Assembly: GCA_027483535.1 (NCBI GenBank)
Contig: JAIXUN010000003.1
Span: 620,001-684,000 of the forward strand
Direction of reading: 5' to 3'
Length of the DNA stretch: 64,000 bases
DNA from: a bacterium
GTDB lineage: Bacteria > Armatimonadota > Fimbriimonadia > Fimbriimonadales > Fimbriimonadaceae
The translations under genes were made by a program, and so were the position numbers. This document shows, one piece after another, positions 1 to 64,000 of the stretch; position 1 is the stretch's first letter, and each line of letters starts with the position of its first letter. The notes below the pieces were generated by a model. It had not been told where the DNA came from, searched no databases, and saw only the letters and a program-made list of their open reading frames with translations.

Positions 1-665
1 CCGTCTGTTCCAACCAGCAACGGGCAAAGAACCACCGCCTGAGCGGGCTTGCCATATTGCTCCATCAGGGTTCGACCCACGAGATTGTTGAACTTCTGGT
101 CGTTGCCGCCGATCTCGACATCGCTATCGATTTCCACCGAGTCCAGTCCCTGACAAAGCGGGTACAGAATCTCGTGCATCGCGATCGGGCGGTTCTCGGC
201 AAGGCGCTTGGTGAAGTCGTCCCGCTCAAGGATTCGGGCGACCGTGTAGCGCGAGCAGAGCATGATCACGTCTTGGAAAGACATCATTCCTAGCCAGTCC
301 GCATTGAAGTAGATGACCGTTTTTTCGGGATCAAGAATGCGATAGAACTGCTTGGTGACGGCCTCGACATTTTCCAGCACGTCCTCGCGAGTGAGTTGCT
401 TTCGCGTTTTGCTTTTGCCGGAAGGGTCGCCGATTTGGGCGGTGAAGTCGCCGATGATGAGGCAAGCGGTGTGTCCGAGCTTTTGAAAGTCGCGGAGTTT
501 GCGAAGAACCACCGCCCAACCGAGGGTGACGTCCTTCGCGGTGGGGTCGACGCCTAGTTTGACCCGCAGCGTTTGACCCTTTTTGATGCGATCGACGATA
601 TCGGCCTCACCGATCACCTCGGTGGTTCCTCGTCGGATGATTTTCAGTTGTTCGTCGATCGTCAT
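1..665 (-). CDS. tyrS: Tyrosyl-tRNA synthetase, N-terminal part (3' end outside window)
   Basis: Class I aminoacyl-tRNA synthetase that charges tRNA-Tyr in the cytoplasm. The reverse strand from ATG at 663-665 reads MTIDEQLKIIRRGTTEVIGE, then GVDPTAKDV, LRKLRDFQKLGH, IIGDFTAQIGDPSGKSKTR, and the tyrosine-pocket region DSVAIDSDVEIGGNDQKFN, all in TyrRS order. About 221 codons are present; the KMSKS loop and RNA-binding domain lie beyond the left edge. Odd points: the HIGH-type signature reads TLGW rather than HLGH or TFGH, and the usual GGTDQ is GGNDQ. The family call is secure from the surrounding motifs; whether the variant is active cannot be judged because KMSKS is not visible. Confidence 0.93.
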   Translation of the reverse strand, partial: MTIDEQLKIIRRGTTEVIGEADIVDRIKKGQTLRVKLGVDPTAKDVTLGWAVVLRKLRDFQKLGHTACLIIGDFTAQIGDPSGKSKTRKQLTREDVLENVEAVTKQFYRILDPEKTVIYFNADWLGMMSFQDVIMLCSRYTVARILERDDFTKRLAENRPIAMHEILYPLCQGLDSVEIDSDVEIGGNDQKFNNLVGRTLMEQYGKPAQAVVLCPLLVGTD

Positions 666-748
666 GCTGGGGTGTATTTTACCGACCACGGGTAGAAGGT
701 CCCACGTTGAGCCGGTCAACAGTCGGATTCTCTGCTAAGGTGAAATCG

Positions 749-2365
749 ATGCTGAAACGTCGTGCCGCCTGGATTTTGGTTGGGAGTGTCTCCGCCGCCA
801 CTTTGGTAGGAGCCACGCTCCTTCAACAGGCTTTGTTCACTCGGCACGGCGAGCGTGCTTTGGAATATGTCCCTGAAGGTTACAAGTTGGTGGCATTCCT
901 AGATTTCACCCCCACGCCTTCGCAGGTCGCCACTTTCCAGAAAATCGACGCCGCAATGGGTCCAGACGGATTGAAAGGAGCCATTGAGTCCTTCTTGAAC
1001 CAGTCGCCGATCCCGGAAAAGGTTCGACCGGTCCTCGCGAACAACATTGATCGAGGTCTCGCCTTTGCGGGCGAGATCGGGAAATCCCAACGATTTATGG
1101 TTCTCATCCCTTTAAAGAACCGCACCGAAGTGGAGCTTGCCATGAATCAGGTAGCGCGCCCTAAGTTCGTTAAGGGAGCCAAGGTTCACACGCTGTTGCA
1201 ATCGGCGGTGAAGGGCAAGGAAAAGGGGATGTTCGGTGCGACCGATGCCTACGCCGGGTGGGCGGGAAGATACCTCGTCATCACCTCCTCGGTCGAACAA
1301 CTGGTTCAAGTAAAGAACATCGAATTCGGATCCCAAAAGAACATCCTTAGCGACTCCAGCTTTATTCGGGCGATGCAAGAGCGGCCGAACGATTCCAACC
1401 TCACGGTGATGTACACCGATGATGGGGCCGCTACACCGGAGTCAAAGAAGTGGATGAGCCTTTACGGTGGGTTTGCCGATACTGGGGTCTATCTTTCGCT
1501 TGGCGGAAAGCTGGACACACAGTCTGAAGATGTCAAGAAGGCCCTTCGGACTCCCATGTTTACGGCTGCCGATTCCTACAAACTTCCTGGGGGAGCTCTG
1601 TTTACGCTCGCTTTAACGGACCTGCGCGAAATTGCAGGCGCTCCGCCAGAAGACGAAATGGCCCAAGGAATCATGGGTGGCAAGAAAGTCATCGCCCTCT
1701 ATCCCGGGGATCCCGCGACTGGAAAGGGAGTCGACATCCTGATGTACATGGATGACACCAACGGGGCAAAGCACGACGCCGTCGCCAAAATGCTCGCCGA
1801 TCAAATAGTGCCGCCCAATCCGGAGGAGAAAGACCAAAAGCCGGCATGGACCGATGAGTCCTACAAGGGCTTTATGGTCAAGGAACTCGCGGCAGATGTC
1901 CGAGACGGGTTCAAAGACATGCTACGAAGCGAATCTAAAGAGGCCCCGATGGATATGGAAGTTCTGTTGCAGGACAAGACCGTTACCATGGCGAAATCGG
2001 GCGATAACTGGATCATGGCGACGAATCGAAAGCTCTTGAACCGGGTGATCGATACGTATTCGGCGAAGAACGGTGGTCTCGATCAGATTGCGGATTCCCA
2101 GATTGGGCTCACCGTGAACTTCCAAGGCTTGGTGACATCCATGAAGTCGATCATGAAGGTCGAGAAAATGGACAAAAAATCCCGTGATGAAATGGAATCG
2201 TTCTTGAACAATTTCTCCGCCGATCCTAACGATCTGGGCATGTTCGAACTCAAGATCAAGGGTCAGCCAGACGGCTACGTTTCCCTTCTCGGACGAGTGC
2301 CCGTGAATTACAGCAAAGTCTTCAAGCCGGCTCCCGTAAAGGCAAAAGAGCCGAAGAAGAATTAG
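749..2365 (+). CDS. DUF3352-like membrane-anchored protein of unknown function
   Basis: A 538-residue protein with an N-terminal membrane anchor (basic MLKRRAAW followed by a hydrophobic stretch, residues about 7-25) and a large extracytoplasmic part. The segment YVPEGYKLVAFLDFTPTPSQ, repeated mixed alpha/beta segments and the closing DLGMFELKIKG portion resemble proteins annotated as DUF3352, whose function is unknown. I chose ATG 749 because TAAGGTGA sits 6 nt upstream; an in-frame TTG at 707 would add 14 residues without a ribosome site. It stands alone, divergent from tyrS. The C-terminus is lysine-rich. Family assignment is tentative. Confidence 0.8.
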   Translation: MLKRRAAWILVGSVSAATLVGATLLQQALFTRHGERALEYVPEGYKLVAFLDFTPTPSQVATFQKIDAAMGPDGLKGAIESFLNQSPIPEKVRPVLANNIDRGLAFAGEIGKSQRFMVLIPLKNRTEVELAMNQVARPKFVKGAKVHTLLQSAVKGKEKGMFGATDAYAGWAGRYLVITSSVEQLVQVKNIEFGSQKNILSDSSFIRAMQERPNDSNLTVMYTDDGAATPESKKWMSLYGGFADTGVYLSLGGKLDTQSEDVKKALRTPMFTAADSYKLPGGALFTLALTDLREIAGAPPEDEMAQGIMGGKKVIALYPGDPATGKGVDILMYMDDTNGAKHDAVAKMLADQIVPPNPEEKDQKPAWTDESYKGFMVKELAADVRDGFKDMLRSESKEAPMDMEVLLQDKTVTMAKSGDNWIMATNRKLLNRVIDTYSAKNGGLDQIADSQIGLTVNFQGLVTSMKSIMKVEKMDKKSRDEMESFLNNFSADPNDLGMFELKIKGQPDGYVSLLGRVPVNYSKVFKPAPVKAKEPKKN

Positions 2366-2391
2366 AAGGACCCTAGGGGCCGATTCGGACC

Positions 2392-2979
2392 CTAGAGACC
2401 CATTCGGACCCTGTGTAGGAAGGCCCGTGCATCTTCGTGCGGGCCGCCAAAGTCGATGCGGGCGATGTCGTCAAGGGCGAGGAATTGAAGTCCGTCCTCA
2501 ATGCCCAGCCGGTTCACTTCTAGAAGCTCGATGTGTTCGGCGGAGACGCTTTTGACGAAGCCAAAGAACACGCCTTTTGCGCCATCCATCATCTGCACCA
2601 ACATCCGGTTTTCCCGTGCGTAGGTGGCGACTTCAAAAGTGGAGCTGAACGTGGGGAAGCGGTTGGAGGACTCACGCGGACCCTTCCAGCCTGAGTTTTC
2701 GGTCGCTCGAAGCTGGTGTTGAACCAAAAGCTCCATGCCGGCTAGATACTGAGTACCAGCCGCGATTCGAATGATGTCGTTCAGATCGCCGATGTAAACG
2801 CCGTTGTATCGACCAATCGGATCGATGGTGTCGAGCGTGTAAGTGTCCTCAGTGACATTAACGACAAATCCGACTTCGAACTTATCTTCGTCGGAACTGT
2901 CTTCGTAAATCTCAACAAGTTCGTCGCGATTGAGATACCGCTTGAGAATCTCTCGAAAACGATCAATCGCTTCGGGCAT
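2392..2979 (-). CDS. Hypothetical protein with two Sm-like repeat halves
   Basis: A 195-residue cytoplasmic protein without signal peptide. Two segments look like copies of one beta fold: the first contains FVVNVTEDTYTLDTIDPIGR then GDLNDIIRI, the second contains FVKSVSAEHIELLEVNRLG then LALDDIARIDF. Each has the rhythm phi-V-x-x-V-(x)n-I-x-L-x-x-hydrophobic-x-x-G followed by D-I-x-R-I, reminiscent of Sm/Hfq-type or SH3-like barrels. That is an inference from pattern only. The start ATG at 2977-2979 leaves a 20 nt gap after the HAD gene upstream, so the two are probably co-transcribed. A longer in-frame start at 3075 would overlap the HAD gene and is unlikely. Confidence 0.7.
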   Translation of the reverse strand: MPEAIDRFREILKRYLNRDELVEIYEDSSDEDKFEVGFVVNVTEDTYTLDTIDPIGRYNGVYIGDLNDIIRIAAGTQYLAGMELLVQHQLRATENSGWKGPRESSNRFPTFSSTFEVATYARENRMLVQMMDGAKGVFFGFVKSVSAEHIELLEVNRLGIEDGLQFLALDDIARIDFGGPHEDARAFLHRVRMGL

Positions 2980-2999
2980 GACTCTCGTTGTACCCCCCG

Positions 3000-3674
3000 C
3001 TAGGCTCTTCTCACGGAAGTAAACTGCGCTTGCATCTCGGCTAGGCTCACTTGGGTGAGATCCGTGATTAGCCAATGGGCGTGAGAGATATCGAGACGCG
3101 ATGTGACCGGGTTAGGAATGGCGAACACGGTCATCCCCGCAGCAACGGCAGCGTGCGATCCGTTCGGAGAGTCTTCCAGAGCAAGCGAGTCGTCTGGAGT
3201 CACGCCCATTTTGGACATCGCCGCCAGGTAGAGATCGGGGAACGGTTTGGCACGCTCCACATCGTCGGCGCACACCGTGAACCGAAAATGGTGGGCGAGG
3301 CCCAGTTTGGCCAGATAACCGTCGACCCATGAGTGCTTCGAACTGGAGACGACCGCCAACGGAATCTGCGCGGCGCTCAACTCCTCGAGCAGGCGCCTGA
3401 TCCCAGGTCGAGTTTCAGAGGCGTCGATCTTGCCGAGTACTCGGGCTCTTGCCGCCCGGTGAATGGCTTCCTCGTCCAAAGGCTGTCCAAGCAACTCGGC
3501 GAGCAATCCTGCTGGAGTCTGCGTGATCTGGTCGGCCCCTCGACCCAAAGCGTTGATCCAGTAAGCGTCGGGAAACTCGGCTCCATGCTCGCGAAACACC
3601 TCTTGCCAAGTTTCGACTTCGGGAGTTTCTGTATCCAAAATCAGACCGTCGAAGTCAAAGAAAACCGCTCGCAC
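3000..3674 (-). CDS. HAD-family phosphatase (beta-phosphoglucomutase subfamily-like)
   Basis: A 224-residue haloacid-dehalogenase-superfamily phosphotransferase. Motif I is FFDFDGLILDTE near the N-terminus (nucleophile and general acid Asp). Motif II is VVSSS, a Lys follows in SSKHSW, and the acidic motif IV is ALEDSPNGSHAAVAAGM. The helical cap between residues about 15 and 80 marks subfamily IA, which includes beta-phosphoglucomutase and sugar-phosphate phosphatases. The substrate cannot be read from sequence. The start is GTG (3672-3674), preceded on the minus strand by CACAAT 6 nt upstream, which fits a leaderless promoter. It is divergent from ftsE and followed by the small Sm-like protein. 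Confidence 0.88.
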   Translation of the reverse strand: MRAVFFDFDGLILDTETPEVETWQEVFREHGAEFPDAYWINALGRGADQITQTPAGLLAELLGQPLDEEAIHRAARARVLGKIDASETRPGIRRLLEELSAAQIPLAVVSSSKHSWVDGYLAKLGLAHHFRFTVCADDVERAKPFPDLYLAAMSKMGVTPDDSLALEDSPNGSHAAVAAGMTVFAIPNPVTSRLDISHAHWLITDLTQVSLAEMQAQFTSVRRA

Positions 3675-3746
3675 GTGTGTATTGTGAGCAATCGGGGAGG
3701 TGCAAGGTCGGAACTATCCGTGTGTTTGCTGGGTATCTTCGGATGA

Positions 3747-4628
3747 GTGACCGAGTTCTCCACGCCCTATCTTCGGTTTCAAAACGTCTCGGTGAACTAC
3801 GCGAAACATCCCGCGCTTTCTGAGGTGTCTTTGGAAGTTGAGCGGGGCGAATTTGTGTTTCTGGTTGGTCGAACCGGAGCGGGAAAAAGCACGCTCCTGA
3901 AGTTGCTGACGAAGGAAGTAGACGCCGCAGAGGGCACGATCGACTGGGACGGCACGGAGATTCGGCGTGTAGGAGTTTTCGGCATTCCGAAGTTACGCCG
4001 ATCGATGGGGATCGTCCCCCAAGACTTTGCGCTTCTGCCTCGAAAAAAGGTGTGGGAGAATCTCGCGTACGCCATGCGAGCCGCCGGGGCAACGCGAAGG
4101 CAGATTCGCCGCCGCGTTCCGGAGATTCTCGAACGAGTGAACATGGTTCACCGAGCCGACGCCTACCCCGATCAACTTTCCGGTGGCGAGCAGCAGCGCG
4201 TCGCAATCGGTCGAGCTTTGGTGAACGATCCTCCGCTCCTTCTTGCCGACGAGCCAACGGGCAATCTCGATCCGGAGCACTCCATCGAGATCATGGAACT
4301 GCTGGTGGAACTCAACCGAAAAGGGACGACGGTGCTGGTCGCTAGTCACGACGTTCTGGTCATTGAGCGGTTGAGAAAGCGAACGGTGACCATGTCCGAG
4401 GGTCGAATCGTGGGCGATAGCAAGACCGACCCCGTCACCCAACCAATGCTCGACCTGGAGCTTGAACCGGAACCGTCGCCCGTTGAGATTCCCGTAGTGG
4501 TCGAAACCGCTGCTGCAGCTCCCGTTTCGGTGTCGAGCGAGAATGCGAAGGAAGTAACCGATCCCCTGCCGATCTCCGCGGAGGACGCTCCCGAAGATAC
4601 CGACCCCAAGGAGAATGCCGATGTTTGA
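3747..4628 (+). CDS. ftsE: Cell-division ABC transporter ATP-binding protein FtsE, with long C-terminal tail
   Basis: ATPase of the FtsEX complex, which couples cytokinesis at the inner membrane to activation of periplasmic peptidoglycan hydrolases. Walker A is GRTGAGKST, the Q-loop is IVPQDF, the signature is LSGGEQQR, Walker B is [12 protein letters not shown] and the H-loop is VASHD. The domain ends near residue 222, the usual FtsE length. The remaining about 70 residues are a Pro/Glu/Val/Ala-rich acidic tail that is unusual for FtsE. The start is GTG 3747, with TATCTT 7 nt before it. The 3' end overlaps ftsX by 14 nt, so the two are translationally coupled. Confidence 0.95.
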
Positions 4629-5499
4629 TCGACTTTTCTTCGTTCTAGGGGAGACGTTCACCGCACTGCGACGAAACCTCGGCCTCGCCTTTGCCGCGAC
4701 CGGAACCGTCGCCGCGAGCCTCTACCTCCTCGGTGGGCTTTTCCTTGCTTACAGCGGTATCTCTCGATATGCGGATGGGCTCTCGGGTCGCTTTGAAATG
4801 CGAGTCTTCCTGAAGGACGGCATCACCGTTCCCCAAATCAAATGGACCGCCGAGAAGATTCGTTCTTTCGAGGGTGTTCGCCAGGTGAACTGGATTCCCC
4901 GCGACAAGGCCTGGGAGAAGTATTCGAAGGAGAATCCGGAGATCGCTCGGGGGCTCGAAAACCCGTTCCCGGACTCGTTCAAGGTCATCCTCAGCGATCT
5001 GAAGAAAGGCGACGAGGTCTCGGAGAGGATTGCCAAGCTCCCGGCGACCGATCCCGACGGGGGTGTTCAATACTTGCGCGACGAGCAAAATCTCATCGCG
5101 CAAGCTAAAGACGCCCTGAAAGTGCTGGGTGGGATGGTTGGAGGGCTACTGGCGACCATCGCCGCGGTTTTGATCTTCAACGCCATTCGCCTCACCGTTC
5201 TATCTAGACGAATCGAGATCCGGATCATGAAACTGGTCGGAGCGTCGTACGCCACGGTTTACACGCCTTTCCTGTTGGAAGGGGCGATTCAGGGAGCCCT
5301 GGGCGGATTGGTCGCAGCAGGATTATTGGCGCTAACCCATCGAACCATTGGCGAGGCGCTCAAGTCCTTCTCGGCTCTTTCTCAGCTTCCTTCTCTCCCG
5401 TACAACGATCTCACGTTGGCGCTTTCCGGAGCGGGCGCGTTTTATGGTGTTGTCTGCTCGGCGGCGGCACTCTACCGACTTCAACTTCGCTATCGCTAA
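4615..5499 (+). CDS. ftsX: Cell-division protein FtsX
   Basis: A 294-residue membrane subunit of FtsEX. It has a first transmembrane helix at residues about 22-45, an extracytoplasmic domain (about 46-165) beginning FEMRVFLKDGITVPQIKWTA as in other FtsX proteins, then three more membrane helices in the FtsX/MacB-type C-terminal permease region containing RRIEIRIMKLVGAS, a characteristic FtsX segment. The start may be ATG 4615 or 4621; both lie inside the end of ftsE. The stop codon overlaps the next ATG (TAATG). The order ftsE-ftsX-M23 hydrolase is the classical arrangement for the divisome hydrolase switch. Confidence 0.95.
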   Translation: MPMFDRLFFVLGETFTALRRNLGLAFAATGTVAASLYLLGGLFLAYSGISRYADGLSGRFEMRVFLKDGITVPQIKWTAEKIRSFEGVRQVNWIPRDKAWEKYSKENPEIARGLENPFPDSFKVILSDLKKGDEVSERIAKLPATDPDGGVQYLRDEQNLIAQAKDALKVLGGMVGGLLATIAAVLIFNAIRLTVLSRRIEIRIMKLVGASYATVYTPFLLEGAIQGALGGLVAAGLLALTHRTIGEALKSFSALSQLPSLPYNDLTLALSGAGAFYGVVCSAAALYRLQLRYR

Positions 5500-6683
5500 T
5501 GCGAAAAGTTCTCTTGCCGTCCTTGATTGTCTTTGCCCTCTTAGCGGGTGGGATATCTGGCGCGCAAAAGAAGCCGACCCTCCCTCCAAAGGGGTCGATT
5601 AACAAACTGCAGCAAGGTCTTAAGCAGACTCAGGCGAAGAAAGAGAAGGTCCTAGAGAAGCTTCAAGAGAAGCGCCAAGCCGCTACAAAGGTCAAGCGCA
5701 GCATCGGCGAGGTTGAGTCTCGCTTGGGGCAGGTGGTTGAAAAGCTGAGCGAGACAACCGACAGTCTGGACTCCGCGCGATACCGCCAAGAGCGAATCGC
5801 CACTGAACTGAAAGCTGCCGAGGCAAACCTAAAGAAGACCAACGAACTCGTTCGGAAACGATTGAAGCGGATGTACAAGCGGGGTCAGGACAACCTGTTC
5901 ACGGCCCTTCTCAGCAGTCGATCCACGGGCGATGTCGCGAGCCGCAAATATCTCATCGAACGGGTTGCGAAGAAGGATCGGGAGGTCTTTGAAACGTTCA
6001 AGGCTCAAAGGGCCGCAGTCGACCGTAAAAAGCGGGAGCAGGACGGCATCGTCAGCCGAATCGCCCGCCTCGCTTCGGATCAGCGCGACCAGCAGCGGGA
6101 GCTCGAATCTGCTCGCCGGGAGAAAGAAGATCTGCTGGGTGGACTTCAGTCGGAAATGGCCCAACTGCGGCGCCTGGCGGCACAGTTTGAGCGAGACGAA
6201 CGAATCATTGAAGGGCAGATTGCTGAGGCGATTCGACGCGCCCAAGAAGCGGCGAAGAATCGCAAACCGGGCGACAAATCCCCTCCGCCGATCAAGTTTT
6301 CCGGTCGTTTCGGTCGGCCGACTGGTGGTCCCATCACGAGCGGCTTTGGGTCGCGATTCCACCCAATCCTCAAGCGAAGACGACTCCACTCTGGGATCGA
6401 CTTTGGCGGAGGGTACGGCGCACCTGTTTATGCCGCCGCCGAGGGCACTGTCATATCGGCCTCAAGGCTGGGCGGATACGGCAATACGATCATCATCGAT
6501 CACGGATCGGGCATGTCTACCGTGTACGCCCACCTTTCAAGAATCCAGGTGGGTTCCGGGGCGCGGGTCCGACGGGGACAAAAGATCGGGGCGATCGGTA
6601 GCACGGGTCTGTCTACCGGACCCCACTTGCACTTCGAGATACGTCGGAACGGAAAGGCGATCAACCCGGCTTCCTACTTGTAA
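5499..6683 (+). CDS. EnvC-like murein hydrolase activator, coiled coil plus M23 peptidase domain
   Basis: A 394-residue secreted protein with a signal peptide ([21 protein letters not shown]). A long Lys/Glu/Gln-rich coiled coil runs from residues about 30-255, and a C-terminal LytM/M23 domain follows. The zinc-site motifs are intact: [17 protein letters not shown] (HxxxD) and [10 protein letters not shown] (HxH). The catalytic His is expected in [14 protein letters not shown], which contains YAHL. Intact zinc ligands mean that, unlike E. coli EnvC, it may itself be an active endopeptidase. It directly overlaps ftsX, so it is the likely periplasmic effector of FtsEX in septal peptidoglycan splitting. 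Confidence 0.92.
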
Positions 6684-6738
6684 TCGCAAGCCCCGAGCGA
6701 AGCGCCTTCTAGACTTTGGGCGTAAACTGGAAGAAGAA

Positions 6739-8124
6739 ATGTCGACGACGCTGTTCGATAAGGTTTGGCAACGCCACGTAGTCACCGAACTTCCCGGCGG
6801 AGGCGTTTTGCTCTACATCGACCGCCATTTGGTGCACGAAGTGACCTCCCCGCAGGCGTTTGACGGTCTTCGGGAGCGGAACCGAAAGGTTCGGCGTCCC
6901 GACCTAACATTCGCGACCGCCGACCACAACGTGCCGACCGATGGTCGAGACATCGACGAGTCCACCCTCAGTGGAAAGCAACTCGCCGCGCTGAGGCGAA
7001 ATGCAGAGGAGTTTGGGGTTCCGCTCTACGGCTACGGCCACGAGAAGCAGGGAATCGTTCACGTCATTGGTCCCCAACTGGGAATCACCCTTCCGGGACT
7101 CACCATTGTTTGCGGCGACAGCCACACCTCTACGCACGGTGCTTTTGGGGCGCTCGCGTTCGGTATTGGTACCACCGAAGTCGAGCACGTCCTGGCCACC
7201 CAAACTCTGCGAGCCGGGATCAAGCCGAGATCGCTCGGCATCAAGATTGACGGAGAATTGGGTCACGGGGTGACCGCCAAAGATGTCATTCTTGCCATCA
7301 TCCGCAAGTTGGGAGCAGGTGGCGGCACGGGCTACGTTGCCGAGTATTACGGTTCCGCGATTGAGAAGCTACCGATGAGCGGTCGGATGACGATCTGCAA
7401 CATGTCCATCGAAATGGGCGCCCGAGCCGGAATGATCGCACCGGACGACATCACCTTCGAGTACATCGCCGCTGAGGATCGACCGTTTGCTCCTAAGGGC
7501 GCGGCATTCGACGAGATGGTCGCGGACACGCGCTTCCTTCGCACGGAGGATGCTTCCGCTTACGATCGCCACGAGGTTCTGGACGTCCATGGACTGAAGC
7601 CGCAAGTCACCTGGGGAACCACCCCAGCCATGACCGTGGACATCGACCAGCCCGTTCCCGATCCCAAAGATCCTGCCGAGCAGCGAGCCCTGATGTACAT
7701 GGGCCTCAAGGCGGGAGACGTCCCGGCGGAACTTGCGATCAACACCGTGTTCATTGGGTCTTGCACCAACAGCCGAATTGAAGACTTGCGGCAAGCGGCG
7801 AGCGTGGTCAAGGGGCGAAAAGTTGCTTCCGGCGTTCGTGCGATGGTCGTTCCGGGAAGCGAAGCGGTCAAGCGCATCGCCGAACAAGAGGGGCTCGACA
7901 ACATCTTTAAGGAAGCCGGGTTCGAGTGGCATCGTGCAGGTTGCTCGATGTGCCTTGGCATGAACGGCGACATTCTGCGACCGATGGAGCGCAGTGCCTC
8001 GACCTCCAACCGACCCTACGAGGGTCGGCAAGGACCGGGTTCGCGCACCCATTTGGTTTCGCCAATGACCGCCGCCGCGACCGCCCTCACCGGCAAGCTA
8101 ACCGATCCACGACCCTATCTCTAA
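6739..8124 (+). CDS. leuC: 3-isopropylmalate dehydratase large subunit
   Basis: A 461-residue aconitase-family enzyme that isomerises 2- to 3-isopropylmalate in leucine synthesis, working with a LeuD small subunit. Visible family motifs are [11 protein letters not shown], the substrate/cluster region [21 protein letters not shown], and the three 4Fe-4S ligands in GSCTNSR and CSMCLGMN. Length is normal for the bacterial type. The start is ATG 6739, preceded by a purine-rich GGAAGAAGAA stretch. The reading frame stays open far upstream but that part is antiparallel noise over the M23 gene. No leuD follows; the next gene is a small secreted protein. Confidence 0.95.
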
Positions 8125-8128
8125 CCTC

Positions 8129-8677
8129 ATGCGACGCCGTCTCTATGCCTTGACTCTGACGCTTGCCCTCTGTTTAGGGGTTGCGTCGGCGTCGGCGGAG
8201 GCAGCGGTCGTTCACCCGCAAGGCAACCAGAATTCGAGTCAATCTTCGGGACCGGGATTTTGGGAGCGGGCGCTCGACGTCTCGATTGAGGCCGCCAAGC
8301 GCGGATACGATTTTCTCATCAAAGAAGGGAAGCCTGTCGCCGAAAACTTGGTCCGCACCGCCCCGCAACACTATAAGTCGCTTGCGGCATCGGTGAAGGC
8401 CTTTTCGAAGCAGGCAGGGCTCGATCTCTCAGAAGCAGAAAAGGGGTTGGAGTCGCTCAAAGAGCGAAAAGAGTTGCTGCTCCAGTTTTGGCGATTGCGC
8501 ACGTCTTTGAACGTGGCGATGCTGGTCGATCCGGATCTTTTGCGCAACGTGACAGGAATCGAGCAGTTGACCTTAGTGACGGCGATCAAGGATTTTGATC
8601 GCGTCTCCGCCGCGATCAACAAGCGTTATCCGAACCTTTTGCCGAACCTGCCACCGCTCAACAAGAAGCCAACTTAA
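8129..8677 (+). CDS. Small secreted protein of unknown function
   Basis: A 182-residue protein with a clear Sec signal peptide (MRRRLYALTLTLALCLGVASASAEA). The mature part is mostly helical and charged, with no cysteines and no motif I recognise. It begins 4 nt after the leuC stop codon and so is probably in the same transcript, although nothing in it suggests a role in leucine synthesis. The rpmH gene begins 96 nt downstream. Confidence 0.75.
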   Translation: MRRRLYALTLTLALCLGVASASAEAAVVHPQGNQNSSQSSGPGFWERALDVSIEAAKRGYDFLIKEGKPVAENLVRTAPQHYKSLAASVKAFSKQAGLDLSEAEKGLESLKERKELLLQFWRLRTSLNVAMLVDPDLLRNVTGIEQLTLVTAIKDFDRVSAAINKRYPNLLPNLPPLNKKPT

Positions 8678-8773
8678 CCCGCCGGTTCCGGGGAGGGTGG
8701 AAATCTGCGGGACGATTGGGTATCATCCTTGATTCGTTCAACCAAAAGAGTTCAGACGTAAGAGAGAACGTTT

Positions 8774-8908
8774 ATGAAGCGCACTTATCAGCCAAACAAG
8801 CGACACCAGCAAAAAACCCACGGTTTTCGCGTCCGAATGAAATCGACCGACGGACAGAACGTGCTGAAGCGACGTCGCGCCAAGGGTCGAACTCGACTCG
8901 CTTGGTAG
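8774..8908 (+). CDS. rpmH: Ribosomal protein bL34
   Basis: A 44-residue basic protein starting [20 protein letters not shown] and ending with the Lys/Arg-rich [14 protein letters not shown], matching bL34 along its whole length. The Shine-Dalgarno candidate is AGAGAGAACG just upstream of ATG 8774. It opens the conserved rpmH-rnpA-yidD-yidC-jag block. In many bacteria dnaA lies next to rpmH; here it does not, dnaA being about 52 kb away. Confidence 0.97.
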
Positions 8909-8946
8909 TTTAACAAAATTCTTGGGCCATCAGGCCCTACGAGGGC

Positions 8947-9270
8947 ATGGTACCGAAGGGTCCATCCAAAACAAGGTTCGAGCAAATCTTTTCTCAGGGG
9001 CAGAGAGTCCGAGGAGAGGTTTGCTCGATCATTTTTTTGCCGGGGTCAGGTCTTGTTGGCATCGGTACTTCCCGCAAGATCGGTGGCAAGCCGCGTCGTA
9101 ACTTCGTCAAGCGGCGCGTCCGAGCCGCCGTGCTTGCAGCGGGTTTCGACCTTCAATCGTTGGATTGCGTGTTCATGGTTGGCACGCGAGGCGTGACCGA
9201 GCCGTACGAACTCTTGAGCCGCGATGTCGAAACGACCTTGCGGAAGGTTCTCTCCACTCAGAATTCCTAA
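8947..9270 (+). CDS. rnpA: Ribonuclease P protein component
   Basis: A 107-residue basic protein that binds the RNase P RNA and helps tRNA 5' processing. The family signature (RN-x-x-KRR) appears as PRRNFVKRRVRAAV after a TSRKIGGK strand, as in typical RnpA (SKKVGxAVxRNxxKRxxRE). The N-terminal segment with an Arg-Phe pair (TRFEQIFSQGQRVRG) corresponds to the usual FxxVF..G. It follows rpmH by 38 nt and precedes yidD by 6 nt. Overall identity to well-known RnpA sequences looks low but position and motif are decisive. Confidence 0.93.
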   Translation: MVPKGPSKTRFEQIFSQGQRVRGEVCSIIFLPGSGLVGIGTSRKIGGKPRRNFVKRRVRAAVLAAGFDLQSLDCVFMVGTRGVTEPYELLSRDVETTLRKVLSTQNS

Positions 9271-9276
9271 GGGCTT

Positions 9277-9591
9277 ATGAACGAGGTCAGTCCAGAATCG
9301 CCCTTGGAGGATAGGAAGCCGAGTCAGGCGAATTCCGGAAAACGAGGGCCGACGCGCTCGATCCCACTTTCTCCCAAAAACTTACCAAGGCTCATTGGTG
9401 TGCTCCTGGTTCGAGGATATCAGTTGGGTTTTAAGTGGATGCCGCCCACTTGTAGGTACCATCCTAGTTGCTCGCAATACACGCTGGAAGCGATTGAGAA
9501 GTATGGTCTTCTCCGCGGATCGTGGATGGGAGCAAAACGGATTGCAAGGTGCGGCCCTTGGCATCCCGGAGGGCACGACCCCGTTCCTTGA
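9277..9591 (+). CDS. yidD: Membrane protein insertion efficiency factor YidD
   Basis: A 104-residue protein of the YidD family, which assists YidC-dependent insertion at the inner face of the membrane. The diagnostic cysteine motifs are present: [10 protein letters not shown] and [14 protein letters not shown]. The amphipathic helix before the first motif is [17 protein letters not shown]. An N-terminal extension of about 35 polar residues precedes it. It is sandwiched between rnpA and yidC, the normal location. Confidence 0.95.
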
Positions 9592-9659
9592 CCTAGCGGT
9601 CCTCCGGATAATCCCAACCTGGGCGCGCATTGTTGCGTACCAAGACTAGCGATTCTTCT

Positions 9660-11117
9660 ATGGCAACTTCAAAACCCGCCGCCTCTCCGAAACAGCAGAT
9701 TGTGCTGTTTCTTCTTTGGATCACGTCTTTGGTGTTCTTGATTCAGGTCATGAACAATGGGCGTCCGAAGAGCGACACCCCGTCGGCTACCGTTCTGCAA
9801 ACCCTTAAGACTCAGAACGAGAAGCAACTCGACGTGAGCGCTGCCACCACCTTCCACCAAATCCAAGCGGTTGCAGATAGGGAAGTCGGTGAAAAGAAGC
9901 TCACCGCCGAAGCAGCCAAGGAACTCAAGATTCAGGCCGTGATCCTTGCCTCCGAAGCAAGGCTTCGAGCAGGAATCGCTCGAAATGAGACCTGGCGCGT
10001 ACGAGAGGCTTACCAACTCCTTTGGCCTTTCCAAAAAGCGAACTTGGACAAGCCGGAGTGGAAAGATAAGTCTTACGCGGTTAAAGATGTTTCTGCCGAT
10101 TCTCGCTTTGGTTGGAAAGAGTGGACCGGTCAAGCCCTCTTTGAGAGGACATCCACCGTTTTAAGCGAGCGGAACAAGAAAGAACTGATCTGGGGCGTCC
10201 TTCCGGGCGGTTACGGCTTTATCGATAGCCTAGTCGCGGTTACGGGTCGAAATGGATCCGTGAGCTACGCCTTCGCAGCGTTCCTGCTGGCACTTGTCGT
10301 TCGCGCCGTGGTCTTCCCGTTCAGCCAGAAACAGCTGATGTGGTCTCGCCAGATGAGCCAGCTAACCCCGCTCATCAACGACATCAAAGAGAAGTACAAA
10401 GACAACGCTCAGGAGCAGCAAGCTCGCGTGATGAAGCTGTACCAAGAGTACGGCATCAACCCGATGGCAGGATGCGCTCCGGCTTTGGTTCAAATGCCGC
10501 TCTTCTTAACGGTTTACCAGTGCATGTTGCTGTACCAGTTCGAGTTCCAAAAGGGCACCTTCCTTTGGATCAACAAGGACCTGAGTATGGCGACAGGCGG
10601 TTTCATCGCTCCGAACTTGGGCGCTCAAGACACGCTGATGATCGTGGTGTACGGCATCTCGATGGTCGTCTCCACGTTGCTGGCCCCGGTCTCTGATCCT
10701 TCGAACGCCAAGCAACAACGAATGATCGGCGTTGTGATTTCGGTGGTCTTCACCGGATTCATGTTCACGGGTGCTTTCCCGGTGGTTGGTGGGTTCGTTC
10801 TCTACTGGACGTTCACCAACTTCCTCGCGATGGCTCAGTCACTGCGCGCCTATCGCCTTCCGATGCCTCCGCTCGTGAAGGTAAATGCGGCGGGTGGCGG
10901 AGTGCTTCCTAAGGAGCCCACCACTTTTTGGGGCAAACTAATGGAGCAAGCTCAAGAACAAGCCCGGATGGCAGAGCAACAGCGGATCGACCCAAGCAAA
11001 TCCCAAGACAACGGCAAGTCGGCAGATAAGGGCCAGGACAAGGCGAAAGACAACGGTGGCGACAAGCCTAAGAAGCCACCGAGACCCGGCCAATCGAAGC
11101 CTAAGAAAGGCAACTAA
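9660..11117 (+). CDS. yidC: Membrane protein insertase YidC/OxaI family
   Basis: A 485-residue insertase. It has an N-terminal signal-anchor (residues about 13-31), an extracytoplasmic region of about 150 residues that is shorter and less beta-rich than in E. coli YidC, and then the conserved 60 kDa inner-membrane core. The core includes VVFPFSQKQLMWSRQMSQLTP (helix with positively charged cytoplasmic hairpin), YQEYGINPMAGCAPALVQMP and the final YWTFTNFLAMAQS. The C-terminal tail (about 60 residues) is extremely Lys/Pro/Asp-rich and may contact the ribosome, as basic YidC tails do. ATG 9660 is preferred over TTG 9630 because it begins directly with a plausible N-region. Confidence 0.95.
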   Translation: MATSKPAASPKQQIVLFLLWITSLVFLIQVMNNGRPKSDTPSATVLQTLKTQNEKQLDVSAATTFHQIQAVADREVGEKKLTAEAAKELKIQAVILASEARLRAGIARNETWRVREAYQLLWPFQKANLDKPEWKDKSYAVKDVSADSRFGWKEWTGQALFERTSTVLSERNKKELIWGVLPGGYGFIDSLVAVTGRNGSVSYAFAAFLLALVVRAVVFPFSQKQLMWSRQMSQLTPLINDIKEKYKDNAQEQQARVMKLYQEYGINPMAGCAPALVQMPLFLTVYQCMLLYQFEFQKGTFLWINKDLSMATGGFIAPNLGAQDTLMIVVYGISMVVSTLLAPVSDPSNAKQQRMIGVVISVVFTGFMFTGAFPVVGGFVLYWTFTNFLAMAQSLRAYRLPMPPLVKVNAAGGGVLPKEPTTFWGKLMEQAQEQARMAEQQRIDPSKSQDNGKSADKGQDKAKDNGGDKPKKPPRPGQSKPKKGN

Positions 11118-11204
11118 CAAGACTTAACCCGCCCGGCGGCAGGCACGCGGTGAGCCTGGAAATCGTCACCGCAAAGAAATTCTCAAACAAGGGAAGGAAA
11201 ACGG

Positions 11205-12134
11205 ATGAACTCCATTGAACTAACGGCTAAAAGCGTCGATGACGCCAAGAAAAACGCTGCCGCCAAGCTCGGCGTTTCGGCAGACCAGGTCACCATTACC
11301 GTTCTCGAAGAGACCAAGGGTCTGTTCGGAAAGGTTAACCTGCGAGTCCGAGCAGAAGTTATTGCCACTGAGGAGGCAGCTCCCGAAGTAGAAGCCGCGC
11401 CGAAGGCGAAGGCTGCACCGAAGGTTGCTGCTAAGAAGGAAGAGGCCGCTCCGGCAGCCGAGGCTCCCGCTCCCCGACGCCGACTCGGTGCGAAGAAGGA
11501 CGCTCCCGCCGCAGCAGAGCCTGTTGCCGAAGTAGCCACCGAAGAAGTCGCTCCGGCAGCAGCTAAGACGGTTCGCGGCAAGAAGCCTGTAAAGGCAGAA
11601 GCAACCGAAGCTCCCGCCGCTCCGGCCGCAACAGCCGAGGCTTCCGAAGGAGCCGAAGACGCAGTCGAGATCGTTGCCACCGAAGAGGATGAGAGCTTCA
11701 TCCTGTCCGTCGCCAACGACCTGGTCGCTCAGTCCGGTCTTCAAGCGAACTTCCAAGCGAGTGGCATTCAAGGCAAGTACGTCAACATCTCGCTCGATGG
11801 CAACGATACCAAGTACCTCATCGGTCGAAATGGCGAAGTCATCAACGCGCTGCAGTACCTGATGAACCTTGCGGTCAAGCAACAACGACCGAACGGTGTT
11901 CGCGTCGTGATTGACGGCAACGACTACCGAAAGCGCCGAGAAGTCGCCCTGACCGCCCTCGCTCAGCGAATTGCGGCCGAGGTTCAACAGCGAGAAGAGG
12001 AAGCCGTTCTCGACGCGTTGCCCGCATTCGAGCGACGAGTCGTCCACAAGGCCCTTCAAGAGATTCCCGGGGTCAAAACCTACAGCGAAGGCGAAGAGCC
12101 GAATCGCCGTGTGGTCATCGCTCCGGCAGAATGA
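11205..12134 (+). CDS. jag: RNA-binding protein KhpB/Jag (Jag-N, KH, R3H)
   Basis: A 309-residue protein with three recognisable parts. A Jag-N domain begins MNSIELTAKSVDDAKKNAAA and includes VLEETKGLFGKV. A long Ala/Pro/Glu/Lys-rich linker occupies residues about 55-155. A KH domain has GRNGEVINALQYL, followed by an R3H domain with YRKRREVALTALAQRIA and ending FERRVVHKALQ...GEEPNRRVVIAP. It binds RNA and is linked to cell elongation control in Gram-positives. The linker is unusually long and of low complexity. The ribosome site GGGAAGGAAAA precedes ATG 11205. A strong terminator follows. Confidence 0.94.
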   Translation: MNSIELTAKSVDDAKKNAAAKLGVSADQVTITVLEETKGLFGKVNLRVRAEVIATEEAAPEVEAAPKAKAAPKVAAKKEEAAPAAEAPAPRRRLGAKKDAPAAAEPVAEVATEEVAPAAAKTVRGKKPVKAEATEAPAAPAATAEASEGAEDAVEIVATEEDESFILSVANDLVAQSGLQANFQASGIQGKYVNISLDGNDTKYLIGRNGEVINALQYLMNLAVKQQRPNGVRVVIDGNDYRKRREVALTALAQRIAAEVQQREEEAVLDALPAFERRVVHKALQEIPGVKTYSEGEEPNRRVVIAPAE

Positions 12135-12157
12135 TCTAGCCCACTAAACAAACGAGA

Positions 12158-12193
12158 AAGCCCTATCCAGTAAGGATAGGGCTTCTTTTTTTA
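12158..12193 (+). terminator. Rho-independent terminator after jag
   Basis: Perfect 11 bp stem AAGCCCTATCC / GGATAGGGCTT with a 5 nt loop, followed by CTTTTTTT. It ends the rpmH-jag cluster and lies between convergent genes, so it may also act on the pepP-like gene transcript from the other side. Confidence 0.93.
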
Positions 12194-12204
12194 AGCAACT
12201 GCTC

Positions 12205-13719
12205 TTAATGCCCGTGATTCTCGGCGAGGCAGTTATGCAGATCATCGCCGCGAGAGAACCGGGCGAGTGCGTCCTTCAGCTTGCCTGCCGGATTATTCCC
12301 CAGACCCTTCTGCGCCATCAACTTCTCGATCGAGGCGATATCCCGGGGAACCCCTGCGCTCAGGTTCACCGGACCCTTCTCGGTGATCAAGATATCGTCT
12401 TCAATGCGAATGCCGATGCTCCACCACTTGGGATCGCATGGAGAGCCCGGTGCGATGTAGATTCCCGGCTCGACGGTCAGCACTTGATTCGGCGCCAAGG
12501 TAGTGATGACCTGCGGATCGTGAACGTCTAGGCCAAGGTAGTGTCCCGACCCGTGCATGAAGTACCGTCGCGCCTCGGCGGGCTCTTGAATGATTCCGAG
12601 CTTTACAAGACCTTTCGAGACAACCTCCCGGCATGCCGCGTCATATGCTCGAAAGGGCGCTCCGTTTTGGCAAGCTTTGATCCCCGCGTCCTGGGCTTCC
12701 AGTACGAGTTGATAAATCGCTCTTTGGGCAGGGGTGAACTTCCCGTTAGCTGGATAGCTTCGAGTGACATCTGCGGCGTAGCCGTGGTACTCACCGCCAA
12801 CGTCCATGCAGAGGATGTCGCCGTTCTGAATCCGCTTTCGGTTGTCGACGTAGTGCAAGATGCACGAGTTCATGCCCGATCCCACAATGGATCCATAGGC
12901 AACCGCTTCACATCCATTTCGCGCGAAGATGTACTCGACGAGAGCCTGAATCTCGAACTCTCTCATGCCGGGTTCACAACTCTTGATCGCCTCACTGTGC
13001 GCCGCGACCGTGGAATCGACCGCCCGCTTCAACAAGCGGAGTTCATGCTCGGACTTGGTGGTTCGGAGCGCCCCAATCTCTCGAATCAGTCCTCGCCAAA
13101 CGGTTTTGCCCTCCGAGAAAGCGGCGTAGGCGCTTCGCATTTGTTCGAGCACTCCAGAGGCGCCCACAACCGGGTCTCCATTGCCGATTTGTGTCGGCGC
13201 GACGGCTTTCAACACTTCGCTGAAACGTGAAGTAGGCAACACTGCGTCGACCCCTAACTCGACCTTGGCTCGCGCGGGTCCCATCTTGATCCCGGTCCAA
13301 ACCTCCGATCGAGGATTTCGCTCGGGCACGAACAGAACTTCGTACACGTTCTGCCCATCAATCACGATGCCGTCTTTCGCAAGAAGAAGGGCGGTGTTCG
13401 GCTCTTCGCAACCCGTTAGGTACCAAAAATCGGAGTTGGGTCGGAAGCGAAAGTCGGTGTCGTTCGATCGTTGCCGCTCCGGGTTGGTGAACAAAACCGC
13501 CACCGATCCGGCGGGCATTTTCTCAAGGAGCTTTTCGCGACGGGTCCGCAACTCCGCGGGCTTGATCTTGTCCTCTTCGTAAACGTTGTACGGAAGGGCG
13601 CCCTCTTGTGAGGAAAGCAGGGGTGCCAAACCTGCGGGGACGTTGGAAGAGTTCCAGGTAAGGCCGAACGAGCTTCCTAAAGCAAGGGCGGATAAGAGAA
13701 GCGAAGTCACTGCCCTCAT
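12205..13719 (-). CDS. Secreted Xaa-Pro aminopeptidase (M24B)
   Basis: A 504-residue metallopeptidase removing N-terminal residues ahead of proline. A signal peptide (MRAVTSLLLSALALGSSFG) suggests export. It has an AMP_N domain (residues about 45-190: RREKLLEKMPAGSVAVLFTNPERQR, DFWYLTGCEEPNT) followed by the pita-bread catalytic domain. Expected metal ligands are present: D in CMDVGGEYHGYAADVTRSYP (two Asp), H in HGSGHYLGLDVHD, E in VEPGIYI and E in RIEDDI. The combination with a signal peptide is less usual because many family members are cytoplasmic. It is divergent from the downstream propeller-like gene. Confidence 0.92.
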   Translation of the reverse strand: MRAVTSLLLSALALGSSFGLTWNSSNVPAGLAPLLSSQEGALPYNVYEEDKIKPAELRTRREKLLEKMPAGSVAVLFTNPERQRSNDTDFRFRPNSDFWYLTGCEEPNTALLLAKDGIVIDGQNVYEVLFVPERNPRSEVWTGIKMGPARAKVELGVDAVLPTSRFSEVLKAVAPTQIGNGDPVVGASGVLEQMRSAYAAFSEGKTVWRGLIREIGALRTTKSEHELRLLKRAVDSTVAAHSEAIKSCEPGMREFEIQALVEYIFARNGCEAVAYGSIVGSGMNSCILHYVDNRKRIQNGDILCMDVGGEYHGYAADVTRSYPANGKFTPAQRAIYQLVLEAQDAGIKACQNGAPFRAYDAACREVVSKGLVKLGIIQEPAEARRYFMHGSGHYLGLDVHDPQVITTLAPNQVLTVEPGIYIAPGSPCDPKWWSIGIRIEDDILITEKGPVNLSAGVPRDIASIEKLMAQKGLGNNPAGKLKDALARFSRGDDLHNCLAENHGH

Positions 13720-13758
13720 TGTAAGTTAAGAAGCATTCCTGGTGATCGCCGAACCGGA

Positions 13759-13764
13759 CATAAT
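13759..13764 (+). promoter_or_regulatory. -10-like hexamer for 13771 gene (leaderless type)
   Basis: CATAAT, 6 nt before ATG 13771 and with no Shine-Dalgarno in between. Transcription from such a site would begin at or next to the start codon. Confidence 0.5.
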
Positions 13765-13770
13765 TTCCGC

Positions 13771-14697
13771 ATGGCTCTCTCGACTCTCGTCGCCCTCTTT
13801 TTAGCGCAAACCGCGATTGTCGAATTGCCCGCCCTGACGCTTCAAAGCACGATACAGGTTAAGGCGGAGCCGATCGACGAGATGAGCGGCATCGTCAAGA
13901 GCCGTCAGTTTCCGAATACCTACTGGGTCCACAACGATAGCGGCGACTCTGCCCGGCTGTTCGCCGTTCGAGCCGACGGGTCTACGGTGATGCCCGCTCG
14001 ATACAATCGCAAAGAAGACGCGGGCAAGGTTGAGGAGAAACCAAAGGGCTACGAGGGAGTCGCCATCGCTGGGGCTGACAACTTCGACTGGGAAGACATC
14101 GCCATCGACGGGGACACGATCTACGTTTCCGATATGGGAAACAACGGAAACGCCCGCCGAGACATGGGCATCTACGAGATCAAAGAGCCGAACCCAGCGA
14201 CCACCGAGAAGGTCCGCTATCTCCGGTTCATCCCATGCGTTTATCCCGATCAGAAGGAGTTTCCGCCGCGCGAACTGAACGCGTTCGACTGCGAAGGGAT
14301 CTTTGTGAAGGGCGGCAAAGTTCACTTCCTCACCAAGTGGCGATCCGGTCCCAACGGTTTGCCTATCGACGGAACGGCGCTGTATCGACTGGACCGCGTC
14401 AACGGCGACGGTCGCCAGAATGTCCTGACCAAGGTCGGCGAGCGAAAGGGCCTGGGCGGCTGGGTCACGGCGAGTGATATCTCGACTGATGGCAAGAAAC
14501 TGGCGGTCCTGACCCACGTTCCCGAAAGCGTGGTTTGGGTGTTCGATGCCACCAAGAGCAACCCGCTCGATCACCCGATCATGAAGCGGACTCTGAAGGG
14601 CGCGGGTCAGTGCGAGGCCATCTGCTGGGACTCCGATTCAGATGTTCTCGTCACCAACGAGGGGCGAGACGTTTTTCGGGTCCGAATGGCGAAGTAA
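13771..14697 (+). CDS. Secreted beta-propeller-like protein of unknown function
   Basis: A 308-residue protein with a short hydrophobic leader (MALSTLVALFLAQTAIVELPA). Repeated strands with acidic turns suggest a six- or seven-bladed propeller: YWVHNDSGDSARLFAVRADG, NFDWEDIAIDGDTIYVSDMGNNGNARRD, FDCEGIFVKGGKVHFLTK, VTASDISTDGKKLAVLTH, QCEAICWDSDSDVLVTNE. The HNDSGDS and DMGNNGNARRD segments look like metal or substrate turns, as in phytase-like/esterase-like families. No catalytic role can be assigned. Confidence 0.75.
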   Translation: MALSTLVALFLAQTAIVELPALTLQSTIQVKAEPIDEMSGIVKSRQFPNTYWVHNDSGDSARLFAVRADGSTVMPARYNRKEDAGKVEEKPKGYEGVAIAGADNFDWEDIAIDGDTIYVSDMGNNGNARRDMGIYEIKEPNPATTEKVRYLRFIPCVYPDQKEFPPRELNAFDCEGIFVKGGKVHFLTKWRSGPNGLPIDGTALYRLDRVNGDGRQNVLTKVGERKGLGGWVTASDISTDGKKLAVLTHVPESVVWVFDATKSNPLDHPIMKRTLKGAGQCEAICWDSDSDVLVTNEGRDVFRVRMAK

Positions 14698-14741
14698 TCG
14701 ATTCCTCCTTCACACCCGAGCGTGATTTAATGCGTTAAGCC

Positions 14742-15494
14742 GTGGTCATTGCTGCCCCCTTTTCCTTAACGGTCAAAACCAAATCGCCGGCACTGGTGCA
14801 GGTGGTGTCTGGGCGAGCGCGATTGTTATCCGATGCGCAGACAGGTGATCTCTCTGAGGATGCCTATTTCATTCTCAGACCAGAATCACAAATATGCGTG
14901 AAAGCTTTGGATGGCATCACCACGATTCTGCCGCTCACCCGTTTTCGGCCCTTCGAAAAATCTGATCCTCCGCTAGGGGTAACCGTCCCACGGGAGTATC
15001 CCGTAGATTCGGCGATCTCATTTGTGTTTGAAGAATTGACTGATAAGCGAGAGAGGCGGAAGCGGCTGGAGAGACTCTCCAACGCTTTGGAGGATGCGTA
15101 CCGGGATCACCTGCCGGAGTCTGTCTCCCGTGCCGAATTCCTGGCCGTGGAGTCGGCGCGAGAGTGGGCACTCGCCCACTTAACAGAGCCGTTCGGCGTG
15201 GAGGCACTTGCACAGCATGCATGCTTTTCAAAGTTTCACTTTTCTCGAATCTTCACCCGTTGCTTTGACCGGACTCCCGGAGAATTTCTCATCCAGGAGC
15301 GCGTTCGTCGGGCTTGTCGCCTTCTCATCATCACCGAGCGTTCCATTCACGAGGTTGCCCGGGATTGCGGTTACGCCAGTTCAACCCAGTTTGCGTCAAC
15401 CTTCAAGCGGGTCACGGGCTACACGATGTCGCAGTTTCGAACGCGGGGAGAGCAGTTTAGGCCGACTGTCGGACTCTTCCTTAAGCCCCGTTGA
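14742..15494 (+). CDS. AraC-family transcriptional regulator
   Basis: A 250-residue regulator. Residues about 1-65 look like a cupin-type sensor (VKTKSPALVQVVSGRARLLSD, ILRPESQICVK), then a helical linker, then two helix-turn-helix modules: EPFGVEALAQHACFSKFHFSRIF and RSIHEVARDCGYASSTQFASTFKRVTGYTMSQFR. The second carries the GYxSxxxFxxxFKRxxGxTPxxxR consensus of the family. The start is GTG 14742. Its likely targets are neighbouring genes; the erythromycin-esterase-like gene begins 87 nt after it in the same direction. The ligand is not identifiable. Confidence 0.9.
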   Translation: MVIAAPFSLTVKTKSPALVQVVSGRARLLSDAQTGDLSEDAYFILRPESQICVKALDGITTILPLTRFRPFEKSDPPLGVTVPREYPVDSAISFVFEELTDKRERRKRLERLSNALEDAYRDHLPESVSRAEFLAVESAREWALAHLTEPFGVEALAQHACFSKFHFSRIFTRCFDRTPGEFLIQERVRRACRLLIITERSIHEVARDCGYASSTQFASTFKRVTGYTMSQFRTRGEQFRPTVGLFLKPR

Positions 15495-15581
15495 CCTTTT
15501 GGTCCAACGCTTCCTCTTGAATCGTGCGAACTTCCTAACAGACCGATTCAACGTCGCCGTCTGCGTTTATGCTTGAACGCA

Positions 15582-16847
15582 ATGAACCTATTTGCGACTC
15601 TTGGCGGACTGGTCTTGGCGCTCCAACCAAGCCTCGTGGGTTCGCGCATTGAGATTGCTTCGGAGGGCTTCTCTGATCTTGAACCCATAGGCCGAGCGAT
15701 TGGCAATGCCCGATTGGTTCAGCTTGGAGAGACCACCCATGGCGATGGGACCTCCTTCGCGTTGAAGGTCCGCTTAATCAAGTATCTGCATGAGAAGAAA
15801 GGATTTAAGGTGCTGGCATGGGAGAGCGGACTTTACGAGTGCGAACGCTTGAATGAAGAGTTGGCGAAGGGGGCCCTTCCGTCGATTGCACCCAAGCGTG
15901 CGGTCTTTCCCCACTGGAGCCAAGGCAAAGAGTCTCTACCAATTTTCGATTACGCGCAAACAACTCTGAAAAGCTCTCACCCGCTGCGAATGACAGGCTT
16001 CGATATTCAAGCGTCTGGGAGCGGCGGGTCAAGTTACGTCCTGGAGATCGCTCGAGAACTTCTCAAACTCAAAGATCTTTTAGGAGCAGAGCCCATTGTT
16101 GCCCTCATGAAATCGTGGGATCAAATCTCCGATCCGGTCAACAAAGAACTCGCAGTGACCGAGCTGGGCAAAGCGTTGTCCAAGTTCTTCGAACAGAATC
16201 GCAAATCCATCCAGCCTCAACTCGGAGCAGATCGCTTCGCCCTCCTGTCGCAGACGCTACGATCCCTCACCGCCTTTTCCCGAATGATGGACCTCTTTAG
16301 GGAGTTTTCCAAATCCCAGAACACGCGCCTTTTCGAACAGAGCTACAACCTTCGCGAGGAGCACAATTTTCGGAACGTGATGTGGTTGCTGGAGAAGCGG
16401 TACCCGCGAGAAAAGGTCATCCTCTGGGCGCACAACTCACACATCTCTCACCAAGGAGCCGATGGGACGGTGACGGGGTCTTTGTTGCGAGAGTCGGATG
16501 AGATTGTTTTGGACTCTACGGGAAGGTTGTTGAAGCAAAGGTTGGGCGCCCGCGTGTTCTCCATCGGATTCTTTGCCCAAGCGGGGTCTTGGACGTGGCT
16601 AGGCGGACAGCCGATCGCTTTCACGCCCTCGGCGCCGAATACTTTAGAGACGCTTGTCGATTTAAGGAGTGACCCCGTTCAGTGGGTCGACTTCAAACAG
16701 AACAAGGGGCTTCTGTCTCAACCGGTCACGGGCTATCTCAATCGACAAAACGGCTCTGAGAACGATCTGGTGTGGCCGAACGTGTTCGACGGAGGGATTT
16801 TCATCAAGGAAATGGCTCCAAGAACGCATGTCGCCCAATCTCCCTAG
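15582..16847 (+). CDS. Erythromycin esterase-like hydrolase
   Basis: A 421-residue protein of the EreA/B-like superfamily (metal-independent hydrolases; the founding members open macrolide lactones, most others are uncharacterised). Conserved segments are visible: [21 protein letters not shown] (Glu/His), [17 protein letters not shown], a central helical bundle, and [13 protein letters not shown]. The N-terminal hydrophobic stretch ([18 protein letters not shown]) could be a signal peptide. ATG 15582 is chosen over TTG 15573; TATGCT lies 8 nt upstream of it. It is located directly after an AraC regulator. Macrolide activity is not implied by sequence alone. Confidence 0.85.
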
Positions 16848-16868
16848 GTGGAAAGCCGTCCGCTCGGG

Positions 16869-16874
16869 CATACT
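16869..16874 (+). promoter_or_regulatory. -10-like hexamer for FAH gene (leaderless type)
   Basis: CATACT lies 6 nt before ATG 16881, in the short gap after the preceding gene, without a Shine-Dalgarno sequence. Confidence 0.45.
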
Positions 16875-16880
16875 CCGAGC

Positions 16881-17816
16881 ATGAGCGGGAGAGTTTTCCA
16901 GATTGCTAGGGTTCCGATTGCCGGGGGCAAGAGCGGTTGGTTCGTTCGAGAATCGGGTTCAACGACGGCGACCCCGGTTGAGTTTTCCTCTCATCCGCTC
17001 AATCTTTCCCACGCTGAGTTGGTCGCCGAGATCAAAAGCGTGTTGACGAGCGGGTCGATGGAGGCTGTCGATACTTTTCTCCCGTTAGCCGATCCAACCA
17101 CCACGCCGGTGTTGGGCGCGGGGGTCACCTTCCAAAACTCGCTTCGCGAGCGCCGATTAGAAACGTTCCGAGCCGGGCAAATGGTGGAGGCGGAAGACGA
17201 CGGTCGGCCCACTCCCTACGACGTGGTGTACGACCCCTCAAACCCACCCGAGGTGTTCATGAAGGCGTTTTTGCCTTACCACTTGGCACCATCCGACGAG
17301 CTTTGGATCAGGAACGACGGTGGTCCCGAAGGGTCGATGGGATCCAGCGTTCCCGAACCGGAGCGGTTCGTCGCCGTAAACCACAAGGGGGAAGTTCTGG
17401 GCTTCGGCATCGGGAGCGACACTACCGCGCGCCAACTAGAAAGCCTCAGCCCGCTTTACCTTCCGGCCGCTAAGACCTACTTCGGAAGCACGACCATGCA
17501 ACCGTGGCTGACCGTTTTCGAGGACTCTGCTCAGGAGGTCACCATTCGCATGACCATTGAGCGCAATGGAACCGTGGTCTATGACGACTCTTATTCCACC
17601 GATCAGATGAAGCGAACAGTCGAGAGCTTGGTCACCCATGCCCGAACTCTGCTGCTCAATACCGCCGATGGCTCCGCTCCGGCGTTCTTCCTCTTCACCG
17701 GAACGGGCATCGTTCCCGGCGTTGATTTCTCGCTGGAGAATGGTGACCACGTAACCATCGATGGCGGCGTACTTGGCCGAATTGAGAGCACCACCCACGT
17801 GGCGCAAGTGAAGTAG
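16881..17816 (+). CDS. FAH-superfamily enzyme, probable 2-keto-3-deoxy-pentonate dehydratase
   Basis: A 311-residue member of the fumarylacetoacetate-hydrolase superfamily. The segments LGAGVTFQNSLRERRLETF, YDVVYDPSNPPEVFMKAF, VPEPERFVAVNHKGEVLGFG, IGSDTTARQLESLSPLYLPA and KTYFGSTTMQPWL follow the layout of the 2-keto-3-deoxy-arabinonate/xylonate dehydratase branch. In that branch E-x-E-type acidic residues and a Lys line a Mg-dependent site. It would convert 2-keto-3-deoxy-pentonate to 2-oxoglutarate semialdehyde (Weimberg route). The neighbouring gene, 11 nt downstream, is a YjhG-type sugar-acid dehydratase that would supply exactly that substrate. The family is clear; the precise substrate is inferred from context. 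Confidence 0.82.
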   Translation: MSGRVFQIARVPIAGGKSGWFVRESGSTTATPVEFSSHPLNLSHAELVAEIKSVLTSGSMEAVDTFLPLADPTTTPVLGAGVTFQNSLRERRLETFRAGQMVEAEDDGRPTPYDVVYDPSNPPEVFMKAFLPYHLAPSDELWIRNDGGPEGSMGSSVPEPERFVAVNHKGEVLGFGIGSDTTARQLESLSPLYLPAAKTYFGSTTMQPWLTVFEDSAQEVTIRMTIERNGTVVYDDSYSTDQMKRTVESLVTHARTLLLNTADGSAPAFFLFTGTGIVPGVDFSLENGDHVTIDGGVLGRIESTTHVAQVK

Positions 17817-17827
17817 GAGCCAGACCA

Positions 17828-19768
17828 ATGGACCATCCTTCCGTTCAGTCTCGGTTAAACAACAAAAGCGCTCTCGGCTTTCCGCTCAAAGCCAAAGGAC
17901 CGGAGGGCTCGCTGGGATACTCCGCCGAGGACCTTCTTCAACGACCGAGTGGCGACCTTTTCGGCATCTCACAGAACGCGGGCATGATCGGAAAGGGCGA
18001 CGAGGCAACCCTCCCCAACATGGTGATCTTGTCCACGCTGGGTGGATGGCCGGGGAAGGCGATTGGGGCGCACACGGGTCACAACGAGCTCTATCTGCTC
18101 GTCGAAGCCGCCGCCGAAGAGTTTCGCCGACTCAAGCAACTGCCTTTCGCTTTGTACACCAGCGACACTTGCGACGGTCGGACTCAAGGGACAATCTTCG
18201 CCGGGATCAGTCTTCCCTCGCGAAACATTATCTACAAGGGGTTGGCCACCCAGCTTCGGGGCATCCCTTGTGCGGAAGGGGTGGTCGGAATCGCGACCTG
18301 CGACAAGGGTCTGCCCGCCATGACGATGCTGGTCGCGTCGCTTAGGAACTATCCGGGCAACCTTCCCGGGATCATCGTTCCGGGCGGGGTCACGCTCCCC
18401 CCGCAAGAAGGGGAGGACGCAGGGACCATTCAATCGCTTGGGACGCGCTTCGCCAAGGGACTCATCAACCTTCAGCAAGCTCAGGATCTAGGGTGTAAGG
18501 CATGCGCTACTCCGGGTGGGGGATGTCAGTTCTTTGGCACCGCCGCAACCGCTCAATGCGTCGCTGAAGCGTTGGGGCTCTCGCTCACGCACTCCGCCTT
18601 GGCTCCCTCCGGTTTCGATATCTGGACCGACCTCGCTCGCGAATCTGCCGAAGCGATTGTGAGCCTACGCGCGAAGGGAATTGGCGTGAAGGACATCCTC
18701 ACCGATGCCGCGATGCGCAACGCGATGACGGTTCACGCCGCAATGGGCGGTTCGACCAACTTACTTCTTCATATCCCCGCCATAGCCCACGCGGCTGGGC
18801 TCACTCTTCCCACGAGAGAAGACTTTGAGCAGGTCAACCGGGCGGTGCCGCGAATCGTCGACTGCCTCCCAACGGGCGTCCACCCAACTGTTCGAGTGTT
18901 CATGGCCGGAGGTGTTCCCGAGGTGATGCTTCACCTTGCCGAATCCGGGCTACTGAACCTGGACTGCCTCACCGTTTCCGGTTCCACCCTCGGTGAGAAT
19001 CTCGAGGCATGGCGAACTTCGGAGCGCCGAAAAGAGCTGCGAGCAAGACTGTTGGCAGAAGATGGGATCGACCCGGACGACGTTATCCTGCCCCCAGCGA
19101 AGGCAAAAGCGCTTGGCTTCACCTCCACGGTCTGCTATCCCACGGGCAACATCGCCCCAGAAGGAAGCGTGGTCAAGAGCACGTCGATCAACCGAAAGCT
19201 GCTGGACCGAGAGGGCGTTTACCGAAAGACGGCCCCTTGCCGAACCTTCACTTCGGAGGCGTCAGCGATTCAAGCGATCAAATCCGGGCCGGTGGTTCCG
19301 GGAGAAGTCATCGTGATCCTCTGTCGAGGTCCGCTCGGAGCAGGCATGCCCGAAACGTACGAGGTCACCGCCGCGCTAAAGGCGGTGGAAGATCTTTCCG
19401 ACTGCGCGCTCATTACCGACGCCAGATTTTCGGGCGTAACCACGGGGCCCTGCTTTGGGCACGTCTCCCCAGAGGCGCTCGCCCCGAATTCACCCCTCGG
19501 CAAGCTTATCGACGGGGACATGATCGAGATCATTGTCGATACGCGATCCCTTGAGGGATCGATCAACCTGGTGGGAGAAAACGGCGTCCCGGTGAATCCT
19601 GCCGAAGGGAATCGCCTCCTTGCCGAACGATCAAGCCGGACGGATTTAGAGCGAGACCCCATGCTCCCCGATTTCATCCGGCAGTGGGGTCTCGTTCAGC
19701 ACCTTTCCGGTGGGCCCTGGAAAGGCTGTATCGAGGATATCGACGCTTTAGAATCGCGACTTCGCTGA
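17828..19768 (+). CDS. YjhG/YagF-family sugar-acid dehydratase (D-xylonate dehydratase-like)
   Basis: A 646-residue IlvD/EDD-superfamily Fe-S dehydratase. Length and sequence match the E. coli YjhG/YagF branch rather than IlvD. Shared segments include RPSGDLFGISQNAGM, TSDTCDGRTQGT, GIATCDKGLPAMTM, LGCKACATPGGGCQFFGTA, MTVHAAMGGSTNLLLHIPAIAH, FMAGGVPEVMLHL, GNIAPEGSVVKST and LITDARFSGVTTGPCFGH. The Cys residues in CDGRTQG, CDKG and CKAC are the expected cluster/active-site ligands. A good ribosome site (TAGGAG) precedes ATG 17828. The expected reaction is xylonate to 2-keto-3-deoxyxylonate. Its 3' end overlaps a convergent PEP-CTERM gene by 21 nt. Confidence 0.92.
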   Translation: MDHPSVQSRLNNKSALGFPLKAKGPEGSLGYSAEDLLQRPSGDLFGISQNAGMIGKGDEATLPNMVILSTLGGWPGKAIGAHTGHNELYLLVEAAAEEFRRLKQLPFALYTSDTCDGRTQGTIFAGISLPSRNIIYKGLATQLRGIPCAEGVVGIATCDKGLPAMTMLVASLRNYPGNLPGIIVPGGVTLPPQEGEDAGTIQSLGTRFAKGLINLQQAQDLGCKACATPGGGCQFFGTAATAQCVAEALGLSLTHSALAPSGFDIWTDLARESAEAIVSLRAKGIGVKDILTDAAMRNAMTVHAAMGGSTNLLLHIPAIAHAAGLTLPTREDFEQVNRAVPRIVDCLPTGVHPTVRVFMAGGVPEVMLHLAESGLLNLDCLTVSGSTLGENLEAWRTSERRKELRARLLAEDGIDPDDVILPPAKAKALGFTSTVCYPTGNIAPEGSVVKSTSINRKLLDREGVYRKTAPCRTFTSEASAIQAIKSGPVVPGEVIVILCRGPLGAGMPETYEVTAALKAVEDLSDCALITDARFSGVTTGPCFGHVSPEALAPNSPLGKLIDGDMIEIIVDTRSLEGSINLVGENGVPVNPAEGNRLLAERSSRTDLERDPMLPDFIRQWGLVQHLSGGPWKGCIEDIDALESRLR

Positions 19769-20530
19769 CTTCTTGCGCCGATTTAGACCTAAGAGGCCAA
19801 TGGCGAGGGCAACCATCGTCGCAGGTTCTGGGACCGGATTCAATGCGAAGGCGGTCGAATCTCGGTGAGGACCGACGCTGACAGTGGTTGTCGCCGCCGA
19901 GAGTGGGTTGATCGTCAAGAAGTGGCGGTGGAACCAGGTAACCCCGAACAGGGTCCCGGCAGCATTGAACTCAATGTCGGCGATGTAGCTTGCCACATCG
20001 GTATGCGTCATCGAACCGACAAGGTTCAACGCGGCGGAGCTAGCCGGATTTTTGAACAGGAAAGTGTTGTATCCGGCGTCGAATGCGCTGAGATAGGTGT
20101 CGCCCGTGGAATCTTGGTGAGCCACACCCGAAACCCTCAGACCGGACGGAAGACTCAGACCTTGGTTGTAAGTTACTGAGCTGGACCCGGTATCGAAGAA
20201 GAACAGTTCGCTCGTGGCATTGCTAAAGCCCCACATTCCCGATCCTGACCAGTCGAGATCGCCGATATCGGCCTTACCGATGGACCCGGCAGGAATAGGA
20301 ACCACCGCGACGTCCCAGAGATTTCCCGCAGGGTCAGCGGCGTAGAGCGCCCCGGAAGGCGCAAGGGCAAGGCTGTTAGTCGGAAACGATAGGTTGATGA
20401 TGGGGATGCCCGAATTGGTGGGCACGTTCACCAATTCAACGGTCAAGTTGGAGTTGGCGACGCGGACAAACGGCGCGGCCAGGGAGAGGGAGCCTAATCC
20501 TCCCAAAAGCAAAACAGAAGCAAAACGCAT
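19748..20530 (-). CDS. PEP-CTERM-type secreted protein
   Basis: A 260-residue exported protein: signal peptide (MRFASVLLLGGLGSLSLA), a mature domain with propeller-like repeats (LALAPSGALYAADPAGNLWD, DIGDLDWSGSGMWGFSNA), and a C-terminal sorting tail VPEPATMVALAIGLLGL followed by NRRKKSAKSRF. Such tails are substrates for exosortase-type processing; no exosortase lies in this window. The first ATG has TAAGAT 6 nt upstream. Its 3' end overlaps the dehydratase gene on the opposite strand. Confidence 0.85.
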   Translation of the reverse strand: MRFASVLLLGGLGSLSLAAPFVRVANSNLTVELVNVPTNSGIPIINLSFPTNSLALAPSGALYAADPAGNLWDVAVVPIPAGSIGKADIGDLDWSGSGMWGFSNATSELFFFDTGSSSVTYNQGLSLPSGLRVSGVAHQDSTGDTYLSAFDAGYNTFLFKNPASSAALNLVGSMTHTDVASYIADIEFNAAGTLFGVTWFHRHFLTINPLSAATTTVSVGPHRDSTAFALNPVPEPATMVALAIGLLGLNRRKKSAKSRF

Positions 20531-20532
20531 AC

Positions 20533-20542
20533 CTGCATCTTA
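20533..20542 (-). promoter_or_regulatory. -10-like hexamer for PEP-CTERM gene at 20530 (leaderless type)
   Basis: On the minus strand TAAGAT lies 6 nt before the ATG at 20528-20530, with no Shine-Dalgarno in between. Confidence 0.45.
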
Positions 20543-20721
20543 CGTCCGAATCCGACAGATTCGGCAGTGGAGATTTTGGGGCGTGTCCGTCCATGCGCTT
20601 CGGGATGAGTCTTTGTTCCCACCTCCTTGGGTTATCTGATCGGCCACCAGAGGGCAATTTAGGTTCAAAGTTTGGGTGCAAACGGTAGTGGTCGTGATTT
20701 TCAACCCAGAAAGTGGTTCAA

Positions 20722-20751
20722 ATAATCGGAAAAACTATATAATCCGATTAT
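20722..20751 (+). promoter_or_regulatory. Inverted repeat over a consensus -10 at a start codon
   Basis: Arms ATAATCGGA (20722-20730) and TCCGATTAT (20743-20751) are perfect complements separated by 12 nt. A consensus TATAAT lies at 20738-20743, and the second arm runs into ATG 20750. The arrangement could be an operator, or a hairpin that hides the start codon of a leaderless message. Confidence 0.55.
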
Positions 20752-21436
20752 GAAGTGGTTTGCACTCACCTTTGCAGTGGCTTCGCTTAGCGGTTCGGCC
20801 TCAGCTCTCGTCATCGATACGTTCTCCAACACTCAAGGACCCTACACCGGAGCTTATGGAGTCGGGGAGGCAGGGCGAGAGGCTGCACCCGTTCTCGGAG
20901 ATACGAGATTCCTATCGACCCTTCAAATGGCCAATAACGACGCTAAATCCACCGTTCGAGTGGATGGTGGTCTATGGGCTTCGGCGGAATATGGGGCGGT
21001 GTCGCATGCCTGGGTCGCGTACTTTTCAACGGGAGTCACCGCTCCCAACGTTGTTCAGTTCTCGGCCAATACTAACTACGACTTCGGAAACAACAACGCC
21101 TTTCAGATCAGAATGGGCGGCAATGAAAAGCCGCTTTGGATCTCTGCAAGATTGATCTCGTTTGATGGCTCCGCGTCGACAATGCGCTTCTTGAAGAACC
21201 TCGAGCCTGGCGGGGAGAGAATCGTCGAGCTGCTGCCGAGCGACCTCGTCGAATGGGAGACCGGCTTTGACCCCTCGCGGATCGACCTCATCGACTTCGC
21301 CTTCCAAAGCGAGGCGAGCGGAGACTTCAAGATCAATTCCATCGTCGCTTTCCATCAGCCGGTTCCGGAGCCGACAACGATTGCGGCCCTCGCGATTGCG
21401 ACGGTTGGTCTGCTTCGCCGAAGAAAGCGGGTCTGA
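20750..21436 (+). CDS. PEP-CTERM-type secreted protein
   Basis: A 228-residue exported protein with signal peptide MKWFALTFAVASLSGSASA and C-terminal tail VPEPTTIAALAIATVGLLRRRKRV. The mature part is rich in Asn/Thr/Ser and predicted beta strands, without cysteines. Its start overlaps an inverted repeat and lies 6 nt after a consensus -10 element. The next gene, an acetyltransferase, starts 17 nt after its stop but has its own -10-like hexamer. Confidence 0.85.
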   Translation: MKWFALTFAVASLSGSASALVIDTFSNTQGPYTGAYGVGEAGREAAPVLGDTRFLSTLQMANNDAKSTVRVDGGLWASAEYGAVSHAWVAYFSTGVTAPNVVQFSANTNYDFGNNNAFQIRMGGNEKPLWISARLISFDGSASTMRFLKNLEPGGERIVELLPSDLVEWETGFDPSRIDLIDFAFQSEASGDFKINSIVAFHQPVPEPTTIAALAIATVGLLRRRKRV

Positions 21437-21440
21437 ATGG

Positions 21441-21446
21441 TAGTCT
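21441..21446 (+). promoter_or_regulatory. -10-like hexamer for acetyltransferase gene (leaderless type)
   Basis: TAGTCT ends 7 nt before ATG 21454. No Shine-Dalgarno is present. Confidence 0.4.
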
Positions 21447-21453
21447 GACCTCG

Positions 21454-22398
21454 ATGCCGTACGAGATTCGAGCGATTGAACCGGAACAGTGGGCAGATGC
21501 TCTGCGACTCTGGGAAAACGTCTTCGGGGTCGGTCAGTGGCTGTTCGATTCCCTCCACATAGGCACGGTGGATCGAAAGTGGAGCCACTGCGGAGTAGCA
21601 ATTGACGAATCGGGGCGAATCGTCAGCGCCGTCGACCTGTTCATGCGCCAGGTACGCGACGAAAGCGGTTCGCCCGTGAAGGTTGCGGCCGTCGGGAGCG
21701 TTGCGACCCTAGAAGAAGCGCGCAAGCAAGGGCTCAGCGGGCAACTGCTCGAAAGAGCCCTTGAGCAAATGCGCCTTGATAACTGCGCTTGGTCGCACCT
21801 CTTTACGGGCACGCACCATCACTACCGTCGATACGGCTGGTTCGATGCACCGCTCAAAACGCGCCGAGGTCGATTCAAGCGCGTTCCGTTGCCAATCACC
21901 GGGGTTCGCGTTCTGAACGATCAAGAAAAGGATGCATTTTTGAGCCTGATGAGGCAATGGTGGGAGGCGGATAACGTCGCGCGACCCCTCACTCACGTGC
22001 GAACCGAACAGTATTGGCGAGAAGCCATTCGACCCCGAATGGGCCAGGGATCCATCCACCAAAACCGGGAAGTCGTTCTTGTCGAACAGGGCGGTGAGCC
22101 GTACGGTTATGCCGTGATCGAAAAGCAGGACGAGAAAATAAGGGTGCTAGAGACGGGTGGCGATCATCGCCGTGCGCTCTCCGGATCAGCATCGCTCTAT
22201 CCTGGTGCAGAGGTTGTTTTCGACCTGCCGTTCGATGCCCCCTGGGACGAGGCCATTCAGCTGGTTAGCGATGACGTATCCGAGCAACCCGAACCTTGGT
22301 CGATGGCTCGTGGACTCCCAAGCGGGCTCTCGGACGAACTGGTGAAGGCTATTTTCGCGGCGAAAGGCGCCCACCACTGGCAGTTGGACAACTTCTGA
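21454..22398 (+). CDS. GNAT-family (Eis-like) N-acetyltransferase
   Basis: A 314-residue acetyl-CoA-dependent transferase. The N-terminal GNAT domain has strand GVAIDESGRIVSAVDLFMRQV and the acetyl-CoA loop VGSVATLEEARKQGLSGQLLERALEQM, a variant of the R/Q-x-x-G-x-G/A motif. It is followed by LFTGTHHHYRRYGWF, typical of Eis-like proteins in which a second degenerate GNAT half follows. The C-terminal part (about 160-314) fits that second half. Substrates of such enzymes range from aminoglycosides to protein lysines; nothing here decides. Confidence 0.85.
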   Translation: MPYEIRAIEPEQWADALRLWENVFGVGQWLFDSLHIGTVDRKWSHCGVAIDESGRIVSAVDLFMRQVRDESGSPVKVAAVGSVATLEEARKQGLSGQLLERALEQMRLDNCAWSHLFTGTHHHYRRYGWFDAPLKTRRGRFKRVPLPITGVRVLNDQEKDAFLSLMRQWWEADNVARPLTHVRTEQYWREAIRPRMGQGSIHQNREVVLVEQGGEPYGYAVIEKQDEKIRVLETGGDHRRALSGSASLYPGAEVVFDLPFDAPWDEAIQLVSDDVSEQPEPWSMARGLPSGLSDELVKAIFAAKGAHHWQLDNF

Positions 22399-22553
22399 CG
22401 AAGGATTCGGCACGGCCACCGGCCATTAAATTCTCCGCCTGTGAAATTCTCCGGGATTCCATTCTTCAAACCGCGTTGGTGATCCTAATCACCGACGATT
22501 TCTAGCCCCGTCTGTACTCTCGTTTTGTGACCGAAGAAGGTCACGGAACAGAA

Positions 22554-23552
22554 ATGGACAACTTTCATGCATTGAAACCCACGGATCGGGTTTCCCCTGA
22601 AGCGACCAAGACGGCGATTCGCCCCCGAAATGGGTCGTCGAGATTCCAAAAGGCAGTGGTCGCAATTGGCTTGCCGGCCATCTTGGCGATTGCCGGCTGC
22701 GGCGGGAGCGGGAACGACACCGTTGTCGTTCCGCCTGTCGTGGACACCTTCACCATGACCGCCTCGGCGAGTTTCTCTGATGTCGTAGGCATCGACCCGG
22801 CGCCAACCGACCTCTCGGTCACGGTCGGTGCATACAGCAACTCCGGTTATAGGCGCTCTTATGCATTCGGTCCTACGACAGGTCGATTTTCGTTTTCGAT
22901 GCCGGAGGCGACTTTCGTAGACGGAATGAAGTTTCCGGTCGCCAGTGGCACGGGCGTGGCTGAAGAGAACCAAGCGATCGTCGCTAAATTGGCTCTCGGA
23001 ACGACCGCCGAGTATGAGGGGCACACGGGGTTTGTGAGCACCGTTCTAGAAACCTCTGGACCCGTGTTTACGGGCGAAGCCCAGTTCCGAGGTCTTCCGA
23101 GCACGACCGCTGGCACGTTCAAGGCCGATGCACGAATGCAGCACGCCGGGATCACCGTTCAACCAAAGCAAACGCCTCCCAACCCAAGAGGAACCATCTA
23201 CCGCCAAACAACGGAAGGGGTGCGGAGCTTTGTCAGCTCGATCACCGGTGTCGTATCCGAGACGATCGGTGCCCAGCCAGGCTTTCGCGTGAACCTAGCG
23301 AACGGAGACTACTTCGTAATCGGTCTTCCCTCGGTTGCCCAGGGCACTTACACGGTTGGTTTTGGCTCAACTGACGGATACGTTGGCTACACCCAAGGCG
23401 AAACCCAGTACGCCGCTCAAGGGTTTGGCCGGATGCACGTTGTGGTTCAGGGGTCTTTGACCACTGTCACTCTCAGCGGTCTGAGATTTGGCAGTCCAAC
23501 GCCCATTTCCGGGTCCATCGACGGAGTGTTCGTCTACAACTCTGCCCTTTAG
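22554..23552 (+). CDS. Putative lipoprotein of unknown function
   Basis: A 332-residue protein with a hydrophobic stretch ending in the lipobox AILAIAGC-GGSGND (Cys near residue 49), so it is probably a lipoprotein despite an N-region of over 30 residues. The mature part is Thr/Gly/Val-rich, as in beta-sandwich surface proteins, and I recognise no catalytic motif. The start could also be upstream (GTG or TTG near 22527). The zinc-ribbon gene starts 36 nt downstream. Confidence 0.7.
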   Translation: MDNFHALKPTDRVSPEATKTAIRPRNGSSRFQKAVVAIGLPAILAIAGCGGSGNDTVVVPPVVDTFTMTASASFSDVVGIDPAPTDLSVTVGAYSNSGYRRSYAFGPTTGRFSFSMPEATFVDGMKFPVASGTGVAEENQAIVAKLALGTTAEYEGHTGFVSTVLETSGPVFTGEAQFRGLPSTTAGTFKADARMQHAGITVQPKQTPPNPRGTIYRQTTEGVRSFVSSITGVVSETIGAQPGFRVNLANGDYFVIGLPSVAQGTYTVGFGSTDGYVGYTQGETQYAAQGFGRMHVVVQGSLTTVTLSGLRFGSPTPISGSIDGVFVYNSAL

Positions 23553-23588
23553 AAGGCAGAAATCGCCCTAAGAAAAAGGAGATATTGA

Positions 23589-23882
23589 ATGAAGAAACTA
23601 CCTTGCCCCCACTGTCAGGCACCGGAGATTCCGGGTTTGACGAAACTTACTCTAGGACCTGGTCGCACCATCGCTTGCCCCAAATGCGGCGGCGCGATTA
23701 GCGTGCCTTGGACGACACTGCTCTTGCTACTGCCCTTCATGGGCGCAATGGGCATCGCCCGAACATCGAGTTCTCTTCCGGTGAAAGCGGTCGTGTGGGT
23801 GTTGATGCTTGGGCTGGTCGTCGTGATTTTGCAGCTCTTTGTGCCTCTTCAGGCGCGAGACGCTCACGTTGGGAAGCGGTAG
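23589..23882 (+). CDS. Small membrane protein with N-terminal zinc ribbon
   Basis: A 97-residue protein. The N-terminus has a four-cysteine ribbon, CPHC (about residues 6-9) and CPKCGG (about 36-41). Two hydrophobic helices follow, TTLLLLLPFMGAMGIA and VWVLMLGLVVVILQLFV, then a short charged tail. A strong ribosome-binding site (AAGGAGAT, 6 nt spacing) supports ATG 23589. It may be co-transcribed with the preceding lipoprotein. Function is unknown. Confidence 0.75.
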   Translation: MKKLPCPHCQAPEIPGLTKLTLGPGRTIACPKCGGAISVPWTTLLLLLPFMGAMGIARTSSSLPVKAVVWVLMLGLVVVILQLFVPLQARDAHVGKR

Positions 23883-23921
23883 GCCACACGTCCTCATCGC
23901 CCCCGACGGCAAAAAACTACC

Positions 23922-23955
23922 GGATCCGCGCTCATCTTTTGAGTAGCGCGGATCC
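23922..23955 (-). terminator. Hairpin terminator between convergent genes
   Basis: Perfect 11 bp stem GGATCCGCGCT / AGCGCGGATCC with a 12 nt loop. Read on the minus strand the stem is followed by GGTAGTTTTTT, so it mainly ends the PEP-CTERM transcript that stops at 23964. Confidence 0.8.
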
Positions 23956-23963
23956 AAGACCGT

Positions 23964-24665
23964 TTACTTTCTTTTGCGGCGAACCATCGCCAGCGCGCCC
24001 AATCCGAGAGCGAGCATCGAAGCAGGCTCAGGGACGGGATTGAAGGCGACGTGGTCGATCATGATTCCATCTCGAAAAGGAGCAGAGACGCCGTTGACCA
24101 GAGTAATGCTGCTGATCGTGCTTCCAGCAGTTCCATCAATCCTCATGTAGCCCTGTCGCGAACCGTTGTTCCCCCAACCCCCGATGGAATTCAGGTCGCC
24201 AAAAGACGTTCCATTGATGAGAAGCTCAAGTGCAAGGTCCGACTGCTGAAGGCTGAAGCCGACCGAAGATACCGGCGTGGCAAAGTGCAGCTTGATGATT
24301 CCCCAACTGTCGCCTTCGGTGTAGGTGAACTCGCGGTTCGTTCGGGTGTTGATCAACCCCCGACGACCATCCCAGGCTCCACCGCCGCCGATTTGGAAGG
24401 CGGTTCCAAATGTGCTGTCCGTAAACGGATCGAAGGTATTCGGCAAGGTAGAGGTCGGGCCGTAGCCACCATTCACCGAGCTCACCGAGACTTGCAGTCC
24501 CGAAACGAGGTTTACATCCTCAAAATCCTCAATCACGTAGCCAGAGACGCCGAGTGTGGCATCGCTTGCTCCCCAACTGCCCGCAGAAACGGGCGAAAAC
24601 GTGTATCCGGCAAACGCTGCCTGGATGGCTCCCACTAACAAAACAGAAAATACAAGACGTTTCAT
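23964..24665 (-). CDS. PEP-CTERM-type secreted protein
   Basis: A 233-residue exported protein with signal peptide MKRLVFSVLLVGAIQAAFA and sorting tail VPEPASMLALGLGALAMVRRKRK. The mature domain has segments such as VIEDFEDVNLVSGLQVSV and LHFATPVSSVGFSLQQ, resembling beta-sandwich domains found in many PEP-CTERM proteins (fibronectin- or lectin-like folds). Start ATG 24665 is chosen over an in-frame start 120 nt further up because of the signal peptide and an AAGGA sequence upstream. Confidence 0.86.
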   Translation of the reverse strand: MKRLVFSVLLVGAIQAAFAGYTFSPVSAGSWGASDATLGVSGYVIEDFEDVNLVSGLQVSVSSVNGGYGPTSTLPNTFDPFTDSTFGTAFQIGGGGAWDGRRGLINTRTNREFTYTEGDSWGIIKLHFATPVSSVGFSLQQSDLALELLINGTSFGDLNSIGGWGNNGSRQGYMRIDGTAGSTISSITLVNGVSAPFRDGIMIDHVAFNPVPEPASMLALGLGALAMVRRKRK

Positions 24666-24798
24666 GTCAATCCTTAGGAAGAGATCTTCCTTATTGCAAA
24701 TACTATCATTGTTCGCATCGATCGGTAAGAGATGAGTTGCCTGGCGAGTTTCGCAAACTCGGGACCCGCCAAAAAGGCACTTCATTTAACGAAAAATT

Positions 24799-24815
24799 CG
24801 TTGTAAGATACAACG
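24799..24815 (+). promoter_or_regulatory. Palindrome and -10-like element abutting the xylanase start codon
   Basis: CGTTGTAAGATACAACG is a perfect 7 bp inverted repeat with a 3 nt centre. It ends at the base before ATG 24816 and contains TAAGAT (24804-24809), a -10-like hexamer 6 nt before the start. This fits an operator placed over the promoter of a substrate-induced gene. Confidence 0.55.
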
Positions 24816-26036
24816 ATGCACTCACCTCAAAGTAGCGGTCGAGGTCAAGGCAAACGAGCCAAGGCCGCGATTACCATCGGCGTTGCCACAACGCTTGTCG
24901 TTGGCGCTGCCATTGCGCTCGCCCAGCCCGCCTTTCAGCCAAAGATGGAATCTAACGAAGTCTCCTCGCCCATTCAAGACGCCCCGCCTTTGAAAGATTC
25001 CTTTAAGGGCAAGTTCCTTATCGGAACCGCGGTGAGCACCTCGCTTTTGAAAGGACAGCAACCCGCAACCGAGGCGCTGATCAAGAAGCATTTCAACGTC
25101 TTTACGGCAGAGAACTCCATGAAGCCGGAGGGGATGCAGCCGCGTGAAGGCGAGTTCCAGTTTGAGGATGCGGATCGCCTGGTGAAGATTGCCCAAGAGG
25201 CGGGTGGTCACGTTGTGGGCCACACCCTAGCCTGGCACGCGCAAACGCCTCGCTGGTTCTTCCAGGGCGAAGGCGACAAGCCGGTGACGAAAGAGGTCGC
25301 CCTTGCGAGACTCCGCAACCACATCAAAACGATTGTTGGACGATATAAAGGCAAGATTCGCGAGTGGGACGTGGTCAACGAGGCCATCAACGACGGTCCG
25401 GGCGTGTATCGACAAACCCCCTGGATCCGAGCCCTTGGCGAGGACTACATCGCGGAGGCATTCCGAGCCGCGCACGAAGCCGACCCTGATGCCATCCTGA
25501 TTTACAACGACTACAACATCGAACTTGAATACAAGCGACCAAAGGCGCTCGAACTCCTGAAGAAGTTGATCGCCCAGAAGGTGCCGATTCACGCGGTAGG
25601 TATTCAATCCCACTGGCGAATCGAGAACATGCCCCTCGCGGAAATGGAGAAGTCCATCCAGGAGTACTCCGCCCTTGGTCTTAAGGTGATGATCACCGAG
25701 CTAGACCTTGGCGTGCTTCCTACCAAGTATCAAGGTGCAGATATTTCTCGGACCGAAGCAATGTCGCCCGAACAGGCGGCGGTTGTCAATCCATACACGG
25801 CGGGTCTTCCTGCAGAGGTCGCCAAACTGCACGGTGAGAAGTATCGCGAAGCATTCGCGCTGTTTAAGAAGTATGAGAAGCAGATTGGTCGGGTGACCTT
25901 CTGGGGAACTCACGACGGCGAATCTTGGCTCAACGGCTTCCCGATTCGAGGTCGAACCGACTACCCGTTGCTGTTCGATCGCAAGCTTCAGCCGAAGCCC
26001 GCGTTCTTTGCAGTCAAAGAAGTCATCGGCAAATAG
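24816..26036 (+). CDS. Endo-1,4-beta-xylanase, GH10
   Basis: A 406-residue secreted glycoside hydrolase family 10 enzyme cutting beta-1,4-xylan. The N-terminus has a Lys/Arg region then a hydrophobic signal (AAITIGVATTLVVGAAIALA). The barrel contains FNVFTAENSMKPEGMQPREG, VGHTLAWHAQTPRWFF, the acid/base site WDVVNEAIND (Glu189), VGIQSHWRI and the nucleophile site ITELDLGV (Glu295), then TFWGTHDGESWLNGFP. All expected catalytic residues are present and there is no carbohydrate-binding module. The sugar-acid catabolic pair lies 5-8 kb upstream, a possible functional link. Confidence 0.95.
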   Translation: MHSPQSSGRGQGKRAKAAITIGVATTLVVGAAIALAQPAFQPKMESNEVSSPIQDAPPLKDSFKGKFLIGTAVSTSLLKGQQPATEALIKKHFNVFTAENSMKPEGMQPREGEFQFEDADRLVKIAQEAGGHVVGHTLAWHAQTPRWFFQGEGDKPVTKEVALARLRNHIKTIVGRYKGKIREWDVVNEAINDGPGVYRQTPWIRALGEDYIAEAFRAAHEADPDAILIYNDYNIELEYKRPKALELLKKLIAQKVPIHAVGIQSHWRIENMPLAEMEKSIQEYSALGLKVMITELDLGVLPTKYQGADISRTEAMSPEQAAVVNPYTAGLPAEVAKLHGEKYREAFALFKKYEKQIGRVTFWGTHDGESWLNGFPIRGRTDYPLLFDRKLQPKPAFFAVKEVIGK

Positions 26037-26064
26037 TTCTTCTTAACTGTTAAGAGAGTTGGTG

Positions 26065-26104
26065 AAGAGCCATTCGGTGCAAGCGTGCCGAATGGCTCTT
26101 TTGC
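26065..26104 (+). terminator. Rho-independent terminator after xylanase
   Basis: Perfect 13 bp stem AAGAGCCATTCGG / CCGAATGGCTCTT followed by TTG; 28 nt past the xylanase stop. The mirror end begins close to the convergent ankyrin gene stop at 26106, so it may work in both directions. Confidence 0.88.
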
Positions 26105-26105
26105 G

Positions 26106-27917
26106 TTAGTCTTCGGCAAGAATCTTTGCCGATTCCTTGTTTCCTCTCTTCAAGGCTAACTCAAACGGTGTTCCCCGCTTTGCGGTTCGGTATCGCTTCT
26201 CGGCTCCGGCTTCAAGAAGCATCTTCACAAGCTTCCAATCGCCAGGATCGCCGAGGGCGGCGACTTGCAAGGCGGAAAATCCTTCCTTGTCGATCACATT
26301 TGGATTGACGCCTCGGGATAACAGAAACTCTAGAACGCGCGGGTTTCGGTCAATAACAGCGTCGTTCACCGCGTTACCCCCATAAAGAGGATTCTCGATA
26401 TTCGGATCAAAACCGCTTTTGATAAGCAGTTCCATTCCCTCTAGATTTTCAACTGTATAGGCCATTAAAAGAGAGAGTGGTTCCATCTTTGCCCCGGCAG
26501 AAAGGAGCGCCTTAACCCGCTCGTTATCTCGAAAGAGGAGAGCGTGACTGAGGGGCGTTTCCATCTTCTTCCCTTTGTTCGGATCGGCTTGAGCGGCAAG
26601 AAGAAGCTTCATAGAGGGCAAAGCGCCGTTCGTACCAGAGGCTAAAGAAAGAGCGGTTGCTCCGAGTTTTGACTGGAGGTTTGGATTCGCCCCCGAACGA
26701 AGTAAAACTCCAACCTTCTTTGCATCTCGAACCGCGATCATAAGCGCGCTTGTGCCCCAGGAGGTGCGGGCATTCGGGTTGCCTCCCTTTTGAAGTGCTC
26801 GGCGAAGTTCGTCCACCGAGCCAACCCAAGCCGAACGGAGAACGGCTTCATCGCTGGGGTTTGTCGCCATACGCGACGGTACCGTCACTCGCTTGAGAGG
26901 AGCGGTCGCACGGAGCGACTCGAGGTTCCCGTTAGAGGCGTACGCCGCAAGGGCCGCGGTTGCCCAGGCCGTTCCCGCGTAGGAAATGAATTGGTGAATT
27001 CCATGCGGAAATCCCGTTTCAAAGTAAGGGAGACCCTCAACCACTCTTCTGGTTGGGACTAGCCATGAGCCGTCCGGCTTTTGAGTCGAGACAAGGTACC
27101 GAACCCCTCTCGCGATAACTTTGTCACTTCGCGAGATGCGCCGAGAAACACCCAACGCGACGATGGCCTGTCCGGTGGCATAGGCATCTGATTTTCTTCC
27201 GTCAGTCTGTGCCCACCCACCATCGGCTTGCTGATGCGCGATGATGGATTGACGAGCCTTCTCAATCTCGGCTTTGGGGGCATCCGACCAAATCAATCCC
27301 AGTAACTTCATCGCCCGACCTTCGGAGTGAGTTGGGGTTGCACCCATCAGCCACTTTCGACCATTTGCAATGGCGGTCGCACCACCTGTGCGAGGGGGAT
27401 AAACCTTGAGCGCCCTCAGGGAGGTTGCCGTGACCGTAAACGAACTGTCCTCCATCGGAGGGCGGTGCGAGGTACTCACCCAGCGCCCGTCCTCAAGCTG
27501 TTTTGCCGTCAAATAGAAGCCTGCAGCGTCGGTGAAGTCACTTGCGGGTGTTTGAAGGGTTGCTTGAGAAAGTAGGGTGTAGCCATGCCCGGACACACCG
27601 TTGATCGCCCCGGTCAGTTCAAATGCGGCGTGGGTGGTGGTGGCGCGCCGCTCGTTAGATTCCAGAAGCTGCTTATCCAGCGCGCCCTGATCCACCCGGA
27701 ACCCGTTGTCTTTCGAAATCTGTAGGGCGATGAATCCGAGCGATTGATGGTGACAACTCGTGCACGACGACCGATCCAGCCAGGTTTGACCGCTTTTCTG
27801 AAGCAGCGGAATGGATCGCTTCACTGCCCCCTGCGCTTCTTTGACGTAAGTCGCTTCCTGGCTCGGGATAAGGGCCGCTCCGGTTACTCCAAGGACTATG
27901 CCGACAAACGCTCGCAT
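26106..27917 (-). CDS. Secreted haem-motif, terpene-cyclase-fold and ankyrin-repeat protein
   Basis: A 603-residue exported protein (N-terminal MRAFVGIVLGVTGAALIPSQ). Residues about 50-56 contain one CTSCHH, a c-type haem attachment motif. The middle (about 90-340) has repeats typical of alpha/alpha-toroid prenyltransferase/terpenoid-cyclase folds (LEDGRWVSTSHRPP, QADGGWAQTDGRKSD, TQKPDGSWLVPTR). The C-terminal 250 residues are ankyrin repeats (WGTSALMIAVRDAKKVGVLLRSGANPN and later copies). Function is unknown; the mix of haem site and two repeat folds is odd. A TATGTT lies 6 nt before ATG on the minus strand. Confidence 0.82.
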   Translation of the reverse strand: MRAFVGIVLGVTGAALIPSQEATYVKEAQGAVKRSIPLLQKSGQTWLDRSSCTSCHHQSLGFIALQISKDNGFRVDQGALDKQLLESNERRATTTHAAFELTGAINGVSGHGYTLLSQATLQTPASDFTDAAGFYLTAKQLEDGRWVSTSHRPPMEDSSFTVTATSLRALKVYPPRTGGATAIANGRKWLMGATPTHSEGRAMKLLGLIWSDAPKAEIEKARQSIIAHQQADGGWAQTDGRKSDAYATGQAIVALGVSRRISRSDKVIARGVRYLVSTQKPDGSWLVPTRRVVEGLPYFETGFPHGIHQFISYAGTAWATAALAAYASNGNLESLRATAPLKRVTVPSRMATNPSDEAVLRSAWVGSVDELRRALQKGGNPNARTSWGTSALMIAVRDAKKVGVLLRSGANPNLQSKLGATALSLASGTNGALPSMKLLLAAQADPNKGKKMETPLSHALLFRDNERVKALLSAGAKMEPLSLLMAYTVENLEGMELLIKSGFDPNIENPLYGGNAVNDAVIDRNPRVLEFLLSRGVNPNVIDKEGFSALQVAALGDPGDWKLVKMLLEAGAEKRYRTAKRGTPFELALKRGNKESAKILAED

Positions 27918-27923
27918 GTTTAC

Positions 27924-27929
27924 AACATA
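27924..27929 (-). promoter_or_regulatory. -10-like hexamer for ankyrin/haem gene (leaderless type)
   Basis: TATGTT on the minus strand, 6 nt before the ATG at 27915-27917. Confidence 0.4.
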
Positions 27930-28105
27930 GGCTCATCGAACTCCGGATGCAAATGCTGCACATTACTCAGACCCAGGATCATCCCAACGAACCAGCGGCG
28001 TTGCCATCCGTCCACCAGGGGCAATTCAAGACCGTTCGAGAGCAAAACACATCACCGGCGGGGACGTTCTCTTAAACCTCCGGAAGAACGCCTGACTCTT
28101 CAAAA

Positions 28106-30541
28106 TCAAGCCTGAAGAGTTAGGCAGTCTCGATAACTCACCGCGTTTTCGCCCTCCGCTTCCAGCGAGTCTCTTGTCTGACTGAGCACCACGCTTTCAA
28201 GTCCCTTCAGTGTATTTGTGAGCTGCTCCTGCAATCTGGCAGGGAGATCGTTGTCTCGTCCCCGACCGCGGCGCCTAAAGAGTGCCAGCAAACGAACCGC
28301 ATCTTCGTATCTACCCAGGCGGTATCGACAGTGCGCTAAATGGAGTAACGCGAACTGGTGATCGGAAAACGACTGGTGTTCCTCGAAGAGATCCAGGGCC
28401 ACCCGACACTCCTTATCTGCGGCCTCGATATCCCCACCAAGAGAACTGATCCTCGCAAGATTAAGTTGGTAGGTGGCAATGGCAAGCGGGCTCCCGATTT
28501 GCGCATAGCGGGGGATCAGATCTTGCAGAAGAGAGCGAGCCGTCGCGAGGTCGCCCGCTTCTTGCGAGCAGAAAACCATGTGCCCTTCGGTGTGACAAGC
28601 CCACAACGGCTCGTTCTGCGATCTCCACGCCGAAAGGGCCTTCTCCAAATGAAATCGAGCCTGTTCAACTTGAATACCGACCTCTGGATCACCGTCCAAG
28701 TACGAGGCTCCCAGGTACGTGGACGCATAGGCAAAGGCCCACGCATCCTCCGTTGGATCAGCAATCTCCAAAGCCTCCTTGAAGAGTTGAACACCCTTAA
28801 GCCCAAACCCCATGTTTCGAAACGCCGCGCCCGATCGCGCAAGTAGAAGCGCCCGAATCGAAGTGGGTAACTCAGAGGCCACGGAAAGCGCTTTTTCGAT
28901 TCGAGAGCGAAAACGATCCAGCATGCCCAAGTGCAGACAGCCCGTATAGCATCCGCAAACAAGTCTCGCGTAGTGTTCGTACTCACGGGCATCCCAAAGG
29001 ACATCGAAAGAGCGTTCCCATTCATGAGAGATCGACTCAAACCACAGAAGCTGCTTCGGCTGAAGGGGACCGATCATGCGAAAGGCATGGTGATAGAGCG
29101 CTTCAGCAACGATAGTTGCATGCCAGATTTCTCGCTTAGCTGAAGGCGGTTCTAGTTCGGAAAGAAAGTCGCGAATAGAGTCAAATGCGATCCCGACGTG
29201 ACGCGATTCGAGGCCGGGAGTCGTGCGGAGCCACCCCCCGGCGACCAATCGGGGCGACGATTCCAGATCTTCGCGCACCCAATCCACCGGAATATCCGAC
29301 GAGAAGAGATTGAGCCGGAGAAGAAACTCCTTCTCGACAACTCCCAGCCGATCCCAGCTCCAAGAGAGCACTTTGTGGATGGGAGAATCGGTCGATCGGA
29401 TCCTTTGCAGAAAGTTCTCTGGGGGAAGATGAGAGAGCTCAGTGGCGGCCCACCGAAGCGCCAGGGGCACCCGATCGAGTTCTTCAGTAAGGCTCTTCAC
29501 CTCCGGTTGGGTCCATTCTGAAAAGGCGCCGTTGCTGAGAACCATCATTGCCGTGAAGTAGTGAATCGCATCTTCCTCGGAGAGCGGACCCAGATTCACG
29601 GTGACCTCATTTTCGACCTCGCAAGAGAGTCGAGAGGCGGCCAGAACCCGAACGTGTGGGCAAACCGCCTGAATCCTTCCAAGCGCCTCGTACAGTCGTG
29701 TTCGGTCTGTAATCAGGTCAATACTATCGAGGAGAAGAACGACCTCCGGATACGAATCGAGAGTCTCTCTCACGTTATCGAACAGGCTTTGAGGGTGACT
29801 GACGATTTCAAGTGCTCGAGCAAGCAGGTTCAAACCAGGAACGTGCTCATCCATTCCGCTCGCGTCCAGCAAGATGCACGGGAGATCGGTTCGGTTAGCC
29901 ACCTTTCGGAGAAGGGCCGACTTTCCGATGCCACCGATTCCGGTGATCGTGATCCACGGAAGGTGGGTCCCTTCCAGTAGGGAGACAAGCTGGCTCAACT
30001 CACCGGTCCGTCCGAAGAACTCGTCTTCTTCCTCTAGCGGGGCGACTCGAAGCCGCGGAACCGGGAGAGATCCCTTACCGAGATCGGCGGTGGAAGCTCC
30101 CCAATCAAGGTTCCATTCATGAACCCAATCGTCTGGAATGCCGATCCCGATTGGGCAGTCGATGAGCGCCTGAAGGCGAGTTCGTGCGCGCGCAACCGAC
30201 CCGCTCGCGTCCTGGCGTTGAATGGTTCGATGCCAGAGGGACGCTTCTTCCCAGTCGGTCGACACCTCCGCGCCTAGCTCTACGATGTCTTGGCCCGTTG
30301 TATGGATTAGATTCGGATCGAGCTTCTTGACCAGCAAAATGGTTTGACGCAGGCTTTGCCTTGCCGCTGTGTCGTTTGTCTCTGGCCAAAGAGCTTCGCA
30401 TATCTGTGCGCGAGTCGCGACCCGCCGTCGTTGCCGAGCAAGGAAGAGCAGCAGCGCAGGAATTCGGGAAGTTCGAAATGATCGAACGACTTTCCCGTGA
30501 AGATGAACTTCTGGTACCCCGAAGACGTGCAACCGGATCAT
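28106..30541 (-). CDS. SARP/AfsR-like regulator: winged helix, STAND ATPase, TPR
   Basis: An 811-residue signal-transducing regulator. Residues 1-90 form an OmpR-type winged helix in SARP style (LHVFGVPEVHLHGKVV, ARQRRRVATRAQICEALWPE, AARQSLRQTILLVKKL). A linker is followed by a P-loop NTPase with Walker A ITGIGGIGKSALLRKV, Walker B EVVLLLDSIDLI and RVLAASRL, typical of STAND/NB-ARC ATPases. The last about 280 residues are helical repeats of the TPR type (LLARSGAAFRNMGFGLKGVQLFKEAL, ATYQLNLARISSLGGDIEAADKE). STAND regulators act as switches that oligomerise on a signal. No obvious target adjoins it. GAAGG precedes the ATG. Confidence 0.85.
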   Translation of the reverse strand: MIRLHVFGVPEVHLHGKVVRSFRTSRIPALLLFLARQRRRVATRAQICEALWPETNDTAARQSLRQTILLVKKLDPNLIHTTGQDIVELGAEVSTDWEEASLWHRTIQRQDASGSVARARTRLQALIDCPIGIGIPDDWVHEWNLDWGASTADLGKGSLPVPRLRVAPLEEEDEFFGRTGELSQLVSLLEGTHLPWITITGIGGIGKSALLRKVANRTDLPCILLDASGMDEHVPGLNLLARALEIVSHPQSLFDNVRETLDSYPEVVLLLDSIDLITDRTRLYEALGRIQAVCPHVRVLAASRLSCEVENEVTVNLGPLSEEDAIHYFTAMMVLSNGAFSEWTQPEVKSLTEELDRVPLALRWAATELSHLPPENFLQRIRSTDSPIHKVLSWSWDRLGVVEKEFLLRLNLFSSDIPVDWVREDLESSPRLVAGGWLRTTPGLESRHVGIAFDSIRDFLSELEPPSAKREIWHATIVAEALYHHAFRMIGPLQPKQLLWFESISHEWERSFDVLWDAREYEHYARLVCGCYTGCLHLGMLDRFRSRIEKALSVASELPTSIRALLLARSGAAFRNMGFGLKGVQLFKEALEIADPTEDAWAFAYASTYLGASYLDGDPEVGIQVEQARFHLEKALSAWRSQNEPLWACHTEGHMVFCSQEAGDLATARSLLQDLIPRYAQIGSPLAIATYQLNLARISSLGGDIEAADKECRVALDLFEEHQSFSDHQFALLHLAHCRYRLGRYEDAVRLLALFRRRGRGRDNDLPARLQEQLTNTLKGLESVVLSQTRDSLEAEGENAVSYRDCLTLQA

Positions 30542-30674
30542 TGCGCGCCTTCGGTGTAGAAGTCGATCTGTCCGGTTTCAGCGACTAAATGCGCAAGCCT
30601 TCCTCCTGGTCCAAAGGGAGTGACTTTCGCGACGCTGAGTTGTTTTCGGATATTCATTAAGACTTTTCGCAGTG

Positions 30675-30716
30675 ACATTCGCCGTGGGGAGTTTGATTCC
30701 TCCCCGGGGCGAATGT
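30675..30716. terminator. Hairpin between two minus-strand genes
   Basis: ACATTCGCC / GGCGAATGT arms with an inner GGGGAG/CTCCCC pair give a long imperfect stem. It lies just beyond the PEP-CTERM stop at 30748 and before the SARP-STAND gene start at 30541, so it probably separates the two transcripts. Confidence 0.55.
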
Positions 30717-30747
30717 TCTTCTTGCCAAACCCTGCTTTTAGCGGTGG

Positions 30748-31548
30748 TTAGGCGCTCTTCTTGCGACGAATCAACGCCAAGGCAGCCAGTCCAAGCCCTG
30801 CCATTGTCGTCGGTTCTGGAACCATACTCGGTCGAGAGGTGAGATAGCCGTTGGCGGTCAGAATCGATCCGTTGATTTCGGAGAAGAAGAAGCCTCCATC
30901 GTAAGACTGAAGCGCCTTCGCCGTCCCCAATCCTCCATTGAGTCGAGCCTGTGCGATCGCGGCGATGTTCATCTCGACTTCGTACGTGCTGCTCGGGAGC
31001 GCGATCGATCCAAGGGTGTTCCCCTGACTGACGACTCCGATCTCGTTGATATCGAAGAAGTTTGCTTGAGTGCTCAGCAGGACCCGAGTGCTACCGGTCC
31101 GCCGATAAAGGCGAAATCCAACCGACCCTTGAACAGAGGATCGAACCCCGCCTGTAAAGTTGGCGTTGGCTTCTACGGAAGATTCGATCAAGCTGAACGG
31201 GTTGAACTGGGCTTGCCCTAGGACTTGGAACCGCTCAAAGTAGCTCACGTACGTGGTGATCTGTGAGTTCTGACGCCCGGAACCGGTGGTGCTGGTCGTC
31301 GCCACTTGGGCGCCTCCGACGAAGTAGGGTCCCGTTCCCGATTTGCTGATCTGGCCTGCCTGGTTCCACGGGTTCAGTCCGCCTTGATCGGAGAGCGAGG
31401 TGGTAAGGGTGGATGACGCGCTGTTTTGGTTGAAGGTTTGGGTCCCCGCAGTTGGCGCAGCCATCGACACGCTCCAGGTGGCAATGTTTTGGGCGAAGGA
31501 TGTGGAGCCGATAACTGAAACTACAAGAAAACACGAAAGGAATCGCAT
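30748..31548 (-). CDS. PEP-CTERM-type secreted protein
   Basis: A 266-residue exported protein with signal peptide MRFLSCFLVVSVIGSTSFAQ and sorting tail VPEPTTMAGLGLAALALIRRKKSA. The mature part is Ser/Thr/Asn/Gln-rich with beta-strand character and no recognised domain. ATG 31548 is preferred to an in-frame start 117 nt further upstream because it places the signal peptide at the N-terminus. Confidence 0.84.
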   Translation of the reverse strand: MRFLSCFLVVSVIGSTSFAQNIATWSVSMAAPTAGTQTFNQNSASSTLTTSLSDQGGLNPWNQAGQISKSGTGPYFVGGAQVATTSTTGSGRQNSQITTYVSYFERFQVLGQAQFNPFSLIESSVEANANFTGGVRSSVQGSVGFRLYRRTGSTRVLLSTQANFFDINEIGVVSQGNTLGSIALPSSTYEVEMNIAAIAQARLNGGLGTAKALQSYDGGFFFSEINGSILTANGYLTSRPSMVPEPTTMAGLGLAALALIRRKKSA

Positions 31549-31736
31549 GACGGTCTCAGTGTGCGAAGGGACCGTCAAAAATTCGTCACCACCGGCACGA
31601 ACAACCAACTCTGCCCTCTTTTTGCCCGCGCTTGCGCGGCGAAGAGGCTCCTCTGATAACTTCACCCCTCAAAACAGACGGGTACATTCATCTAGTACGG
31701 ATGGTCTGTAGAAGGCTTCCTTACCCGTCCGAGCCC

Positions 31737-33131
31737 ATGCTCTTTATCTCTACTACCCACCAACCGGCTTCGGACTTGGGCTACCTACTTCGAAAGAACC
31801 CGGCGAACCTTTACGAAGGCAAAACCGCGTTCGGAACCCTGAAGGTGTTCTATCCCGAGGTGTCAGAAGAGAAGACGACCGCAGCGTTTGTTGTGGAGAT
31901 AGATCCGATTGCGCTGGTGCGTCGAAAAGAAGACCAAGGGTCGGCAGAGCAGTACGTCAACGATCGTCCTTACACCGCAAACAGTTATGTCTCGGTGGGA
32001 ATCGCTGAAGCATTCGGATCAGCGATGAGCGGAGGGAGTAAAGAGCGGCCCGAGCTGGCGGAGACCCCGATTCCAATCTCGATCCGCATTCCGGTCTTGC
32101 GGGCAAAGAAGGGTGAGGACCTCATTCGCCGAATCTTCGAGCCACTCGGCTACCGGGTAGAGGTGACCGCGTTGCCGCTCGATGAGCAGTTCCCGGAGTG
32201 GGGCGAGAGTTTCTACTTCGACGTGTCTCTTCACGGCACTCATCGCCTCTGCGATTCGCTTCGACACCTGTACGTGCTTCTTCCCGTCCTCGACGAGAAG
32301 AAGCACTACTATATGGATAAGCAAGAGGTGGACAAGATCCTTTCAAAGGGTCAGGGTTGGCTTGCCGATCACCCCGAAAAGTCCGTCATCTTGCGAACCT
32401 CGCTCGGGCGAAAGCCTTCGCTGATGCGAGAAGCGTTCGAGCAACTCTCGAATGCCGAGCCGGAGTTCAAAACCCCCGATGAAGAAGCCTCTGATACCGA
32501 TGAGGCCACGAACCAGCCCGTCGAGCGCGCGCCTAAGAAGGTGACGCTCCACCGGCAACGCCACGATCGCGTGACCGAACTGGTTCGAGAACTCAAGCCG
32601 AAGTCCATCATCGACCTCGGCTGCGGAGAGGGCAAGTTCATTCGGAGCATCATTCCCATTCAAGGCATCGAGAAGATCGTTGGGTTGGAACTGTCTTACT
32701 ACACCCTCGAACGGGCGACGAAAATGCTTCAGTTGGAAGACGGCGGAGGGCGATACGGACACCGTGTCGAACTCATCCACGGGAGCTTGCTGTACCGAGA
32801 CGCGCGAACCGAAGGGTTTGACGTTGCGACCGTCATCGAGGTCATTGAGCACATGGAGGCTCACCGGCTCCCGGCGTTCGCGAAGGTGGTTTTCGGATAC
32901 GCCAAGCCCAAAACGGTGATCGTCACGACCCCCAACAGGGAGTACAACGCGGTTTACAACGAGATCGAATTGCGGCACGACGATCACCGATTCGAATGGA
33001 CTCGCGCCGAGTTCCAAACATGGGTGGATGAGGTCTGCGCACAGTACGGTTATCAGGCGGAGATAGAGGGGATCGGCGATTTGCACCCTGAATACGGTTG
33101 CCCGAGTCAGATGGCGGTGTTTAAGCGATGA
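31737..33131 (+). CDS. hen1: 3'-terminal RNA ribose 2'-O-methyltransferase Hen1 (bacterial)
   Basis: A 464-residue enzyme that methylates the 2'-OH at the 3' end of a cleaved RNA before ligation, protecting repaired RNA from renewed cleavage. The N-terminal domain (MLFISTTHQPASDLGYLLRK..NLYEGKTAFG.LKVFYPE) matches the regulatory domain of bacterial Hen1. The C-terminal half has SAM motif IIDLGCGEGKF and the Hen1-specific metal-site region VIEVIEHMEAHRLPAF with EVIEH, then VTTPNREYN and HDDHRFEWTRAEFQTWVDE. ATG 31737 is the family-typical start. It overlaps pnkp by 4 nt (ATGA). Confidence 0.95.
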   Translation: MLFISTTHQPASDLGYLLRKNPANLYEGKTAFGTLKVFYPEVSEEKTTAAFVVEIDPIALVRRKEDQGSAEQYVNDRPYTANSYVSVGIAEAFGSAMSGGSKERPELAETPIPISIRIPVLRAKKGEDLIRRIFEPLGYRVEVTALPLDEQFPEWGESFYFDVSLHGTHRLCDSLRHLYVLLPVLDEKKHYYMDKQEVDKILSKGQGWLADHPEKSVILRTSLGRKPSLMREAFEQLSNAEPEFKTPDEEASDTDEATNQPVERAPKKVTLHRQRHDRVTELVRELKPKSIIDLGCGEGKFIRSIIPIQGIEKIVGLELSYYTLERATKMLQLEDGGGRYGHRVELIHGSLLYRDARTEGFDVATVIEVIEHMEAHRLPAFAKVVFGYAKPKTVIVTTPNREYNAVYNEIELRHDDHRFEWTRAEFQTWVDEVCAQYGYQAEIEGIGDLHPEYGCPSQMAVFKR

Positions 33132-35653
33132 AGATCGTTGTTCCCGAGTTCTCGGTGGTGGTCGTTATCGGCACCAGCGGGTCCGGTAAATCGACATTCT
33201 GTCGAAAGCACTTTTTGCCGACGGAGATACTGAGCAGCGACGCTATTCGGGGGATGATCAGCGACGACGAGGATCGGCTGGATATCTCCACCGAGGCTTT
33301 TGAGACGCTGCATTTCATGCTGGAAAAGCGGCTCCAACTGGGTCGCCTAACCGTAGTCGATGCGACCAATGTTCAGAAAGAGGCGCGAGCCCCGCTGATC
33401 AAGATCGCGACAAAGTGGCACGCTATGAGGGTTGCCATATTCATTGACACGCCCGTTCCTGTTTGCGTGGAGCGGAACGTCCAGCGCGAGAACCGCCAGT
33501 TCGGATCGCACGTGATACGGAACCAACGAGCCGATTTTCGCCGAGCCCTAGGCGGGATTCGAAACGAACGGTGGCACAAGGTCTACACGGTCACGCCGGA
33601 GAATATTGACCAAGTAGAGATCGTTCGCGAACGAAGCTGGAGCCGCAATCCCGACGAACACGGTCCGTTCGATATCATCGGCGACGTTCACGGCTGCTAC
33701 GACGAGCTTCAGAACCTGATCACCGAACTGGGTTGGAAAACCGAGCCCGAGTTGCATCACCCCGAGGGTCGAAAGTTGTTCTTTGTTGGCGATCTGGTGG
33801 ATCGTGGTCCCGACCCCGTAAAGGTCCTGAACTTTGTGATGGATGCGGCGGAAGGTGGGAAAGCGATTTGCGTTCCTGGGAACCACGATATTCGACTGGT
33901 GAAGGCGCTCAAGGGTCAGCCGACCTCGACGGGTCACGGCCTTAGAGAAACCTTGGAGCAAGTAACTGCAGAACCGGAAGAGTTCCAAGAGCGGGTTCGC
34001 AAGTTCCTTCACGGTCTGGTGAGCCACCAGATTGTTGACGATGGAAAACTGTGCGTGGCCCACGCCGGGCTCCCAGCGGACATGCAGGGTCGAGGATCCC
34101 CCGCGGTTCGGGATTTCTGCCTGTACGGTGGCACGACGGGCGAGCGTGACGAGTTCGGTCTCCCGGTTCGCGCTCCTTGGGCCAAGGATTATCGAGGAAG
34201 CGCGTTCGTGGTGTTTGGACACACTCCCGTTCCTGAACCCGACCTGCACAACAACACGCTGAACATCGATACCGGGTGCTGTTTCGGAGGCCGATTGACG
34301 GCTTACCGGTACCCAGAAGGCGATCTCGTGAGCGTTCCCGCCAAAGCGGTTTACGCCGAGCCCGCGCGTCCTTTGGATCATGGCGTCTCGACGAACGAGG
34401 ACGACGACGACGTCCTGGACGTGGCGGAAGTTCTTGGTCGAAGGACCATCGAGACGAGCCTCGCGGGTCGAGTGACCATTCGAGAAGAGAACGCGATCGC
34501 GGCTCTGGAGGCGATGTCGCGGTTTGCGGTCGATCCTCGCTGGCTGATTTATCTCCCGCCAACCATGTCGCCGTGCGAAACGGCGTCTGTGGAGGGCTAT
34601 CTCGAATATCCAGATGAGGCGCTCAAGTTCTATAGAGACGCCGGAGTGAGCCAGGTTATCTGCGAGCAGAAGCACATGGGATCTCGGGCAGTTGCCGTGA
34701 TTTGCAAAGATGCGGACGCAGCCAAGAATCGTTTCGGCATAGCGACCGGAGAGATTGGATCCATCTACACGCGTACGGGTCGACAGTTCTTTGCCGATGG
34801 AGACACTCAGAATCAGGTGCTGAACCGACTTTCAAAGGCGATCGAATCGGCGGGGGTTTTCAGCGAACTGGAATCTGATTGGGTGCTGCTGGACATGGAA
34901 GTCATGCCTTGGTCTGCCAAAGCGGTTGGACTCATTAGCAGTCAATACGGTCCGGTCGGCGCGGCTTCTGAGCACTATTCCAAGGTCCTGAAAGAAGCGC
35001 TGAGTGCGCCTCATCTGAACTCCGTGAGCGGCGTTCAGGCACTGGCCGAGCTAGCTGAGCGGAAGCTGGACTCGGCGCAAAAGTATCGAGCGGCCTATCG
35101 CAACTACTGCTGGACGGTGAACTCGATCGACGATTACAAGTTCGCCCCGTTCCATTTGCTCGCTTCGGAAGGGAAGGTTCATAGTGACCGGTCGCACTTG
35201 TGGCACTTAGAGATGCTCGGCAAGATTGCCGATGAAGACTCTCAAATTTTGATTCGGACCCCGTTCCGGGTGGTCGACTTAGAAGATGAGATCGCTTGCC
35301 AAGCCGCAACGGATTGGTGGCTCCAGCACACCGGATCGGGAGGGGAAGGCATGGTGGTAAAACCGCTGAACTTCACCGAGTTCAACAACGGTCGGGTGAT
35401 TCAGCCCGCGGTGAAATGTCGGGGTCGCGAGTATCTGCGGATCATCTACGGGCCGGAGTATCTGGAAGACGCAAATCTGAGTCGCCTGCGCCGTCGCGGA
35501 CTCTCGCGCAAGCGCTCGCTTGCTCACCGGGAATTTGCGCTGGGGATCGAGGCTCTGCATCGGTTTGTGGATCGCAAGGCGCTGCGGAGCGTTCACGAAT
35601 GCGTGTTTGGTGTCCTTGCGCTTGAGAGTGAACCCGTCGATCCTCGATTGTAA
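33128..35653 (+). CDS. pnkp: Polynucleotide kinase-phosphatase-ligase Pnkp (bacterial RNA repair)
   Basis: An 841-residue three-domain RNA end-healing and sealing enzyme. The kinase domain (about 1-175) has P-loop VVVIGTSGSGKSTFCRK. The metallophosphatase domain (about 180-400) has FDIIGDVHGCYDELQN, FVGDLVDRGPDP, VPGNHD and FGHTPV. The C-terminal nucleotidyltransferase/ligase domain has the nucleophilic Lys in CEQKHMGSRAV and further motifs LLDMEVMPW and EGMVVKPLN. In characterised systems the ligase activity depends on heterotetramer formation with Hen1, in agreement with the 4 nt gene overlap. Length and domain order are normal. Confidence 0.96.
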   Translation: MKIVVPEFSVVVVIGTSGSGKSTFCRKHFLPTEILSSDAIRGMISDDEDRLDISTEAFETLHFMLEKRLQLGRLTVVDATNVQKEARAPLIKIATKWHAMRVAIFIDTPVPVCVERNVQRENRQFGSHVIRNQRADFRRALGGIRNERWHKVYTVTPENIDQVEIVRERSWSRNPDEHGPFDIIGDVHGCYDELQNLITELGWKTEPELHHPEGRKLFFVGDLVDRGPDPVKVLNFVMDAAEGGKAICVPGNHDIRLVKALKGQPTSTGHGLRETLEQVTAEPEEFQERVRKFLHGLVSHQIVDDGKLCVAHAGLPADMQGRGSPAVRDFCLYGGTTGERDEFGLPVRAPWAKDYRGSAFVVFGHTPVPEPDLHNNTLNIDTGCCFGGRLTAYRYPEGDLVSVPAKAVYAEPARPLDHGVSTNEDDDDVLDVAEVLGRRTIETSLAGRVTIREENAIAALEAMSRFAVDPRWLIYLPPTMSPCETASVEGYLEYPDEALKFYRDAGVSQVICEQKHMGSRAVAVICKDADAAKNRFGIATGEIGSIYTRTGRQFFADGDTQNQVLNRLSKAIESAGVFSELESDWVLLDMEVMPWSAKAVGLISSQYGPVGAASEHYSKVLKEALSAPHLNSVSGVQALAELAERKLDSAQKYRAAYRNYCWTVNSIDDYKFAPFHLLASEGKVHSDRSHLWHLEMLGKIADEDSQILIRTPFRVVDLEDEIACQAATDWWLQHTGSGGEGMVVKPLNFTEFNNGRVIQPAVKCRGREYLRIIYGPEYLEDANLSRLRRRGLSRKRSLAHREFALGIEALHRFVDRKALRSVHECVFGVLALESEPVDPRL

Positions 35654-35677
35654 TCCGCTTGTTACTGACCCAGTCCG

Positions 35678-36619
35678 TTAACCCTGGGGCGTTGGAGCCG
35701 GCTCTTTCTGATACTCGTAGCGCCTCGGACTTCCGCCTTTTAGGTAGCCGACATAGGTTGAAAGCACCCCGTCTGGCGATAGTTCGTAAACGATCTTCTT
35801 CGGAAAGTCGTGGCGCGGATTCTCGAAAACCGCCCGAGTTCCCGAGAGCTCCGTAAGGATGAACTCGGTAGGGGACAGACCGTTGGGTTGAGCGATGTAA
35901 ACCAGCGTGCCGTCTCGCTCGACGATTCGCAGGTACTCGAAGGCAGAGAGTCTTTCCCGAGAAACGGTGCGAGAAATCGCCAGCATCGATCCCCCCTTTG
36001 CCGGGCTCCAACGCTCTTCCATCGAGATCGCCCCATTGGCTCCTCGCGATCCCGACCAGTTCCCGCTCAACCAACCCATTTGGCTGATCGTCGCCTTGGC
36101 ACCAACCGGCAGGGCAATATCCTGAGGGTGTTTGTACAGCGCAACCGACCAGACTCCTTCGTCCAGCATCAGATTAGATCGAACTTCTAGACCTTCACCC
36201 GTGAAGCGAAACTCTCGCTTGATCTGATTCTGCGGGGCTCCTCCCTCGGTCCGGACAAACTCGACTTCGTAAGCCAGCACGCCATCCAGTAAGGTCGCTC
36301 GGTATCGTGCGTAGGCACCGGGCGTGGCACCCGGTACATCGGTGTGCGATCCGTTGAGAGTGATCTTCGTGTCTCTCTGCCCCGATCCGTGCCCGCTCAC
36401 GAGGGTCAGCACATTGTTCTCGATCTTCATCGCGAACTTGCTGCTCATCGGCGGGTTCACCCTTTCTAAAGCGCGGCCTGGAGTTCTATCTTCGACGAAA
36501 ATCCATTCGCCCTCAAAAGGTGTTATGAAGGGCGTTTGATTTGCTTGTAATTCCCCTGCATTCCCGCCGGTGATGATCGCGAGCAGAACTACCTTGCTTG
36601 AAAGAGAAGAAACTTGCAT
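35678..36619 (-). CDS. Secreted protein with DUF6265-like domain
   Basis: A 313-residue exported protein. The N-terminus has a hydrophobic leader (SSKVVLLAIITGGNAGE) followed by TPFITPFEGEWIFVEDRTPGR, an amino-terminal lipocalin-like or beta-barrel half. Residues about 180-300 contain MGWLSGNWSGSRGANGAISMEERW, ISRTVSRERLSAFEYLRIVERDG, YIAQPNG and FENPRHDFPKKIVYEL, matching proteins annotated DUF6265. The enzymatic role is unknown. A 32 nt stretch at 36507-36538 is repeated at 43132-43163, in a truncated gene. Confidence 0.8.
   Translation of the reverse strand: MQVSSLSSKVVLLAIITGGNAGELQANQTPFITPFEGEWIFVEDRTPGRALERVNPPMSSKFAMKIENNVLTLVSGHGSGQRDTKITLNGSHTDVPGATPGAYARYRATLLDGVLAYEVEFVRTEGGAPQNQIKREFRFTGEGLEVRSNLMLDEGVWSVALYKHPQDIALPVGAKATISQMGWLSGNWSGSRGANGAISMEERWSPAKGGSMLAISRTVSRERLSAFEYLRIVERDGTLVYIAQPNGLSPTEFILTELSGTRAVFENPRHDFPKKIVYELSPDGVLSTYVGYLKGGSPRRYEYQKEPAPTPQG
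36507..36538 (-). repeat. Coding repeat shared with 43132-43163
   Basis: 29 of 32 bases agree with 43132-43163. In both places it encodes QTPF(I/V)TPFEG(E/D) right after the signal-peptide region, which points to duplication of the gene 5' end. Confidence 0.75.
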
Positions 36620-36958
36620 TTAGGTATAGCTACCTTCGAAGAATCGGAAATGTGCCCGGTCATTCTAGCCGCAATTCATGATTCTGTTTTTGGGCGAGAA
36701 GGCAAAAGCAGATGAGCGCGACCCGGTGTGGAATCTGTCTGAAGGAAACAAAAAAACTGGTCGCTTGCGTGGGAGCAACAGCGTCACTTCACCCAAGACA
36801 ACCGTCGAGGGAGAGAAGCTAACGAAGCCACTTTCCTAGCAAGCGCACCAGGCCAAAAGGAATTATGCAATGGAGATTTGGGAGAGGGGAAAGGAGGATA
36901 TCTTGGCTTCAAAAGATCGGGATGCTTTCGCACCCCGACCTAGTGTATGTGGTGTTCT
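36620..36958. other. Intergenic stretch, no gene seen
   Basis: About 340 nt between the DUF6265-like gene start and the repeat-protein stop. I see no open frame with a credible start, no tRNA and no clear hairpin. It contains the promoter region of the DUF6265-like gene. Confidence 0.6.
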
Positions 36959-37870
36959 TTAGAACTGCTCGAACTCTACGATCTCAGTCTTGCTGCCCGC
37001 AAAACCGAATCGTACGAAGCGGTCCAGACCTGCTCCTCCGACTGCCTTTGCATCGAATCGGGCAGTCACACCTCTCGCAGTGAGGTTGTCGTTACCGGCG
37101 TCGAGATTGACTTCAAGATTAGACAGTGCGGAAACCGTCGTAAGGTTCACTACGTCGTTTCCGGCACCCGTGCCAACGATGACATCGAAAGTAGCCGCGA
37201 GGCTGCTGATCGTCACTCGGTCTGCACCTTCATCGGTTAGAACTGCAGCAGAACCGCGAACTGTGAGATTGGTCAGGTTCACCACGTTGTTGCCTTTGTC
37301 GCCTTGCAGGTTCAGGCTTCCACCAATCGTGCTCGAAGAAACGTCAAACCGATCGTTCAACTCACCGCCAATAACGTCCAGGTTGAATCCAGTGGTGAAT
37401 TGCTGAGCGCTGAGAGTGTTCGCACCGACACCAAGGTCAAGTAGAACGTCTCCCGTTGCCGAGGATGAGCTGAAAACGGCCCGATCGTTACCCTCTTCAC
37501 CCTTCATGCTCACATTTCCGAAGCTGGATGCCCGGGTGAGAGTAAGTGTGTCGTCACCCTGGCCACCCTCCATGTTGATGTCGCCAAGGTTACCGATGTT
37601 GATGAACGAAATCCGGTCGTTACCGCCGTCCATAAATGCCGATACGTTCACGAGGGAGGGGGTGAGGAAGGTCACGCTCGGGAGTCCGTTCACTAAGGTC
37701 CCATTGAGACCTAGGACCCGGACGCCACCAGTGATTTGGACGACTCGAATGTCGTTGCTGAAGGCGTCACCGTAGATGTTGAGGTCACCGCTCGAGAGCT
37801 CAGCAGAGACGTTGTTGCTCAAGGCAACAGAAGCGAGGAGGCAACCGGCAAGTGCAAAGAAGTGTTTCAT
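36959..37870 (-). CDS. Secreted Asp/Gly-rich repeat protein (degenerate RTX/beta-roll-like)
   Basis: A 303-residue exported protein (signal MKHFFALAGCLLASVALSNNVSA). The mature part is a series of about 20-residue units with an acidic Gly-Asn-Asp turn followed by a hydrophobic pair: DGGNDRISF, EGGQGDDTLTL, GEEGNDRAVF, GDKGNNVVNL, GTGAGNDVVNL, DAGNDNLTA, GGAGLDRFV. This resembles the RTX nonapeptide GGxGxDxUx but with irregular spacing, so a beta-helix or beta-roll that may bind calcium is an inference. It is divergent from the ECF sigma gene, with starts 108 nt apart, and is a candidate target of that sigma factor. Confidence 0.78.
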   Translation of the reverse strand: MKHFFALAGCLLASVALSNNVSAELSSGDLNIYGDAFSNDIRVVQITGGVRVLGLNGTLVNGLPSVTFLTPSLVNVSAFMDGGNDRISFINIGNLGDINMEGGQGDDTLTLTRASSFGNVSMKGEEGNDRAVFSSSSATGDVLLDLGVGANTLSAQQFTTGFNLDVIGGELNDRFDVSSSTIGGSLNLQGDKGNNVVNLTNLTVRGSAAVLTDEGADRVTISSLAATFDVIVGTGAGNDVVNLTTVSALSNLEVNLDAGNDNLTARGVTARFDAKAVGGAGLDRFVRFGFAGSKTEIVEFEQF

Positions 37871-37964
37871 TTTCGTTTCCGTATTCCCTTTGAGTGGGAT
37901 CAATATCGAAGGGGCGACGTCTGACGGAACAGTGACAACATCTTTTCAAAAAATTGTCGAAAGG

Positions 37965-37970
37965 TAGAAT
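37965..37970 (+). promoter_or_regulatory. -10-like hexamer for ECF sigma operon
   Basis: TAGAAT ends 7 nt before ATG 37978. An AAAGG lies further upstream at 37960-37964 and is too far for a normal ribosome site. No clear -35 is visible. Confidence 0.4.
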
Positions 37971-37977
37971 TTCCACA

Positions 37978-38544
37978 ATGTTCAAGCTGGGAAAGAGCTC
38001 CCCACACTGGAATGACAGCCCGCTTGTTCGCAGAGCTCTGGCAGATGACGGTCACGCCTGGGCTGAGATTGTAGAACGGTATTCAGCCTACGTTTACGGA
38101 TTGCTTAGGTCTACGGGATTGCCAGAATCGGAACAACCCGATGCTTTCCAATACGTTTTCATAGAACTGTTCAAGGCCCTGCCAACCCTGAAGAACACCG
38201 ATGTTTTGGCTCCATGGATTCGCCAGACAACGATCCGCAAGGCGATTCGTCTTCGAAACGAGACTGCAAAGCTCACCGAACTCGAAGACGCAGAAACGAT
38301 TGCCGACGTTTCGCAATCCGAAGAGATAGAAGCAAGAGAGGTTCAGCTTCTGGTCCGCGACGCCGTGTTGTCCCTGAAGGAACATTGCCAAAGGCTTATA
38401 CAGGCTCTGTTTTTTGAAGAGGAGCCCAGGTCCTACGCCGAGATTTCAGCAGAGCTAGGATTACGGGAGGGCAGTATGGGTAACACCAGACTCCGGTGTC
38501 TGGACGCTCTCTCGAAAGCTCTCAAAGCGCGCGGCGTAATATGA
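37978..38544 (+). CDS. ECF-type RNA polymerase sigma factor
   Basis: A 188-residue group IV sigma factor with regions sigma2 (residues about 22-90: WAEIVERYSAYVYGLLRSTGL, DAFQYVFIELFKALPTL, LAPWIRQTTIRKAIRLRNE) and sigma4 (about 125-185: VRDAVLSLKEHCQRLIQALFFEEEPRSYAEISAELGL, EGSMGNTRLRCLDALSKAL). The GSMGNTRLRCLDAL helix corresponds to the DNA-recognition GTVKSRLSRARxxL of other ECFs, with unusual residues. It directs transcription of a restricted set of genes when released from an inhibitor. It overlaps the TPR-CHAT gene by ATGA, so sigma and protease are made together. No classical transmembrane anti-sigma gene is adjacent. Confidence 0.92.
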   Translation: MFKLGKSSPHWNDSPLVRRALADDGHAWAEIVERYSAYVYGLLRSTGLPESEQPDAFQYVFIELFKALPTLKNTDVLAPWIRQTTIRKAIRLRNETAKLTELEDAETIADVSQSEEIEAREVQLLVRDAVLSLKEHCQRLIQALFFEEEPRSYAEISAELGLREGSMGNTRLRCLDALSKALKARGVI

Positions 38545-41084
38545 AAATCGAAGAATGGCTTAGCGGGCTTTCCGGCAGGCCAAAACTGCCGCCGAGGAAC
38601 CTTCGAACGCCCGATACCGTCGGGCTCCTCATTGAACACGGGATGGGAGCGATCCGCGGCGACGTTATAAAAGCGGGTCTGATTGCGCGAAGCGCGGTTA
38701 AGCTCGCATCTACTCTGCGGATCCCTTCTCTTGAGGGACAGGCTGTGCGACTGCTCGGGCACACTTTTTTGTTGAGCGATCGCCCGAGGGATGCAATTAG
38801 GCGCTACGAGCGGGCAAGAGAACTGTTTGGGAAGGATCAAGTAGAGCGTGCAAACACTAGCGTAGCACTCATACAAGCGCTTGGATACGTAGGAAAGTAT
38901 TCACAAGCTGAATCTACTGCATCAGAGGCGATTGCCACTTTCTCAGAGGTGGGCGATCGATTTAGGGAGGCCAGAGTCCGGGCGAACCTAGGCAACCTTC
39001 TCCATCGACAAGACCGACTCTTGGAGGCGACACAGCAGTTTGAGAAAGCCTATCCCGTTCTCGTAGAGTTCGGAGTTGAAGCTGATGCTGCAATCGTCGC
39101 GCACAATTTTGCGGTCTGTTTAATGTCGCAACTCGAATTTGATAGAGCCGAGGCACTCTTCAACCATGCGTTGGGGTTCTTTTTGAAGACTGAACAAGAA
39201 CTCCTCGCTTACGAAGTTCAACTCAACCAGGCTTATCTCCTTGGAAGACGAGGTCAACTGCTCGAATCGTTAACACTTTATAGAAGTCTTTTGGACCGTC
39301 TTCCAAGTGCAGCGGGCCTGAAAATTGCCCACTGCCTACTGGACCAATCTGATTTCATGCTCAACGCTGGGCTCTTTACAGACGCCAGCCACGCGGCGCG
39401 TAATGCCCGAGCACTTTTTGAAAGTGCCAACGCTCGGCTGGAAACGGGAAAGTGCTACCTGATAGAGTCCGTCGCCGCATTTCGTCGCGGCCATGTCCAA
39501 AACTCGATGGAGTTGCTCGTCGAAGCACAATCTCGTTTGCGGTTCGAACGTAGCTTGACCTGGTTGGCGTTGACGGAACTCACCGCCGCAGAGTTGAACG
39601 ACAGGTTGGGGAATTTGACCCAAGCGAGATCGCACATTGATCTTGCCCTCAAGCTTGAGCCTTCGGCTGAAAGAATCCCATTAGTACGCAGAGCCGCAGT
39701 CGAGCTTGCCATTCGAGATGAAGATTTTGATGCAGCTGAAGGACTCCTTCACATCGACCAATTCCCCGATCTTCACGCCTTGTTCCACCGAAAGTTAGGA
39801 AAGCCGCACTTTGCGAGAAAGTTTGCCGTAGATGCTTTGCGCGAGTACGACTTAACCCGCGATCGGTTGGGTTCTTTAGGTCTTCGAAGAGCGCACGCCG
39901 CCGCCCACGAACAAGCTCTCCGAGAATGCTTTCGATCTCTCGATACTTCTGCAGAACGGCTGAGTGTGGTCGCACGCCTCAAGGATCAAGGCTTGAGCGA
40001 ACTCATTCGGGAAACCGGCGAAACACGACGGGAGGCGACATTTCTGCAAACTGAGCATGAACCCGAAGCGGTGCGGCTGTACCGTGAACAGTTGACCCTA
40101 ACCTATCGCCCGCTGGGAGAAGACGGGGCCGGTTTTGAGGTGGAACCATGCTCTCAATTCGTTGAGCTCTTTGCGGACGAGGGGCGCCTGTTTGCATTTT
40201 TGATTTCGTCGAGAGGTGTGACGGAGGTAGACCTCGGGTCAATTGCGAACTTTCAGACGGCGATGCAATTCTTCCACCTTCATCGCGGTAGGCGGACTCC
40301 CGGAGGAGAAAGACTTACGGAGAAGGCCCTGACGCAAATCATGCACCTCTTTGAACCTGTGCTTGGGTTGGAGATAGAGGAATTGATCGTTGGGCGAGAA
40401 GGAGTGGTTGGCGCCATACCATTTCATGCCTTGCCCTTTAACGATGGCAGTCTCATAGAAAGTCGTCGCGTTAGGTTCGCCCCAAGTTTCTCCGCTTGGA
40501 GAGCCATCAACGGGCGCAGTCCCAGAACGGGGAACGGTAGTGCCATTCTTGGTTTCGCAGACCAAAACGCGCCGAAAATCGAGGAAGAAGTTGAGGTGGT
40601 CGCTCGTCTGATGGGAAGGAAGCCAACACGAAAGTTCGACCGGGTCTCCGATGTGCTAACTGGAGTGGATCATATTCATATCGCAGCCCACGGCATTGTT
40701 AGGGAAGACCTCCCGTTGTTCAGCGCTATGAGCCTTGGCGAGTCCCGATTTACCGTCCTGGAGGTACTACAGATGAACTTGGCAGCAAGATTGGTGGTAC
40801 TCAGCGGTTGTTCGACGGGGGTTTCACTGACGGGCGAGGCATTTGAGGCGCAAGGCTTTATCGAATCCTTGCTTGCCTCTGGCTGTCAGTCTGTTGTCGC
40901 GTCTCTTTGGGAAGCTGCCGATCAACCTACTCTTGACTGGATGACTCACTTCTATACCGCTCTCCAGACCCAATTTCCCTACGATGCGTACCAAACTGCC
41001 TGTGTCAATACTCGCGACTCTTGGCCTCATCCAAGCGATTGGGCCGCGTTTGCCTTTGCAGGTCTCGATAAAAAAGTGTCCTGA
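38541..41084 (+). CDS. TPR-CHAT protease (caspase-like)
   Basis: An 847-residue protein. Residues about 60-470 are tetratricopeptide-like helical repeats (QALGYVGKYSQAESTASEAIATF, ARVRANLGNLLHRQDRLLEATQQFEKA, ANAR.LETGKCYLIESVAAF). The C-terminal about 280 residues form a CHAT domain of the caspase/separase clan. The catalytic dyad is visible: His717 in DHIHIAAHGIV and Cys757 in VVLSGCSTG, followed by the conserved GEAFEAQGFIESLLASGCQSVVASLWEAAD. No signal peptide, so it acts in the cytoplasm. It sits between an ECF sigma gene (4 nt overlap) and an anti-sigma-like gene, and is a good candidate for proteolytic control of the sigma factor. Confidence 0.92.
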   Translation: MKIEEWLSGLSGRPKLPPRNLRTPDTVGLLIEHGMGAIRGDVIKAGLIARSAVKLASTLRIPSLEGQAVRLLGHTFLLSDRPRDAIRRYERARELFGKDQVERANTSVALIQALGYVGKYSQAESTASEAIATFSEVGDRFREARVRANLGNLLHRQDRLLEATQQFEKAYPVLVEFGVEADAAIVAHNFAVCLMSQLEFDRAEALFNHALGFFLKTEQELLAYEVQLNQAYLLGRRGQLLESLTLYRSLLDRLPSAAGLKIAHCLLDQSDFMLNAGLFTDASHAARNARALFESANARLETGKCYLIESVAAFRRGHVQNSMELLVEAQSRLRFERSLTWLALTELTAAELNDRLGNLTQARSHIDLALKLEPSAERIPLVRRAAVELAIRDEDFDAAEGLLHIDQFPDLHALFHRKLGKPHFARKFAVDALREYDLTRDRLGSLGLRRAHAAAHEQALRECFRSLDTSAERLSVVARLKDQGLSELIRETGETRREATFLQTEHEPEAVRLYREQLTLTYRPLGEDGAGFEVEPCSQFVELFADEGRLFAFLISSRGVTEVDLGSIANFQTAMQFFHLHRGRRTPGGERLTEKALTQIMHLFEPVLGLEIEELIVGREGVVGAIPFHALPFNDGSLIESRRVRFAPSFSAWRAINGRSPRTGNGSAILGFADQNAPKIEEEVEVVARLMGRKPTRKFDRVSDVLTGVDHIHIAAHGIVREDLPLFSAMSLGESRFTVLEVLQMNLAARLVVLSGCSTGVSLTGEAFEAQGFIESLLASGCQSVVASLWEAADQPTLDWMTHFYTALQTQFPYDAYQTACVNTRDSWPHPSDWAAFAFAGLDKKVS

Positions 41085-41120
41085 TCGCAATATGTTGCAC
41101 CCCTTGTAGGAAGAACACCG

Positions 41121-41672
41121 ATGAACAAGCCAACTCGTGAACAAATCATCGATTACGCACGCGGTCTCGCCGGACCTGAAGTGTCAAAAATGGTCGAATC
41201 AGACCCTGCTTCTGTCAGTGAGGCAGAGGCCTTTCGATTAGTGTTTCAAGCGGGGAGAGAGCCAGCTCCGGAAATGTGGATGCTCCGGGCAAAGGCACTT
41301 CTGCCAGCACAGGATCGCACGATCCCCTTGCTTTTTGGGCAACTGAGACCCGCGCTTCAAGGGGCAACGGGTGTTAGAGCGGGTGCGCCTGCGCCTGGAA
41401 CATACTCCTTTGATTTTGACGATGCAACCGTTGACGTACGCCTTCAACTGGATGCCACGGAGGGCAAGTTGGTTGCCCATGGTGTTCTAGAGCGCCACGG
41501 AATTTCTGAAACGTCTCTGTCAGAGATTCGGGTTGGAAATGGCGAGGAATGGACCGGATCTTGCGATGAAGATGGCCAGTTTGTTCTTCATCTAGACAAG
41601 ACTCATACAATCAGATTCCATGATTTAAATCAACAAAAGGTGCTTGCAATTGAGGTCCCTCATGAGAACTAA
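41121..41672 (+). CDS. Small anti-sigma-like protein, candidate CHAT target
   Basis: A 183-residue soluble protein, no signal peptide or transmembrane helix. The N-terminus (REQIIDYARGLAGPEVSKMVESDPASVSEAEAFR) has the rhythm of zinc-type anti-sigma N-termini (dE.l..Ya.G.l...Ea..vE.hl) but lacks the His/Cys zinc ligands. A linker (PLLFGQLRPALQGATGVRAG) precedes a beta domain (VDVRLQLDATEGKLVAHGVLE, DEDGQFVLHLDKTHTIRF) resembling the transthyretin-like domains that end similar ECF-cluster proteins. The role as sigma inhibitor is an inference from layout. It follows the CHAT gene by 36 nt and overlaps the subtilisin start by 11 nt. Confidence 0.78.
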   Translation: MNKPTREQIIDYARGLAGPEVSKMVESDPASVSEAEAFRLVFQAGREPAPEMWMLRAKALLPAQDRTIPLLFGQLRPALQGATGVRAGAPAPGTYSFDFDDATVDVRLQLDATEGKLVAHGVLERHGISETSLSEIRVGNGEEWTGSCDEDGQFVLHLDKTHTIRFHDLNQQKVLAIEVPHEN

Positions 41673-42981
41673 GTCACTTATCTTTTTTAGCGTGCTTGCA
41701 TTGAGCGCCGTTTCGTTGGCGCAGCAGAGATATATACTGCGGTATACCGAAAGCGAACCTCTTTCGACATTTCTGAATAGGTATCACCTGAGCTTGGAAC
41801 GAAAAGTTCTAAATCAAGATATTTATTCCGTCTTCGATATAAAGGGCAGGAACTCAGCAGCCCTTGTCCAAGAGATTTCGAATAATTCGGATGGTGACGT
41901 GTCCATTGAGGTCGATCAAACCGTTCGACTTCCCATCTTTGATTTTCAACGAAATGAGACTGCTGGAAGAACTTCTCTTCTCACGTCTTTCAGACAATCT
42001 AGGATAACCCGGTTTTTTGGCTCCGAAGTTCCCGAGGGCTTCGTCAGACAGCGGGCAGTATCTCAGACGTATGCGGCACCCTCTTGGACCATTCATAGGG
42101 GTGGATCGGGACTCGTTGCCATCGTTGATACGGGCGTCGATTTTTCTCACAATGCCTTACGAACGGCGCTGGTACCTGGGATTGATCTCGTTACCAGAGG
42201 TGCGAGCGGGTCGGAGTTAACGGGTCTTCCCGCGAACGTTCTTGCCAATATCAATCCAACGACAATTCCCCTACTTCTCCGTGATTTTGAGCATCTATCA
42301 CGTGGTCATGCACCCGCATGGGAAAGGTCAGTCCGATTGAATTCTGCCTTTGGACAAATACCAAAGGGTCTTGGACACGGGACAATGGTGGCAGGAGCAG
42401 TGCGCCTTGTAGCCCCTGAAGCTCGAATATTGCCTATAAGAGCGTTTTCGCAGAACGGTCAGGGCCGGCTTTTTCACGTGATTGAGGCCATCCATCTTGC
42501 AGAGCAGCGCGGGGCTAAAGTGGTGAATCTCTCACTCAACACCTATGTATATTCTCCCGAGCTAGAACGTACCGTTGAAGAGGTTTCAGATCGAGGAGTT
42601 ATCCTCGTAGCGTCTTCTGGAAATGATGGACTGACGAATCCAATGTCTTACCCAGCAAGATTCAAGAAGGTAACCAGCGTGGCGTCGGTTACTGCTCTGA
42701 ACACGCGGAGTGCGTTTAGTAATGCGGGCGTAGATGTAAGTTGGGTGAGTGCTCCAGGTGAGGGTCTGTACTTACCCTTCCCTGGCCAGCGCTATGCGGG
42801 AGGATGGGGAACGTCCTTTGCTGCTCCGCTGGTTTCTGGGCTGGCGTCTCGACTCTTTAGTGTAAAGCCGGATGCAACCTACAGTGACCTCCAGAGTAGC
42901 CTTGGTAAATCAACTCCTACGAATGATCCTGATTTGGGTCAAGGTGTGCTCAATGTATTCGAATCGTTGAGTGGATGGTAG
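41662..42981 (+). CDS. Secreted subtilisin-family serine protease (S8)
   Basis: A 439-residue protease with a signal peptide (MRTKSLIFFSVLALSAVSLAQ), an N-terminal pro-region of about 110 residues (RYILRYTESEPLSTFLNRYH.., an inhibitor-I9-like fold) and a complete catalytic domain. The triad is Asp156 (IVDTGVDFSHN), His239 (GHGTMVAGAVRLVAPEARI) and Ser385 (GTSFAAPLVSGLASRL); oxyanion Asn lies in VASSGNDG. It ends the sigma/CHAT operon and its start overlaps the anti-sigma-like gene by 11 nt. It would act outside the cytoplasm, unlike the CHAT protease. Codon use is more AT-rich than in the flanking genes. Confidence 0.93.
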   Translation: MRTKSLIFFSVLALSAVSLAQQRYILRYTESEPLSTFLNRYHLSLERKVLNQDIYSVFDIKGRNSAALVQEISNNSDGDVSIEVDQTVRLPIFDFQRNETAGRTSLLTSFRQSRITRFFGSEVPEGFVRQRAVSQTYAAPSWTIHRGGSGLVAIVDTGVDFSHNALRTALVPGIDLVTRGASGSELTGLPANVLANINPTTIPLLLRDFEHLSRGHAPAWERSVRLNSAFGQIPKGLGHGTMVAGAVRLVAPEARILPIRAFSQNGQGRLFHVIEAIHLAEQRGAKVVNLSLNTYVYSPELERTVEEVSDRGVILVASSGNDGLTNPMSYPARFKKVTSVASVTALNTRSAFSNAGVDVSWVSAPGEGLYLPFPGQRYAGGWGTSFAAPLVSGLASRLFSVKPDATYSDLQSSLGKSTPTNDPDLGQGVLNVFESLSGW

Positions 42982-43088
42982 TACGAGGCAGTTCGAGAAG
43001 CTATCTCGCCAAAAAACAAGTCTATGTAGTATAGATTCTTGGGCTGTGTTTAGCGCATAAGCTAGCAGTCAATTCTTAGGCGAGAGGC

Positions 43089-43250
43089 TCACAATCTGCA
43101 AAAGAGCCGGTAAATGCGAAGTGTAGGCGTATCGCCCTCAAACGGTGTAACGAAGGGCGTTTGGGCGGCTGCCGAGACGGTGAGACCCAGCAGGTACCCC
43201 AAGGCAACGACGGCCTTTAGGTTCGTCGTCGGCGAGTAGTGTCTCTTCAT
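43089..43250 (-). pseudogene. Truncated remnant of a secreted TPF-TPFEG protein
   Basis: A 53-residue reading frame: MKRHYSPTTNLKAVVALGYL, a hydrophobic signal segment, then QTPFVTPFEGDTPTLRIYRLF and stop. Up to the TPFEG it is nearly identical in protein and, over 32 nt, 29/32 identical in DNA to the start of the 313-residue gene at 35678-36619. After that the sequence diverges and the frame stops. The simplest reading is a duplicated 5' end or a gene truncated by deletion; a genuine small secreted peptide cannot be excluded. Confidence 0.6.
43132..43163 (-). repeat. Coding repeat shared with 36507-36538
   Basis: Partner copy of the repeat in the DUF6265-like gene, 29/32 identical; lies about 6.6 kb away on the same strand, on the other side of the sigma/CHAT operon. 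Confidence 0.75.
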
Positions 43251-43354
43251 TTGTTGTTTGTTACCCTTAAGGGCGAGTTTTTGTGCCCTTATTCTCTCTT
43301 GGCTGACAGCTCGGGTCGAGGATCCAGCAGGCCAACCTGTTGAACTAGGCACCC

Positions 43355-43714
43355 TTAACCAAGTCGAATCATTGTGCCGAATTCGGTTGGTTCTGTGACG
43401 CCCTCCTCGTTTTCGATCAAGGTGCGGCAGGAATGGACGCACTCAATTGTCAGTTCGTTTACCCACCGAATCGTTGGCGTAATGCCTTCGCAGTGGACCA
43501 ACGTTACAACGGATGACTGACCGTAAAGAGGTTTGCCTGTCTGAACAACGTAAAGCTTGTAGTTGTCCCCAGAGACCTTAGCGAGAACAGCATCCTGATT
43601 GCGAGTTGGATGAGCGATTCTTGCGACTTCTTCAAACTTCACGAAATGGGGGGTATCCCCTGAAGATATCAAGGAGCGGAACAGTTCCAACACTTTGCCG
43701 ACGAGTGCGACCAC
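43355..43714 (-). CDS. Small protein of unknown function
   Basis: A 119-residue cytoplasmic protein beginning with GTG (43712-43714). It has alternating strands (VLAKVSGDNYKLYVVQTGKPLYG, SSVVTLVHCEG) and ends without any motif I recognise. It starts 13 nt after the cupin stop codon and is probably co-transcribed with it. Confidence 0.6.
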   Translation of the reverse strand: MVALVGKVLELFRSLISSGDTPHFVKFEEVARIAHPTRNQDAVLAKVSGDNYKLYVVQTGKPLYGQSSVVTLVHCEGITPTIRWVNELTIECVHSCRTLIENEEGVTEPTEFGTMIRLG

Positions 43715-43727
43715 CGGTTTTTCTCAG

Positions 43728-44105
43728 TTAGTCCGGCAGAAGCACAACGCTCTCTTGCTCGTTGGGATCGGTTCGAGCAAGGATAGCGACGGCCCGAGAG
43801 TCGGTGGGATTGTAAGGACGATGCGGCACCCCAGCCGGAATGTAGACGTAGTCCCCTGCCGAAACACGATCGACATGTTCCATGTTGGGACCGTGCGTGA
43901 ACTCGGCGGTGCCTTCGAGCATGTAGATCGCCGTCTCGTGCGATTCGTGATAGTGAGCTTTGGCGGAGGCTCCGGGTGGCATCACCAGCATGTGCATGCA
44001 GATGCCTTCTGATCCCGCCGATTCGGCGGAGATGCCGGAAAAGTAGTCCAGCCCTTGCTTCCCGTGGAACGGATCAGAGCTCCGGATGATTCGGCAAGCC
44101 TTCAT
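43728..44105 (-). CDS. Cupin-domain protein
   Basis: A 125-residue single-domain cupin. Motif 1 is present as GASAKAHYHESHETAIYMLEGTAEF (HxH-type ligands and Glu) and motif 2 as GDYVYIPAGVPHRPYN (G-D...P.G..H). This fits a metal-binding cupin used as a dioxygenase, sensor or sugar-isomerase-like protein; the substrate is unknown. The minus-strand TAATCT lies 6 nt before its ATG. Its promoter region is shared with the divergent TPR-thioredoxin gene. Confidence 0.88.
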   Translation of the reverse strand: MKACRIIRSSDPFHGKQGLDYFSGISAESAGSEGICMHMLVMPPGASAKAHYHESHETAIYMLEGTAEFTHGPNMEHVDRVSAGDYVYIPAGVPHRPYNPTDSRAVAILARTDPNEQESVVLLPD

Positions 44106-44111
44106 GTCGGC

Positions 44112-44117
44112 AGATTA
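44112..44117 (-). promoter_or_regulatory. -10-like hexamer for cupin gene (leaderless type)
   Basis: TAATCT on the minus strand, 6 nt before the ATG at 44103-44105, without a Shine-Dalgarno. Confidence 0.45.
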
Positions 44118-44164
44118 CCGAAGCGATGAGTTGGAGGAATTCTATCAGCCTCGGCCAACCGTGT

Positions 44165-44170
44165 TAGACT
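44165..44170 (+). promoter_or_regulatory. -10-like hexamer for TPR-thioredoxin gene (leaderless type)
   Basis: TAGACT, 5 nt before ATG 44176; no ribosome-binding sequence between. Confidence 0.4.
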
Positions 44171-44175
44171 GCCGC

Positions 44176-46368
44176 ATGAATCGCATCGCAGCACTGATTG
44201 CTTCGCTCCCGATTGCTTGCGTTGCATTTGGGCAAGTCAATCCAAGCTTTGGTCACTCCCACTTGGGATCGGCGTTCGATACCGGGCTGCGATCGAAACC
44301 CTGGAAGTTCGAGGGCATCGGCAACTCGCCATTCCCCATTTCCACGAAGAACCCGGAAGTTCAAGCTTGGTACGACCAAGGCAACGCCCTTCTCCACAAC
44401 TTTTGGTTTGAAGAGGCTGAACGCACTTTTCGGTGGTGCCTCAAGCTGGAACCAGAAAACGCAATGGTCTACTTTGGCCTTGCGCGATGCGGTCTCAACC
44501 TGTTCTCGTCGACCCCCTACCCCGGCCCCGAGCTAACTCGGTCCAAGCAATTTTTGAAAGAGGCCGTGAAGCGCAAAGGCTCGGTAACTGAGCGAGAACG
44601 CCTTTACATAGAAACTTGGGACGCCGCATGGGCCAAATCGGGCGAGGAAACGAGCAAGGAACTGGTGAAGCACTTAGAAGCGCTTTGCTTGAAGTATCCC
44701 GACGATATTGAAGCCAAGTGCCAACTCGCCTTCTTCAACATGGGCAAGGGGAGCGCGCTCGCCAATGAGTACATGATTCAGCAGGTGCTTAAGGTGAATC
44801 CGCTCCATCCGGGAGCGCATCACGCGCGCATCCACAACTGGGACGGCGAGAACGGGAGTCAGGCTCTGGTGAGCTGCGAGCAGTACGGTCGAATTGCGCC
44901 CACTTCAGGTCATGCCAATCACATGCCCGGACACATTTATTCCGGCATCGGCATGTGGCATGAAGCCGCGATCGCTATGGATAGCGCGACCCGTGTTGAA
45001 CTGCGACACATGACGGAGCGCATGGCGTTCCCTTCCGAAAGTTGGAACTACCCCCACAATCGAGACTACTTAAGCTACATCCAGGAGCAACTCGGCAAGG
45101 CGGACGCCAGCCTCGCCGGAAGCCGAGACATTCTGAATGCTCCCAAAGATCCGACCGTCCCGACCTCCCAGTATCCAGCGATCTTCCCTTTCACTCGGGC
45201 GTTGCTGAAGTTCGGAATGTGGGAGCGCATTCTTGATGAGAAGACCTGGCCCGCGGGCTTGGAAGAGCAGTGGATGGTGTTCAAACTCGCCGCTCAGGCC
45301 ATTGCCCATGCCGAATTGGGTAACAAAGAGGCCGCGCGAGAGACGTTTGAACAAATTGGGGCGGGTCTAAAGGCAATGATTGCCGCCGAGGTCGCAAAGT
45401 TGCCCGACCAAGCCGACAAGATTCGAAAAGACATCGAAGACAACATGCCTATCCTATTCAGAATCGCTGAGGCGAAGGTGTTGACTGCGGAAGGGAAGCG
45501 GCTGGACGGTCAGCGCATATTACTGGAATTAGCCGAAAAAGAACGCGTGGTTCGCGAGAAGGGATCGTTTGCCAACGACCCCCCTGTCGACCCCTGGCCG
45601 GCACTTCGGTTGGTGGGCGATATGTTGCTTTCCAACGGAGACCTAAAGGGCGCGGCGGATGCCTATGAGCAAACGCTTAAGAACGTCCCGAACGATGCCT
45701 GGAGTTTGGCGGGCTTAGCGAAAGCCCATCACCGATTAGGGAACCAGGAGCAAGCTTCCCGGTATGCGGCGAGGTTCTTATCGGTTTGGAGCGGGGCCGA
45801 CCCTGATCTTCAGTTGAAAAAGGAGATATTGGCGCTCAACCTAAACGTAGAGCCGAAGAGCGAGACCCCTAAGCCAGAGCGTGCATACAGCCCTGCCTCT
45901 TTGGACGCTCTGGGTCCGAGCAACTGGCAACCATTCACTGCTCCTGATCTCGACTGTCTGGACGTCAACGGCAAGCGAGTCCGGCTAGCGGATTTCAAAG
46001 GGAAGAACGTCCTGATGGTGTTCTATCTCTCCGACCAGTGCGTGCACTGCGTCGATCAGTTGACCGCCATCAACAAGCGGATCACCGAGTTTTCAGACCT
46101 CAATACGGTGGTGCTGGGCGTCAGTTCTGCGAAGCCTGCGACCAACAAACAGTCTCTGAAACTTGCTCCGTTTTCCATCAAGTTGCTCTCGGATACGAAT
46201 CATTCGAACGCGCGGAGATTTGCAAGCTACGACGACTTCGAGGAAATGGAACTGCACTCCACGATCTTGATCGACGGCTCGGGCCGGGTTCGGTGGAAGA
46301 AGACGGGCGGCGACCCCTTTACGGATATCGACTATCTCATCAAAGAGATCAATCGATGGCAAAAGTAA
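44176..46368 (+). CDS. Secreted TPR protein with C-terminal thioredoxin-like domain
   Basis: A 730-residue exported protein (signal MNRIAALIASLPIACVAFGQ). Residues about 60-120 and 420-560 hold TPR-like helices (YDQGNALLHNFWFEEAERTFRWCLKLEPENAMVYFGLARC; DAYEQTLKNVPNDAWSLAGLAKAHHRLGNQEQASRYAARF). The last 150 residues are an AhpC/TSA-type redoxin: DLDCLDVNGKRVRLADFKGKNVLMVFYLSDQCVHCVDQLTAI with active-site CVHC and later the cis-Pro region expected after STILIDGSGRVRWKKTGGDPF. It resembles extracytoplasmic peroxiredoxin/TlpA-like proteins of unknown partner. Confidence 0.85.
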   Translation: MNRIAALIASLPIACVAFGQVNPSFGHSHLGSAFDTGLRSKPWKFEGIGNSPFPISTKNPEVQAWYDQGNALLHNFWFEEAERTFRWCLKLEPENAMVYFGLARCGLNLFSSTPYPGPELTRSKQFLKEAVKRKGSVTERERLYIETWDAAWAKSGEETSKELVKHLEALCLKYPDDIEAKCQLAFFNMGKGSALANEYMIQQVLKVNPLHPGAHHARIHNWDGENGSQALVSCEQYGRIAPTSGHANHMPGHIYSGIGMWHEAAIAMDSATRVELRHMTERMAFPSESWNYPHNRDYLSYIQEQLGKADASLAGSRDILNAPKDPTVPTSQYPAIFPFTRALLKFGMWERILDEKTWPAGLEEQWMVFKLAAQAIAHAELGNKEAARETFEQIGAGLKAMIAAEVAKLPDQADKIRKDIEDNMPILFRIAEAKVLTAEGKRLDGQRILLELAEKERVVREKGSFANDPPVDPWPALRLVGDMLLSNGDLKGAADAYEQTLKNVPNDAWSLAGLAKAHHRLGNQEQASRYAARFLSVWSGADPDLQLKKEILALNLNVEPKSETPKPERAYSPASLDALGPSNWQPFTAPDLDCLDVNGKRVRLADFKGKNVLMVFYLSDQCVHCVDQLTAINKRITEFSDLNTVVLGVSSAKPATNKQSLKLAPFSIKLLSDTNHSNARRFASYDDFEEMELHSTILIDGSGRVRWKKTGGDPFTDIDYLIKEINRWQK

Positions 46369-46399
46369 ACGCTACGGTGTAGCCGCCCAATACCTGAGC

Positions 46400-49270
46400 T
46401 CAGGTCTTGTAAACGTACTCTGTCTTGACCTGAGCGCCCGTGTTGTCGATAGTGCCCCAGCCGTGGGCATCGATGAAAGCGCACCGAACTTTGCCGCCTT
46501 TCAACTTCGGTGAGAGGCTCACTTTCCGATTCGGGCTGTCGATATGCATGCCGGTAAGGGCTAGGTACGCCCCGAAAGATGCCATTGCTCGGCCGTAATG
46601 GTCGCTGCATTCGACTTCGTTGAACGGATTCCGCTTATCGCCGGAGTACCGATCATGAATGGCTTTCACAACAGAGAGTCCTTCTTTTACCAATCCTTCC
46701 GAGATCATGGTTGCGGCGGCTTGGTACTCGAATCCGCTCATGCACTCATTGAAGTAAGCGGCGGCCCAGGCATCTTGCCCTTTACCTGTGGCCCGCTCGG
46801 CACCGCCTCTTGGGAAGCTGCACATCACCAAGCCGGGTTCGCCGGGCATGGCGTACCACCTGCCACCAACGATGCCGCGCACCTTGCGACGATAATCCCA
46901 GATATCCAAATAGAAGTTGTGCTTGTACAAAGCAGCCATTGCCGACTTTGCCTGTGCTGCCGGCACAACCGGAGGAAGACCGAGTTGATGGCTCCAGAAC
47001 TGCCCATACAACTGGTCGATGTGGCACCCGATATTGGTGTTGTTGGCTTCGGGATGGGCCGGATCGGGCTTGTTGATGAAGTATTCGCCGTTATAGAGAT
47101 CCTTCACCAGATGTTGCGAGCCCGCCGTCGCTAGCTTGCGACACTTATCGGCGAAGGAGTCGTCTTTCATTAGCTTCGCCATGGCTTCACCCGCCCACAG
47201 GGCGGCAACGTAAAGCGACGAGATCCACGCAATCGGTCCGTACCAAGCCGCATCCAGGGTGTTGTATTGCCCTCCTTCCAGGATGCCATCGGCGTCCTTG
47301 TCCTCGGCAATAACGTATTCCAAAGACTTCTTGATGGCGGGCCACTTTTGGTTCAAAAAGGTCTGATCCTTCGACATCAAGTGCTCGCGATAGCTCCTGA
47401 GCACGCACGAGATTTGACCATCGTGAGCCACACTCCGGCCGAACTCGCCTCGGTAATCGATGGCGCCGGAAGGTTGAAAAGCGTAACCGTAATCGATCTT
47501 CTCCCTTAAGTATCGTTCGACCTGCGGAAACACCCTTGCGATGGCTTGCGCGTAGCCCCAAACGTGCGTGCAGGTTCCCGCACAACACCCAACACCTTCC
47601 CAAAAGTAGAACCGACCTTCGGCGTTCAATCGGTGACAAGTGGTGGTCGCCAGGGTGGACGTGTTCACGAAGGTTCGGTCTAAGAACCAGTAAGGGAGCG
47701 ACGAGTCGTACCAGGTCTTGTTCCAAAGCCGGGTCGTCTCCGAGAGGCTTTTCCAGTTGGTTTTCAGATCGTCCAGAACGGCATCAACCGACTTCCACCG
47801 GTTGGCGTACCAATGCGTCCTACCGGGCAGTGAAACGGGAGTGTTCGGGAATCGCCAGGCAATCAGGAAGGTGACTTGCTTCGACTCGCCGGGATTCAGC
47901 GAGAAGTCGCTCCGGACGAGGAAATTGTTTCTATCGACCGTGATGGTGGCCTTTCCTTGCAGGATTTCGACTCCGAACTCGCCAAAGTCACCCGCCTTGT
48001 CAAGCTCGGTCGCTTGCTTAGAAACATCGGTCTGAATGATCTCACCAACGGAGACTTGGCCCCATCCCCCGGATACCGAATCGACGATTTGCAGGGTGAC
48101 GGTTTGACCTTCGAACTCCTTGACGTTCATGGATTTCCACGTCATCCGATTGCTGAAGTCGCCTGTGAGGCTGCGAACAACATTGCCATTGATCAGCAAG
48201 TTGATGCAGGTTCCCCCAACGTGGCCCCCACCCCCTATCCGAACGCTGAGATACTCTCGGCTGATCACAAACGGCGGGGAAGTGAGCGTTCCCTTATGCA
48301 CATCGCCATCGACAACGTTTTCGCCGTTACGCGTTTGGTGGGTGTTCACCACAAACTCGGTTCCTGCAGCAACGTCGCCCATGTACGCAGGCAGGTCTTT
48401 CACCCGTTGCGGACCCGTTCCGAAGGCCGTTCCGGTCGCCTTCCAATCACCGTAGGTTCCTGAAGCCCAAGACTCGAAAACAATATCCGACCTAACTCCG
48501 GTTAACGGCTTGCTCCGAGCGGAGACAACCACGCGATTGCCTTCTGCTTTGTGAAGGAACTCGAAATCCCCGCGAGACTTCTTGCTTTGACAAAGAACCG
48601 GGTTTTCGAACGCGTAGCTGAGGTGGCACTTTTCAACCTGAGTTCCAACGTTACGGACCGTGAATGTGAGCGTGGTCGCGGGGTACGAGGATCGATCGAT
48701 GTCGAGCGGGATGAACGGCGAAAACGCTTCGAGGTCCATCTCCACTTCGGAATCTCCCTTTCGGTACTCCACCCGCCCGATCGGATACTCCCCGCGAAAA
48801 GTGATGTCGCCAAACTTGACGCTTAGGCCCGTGGGGATGGCAACGTTGGGAGTCTGGCCCCGCTCGACATATAGTTCAAACCGTTGCCGAAACGGGCTTA
48901 CCTGACGCGATGGGCGAACGTAGTTTGCGCCGTCTTGCTCTCGAACGTTATCGCCTTGATAGATCACGTTTGGTTGCGAGATGGCTCCCACCTGGCCCAC
49001 GTTAAAGATGTCCCAGTTCCAAAGTTGACCGTCTCCCCCTAAGTAAACGGTTCCTGCAAAGCATCCACCCACGGGCATGCCGATGAACTGCAAGTCCGCG
49101 TTTGAGTAACGATCTGGGACGCCTCGCTTGAGCAACCGGTCCTCGGTCATCGGCCTAGGTTGGGACCCCGCTGACCCCGGTGACCCTTGTGAACCGGCAC
49201 CCATCGCTTTCGGCCGGAGGGTGAGAGTGGCGGCAAGCGCCAGCGCATCGCGACGAGTGATATCTGCCAT
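46400..49270 (-). CDS. GH116-family glycosidase-like protein, exported
   Basis: A 956-residue protein with an N-terminal RR motif before a hydrophobic stretch (ITRRDALALAATLTL), suggesting Tat export. The N-terminal beta domain (LQFIGMPVGGCFAGTVYLGG..) and the C-terminal alpha/alpha barrel match glycoside hydrolase family 116 (bile-acid beta-glucosidase type): CCAGTCTHVWGYAQAIARVFPQVER, GRSVAHDGQISCVLRSYREH, and the acid/base region GQYNTLDAAWYGPIAWISSLY, then ATMISEGLVKEGLSVVKAIHDRY. The activity (beta-glucosidase, xylosidase or other) cannot be told from sequence. GAGGAG precedes ATG 49270. It is preceded by a RbsD-like gene 34 nt upstream. Confidence 0.86.
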   Translation of the reverse strand: MADITRRDALALAATLTLRPKAMGAGSQGSPGSAGSQPRPMTEDRLLKRGVPDRYSNADLQFIGMPVGGCFAGTVYLGGDGQLWNWDIFNVGQVGAISQPNVIYQGDNVREQDGANYVRPSRQVSPFRQRFELYVERGQTPNVAIPTGLSVKFGDITFRGEYPIGRVEYRKGDSEVEMDLEAFSPFIPLDIDRSSYPATTLTFTVRNVGTQVEKCHLSYAFENPVLCQSKKSRGDFEFLHKAEGNRVVVSARSKPLTGVRSDIVFESWASGTYGDWKATGTAFGTGPQRVKDLPAYMGDVAAGTEFVVNTHQTRNGENVVDGDVHKGTLTSPPFVISREYLSVRIGGGGHVGGTCINLLINGNVVRSLTGDFSNRMTWKSMNVKEFEGQTVTLQIVDSVSGGWGQVSVGEIIQTDVSKQATELDKAGDFGEFGVEILQGKATITVDRNNFLVRSDFSLNPGESKQVTFLIAWRFPNTPVSLPGRTHWYANRWKSVDAVLDDLKTNWKSLSETTRLWNKTWYDSSLPYWFLDRTFVNTSTLATTTCHRLNAEGRFYFWEGVGCCAGTCTHVWGYAQAIARVFPQVERYLREKIDYGYAFQPSGAIDYRGEFGRSVAHDGQISCVLRSYREHLMSKDQTFLNQKWPAIKKSLEYVIAEDKDADGILEGGQYNTLDAAWYGPIAWISSLYVAALWAGEAMAKLMKDDSFADKCRKLATAGSQHLVKDLYNGEYFINKPDPAHPEANNTNIGCHIDQLYGQFWSHQLGLPPVVPAAQAKSAMAALYKHNFYLDIWDYRRKVRGIVGGRWYAMPGEPGLVMCSFPRGGAERATGKGQDAWAAAYFNECMSGFEYQAAATMISEGLVKEGLSVVKAIHDRYSGDKRNPFNEVECSDHYGRAMASFGAYLALTGMHIDSPNRKVSLSPKLKGGKVRCAFIDAHGWGTIDNTGAQVKTEYVYKT

Positions 49271-49304
49271 AGATCGGTACTCCTCTTCGGTCTTTTCGGG
49301 AAAC

Positions 49305-49877
49305 TTAGCCGCCCTTAGACATGGCCTGGCGCAGCTCTTTTTCCGCCGAGTCCGACCAATACCCACACTCTAGCTGGAAGAAAACGCTGGTGTAAGGCTG
49401 AATGTGAGGGGTTTTGATCACCAACACCTTAAAAGACTTCCCGGCATCTTCCAATTTCGCAATGATGTCGGCATGGAGAAGGGTGGAAACATCCTTGCCC
49501 TTCAGAACCTTGGTGAGTGAGTTTCGGAACTTCCCAATCCCAGGTGTTCGGCTTTCTGGAACGAACTTGAGTTCTTGGTCTAAGTACACCATTGGTCGAA
49601 CGTGTTTGGCTTTGCCTATCGCGGTAACAACTCCTGCGACCGCGGTGAGGTGGGGGCAGTTCACCGTAACCATTTCGATACCCGGTGAGGTTTGAAGCGG
49701 ATATGCGGCATCCACAACCACCACCCAATTCCGGTGTCCCAGCTTGGGGAGCTTCGAACTCACGTATCGTTCGATGGCTGCTTGGGTTGTGGCGAGGTTG
49801 GTCGATTGCTGTTGAGCGGCGGGTTTCGAACCGACCAAGGGGATCATGGCGAGCAGGGCAAGCGGTGCCAACGTCAT
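49305..49877 (-). CDS. Possible RbsD/FucU-like sugar mutarotase fold protein
   Basis: A 190-residue protein with a hydrophobic N-terminus (LAPLALLAMIPLVGSKPA) that may be a signal peptide. The segment PKLGHRNWVVVVDAAYPLQTSP recalls the GHGDEIVIADANFP core of RbsD/FucU pyranases, and the C-terminal VLVIKTPHIQPYTSVFFQLECGY recalls their RTGE..PYANIIL end. Similarity is partial, so the assignment is tentative. It is transcribed with, and 34 nt upstream of, the GH116-like gene, which fits a role in handling released sugars. Confidence 0.55.
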   Translation of the reverse strand: MTLAPLALLAMIPLVGSKPAAQQQSTNLATTQAAIERYVSSKLPKLGHRNWVVVVDAAYPLQTSPGIEMVTVNCPHLTAVAGVVTAIGKAKHVRPMVYLDQELKFVPESRTPGIGKFRNSLTKVLKGKDVSTLLHADIIAKLEDAGKSFKVLVIKTPHIQPYTSVFFQLECGYWSDSAEKELRQAMSKGG

Positions 49878-50013
49878 AGTTGCGCGATGTTACCTGCGGG
49901 TTTATTGCAGAAAGGCTTCAGAGGCCGATCGTGGTATCCGACCTCTCAATGGGGAAGGTTGACTAAGGTTGTCGAAGGGTGAGTGCCCAATCAAGCTCGT
50001 GTCCGAAGAGAAG

Positions 50014-50520
50014 CTACCGACTAGCATCCCAGCTATAGGTGTGGCGGATGATCCACGGAGAGTTAGGGGCGAATCGAACCCTCTTTTGGATGGAGAAGTT
50101 GGACGGCGTGAGGGTGTAGGTGCGCTCGATCGTTGCCGGACGATCGTCGTCCTTGCCCTCGGCCTCCACGACAAACACGAGGGCATCCTTCGTGTGTCGG
50201 CGTTCGCGAATGGTTGCCCCATCAAACGTGCGACCGTCGTTGCTGAGCTTTACGATCGAGGAGGACTTTGCCTCGGGCTCTTTGGGGTAGCCGAACGCAA
50301 AGGTCCATTCACGGGGCTTTCCTTGAACCGGAGCAACGCTTAGCGTGGACTCGATGGAAGTTGGTTTGTTGGAGGTGTAGTCTAAGTACGTCAGGGTTCC
50401 TCGCCAATCCTTTGCTAGCAAGGGTTTGAGGTCGGCCGGGCTGAGGCTCGGATTCTTTTGTGCGGGCTCGCCCAACCCGAGCAAGGAAATCGCGGTGGCC
50501 AAAAAGACTGCACTAGACAT
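50014..50520 (-). CDS. Small secreted protein of unknown function
   Basis: A 168-residue exported protein (MSSAVFLATAISLLGLGEPA) with a beta-rich mature part (DWRGTLTYLDYTSNKPTSIESTLSV, WTFAFGYPKEPEAKSSSIVKL, RPATIERTYTLTPSNF), compatible with a lipocalin-like barrel. No motif identifies it. TAAGCT lies 6 nt before its ATG on the minus strand. Confidence 0.72.
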   Translation of the reverse strand: MSSAVFLATAISLLGLGEPAQKNPSLSPADLKPLLAKDWRGTLTYLDYTSNKPTSIESTLSVAPVQGKPREWTFAFGYPKEPEAKSSSIVKLSNDGRTFDGATIRERRHTKDALVFVVEAEGKDDDRPATIERTYTLTPSNFSIQKRVRFAPNSPWIIRHTYSWDASR

Positions 50521-50930
50521 TGGGTGAGCTTACAGCCGGATTCATCGATCTGGTCGTTTTTGCTAAGGACGCGTTTCAGAAGTCGCGATTTGCCCGGCGA
50601 GAGCCGCTTGTGTTTTTATCGCCCGTATCTCTTTCTCTGGGCCTTCGGTCTCGGTGCGGGGAGGTCGTTGGATCTCAGCGACTCCGAAATCATATAAGGC
50701 GTCGACAAGTGATCCCAAATTGATAAGTGGAAGTTCCTAGACCTATTTCGCAACTGACCAAAGTTCATGAGTCGAGTAGTGGTCGACAATAGGAGACGCC
50801 GTTCCAACCAATCGGGTAGTGCACTTTTGGATCAAATAAATTGGCGAGTTCAGGCTTCACTTGCCCGTCATCGAGCGCGGGAAATAGACACCTGTTCGAG
50901 CCGCCTGGGTTCTGACATACTTGGGGGACC
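50521..50930. other. Intergenic stretch with a short repeat
   Basis: About 410 nt between divergent genes, no credible open frame. It contains CCTTCGGTCTCGGTGCGGG at 50642-50660, identical to 52519-52537 in the tRNA-derived repeat array 1.9 kb away, so it may hold a decayed copy of that element. Otherwise nothing identifiable. Confidence 0.55.
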
Positions 50931-52235
50931 ATGCCGAAGGTGCTTTCGTCGGTTATTGCGCTATCTAGCTTTGCAACCTTCGGTATCGGAGTGTTTCAAA
51001 AGCCTTCGAACCCCGTCGCCCCGACATTCGCTGATGACGTCGCACCCATTTTGTACAAGCGATGCGCTTCGTGCCATAGCGATAGTCGTATCGCTCCGTT
51101 TTCTCTTGTGGGTTATGAAAACGCAAAGAAGCGAGCGCTCACGATTGTTGGCGTGACAGAGACCAACTTGATGCCGCCTTGGAAAGCCAAAGCCAACTAC
51201 GGCGAATTCAGAGACGTGGCCGCCCTGACCGAAGCAGAGAAGAAGATTCTGAAAAGATGGGCCGAAACGGGCGCGAAAGAGGGCGACCCAGCCAAAACGC
51301 CAAAGCCACCGACAGTTGTTCCAGGTTGGCGACTGGGCAAGCCTGCCTACATCCTTGCACCAAGCAAAGAAACCCCCATTCCTGCCGAGGGGAGAGATTT
51401 CTTTCGTGACTATCTGATTGATCCGCAGGTAACGAAGCCAACTTGGATTCGAGCAATAGACTTCCTTCCGAAGGAGCAAGGCACGGTCCACCACATCATC
51501 CCGTCGCTCATCAAAAAGGAAGAGGCGGAGAAGTTGCGGAAAATCAAGTTCGATTTTGCGGATGAGAGTTGGAAGCCGGAGTCGATTCAGAGCGTCGAGA
51601 CTTACAACGTTCTCGGATTTTGGTCGACGGGAGCCCCACCCTTTGAGTCTCCGGAAGGGACTGCTTTTCTAGTGAATCCCGGAGATTGCTTCCTCCTCGA
51701 CGTTCACTACAAACCGAAAGGAAAACCCACAACGGAGCAACCGAAGGTTGCGCTGTACACCCAAGAGTCCGCTCCTAAAGACGAGATGTCGGTGAAGGTG
51801 GTCGCATCTGGGAATATCTACATTCAGCCGGGCGAGAAGAACGTTCGATTCTATGCCATCGGCCCGGAAACCGAACACGACACAACGATCTACGCCGTGT
51901 GGCCCCACATGCACTACCTTGGTAAGACCTTTAAGGCTTGGGTCAAGTTTCCCGGGGGTTTTTCCAAGCCACTCGTGGCGATTGACAGTTGGGACCCAGA
52001 TTGGCAACTGCTCTACTACCTCCGCGACCCGATGCGCGTGCCGAAGGGTTCCAAGATTTACGTGACCGGCACTTACGACAACACCGAAGACAATCCACGC
52101 AACCCGAATTCGCCGCCGAGTGTGGTCGAAGCAGGTGAATCATCGCGAGATGAGATGCTGTTCTTTGAGCTGTTCCAGGTTGAGCACAAACCGAAGGCAA
52201 AACCGGTTGAGGAAAAGAAGTCGCCCAAGAATTAG
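50931..52235 (+). CDS. c-type cytochrome fused to copper type II monooxygenase-like domain
   Basis: A 434-residue exported protein (signal MPKVLSSVIALSSFATFGIGVFQ). Residues about 38-130 are a haem domain (APILYKRCASCHSDSRIAPF; CxxCH), like the planctomycete-type cytochromes. Residues about 175-420 contain GTVHHIIPSLI and YAVWPHMHYLGKTFKAWVKF with WQLLYYLRDPMRVPKGSKI, corresponding to the Cu-histidine motifs of peptidylglycine/dopamine monooxygenase-like domains. A haem domain linked to such a domain could supply electrons to the copper site; that is an inference. A Lys-rich tail follows. Confidence 0.83.
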   Translation: MPKVLSSVIALSSFATFGIGVFQKPSNPVAPTFADDVAPILYKRCASCHSDSRIAPFSLVGYENAKKRALTIVGVTETNLMPPWKAKANYGEFRDVAALTEAEKKILKRWAETGAKEGDPAKTPKPPTVVPGWRLGKPAYILAPSKETPIPAEGRDFFRDYLIDPQVTKPTWIRAIDFLPKEQGTVHHIIPSLIKKEEAEKLRKIKFDFADESWKPESIQSVETYNVLGFWSTGAPPFESPEGTAFLVNPGDCFLLDVHYKPKGKPTTEQPKVALYTQESAPKDEMSVKVVASGNIYIQPGEKNVRFYAIGPETEHDTTIYAVWPHMHYLGKTFKAWVKFPGGFSKPLVAIDSWDPDWQLLYYLRDPMRVPKGSKIYVTGTYDNTEDNPRNPNSPPSVVEAGESSRDEMLFFELFQVEHKPKAKPVEEKKSPKN

Positions 52236-52319
52236 CCTCAACCTCACCGGTTGAAAATCGACTATCGGAAAAGAACAGGGTCTGCCGGAAGGATCGCTGG
52301 GAAAAGCCGGTGACCCTTT

Positions 52320-52762
52320 TGGTGGAGATAATGAGATGTCGCCTCCGGCGTGCTTGCTCCCTTCCCCGAGGTCAGGGAGTCGCGCAACGAACTCACGTGA
52401 GTTCTTACTCGTTGATCTCTAAAACCAAAAGACCCCTACCGTCGGCAGAGGTCTTTTGGTTATTTGGTGGAGATAATGAGATTTGCGCTCCGCTTAACCA
52501 TCCGAACCCTTCTGTCGCCCTTCGGTCTCGGTGCGGGTTCTCGGTTACGAACTCACGCGCGTCCTCACTCGTTGACCTACAACCAAAATGGCCACCGACA
52601 AATGCCAGTGACCCTTTTGGTGGAGATAATGAGATGTCGCCTCCGGCGTGCTTGCTCCCTTCCCCGAGGTCAGGGAGTCGCGCATCGAACTCACGTGAGT
52701 TCTCACTCGTTGATCTCTAAAACCAAAAGACCCCTACCGTCGGCAGAGGTCTTTTGATTTTT
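52320..52762. repeat. Three tandem units, each led by a tRNA-Ala 3' end copy
   Basis: TGGTGGAGATAATGAGAT, the reverse strand of the CCA end, acceptor and T-stem of the adjacent tRNA-Ala, occurs at 52320, 52465, 52618 and, in the tRNA itself, 52763 (spacing 145, 153, 145). Units 1 and 3 are almost identical over about 175 nt (offset 298). Each carries the 16 nt palindrome GAACTCACGTGAGTTC (52389-52404, 52687-52702) and a hairpin with arms CCAAAAGACC / GGTCTTTTGG (52425-52459 and its +298 copy, with one change). Unit 2 is diverged in its middle. No open frame. Confidence 0.88.
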
Positions 52763-52838
52763 TGGTGGAGATAATGAGATTCGAACTCACGACCTCTGCA
52801 GTGCGATTGCAGCGCTCTCCCAGCTGAGCTATATCCCC
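52763..52838 (-). tRNA. tRNA-Ala (anticodon CGC)
   Basis: Reverse strand: acceptor GGGGATA, D-arm GCTCAGCTGGGAGAGC, anticodon arm CTGCA-ATCGCAC-TGCAG with anticodon CGC, variable AGGTC, T-arm GTGAGTTCGAATCTCAT, acceptor TATCTCC, discriminator A and encoded CCA. All four stems form. It reads GCG codons. Confidence 0.97.
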
Positions 52839-52867
52839 ACTAGGATTCAAAAGGATACCCAGATAAG

Positions 52868-52902
52868 AAAAGGGGAATCGAACTAACTCGACTCCCCTTT
52901 TT
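52868..52902 (-). terminator. Terminator of PEP-CTERM gene at 52933
   Basis: Stem AAAAGGGGAATCGA / TCGACTCCCCTTTT (one mismatch) with a 6 nt loop, T-rich on the minus strand, directly beyond the stop at 52933. It also separates that gene from the tRNA. Confidence 0.85.
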
Positions 52903-52932
52903 GTTTCAAGATTCAACTATTAGGAGTTGATC

Positions 52933-54003
52933 TTACTTGCGTCGTCGTCGTGCAAGGCCGATGAGACCAACGCCAACCATGATCATGGTTGCCGGCTCTG
53001 GAACGAGCTCAACTGCGGTGAATCGTTCGTTGCTGGTAGCGGTGGCAAGAGTTTCAATGGTACCAAAAGATGGGCCGGAGCCGTTGAAATCGACCGTGAA
53101 CTTCTGAAGCTCGGTTCGCGCGTTGTTGATGCCGTAGAGCTCAAGAACTCCAGTATCGTTGCCGAAGGAATCTCGAAGAACTCGAATGGCGATGCTTCGA
53201 CCGCGGAAGTTCGTGTTCAGTCCAACTTGGTTGAATGAGGCGTCGTAAACTCGAAGACCGCCCGCATTGCTGTCGTCCGCGATGAGCCAGAAGTTGCCGT
53301 ACTTCTCAAAGTCGTAGAAGCTCGCACCGGTCGGCAGAGCGAGCGGGGTCGTACCTGCAGTAAGGTTGGAGAGTCCGCCGCCGTTAGCGGCCGAAGAACC
53401 TGACGTGCCCCAAATGTCATTACCGATTTTTCGAATGACGCGAGTGTTGGTCGCTGCGTTCGAGCCATTCAGTTGAGTATTGAAAGATCCGTCTGCGTTA
53501 AAGTTCTTGTAGCCACCGGAGCCGGATGCGCCTGCGCCCGCGGTGTAGACCTGGCCGCCTGCGGTGTCAACGTATGCAGATCGGAACGAGTCAGTGGTGT
53601 AGTGACCCGTTGCAAGCGTCACGGTGTTGAACGCAGTCGCAAAGGATGCCGCGTTGTTGTCGAAAGTGACAACCTTTCGGCTCACGCCGGCAGCCGATTG
53701 AACGTTCGTCGTTCCCGCCGCTGCGCCGTAACCTGCGATACCCAAAAGGGTGGTGCCACCGTTCATCAAGCCTTCAGCGGTTGAAGAAGGGGTTCCGGAG
53801 AAGCTGCCTACGATCGAGCTAACGTTTACGGACGTGGTGGCCGCACCGGTGAAGCTGAAACCCTGCAAAGAAATGTCGGAAGACACGTTGCTGGTGCCGC
53901 CTACGCTGCGCACCACGAGTGAGTTGAGCGGAAACAGCTGAGCGGAAGCCATTCCAGAGACGAGAGCCGCTAAGAGAGCGGAGTACCCAAATTTAGACAT
54001 CAT
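52933..54003 (-). CDS. PEP-CTERM-type secreted protein, paralogue of 54171 gene
   Basis: A 356-residue exported protein (MMSKFGYSALLAALVSGMASAQ) ending VPEPATMIMVGVGLIGLARRRRK. The mature part shares long segments with the upstream paralogue: ATGHYTTDSFRSAYVDTAGGQ, GSFYDF/ASFYDFEKYGNFWLIADDS, VLELYGINNARTELQKFTVDF. The repeats suggest a propeller-like fold. Two adjacent ATG codons are possible starts (54003 or 54000). A CATAAT about 35 nt upstream could be its -10 box, so it has a leader. Confidence 0.87.
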   Translation of the reverse strand: MMSKFGYSALLAALVSGMASAQLFPLNSLVVRSVGGTSNVSSDISLQGFSFTGAATTSVNVSSIVGSFSGTPSSTAEGLMNGGTTLLGIAGYGAAAGTTNVQSAAGVSRKVVTFDNNAASFATAFNTVTLATGHYTTDSFRSAYVDTAGGQVYTAGAGASGSGGYKNFNADGSFNTQLNGSNAATNTRVIRKIGNDIWGTSGSSAANGGGLSNLTAGTTPLALPTGASFYDFEKYGNFWLIADDSNAGGLRVYDASFNQVGLNTNFRGRSIAIRVLRDSFGNDTGVLELYGINNARTELQKFTVDFNGSGPSFGTIETLATATSNERFTAVELVPEPATMIMVGVGLIGLARRRRK

Positions 54004-54122
54004 CAAAAGCACCGGGACAATTACTTGCCCGCCCTATTATGATTGCGAGGTCTTAACAGAAGCTTCACTTTGTTAAGAATCTCGGCGATGTCTAGCAAAA
54101 ATGCGTGGTGGAAAAAAAGAGA

Positions 54123-54144
54123 CCGCTCGGTTCTCACCGAGCGG
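54123..54144 (-). terminator. Terminator of PEP-CTERM gene at 54171
   Basis: Stem CCGCTCGG / CCGAGCGG with a 6 nt loop, followed on the minus strand by a TCTCTTTTTTTCC tract; lies 26 nt beyond the stop codon. Confidence 0.9.
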
Positions 54145-54170
54145 CCCATTCCGTTTATTGCGGACTTTGC

Positions 54171-55244
54171 TTACTTGCGTCGTCGTCGAGCCAGACCAAG
54201 AAGACCTGCGCCGATGATCGCGATGGTTGCGGGTTCCGGAACAGCCTCAACACCCGTGAACAACGTGCCCGTAGGCGCGGTTGCGAGAGTCGAGATCGCA
54301 CCGAAGGTCGGGGTGGAACCAGAGAAGTCGATTTGGAACTTCTGCAGTTCGGTTCGAGCACTGTTGACGGTGTAAACGTCAAGCTTATCGGAGATAAGTT
54401 GACCGTTCGCATCTCGGACCACGCTGGTCACGAAGGAGCGTCCTGCATAGTTCGCGCCTGCGTTTGCAACTTGGGTCGTACCGTTGAAGATTCGGAAGCC
54501 GGATGCACTGTCGTCTGCGATAAGCCAGTAGTTGCCGAACTTATCGAAGTCGTAGAAACTTCCGCTAGTGGGAAGAGCGATGAGCGTCGAGCCGTTCGTC
54601 AGGTCGGCAAGGCCGATGCCCGCCGAAGCTGCGGTTCCATAAAGAACTCCGCCAATGTTCTTGATAACTCGGCTGTTGGTGATTGGAGCACCACCATTCA
54701 GCTGAGCGGAGAAAGAACCGTCGTTATTGAATTCCTTCCAGCCACCGGTGCTCGACGAGCCCGCACCAGAACCGTAGATCTTTCCACCAAGAGTGTCTTG
54801 GTAGGCCTGTCGGAAGTTGTTGGTCGTGTAGTGACCGGTAGCCAGGTCCGTAACCGTGAAAGCGGTTGCGAAGGACGAAGCCATGTTGTTGAACGTCACT
54901 ACTCGTCGTCCGATACCTGCGGTGCTCGAGACGCTTGCAGTTCCAACAGCCGAGTTGTATCCGGCAAGGGCCAGAACGTCGGTGCCGCTGTTGATGATGC
55001 CTTCACTGGTTGCAGAACCCGACATCGTGAAGTTGCCGAGACCACCCGCGAGCAGGGTGCTGGTCACGTTCACCGAACCCACTTGCGTTCCGCTGAAGTC
55101 AAAGTTGACCAGCGATATCTCTTGTGCGTTACCGGTGGTGCCACCAGACTGTCGAACGATAAGCGTGTTGTTGCCGAACAGTTGAGCCGAGGCGGATCCT
55201 ACGAGGACACCCGCTAAAACAATGGAATACCCAATTCTCTTCAT
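54171..55244 (-). CDS. PEP-CTERM-type secreted protein, paralogue of 52933 gene
   Basis: A 357-residue exported protein (signal MKRIGYSIVLAGVLVGSASAQ) with sorting tail VPEPATIAIIGAGLLGLARRRRK. It is clearly homologous along its length to the downstream gene, sharing SLVNFDFSGTQVGSVNVTS-type openings, ATGHYTTNNFRQAYQDTLGGK, SGSFYDFDKFGNYWLIADDS and NSARTELQKFQIDF. Each gene has its own terminator, so they are separate transcripts that arose by tandem duplication. The upstream GGAG at 11 nt spacing gives a leadered start. Confidence 0.87.
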   Translation of the reverse strand: MKRIGYSIVLAGVLVGSASAQLFGNNTLIVRQSGGTTGNAQEISLVNFDFSGTQVGSVNVTSTLLAGGLGNFTMSGSATSEGIINSGTDVLALAGYNSAVGTASVSSTAGIGRRVVTFNNMASSFATAFTVTDLATGHYTTNNFRQAYQDTLGGKIYGSGAGSSSTGGWKEFNNDGSFSAQLNGGAPITNSRVIKNIGGVLYGTAASAGIGLADLTNGSTLIALPTSGSFYDFDKFGNYWLIADDSASGFRIFNGTTQVANAGANYAGRSFVTSVVRDANGQLISDKLDVYTVNSARTELQKFQIDFSGSTPTFGAISTLATAPTGTLFTGVEAVPEPATIAIIGAGLLGLARRRRK

Positions 55245-55354
55245 GGTCAAATTCACTCCGAAGCTCGTATATTGTGCCTCTTGGAGTGTTAAGAGACCTT
55301 TAACACCCTGTTAAGAATAGGTGCAACCTCGCGACCGGCAATATTGCCGGTGAA

Positions 55355-56305
55355 CTACAGGACTGGGAATTCTGAAGCAGTCGCCTCTAAGAATCCGTTT
55401 CGGAAAGCGAGGTCCGCGTAAGCCTTCAAACCTGCCATCTCAGAGCTACCCAATTCATAGCTCATCACCCGCTCCAGGTATCGCTCGACCTTCGAAATCG
55501 GCCACGATGTCCGTCGAGAAGTCTCCTCAATCAACAAGGATCGGCGCAGCGAAGCGCCGCGCAATTCAACCACTCCACGACACCGTCCCTGACCGCCCGA
55601 GGCCGTGAGCGAACAAGCAGAGGCTCGCGGTCGTACGAACCCTGTCTCCACCGGGACTTGCTCCAGCAATCGAGCGAGAGGTGCCAGTTTTGGGTCGTTT
55701 CGGCTGAGCCACACCGCCCAAACGAAGGGGTGCCCGGTTAAATCGGTCCAATCCTGACCGAGGTCCATCACGTGGAGTCCTTGCGACGCCGCATCCATGC
55801 CAAGGTCACCAATCAGGATGCAAGCGTCGTGGTCCGCGAGCATCGCTCGCTGATCAGAATCGCAAATGGTTGTCTGAGGGACGACGTTGTACTTCTCTTT
55901 CAGAAGGATCTGCCCCAAAACGTTGCTCGTCATCGAAGCCCGGTCTAGGGCGAGAGTTTTGATCTTCGCAAACGGAACTTTCGAGAACAGGCGAACGCTG
56001 CAGACGCGGTATTTGGAGACGATGCCGACATGGCCGCAGATCGCCATGTTGGGTCTGCGTAGGAACTCAATACTGGAGACCAGAATCGCATCCGCCGCAC
56101 CAGAATCCAAAAGGGCAGGCAAACGGCTCGGAACGGCATACTCCACGCTCACCCCGGAATCGGGTGATTCAAGAGTAGAAACGAGCGGTCGAGCGTTGAC
56201 ATACGGCACAGATCCGACCCGAAAAAGAGTCGGCTCAACTCCCTGAATCAGCGAGGACGGTTGTGCCACGGTTTCTTCTACGAAATTTTCCGTTGGTTTG
56301 CACAT
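55355..56305 (-). CDS. mqnA: Chorismate dehydratase MqnA (futalosine menaquinone pathway)
   Basis: A 316-residue enzyme that removes water from chorismate, the first step of the futalosine route to menaquinone. Family segments are FRVGSVPYVNARPLV near the N-terminus, DAILVSSIEFLR, IVSKYRVCSVRLFSKVP, LALDRASMTSNVLGQILL, ILIGDLGMDA, VMDLGQDWTDLTGHPFVWAVWLS and the C-terminal YLERVMSYELGSSEMAGLKAYADLA. Two oddities: an N-terminal extension of about 25 residues, and a poorly conserved segment (GFVRPRASACSLTASGGQGR and following about 15 residues) just before the C-terminal helices. No other mqn gene is in the window. Confidence 0.9.
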   Translation of the reverse strand: MCKPTENFVEETVAQPSSLIQGVEPTLFRVGSVPYVNARPLVSTLESPDSGVSVEYAVPSRLPALLDSGAADAILVSSIEFLRRPNMAICGHVGIVSKYRVCSVRLFSKVPFAKIKTLALDRASMTSNVLGQILLKEKYNVVPQTTICDSDQRAMLADHDACILIGDLGMDAASQGLHVMDLGQDWTDLTGHPFVWAVWLSRNDPKLAPLARLLEQVPVETGFVRPRASACSLTASGGQGRCRGVVELRGASLRRSLLIEETSRRTSWPISKVERYLERVMSYELGSSEMAGLKAYADLAFRNGFLEATASEFPVL

Positions 56306-56329
56306 TCCTACAAACGCCTCCCCGTTGGT

Positions 56330-57055
56330 CTACTTTGGCTTTCGTGCCACGGCCGCAACGCTGCTCCCCCAAAGGAGTGGGACTCGGATGGAAAATTGCC
56401 CCTCTTTCTCTTGGAGTTTTGTTAGCAATCGGTTGACGGTCGGCGAAACGGCGGGCAACTTTGCGGAGGGTCCTCGACGCATCACACGATCCACCAACCG
56501 CGAGGCAACTACAAACGGGAAGAGCGTAAAAACTTGATAGCTGCACCAAGAAACTTCAAATCCGGCGGTTCTTAACTTCGCCATCAACTCGCCACGTGTG
56601 TATCGGCGTTGATGCATGAGAGCCTCGTCATGAGGACCCCAGAGCCACCGAAACGCGGGAACGTTCACCACGAATGTCCCGCCGGGTTTCATCAGACGAT
56701 AGATCTCGGCAAAGGCAGCACGATCGTCGGGAATGTGTTCAATCGTGTCCAAGCTGATCACGCCATCGAACGCGCCCTCAGCGACGGGAAGTTTCTGACC
56801 ATCCCCAAGGAAGAGGTTAGGGATGCCTCGACCGCTCGAAAACTCCAAGGCAAGTGGGCTCATGTCCACGCCGTAGGTGTCGTATCGGCGCGAAAATTCC
56901 TTAAGTCCCGCGCCCGTGCCACACCCTACATCCAACAACTTGGAACCTTCGGGGAGTCGTTGCTCCAAAAGAGTAATCGCCAGCGCCCGACGTCCGACGA
57001 ACCACCAGTAGGTGTCCTCCGCTTCAAACATTCGGGCGTATTCCGGACTCTGCAC
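56330..57055 (-). CDS. SAM-dependent methyltransferase (class I)
   Basis: A 241-residue enzyme with motif I KLLDVGCGTGAGLKEF, motif II YGVDMSPLALEFSS, then GVISLDTIEHIPDDRAAF and MKPGGTFVVNVPAF, as in UbiE/Methyltransf_11-type enzymes. The N-terminal YWWFVGRRALA resembles methyltransferases that act on polyprenyl or sugar intermediates next to glycosyltransferases. The C-terminus has a hydrophobic segment (YQVFTLFPFVVASRLV) that may touch the membrane. GTG start at 57053-57055. mqnA begins 24 nt after its stop; a GT2 gene lies upstream. Confidence 0.86.
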   Translation of the reverse strand: MQSPEYARMFEAEDTYWWFVGRRALAITLLEQRLPEGSKLLDVGCGTGAGLKEFSRRYDTYGVDMSPLALEFSSGRGIPNLFLGDGQKLPVAEGAFDGVISLDTIEHIPDDRAAFAEIYRLMKPGGTFVVNVPAFRWLWGPHDEALMHQRRYTRGELMAKLRTAGFEVSWCSYQVFTLFPFVVASRLVDRVMRRGPSAKLPAVSPTVNRLLTKLQEKEGQFSIRVPLLWGSSVAAVARKPK

Positions 57056-57299
57056 GAGTGAACTAGTTTAACTGATCCGACTTCTCAGCTCTTGATGGAT
57101 CAGCGGTTGGTCTCAAATGAGAACGGGGCCTTTCGGCCCCGGCTCTGTGGAGTGTTTTGTGTGGAGTTTTGTAAGGAATCAAGGATGCCAATTCCGACCC
57201 TCGCCAAGGATTGCTCCTCGTTTCGGGCTACGAAAAACATGGATGCAAGCGTTATGCCAAAGCAGTTGTTTTGCAACCAGAACCGAGAGAAATGCGGGG
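57056..57299. other. Intergenic stretch with GC hairpin
   Basis: No gene. A hairpin GGGGCC-TTTC-GGCCCC at 57125-57140 lies between the glycosyltransferase stop at 57300 and the methyltransferase start, and may end the glycosyltransferase transcript; it lacks a good T-tract. Confidence 0.5.
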
Positions 57300-58049
57300 C
57301 TAGGCGACGGTTTCGCCGTTCGATTCCAATCGTTTGCGCTTGCCCATCAGCCGAAGCTTCACCAAATCTCGAAGCATTCTCGGTCCATCCCGAAGAATGG
57401 AAACCTTCGAGCCTTCCTGGTGAGACCATCGAATCGGGACTTCATCAATTCGAAGCCCGAGATCACGGGCAATAAGAAGGGCCTCAAAGTCGAAGCCAAA
57501 TCCGTCGAACTTGCACCGCGAGAAAACTTGCTCCGCAGAATCGGCGGTGAACAACTTGAACCCGCACTGCGTGTCGTCGATGCCCCTCACCGCAAGAATC
57601 TGAACCGCCTTGTTAAAGGCTCGTCCCAAAAGTTCTCGGTACAGAGGCTGCCGAATTTCCAAGCGACTATCGCGCAGAGGGCGACTGCCAATAGACACGT
57701 CTGCCCCGGAATCCATGCTCTTCCAAAGCTTTTCGGTCTCTTCTTGGGGGGTGGCAAGGTCGGCGTCGCAGAACAAGATTCGTTTGGCATTGGCTCGCCG
57801 AATCCCGTAGCGAACCGCGTGTCCCTTGCCGCGATTCGGCTTGTAATCCAAAAGCCGAAACCGGTCGTCTTTGGCAGAAAACTCGTTGACAATCTCAGCC
57901 GTCCGGTCTTTACTCCCGTCGCTTACCACGGTGATGCGCCAGGAATAAGACTGCTCGGAGTAGTACTCACGAATCCGATCAAGCGTCCGCTTGATGCGCG
58001 CCTCTTCATCGTAGGCGGGGATGATTACCTCAAGATCGACTGGAACCAC
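57300..58049 (-). CDS. Dolichyl/polyprenyl-phosphate glycosyltransferase (GT2, ALG5-like)
   Basis: A 249-residue inverting family 2 transferase. Motifs: LEVIIPAYDEEARIKRTLD at the N-terminus, VVSDGSKDRT, GKGHAVRYGIRRANAKRILFCDADLATP (DxD), and VRGIDDTQCGFKLFTAD followed by FGFDFEALLIARDLGLRIDEVPIRWSHQEGSKV. This order matches dolichyl-phosphate beta-glucosyl/mannosyltransferases. It would transfer a sugar to a polyprenyl phosphate carrier at the membrane. GTG start. Its neighbour methyltransferase may modify the same glycolipid. Confidence 0.9.
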   Translation of the reverse strand: MVPVDLEVIIPAYDEEARIKRTLDRIREYYSEQSYSWRITVVSDGSKDRTAEIVNEFSAKDDRFRLLDYKPNRGKGHAVRYGIRRANAKRILFCDADLATPQEETEKLWKSMDSGADVSIGSRPLRDSRLEIRQPLYRELLGRAFNKAVQILAVRGIDDTQCGFKLFTADSAEQVFSRCKFDGFGFDFEALLIARDLGLRIDEVPIRWSHQEGSKVSILRDGPRMLRDLVKLRLMGKRKRLESNGETVA

Positions 58050-58208
58050 GGATCGGACTCACTGTACCTAGCCCGCGCCAGAACGTTGCATTCTCGGACG
58101 CCCGATCCCGGGCGAGAACTCAGTTTCTGGCTGAAGGTGAGGTCAAGCTCTAAAACAGGAGTTGAGGAGAGAAAGGTTCCGCAATGCCAAATCGAACCGG
58201 CAGGGAAA

Positions 58209-58283
58209 TGGTGGGTCCTGTGGGATTCGAACCCACGACCAACGGCTTAAAAGGCCGCTGCTCTACCGCTGAGCTAAAGACCC
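58209..58283 (-). tRNA. tRNA-Lys (anticodon TTT)
   Basis: Reverse strand: acceptor GGGTCTT, D-arm GCTCAGCGGTAGAGC, anticodon arm GCGGC-CTTTTAA-GCCGT with anticodon TTT, T-arm GTGGGTTCGAATCCCAC, acceptor AGGACCC, discriminator A and encoded CCA. Stems fit with one G-T pair. Confidence 0.97.
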
Positions 58284-58370
58284 AACCCGAAGATTCTACC
58301 CAGTCAACCCGTGAAAGGTTCCACGGTATGGGAACCCTCGCAAACCGTCAGCGGGTAACTTTTGGCAACG

Positions 58371-59411
58371 ATGTCCGAAGAGTTGACATACAAGAGTTCC
58401 GGGGTCGATATCGATCAAGCCCAACGCGCCCTTAGATCGGTCATCCCGGCGATCCAAGCAACTCAAGGCGACTCGGTTGTGGGCGGAGTCGGAGGGTTTG
58501 GAGCCCTCTTCGATCCCAAGCTAGGCGATTATCAACGACCGCTCTTGGTCAGCTCGATCGATGGTGTTGGCACCAAAACCAAGGTGGCAGCGATGGTCGG
58601 AGACTATTCGCACCTGGGCGAAGACATCGTCAACCACTGCGTCAACGATATTCTTTGCCAAGGCGCTCGCCCGCTGTTCTTCCTCGACTACTACGGCTGT
58701 TCGGCCCTTTCACCGCTCTACTTTGAACAGGTAGTAGGCGGCATGGCGAGGGCTTGCGGTGCGGTCGGTTGCGCTCTCGTCGGTGGCGAGACGGCCGAGA
58801 TGCCCGGTGTGTATGCAGACGATGAAATCGACGTTGTCGGCACCATTGTCGGAGTGGTCGAAGCGGATCGCAAACTTCCGCGCCAGAAGGCACAGGCGGG
58901 TGATCTCGTTATCGGAATCGGCTCCTCCGGATTGCACACCAACGGGTTCTCGTTGGCAAGAAAGGCCTTGTTCGATGTCGGAGGGCTCAGCGTTCGCGAT
59001 GCCCTGAATGAAGGCGAAGAGACCACCATCGGCGATGCCCTTCTCGCTCCGCACAAGTGCTACTTCAACAGCGTTTGGCCACTGTTAGAGATGGATGCGC
59101 CCATCCGGTCGATTGCGCACCTCACTGGGGGTGGATTCTTCGACAACATCCCGCGTGTCCTTTCGGCGACCGTTCGAGTCCATATCGATAAGCGCAGTTG
59201 GGAAACCCCTCGCATCTTCCGACTGATCCAAGAGGCGGGTGGCATTCCAGACCCAGAAATGTATCGCACCTTCAACATGGGCATCGGCATGGTGCTCATC
59301 GTGGAGAGGTTCGAGGCACAAAAAATCCTCGCCGAACTCCACGCTGCGGGTGAGTTTGCAGCGTTGATCGGCGAGGTTGTGGACGGCGCTAACGACGTTC
59401 TTGTTCTTTAA
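58371..59411 (+). CDS. purM: Phosphoribosylformylglycinamidine cyclo-ligase
   Basis: A 346-residue AIR synthetase of purine biosynthesis, closing the imidazole ring with ATP. Signature segments: LTYKSSGVDIDQA at the N-terminus, LLVSSIDGVGTKTKVA, GEDIVNHCVNDILCQGARPLFFLDY, ALVGGETAEMPGVY, VIGIGSSGLHTNGFSLAR, IAHLTGGGFFDNIPR and NMGIGMVLIV. ATG 58371 is used; a TTG 9 nt upstream would add three residues. No other purine gene is next to it. Confidence 0.95.
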   Translation: MSEELTYKSSGVDIDQAQRALRSVIPAIQATQGDSVVGGVGGFGALFDPKLGDYQRPLLVSSIDGVGTKTKVAAMVGDYSHLGEDIVNHCVNDILCQGARPLFFLDYYGCSALSPLYFEQVVGGMARACGAVGCALVGGETAEMPGVYADDEIDVVGTIVGVVEADRKLPRQKAQAGDLVIGIGSSGLHTNGFSLARKALFDVGGLSVRDALNEGEETTIGDALLAPHKCYFNSVWPLLEMDAPIRSIAHLTGGGFFDNIPRVLSATVRVHIDKRSWETPRIFRLIQEAGGIPDPEMYRTFNMGIGMVLIVERFEAQKILAELHAAGEFAALIGEVVDGANDVLVL

Positions 59412-59417
59412 GTCGGG

Positions 59418-59831
59418 TTAGCTCAGACGGAAGACGAATCGGGCGTTGCCGAGAGCAATCTCGGTACCGTCCGACAAAATGGCTTCCTCGACCCGCTCGA
59501 AATCATCGCGCAGAACGTAGGTTCCGTTAGATGAACCGAGGTCGGTGATCATCCAGACGTCGTCCTCAAAGGTCAATTTTGCGTGCTTTCGGCTCACGTA
59601 AACGCCCTCTGGCAACGAACCTAGGTCGATGTCGATCGGACCCACTGCCGGGTCGAATCGACCGATCGTTGCGGGCGAATGAACCGGAAATTCGATATCG
59701 GTCTCAGCACCGCTTCGCTTAACGATCAGCCTCGGCGGACCGACTTCAGCCTGGGCGACCGTCTCCCCGGTGATCTCAGACGCGCCATCAGCGGCGAATT
59801 CAGGGGCTACTTCTTGTTCAAGATCGTTCAT
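59418..59831 (-). CDS. FHA-domain protein
   Basis: A 137-residue protein with an acidic N-terminal region (NDLEQEVAPEFAADGASEI) and one FHA domain, which reads phosphothreonine peptides. The core motifs are ATIGRFD (GR), VSRKHAKLTF (SxxH) and DLGSSNGTYV (NG). It is soluble. It probably serves Ser/Thr kinase signalling, but no kinase gene adjoins. GGGAGAAAG precedes ATG 59831. Confidence 0.9.
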   Translation of the reverse strand: MNDLEQEVAPEFAADGASEITGETVAQAEVGPPRLIVKRSGAETDIEFPVHSPATIGRFDPAVGPIDIDLGSLPEGVYVSRKHAKLTFEDDVWMITDLGSSNGTYVLRDDFERVEEAILSDGTEIALGNARFVFRLS

Positions 59832-60004
59832 CGCTTTCTCCCGATTCAAATCGGCTTTTACCTGCAAAACCCGAGGGTGGACACACTCTCGCTACAAGAA
59901 TGGGCCATTCGTTCGTTCTGCGCTCAGGTTTTGCTCTGTGGTGGAAAGACGCCCGGTGAGCGCATATTGGTTCGGATGAATGGCAGCTGAGCCTCAAGGG
60001 CCTA

Positions 60005-60733
60005 CTAACGGTCGCCGATGAACAAGAACGCCGAACCCGCCTCGATCCGCACGGTGAGAAGGTCGTCGCTCGCTTCGTTGGAGATGCTGGTGAATCCGGT
60101 CGGCGAGAGGGTTTCGTTGGTGACGGGCCATCGCGTTCCGGTCATGCTCGCCTGGACCTCGCCACTCAGCGGGAGCAGTGAAACTCGCGCCCCTGGCTGA
60201 GTCGAAAACGTTCGTTCGTTTGGAGACGCATTCAGAACGTAGCCAAACCCGCGCGAGAGACCAATCCGAATCTGACCTTCAAACAGGTCGCCCAAACGGG
60301 CGCAGGTGTGCAACGCATCCAGTGTATGGTCGAGCAAATCGCCTTCCAGGCAGGTAAGGGTGATCTGGCGCGCCCCGACGGAATGAGCCCAGCGAAGCAA
60401 CTTTGCGCAGTCCGTGTCGTCCTGCCCAAAATCGGCGTGGACGCTTCGCACGCTGTCGAACAGTGAAGGGTGGTTTTGAATGGCGGCGTTGAGCGAATCG
60501 AAATCTCCCACCACGCAATCAGCAATCGCGCCGATAGTGACGAGTCTCAGCAGACCACTGTCGGCCGCGATCACGTATTCGGACCCCGCGACAAACTCCT
60601 CCAGCCTCGCTTGGGGAAGGCGGTCGCCACCAAGAACGCCGAGCACCTTCTTCCCGGCGAGTGAGAGGCTCGCAGAGGGGCGTAGATCGGCAATTGCTTG
60701 CTCGAGGACAGGGTCTAAATTTTCCCGCGACAC
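60005..60733 (-). CDS. thiN: Thiamine pyrophosphokinase
   Basis: A 242-residue enzyme transferring pyrophosphate from ATP to thiamine. The N-terminal catalytic part has VLGVLGGDRLP, VIAADSGLLRLVTIGAIADCVVGDFDSL (Asp cluster), HADFGQDDTDCAKLLRWA and GDLLDHTLDALHTCARLGD. The C-terminal half is the beta domain (GARVSLLPLSGEVQASMTGTRWPVTNETLSPTGFTSISNEAS) of this family, with an SISNE ending that is diagnostic. Start is GTG. Confidence 0.9.
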   Translation of the reverse strand: MSRENLDPVLEQAIADLRPSASLSLAGKKVLGVLGGDRLPQARLEEFVAGSEYVIAADSGLLRLVTIGAIADCVVGDFDSLNAAIQNHPSLFDSVRSVHADFGQDDTDCAKLLRWAHSVGARQITLTCLEGDLLDHTLDALHTCARLGDLFEGQIRIGLSRGFGYVLNASPNERTFSTQPGARVSLLPLSGEVQASMTGTRWPVTNETLSPTGFTSISNEASDDLLTVRIEAGSAFLFIGDR

Positions 60734-61092
60734 TTTTTTCTGAGTCTATCCGTCTCTCATCGTTGAATCACCTAAGTTCTCCGCAGTTCCACCGGTGGTT
60801 CAGGGCAGCCGACTGTTTCCGGCAGGCCCCAGAAAACCGCTCGTTCGAGTCGGTTTTCGATAAACGAGTGAACGAAAAAATTTTGGTAGAAGTTTGTCAA
60901 ATCGGAAGTTGAAAAGCCGAGTAATCAAGCTTCTTCGTGAGTTTATTCGCGCCTGTGAAAGGAAAAATCTCTTCCTTACCTCTCCTTGGCATTCCTTGCC
61001 TCTAAGCCCGGATTTCTCGCCTTTTCGAGATTTTGTGAATCAATAAAAGGTCTGTATACTCCCGCTCCCGGCATCAGAGAAGCGGAGCTTTG
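60734..61092. other. Intergenic region upstream of dnaA, possible origin flank
   Basis: About 360 nt, AT-rich around 60875-60980. A promoter for dnaA can be proposed (-35 TTGTGA at 61033-61038, 16 nt, -10 TATACT at 61055-61060). I find no clear TTATCCACA-type DnaA boxes, so there is no positive evidence for an origin here. Confidence 0.5.
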
Positions 61093-62496
61093 ATGACGGT
61101 CCCGTTCGTACCAATGAAACAGTTCACTTTTGATGATTCGGAGTCTCGCATTATGTTGACCGGCACCTGGCAAAGAGTTCTCAAACGAATCCAGAGCGAA
61201 TTGCCCGTGCCCGTGATGGCCCGTTTCATTAACCCGCTAGAGCCCGTTGGACTGGAGGGTTCGGTTGTCCGAATCAACTGCCCGGGCAAGTTTGTGATGG
61301 AGTGGGTGCGAGAACGACACCTCGGGATGATCCAAAGCTATCTTTCGGACGAACTCGGTCAATCCATCACGATTCAGTTGGAGTCCACCGGGCGAGAGAA
61401 GCCGACCCCGGCGCCTTCTGAGGGAGTCCATATGCCGCTCCCTGCCATCATCGAACTCCCCACGCGTTTCACGCCGAATCCAAAATTCCAGTTCGATACC
61501 TACGTGGTTGGTCAGAGTAACCGGCTGGCTGTAGCTGGGGCAAAGAACGTCGCCGAATCGCCCGGGCAAAAGTTCAATCCGCTCTTCATTTACGGTCCGA
61601 GTGGTCTGGGAAAAACCCACCTGCTCCACGCCATCGCCAGTGAGATTCTGAAGCGAGACCCCGATTTTCCGCTCGTCTACATGAGCGCCCAGCAATTCGC
61701 GGAAGATTTCATCAACGCCATTCAGAACAACCGAGTTGAGCAGTTCCGTCGACAAACGCGTCCGGTCGGTCTGTGGCTCTTAGATGACATTCAGTTCATC
61801 GCCGGAAAGGACCGCACGCAAGAAGAGTTCTTCCACACGTTCAACCATCTGCATTCGATGGGTAAGCAGATCGTGATCACATCGGACAAGCCGCCCCGCG
61901 AGCTCTTCATGATGGAAGAGCGACTGCGGTCGCGATTCGAGAGCGGTCTTGTGGCGGATATCCAAATGCCCGACACCGAGACACGTTGCGCGATCATTAA
62001 GAGCAAAGCGGTTGCCGAGCGGATCGAACTGGACCACGAGGTCGCCATGTATCTTGCCGAGCACGTGCCCGGGAACATCCGGGTCTTGGAAGGTGCGCTC
62101 ACCAAGCTAACCGTTCAAGCCAGCTTAGATGGTCGACCGCTGTCCCTAGAACTCACCGAAGAGCTAATCGAGCGTCATTACGGGGCGGCGACGATGGCAA
62201 AACCCAGCGTCCCGCAAATCATCGACCGCGTTTCTCGTGAGATGAAGATTTCCAGCGAGGACATCGTGGGGCACTCTCGCAAGGCTCCCATCGTGCAAGC
62301 GCGTCACGTGGCGGTTTATCTTGCCCGTGAAGTTCTTGGCGACTCGTGGAAGCATCTTGCGTCTCACTTCGGAGACCGAGACCATACGTCCATCATGCAC
62401 GGCTACCAGAAGGTCTCCGAGCACATGATCTATGACAAGGACCTTCGGGCGATTGTGAAGAAGATGATGCGCGATCTCGATGATCGGCTCCGCTAG
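61093..62496 (+). CDS. dnaA: Chromosomal replication initiator DnaA
   Basis: A 467-residue AAA+ initiator that opens the replication origin. Domain I is at the N-terminus (TWQRVLKRIQSELPVPVMARFI), then a short linker. The ATPase has Walker A IYGPSGLGKTHLLHA, Walker B LWLLDDIQFI and sensor region RSRFESGLVADIQMPD. The DNA-binding domain IV carries the helix KHLASHFGDRDHTSIMHGYQKV (the DnaA signature). ATG 61093 has GGAG just upstream. It is not adjacent to rpmH or dnaN in this window. Confidence 0.97.
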   Translation: MTVPFVPMKQFTFDDSESRIMLTGTWQRVLKRIQSELPVPVMARFINPLEPVGLEGSVVRINCPGKFVMEWVRERHLGMIQSYLSDELGQSITIQLESTGREKPTPAPSEGVHMPLPAIIELPTRFTPNPKFQFDTYVVGQSNRLAVAGAKNVAESPGQKFNPLFIYGPSGLGKTHLLHAIASEILKRDPDFPLVYMSAQQFAEDFINAIQNNRVEQFRRQTRPVGLWLLDDIQFIAGKDRTQEEFFHTFNHLHSMGKQIVITSDKPPRELFMMEERLRSRFESGLVADIQMPDTETRCAIIKSKAVAERIELDHEVAMYLAEHVPGNIRVLEGALTKLTVQASLDGRPLSLELTEELIERHYGAATMAKPSVPQIIDRVSREMKISSEDIVGHSRKAPIVQARHVAVYLAREVLGDSWKHLASHFGDRDHTSIMHGYQKVSEHMIYDKDLRAIVKKMMRDLDDRLR

Positions 62497-62534
62497 GAGG
62501 ATTCAGATTTTGCCGCCACGGTAAGGCGGCGTGG

Positions 62535-62540
62535 CACAAT
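62535..62540 (+). promoter_or_regulatory. -10-like hexamer for creatininase gene (leaderless type)
   Basis: CACAAT, preceded by TGG (extended -10 form TGn), 6 nt before ATG 62547. No ribosome site. Confidence 0.5.
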
Positions 62541-62546
62541 GAGGGC

Positions 62547-63290
62547 ATGGTTCTCGCCCATCTCACTTGGGAAGAGGTCGATGCCCTCGATCGTGAAACG
62601 GTGGTGCTCATCCCAACGGGTTCGTTGGAGCAGCACGGTCCCCACTTGCCCATGTTCACAGACTCGCTGCTGGTGACGGCGGTGGCAGAGGAGATCGAGC
62701 GGCGACTCCCGTCGAAAGTGCTCCTAGTCCCAACGGTCTGGTTAGGTGCGAGTGCGCACCATATGGCGTTTGCGGGCAGCCTCACCGCCTCCATGACGGG
62801 CTACGGCGATGTGCTGAAGCAGATCGTGACCGGGCTGAGCAAGCACCGATTCCGAAAGTTCTTCGTGTTGAATGGTCACGGCGGAAACGACTCTCTCAAC
62901 GACATCGCCCTTCGAGAACTGAAGGAGACCTTTGCCTCATCGGTCCTCGCACACAAGGGGTACCATGAATTTGCCGAAGCGACCATTGCTCAAGTTTTAG
63001 AGGGTCCTTCGAAGCGCATCCAACATTCTTGCGAGGCAGAAGTCTCGCTGATGATGCACCTGCATCCGGACAAAGTCCGCAAAGAAAAACTGATCGACGA
63101 TGGTCTAATTCCTGAACCCGCAATCTCCTCGCTAGTGCTGACCTTTGATGAGGTCACCGATCGTGGCGCCCTCGGCTACGCGACACTGGCGACAGCGGAA
63201 AAAGGAAAAGCCATTTTTGAATCCGCCGTCTCCGGAGCAATCACCGAGTTGGAAGCCATCCATGCAGGCTTTGTGCTGCGTGGGCAATAA
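62547..63290 (+). CDS. Creatininase-family metal-dependent amidohydrolase
   Basis: A 247-residue enzyme of the creatininase/MftE-like superfamily. The metal-site motifs are LIPTGSLEQHGPHLPMFTDS (E-H and Asp), GASAHHMAFAGSLTAS and VLNGHGGNDS, then HSCEAEVSLMMHLHPD with another ligand. Members hydrolyse cyclic amides, modify flavin cofactors or act on mycofactocin precursors; the substrate here is unknown. It stands between dnaA and hflX. Confidence 0.88.
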   Translation: MVLAHLTWEEVDALDRETVVLIPTGSLEQHGPHLPMFTDSLLVTAVAEEIERRLPSKVLLVPTVWLGASAHHMAFAGSLTASMTGYGDVLKQIVTGLSKHRFRKFFVLNGHGGNDSLNDIALRELKETFASSVLAHKGYHEFAEATIAQVLEGPSKRIQHSCEAEVSLMMHLHPDKVRKEKLIDDGLIPEPAISSLVLTFDEVTDRGALGYATLATAEKGKAIFESAVSGAITELEAIHAGFVLRGQ

Positions 63291-63313
63291 AGGGTTAAGG
63301 CCCTTGTGGCTAT

Positions 63314-64000
63314 ATGCGTAAAACCGAATCTAATATCCCAAAAACAGAAAAGGCCGTCCTCGTTGTTGTGAACGAGCACGATTCCGACGACCAAATGGTC
63401 GAAGAAGAACTCATCGGGCTCTGTGAAGCCGCGGGGGTTGAACCGCTGATCACCGTCAGACAAAGGCTGGACAGACCGTACAAAGGCACGTTTATCGGAA
63501 CGGGCAAGGTCGAAGAAGTGGCGGTGGTGGCGAAGGACGTCGAAGCCGACTTCGTTCTCATCGATGGGGAAGTCTCCGGCATTCAGCAACGAAACCTGGA
63601 AGAGGCCTTTGGCAAGAAGGTCATCGACCGGACCCAGCTCATTCTCGACATCTTCGCTCGAAGGGCCAGGACGCGAGAGGGCATGCTCCAAGTGGAGCTC
63701 GCTCAGCTCTCGTACATGATGCCGAAGCTCATGTCCGTTTACACCAAGTTTGAACGGCAAAAGGGTGGTATCGGTATGAGAGGCCCCGGCGAAACGAAGC
63801 TGGAAAGCGACCGTCGTTTGGTGCGAGACCGGATCTCTCGGTTGAAGGGCGAGATCGATGAAGTCAAGCAGATTCGCGATCGCCAACGTGAAGGTCGCCG
63901 GAAGCATCCGTTCCCGTTCGCTTCGATCGTGGGTTACACCAGTGCCGGGAAGTCGACGTTGATGAACCGCATGGCGGGCACCGACCTTCTGGCGGACGCG
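63314..64000 (+). CDS. hflX: GTPase HflX, N-terminal part (3' end outside window)
   Basis: Ribosome-binding GTPase that splits stalled 70S ribosomes. From ATG 63314: an N-terminal HflX domain (TFIGTGKVEEVAVVAKDVEADFVLIDGE, LSGIQQRNLEEAFGKKVIDRTQLILDIFARRARTREGMLQVELAQLSYMMPKL split here into shorter recognisable parts such as RTQLILDIFARRA and GMLQVELAQLSYM), the GGIGMRGPGETKLE loop, and the start of the G domain with Walker A VGYTSAGKSTLMNRM. 229 codons are present before the right edge. Confidence 0.95.
   Translation, partial: MRKTESNIPKTEKAVLVVVNEHDSDDQMVEEELIGLCEAAGVEPLITVRQRLDRPYKGTFIGTGKVEEVAVVAKDVEADFVLIDGEVSGIQQRNLEEAFGKKVIDRTQLILDIFARRARTREGMLQVELAQLSYMMPKLMSVYTKFERQKGGIGMRGPGETKLESDRRLVRDRISRLKGEIDEVKQIRDRQREGRRKHPFPFASIVGYTSAGKSTLMNRMAGTDLLADA

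Follow-up and report, generated by a model that had tools for sequence, protein, structure and literature searches.

An ECF sigma factor, an anti-sigma homologue and a caspase-like protease form a conserved gene set that suggests a proteolysis-gated sigma circuit in Armatimonadota

In the searchable literature, a single rare CRISPR subtype, type III-E, is documented to place a sigma factor under a caspase-like CHAT protease: its TPR-CHAT protein Csx29 cleaves Csx30, which inhibits CASP-sigma (PMC10028731). A protease that cuts an anti-sigma factor also frees a sigma factor in the CalpL-CalpT-CalpS relay of type III CRISPR systems, although CalpL is not a TPR-CHAT protein but a protease of the Lon type whose SAVED sensor responds to cA4, and no exported protease is known to take part (PMC11417357, PMC12751052). 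A caspase-superfamily peptidase is likewise linked to an ECF sigma gene in TRADD-N/EACC2-caspase neighborhoods that include a DUF1822 TPR protein. These neighborhoods differ from the locus described here in domains and partners, and the passages that describe them mention neither a CHAT gene nor one for a zinc-type anti-sigma factor or an S8 protease (PMC8195603).

The window that we analyzed is a stretch of 64,000 nucleotides (C4:620001-684000) from a 3.77-Mb genome in four contigs. Like type III-E Craspase (PMC10028731), it encodes together a TPR-CHAT protein, a putative inhibitor and an ECF sigma factor. Four open reading frames, all on the plus strand at 37978-42981, specify an ECF-type sigma factor of 188 residues (37978-38544), a TPR-CHAT protease of 847 residues (38541-41084), a soluble anti-sigma factor homologue of 183 residues (41121-41672) and a subtilisin-type (S8) protease of 439 residues (41662-42981). 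The sigma and CHAT genes overlap by 4 nucleotides (ATGA, 38541-38544) and the last two genes by 11 (41662-41672), and the sigma factor and the 183-residue protein are encoded in one operon with the CHAT gene between them. A preliminary description of the locus had given the same coordinates, single direction and overlaps, all of which are borne out by the open reading frames. Absent from that description, and also belonging to the locus, is a divergent gene on the minus strand (36959-37870) for a secreted protein of 303 residues with a signal peptide and G/N/D-rich repeats. The 107-bp intergenic region that it shares with the sigma operon (37871-37977) likely holds divergent promoters.

We consider it moderately likely that this locus encodes a self-contained, proteolysis-gated sigma circuit, in which CHAT cuts the anti-sigma factor and the freed ECF sigma factor controls exported proteins. 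In the resting state, the soluble 183-residue protein would hold the sigma factor by means of its N-terminal helices. A cytoplasmic signal received by the TPR part of the 847-residue protein would unleash CHAT, which would cut the anti-sigma factor, probably within a flexible linker that joins the helices to a beta-sandwich. The freed sigma factor would then transcribe its own locus and other genes, among them those for the exported subtilisin and for the secreted protein encoded divergently, and the output would be a response at the cell surface or outside the cell. Sequence comparisons support the component identities, their joint conservation, the invariant catalytic residues, the likely export of the S8 protease and the solubility of the anti-sigma homologue. 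Sigma binding by the window's copy, cleavage by CHAT, sensing by the TPR part and the choice of sigma targets are inferred, the final steps of the chain from the operon logic and the precedent of Csx29 cutting Csx30 (PMC10028731).

The 188-residue protein qualifies as an ECF sigma factor of the sigma-70 family, with regions 2 and 4, through TIGR02937 (65.1 bits against a cut-off of 42.9, E 5.7e-18); its Sigma70_r2 match, at 23.5 bits, is slightly below the Pfam cut-off of 24, and its r4_2 match is also below the respective cut-off. The 847-residue protein matches TPR_12 and carries a CHAT (caspase-like) domain at residues 603-841 (40347-41063; PF12770, 119.9 bits against a cut-off of 24, E 1.9e-34), with His717 in the stretch IHIAAHGIV and Cys757 in LSGCSTG. 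In the S8 protease (Peptidase_S8, PF00082, 116.5 bits, E 1.9e-33), Asp156 lies within IVDTGVD, His239 within GHGTMVAG and Ser385 within GTSFAAP, so that the dyad and the triad named in the preliminary description are both present in the translations. The triad is invariant among the 37 proteins checked. Nearly all S8 relatives begin with a hydrophobic, signal-like stretch, which in the window's protein appears as a signal peptide of about the first 21 residues; export, as originally proposed, is therefore likely.

All 38 proteins that cover the CHAT dyad retain both His and Cys, despite an overall identity of only about 20% among the CHAT proteins checked. This invariance argues against a scaffolding role, in which general proteases would turn over the anti-sigma factor while TPR-CHAT holds it together with the sigma factor and does not cut. 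TPR domains often bind proteins, and an alignment of the linker stretch reveals no clearly conserved cleavage motif, as a scaffold would allow, but the unchanged dyad makes this explanation very improbable in our judgment. A search of the genome returned just two CHAT proteins, one from each of its two copies of the operon (see below). An 811-residue TPR protein encoded on the minus strand at 28106-30541, whose N-terminus appears AfsR/SARP-like by eye, aligns with the TPR portion of the CHAT protein profile and is not one of these two.

Pfam and TIGR-type profile scans assign the 183-residue protein to no family of its own, and we attribute a Pfam match to BT_MCC_alpha (17.1 bits against a cut-off of 31) to chance. 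Four observations identify the protein through its relatives. First, relatives encoded in the order sigma, anti-sigma, CHAT, S8 often carry C-x(n)-HX3CX2C, while others elsewhere in the phylum carry HX4CX2C; a motif of the HX3CX2C type is the hallmark of zinc-type anti-sigma factors. Second, when profiles are compared, the window's type aligns with these zinc-motif relatives (hhalign 97.3%, E 1.9e-11). Third, the 12 partial matches that we examined, which align with the N-terminus of the profile only, are without exception ordinary short anti-sigma proteins with HX3CX2C, most of them with a hydrophobic segment, and their genes directly adjoin ECF sigma genes. Fourth, the best PDB sequence match of the family profile, and the sole one at E<0.5, is RsiW (E 0.0096). 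In its homologous helical domain and the ECF sigma gene nearby, the protein agrees with class I of the zinc-type anti-sigma factors (ZAS). Judged from these comparisons it is, by descent, a soluble anti-sigma homologue, in agreement with the anti-sigma-like character first ascribed to it, and the window's copy presumably still binds sigma.

Class I ZAS proteins such as RsiW and RsrA share with this family the helical N-terminal domain, the HX3CX2C motif of many relatives and a gene beside that of an ECF sigma factor. In contrast to them, the window's protein is soluble, has a C-terminal beta-sandwich and lacks the zinc ligands, and its release is proposed to proceed through a cytoplasmic caspase-like protease rather than through membrane proteolysis or redox chemistry. 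The HX3CX2C motif is absent from the window's copy and from all its same-order relatives in the alignment, and the loss of these ligands makes a zinc-thiol switch unlikely there. Because a sequence check of the family finds no strong transmembrane stretch, membrane-based proteolysis is unlikely as well.

The predicted structure of the window's protein comprises a helical anti-sigma domain at residues 1-60 (41121-41300), with helices at 6-13, 19-27, 29-44 and 51-59 and a pLDDT of about 88-96 over residues 1-40. The linker, at residues of about 61-93 (41301-41399), is a candidate cleavage region given its low confidence (pLDDT <50 at residues 65-90) and the alignment. A C-terminal beta-sandwich domain (41400-41669) follows, with strands at residues 94-167 predicted at moderate confidence and the domain as a whole modelled poorly. 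The model of a relative has the same order of parts: a helical N-terminal domain, a linker of low confidence and a beta-sandwich, the last predicted confidently. Structural matches of this sandwich to Ig/CBM domains reach a Z of about 5 only, and the likeness may reflect no more than a common arrangement; Foldseek and VIA-align searches with the relative's model returned no meaningful match to the whole protein.

The preliminary description had proposed to judge its own reading by whether the gene order recurs. Profile searches over the class and the phylum Armatimonadota, with the 183-residue family as bait, and a reading of the neighborhoods of full-length matches yielded 52 further loci. 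Because the full set shares a strand in 44 of these, arranged in either of two orders, the association is far beyond chance and the gene order is widely conserved. The order sigma, anti-sigma, CHAT, S8 accounts for 36 of the 52 loci, and the window's order of sigma, CHAT, anti-sigma, S8 for 8. Contig ends truncate another 5, and the remaining 3 have the anti-sigma, CHAT and S8 genes without a co-directional sigma gene, which is adjacent and divergent in two and was not detected in one. Members of the set are spread over several families of the phylum, and three genomes of the same genus have the window's order, with a CHAT identity of about 42%. The distribution within the genus is patchy. The host genome itself contains a second, diverged operon (C1:2221000-2236000) in which a relative of the 183-residue protein lies between the sigma and CHAT genes, followed by S8. 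In trees of each of the four genes, the two orders are separated by a single change, which is consistent with one rearrangement and with joint inheritance of the four genes.

These conservation data also bear on how the anti-sigma factor might be released. It could be freed with no proteolysis at all, through a ligand, a redox change or a change of conformation, CHAT being a downstream effector protease that sigma induces and that acts, for example, on other cell proteins. In RsrA-like proteins a zinc site of the type retained by many of the relatives works as a redox switch; the CHAT gene lies within the operon and would be co-expressed with its partners; and CHAT and caspase proteins on cyanobacterial plasmids adjoin each other rather than annotated anti-sigma genes. 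We nevertheless regard this possibility as rather unlikely, given that the zinc site is missing from the window's copy and from all its same-order relatives, which nevertheless retain every gene of the set and the invariant dyad. Moreover, TPR-CHAT genes recur beside sigma/anti-sigma pairs whose anti-sigma factors are of two other designs. Within a related family of the order, a sigma factor and a 300-residue anti-sigma factor, membrane-anchored at one locus (L041, 3234-7916) and apparently soluble at another (L064, 5783-10158), are encoded beside TPR-CHAT and without an S8 gene. With a different anti-sigma factor and no S8 protease, CHAT may act otherwise in that family, and the anti-sigma factor of the window's lineage, encoded behind CHAT and without a zinc motif, could itself have changed its role.

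Among 113 genomes of the class, 8 possess the divergent gene for the 303-residue secreted protein, each as a single copy, and in all 8 it adjoins a sigma-CHAT operon of the window's type. At 14 loci of the other type (sigma, anti-sigma, CHAT, S8), a different secreted family of about 125 residues is encoded divergently beside sigma. These neighbors point to exported proteins as sigma outputs, and the 303-residue protein is likely either a sigma target or a substrate of the S8 protease. Within the shared intergenic region, TGACA/TAACA-like and TANNAT-like elements recur in the window and four aligned relatives, and in one more by eye; as a promoter motif they are suggestive, coming from few relatives read without statistics.

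The surroundings of the operon are ordinary chromosomal genes, according to a family scan of the nearest neighbors and reading by eye. They include FtsE/FtsX-, YidC/Jag- and DnaA-like genes (sequences judged by eye), a Pnkp-like RNA ligase at 33128-35653 (PF16542) and a TPR-thioredoxin protein at 44086-46368. At 31632-35653, a 499-residue reading frame overlaps that of an 841-residue kinase-phosphatase-ligase (PNKP_ligase, 2.3e-166) by 4 nucleotides, and the two look like a Hen1-Pnkp RNA-repair pair.

Such a setting speaks against the defence role that the preliminary description had entertained, in which infection would activate CHAT and the released sigma factor would switch on suicide or defence genes. 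Csx29 and other CHAT or caspase proteins do work in defence (PMC10028731), the related neighborhoods of ECF sigma and caspase genes are proposed to be conflict systems (PMC8195603), and the patchy distribution within the genus would suit an anti-phage or programmed-death system. However, cell-division, dnaA-like, yidC-like and Hen1/Pnkp-like genes surround the locus, the trees fit joint inheritance of the four genes, and the outputs resemble exported proteins. No strong match to defence families was obtained: PADLOC, with a library lacking cut-offs, returned no system, giving only a generic subtilase match and weak matches to BovA and IetS, and the best match of CHAT was to BovA at 23.7 bits. 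We therefore consider a defence function improbable.

A sigma circuit gated by CHAT would have proteolysis of an inhibitor as its proposed switch in common with type III-E, and the preliminary description had called it a CRISPR-free relative. The absence of CRISPR components near the locus stands, with no CRISPR-like array at 15000-64000 (direct repeats of >=20 bp spaced within 120 bp) and no gRAMP/Cas7-11 among the nearest neighbors scanned, which belong to other families. The comparison is also a fair analogy in logic, whereas the word relative is too strong. Against the Csx29 model NF041237, which has a cut-off of 300, the window's CHAT protein reaches 20.7 bits and aligns over the CHAT part only; Csx29 entries in the PDB match it weakly, over the same region. 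Its inhibitor is a homologue of zinc-type anti-sigma factors that has no Csx30 match in the PDB profile search, and the locus adds two components, the exported S8 protease and the secreted protein encoded divergently. By analogy, then, the system resembles Csx29/Csx30/CASP-sigma in its logic and is not a member of type III-E.

The four-gene set is conserved and apparently undescribed so far. In the open-access literature searched, CHAT occurs with ECF sigma and anti-sigma factors only in work on type III-E; the main ECF classification may already include a group with CHAT genes. If the proposed circuit is real, a conserved CRISPR-free version, with two divergent copies in the host genome and members in several families of the phylum, would show caspase-like proteases to be ordinary bacterial transcription switches. 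The CRISPR version could have been assembled from such a circuit, and CHAT with its anti-sigma factor would offer a tractable two-protein assay.

Viral contigs yielded no relative of the CHAT protein, and phages no match to the 183-residue protein. Plasmids gave only partial CHAT matches, without an annotated sigma gene in five sampled neighborhoods, and no match to relatives of the 183-residue protein. It is possible, though we hold the idea tentatively, that CHAT-gated ECF sigma circuits form a general signalling class across phyla, of which Csx29/Csx30/CASP-sigma of type III-E is one instance captured by CRISPR. On a conjugative Nostoc plasmid (NZ_CP117771.1:145500-154200), genes for a sigma-like protein, recognized by eye and without a sigma profile match, a DUF1822 protein and CHAT lie in a row reminiscent of the neighborhoods described in PMC8195603. 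In the actinomycete Nonomuraea gerenzanensis (Actinomycetota; NZ_LT559118.1:5029990-5041291, positions 1010-6380), genes for an S8 protease without an obvious signal peptide, an ECF sigma factor, a relative of the 183-residue protein (E 2.4e-9 against the family profile in a single-sequence test) and TPR-CHAT are adjacent, in a different order from that of the window.
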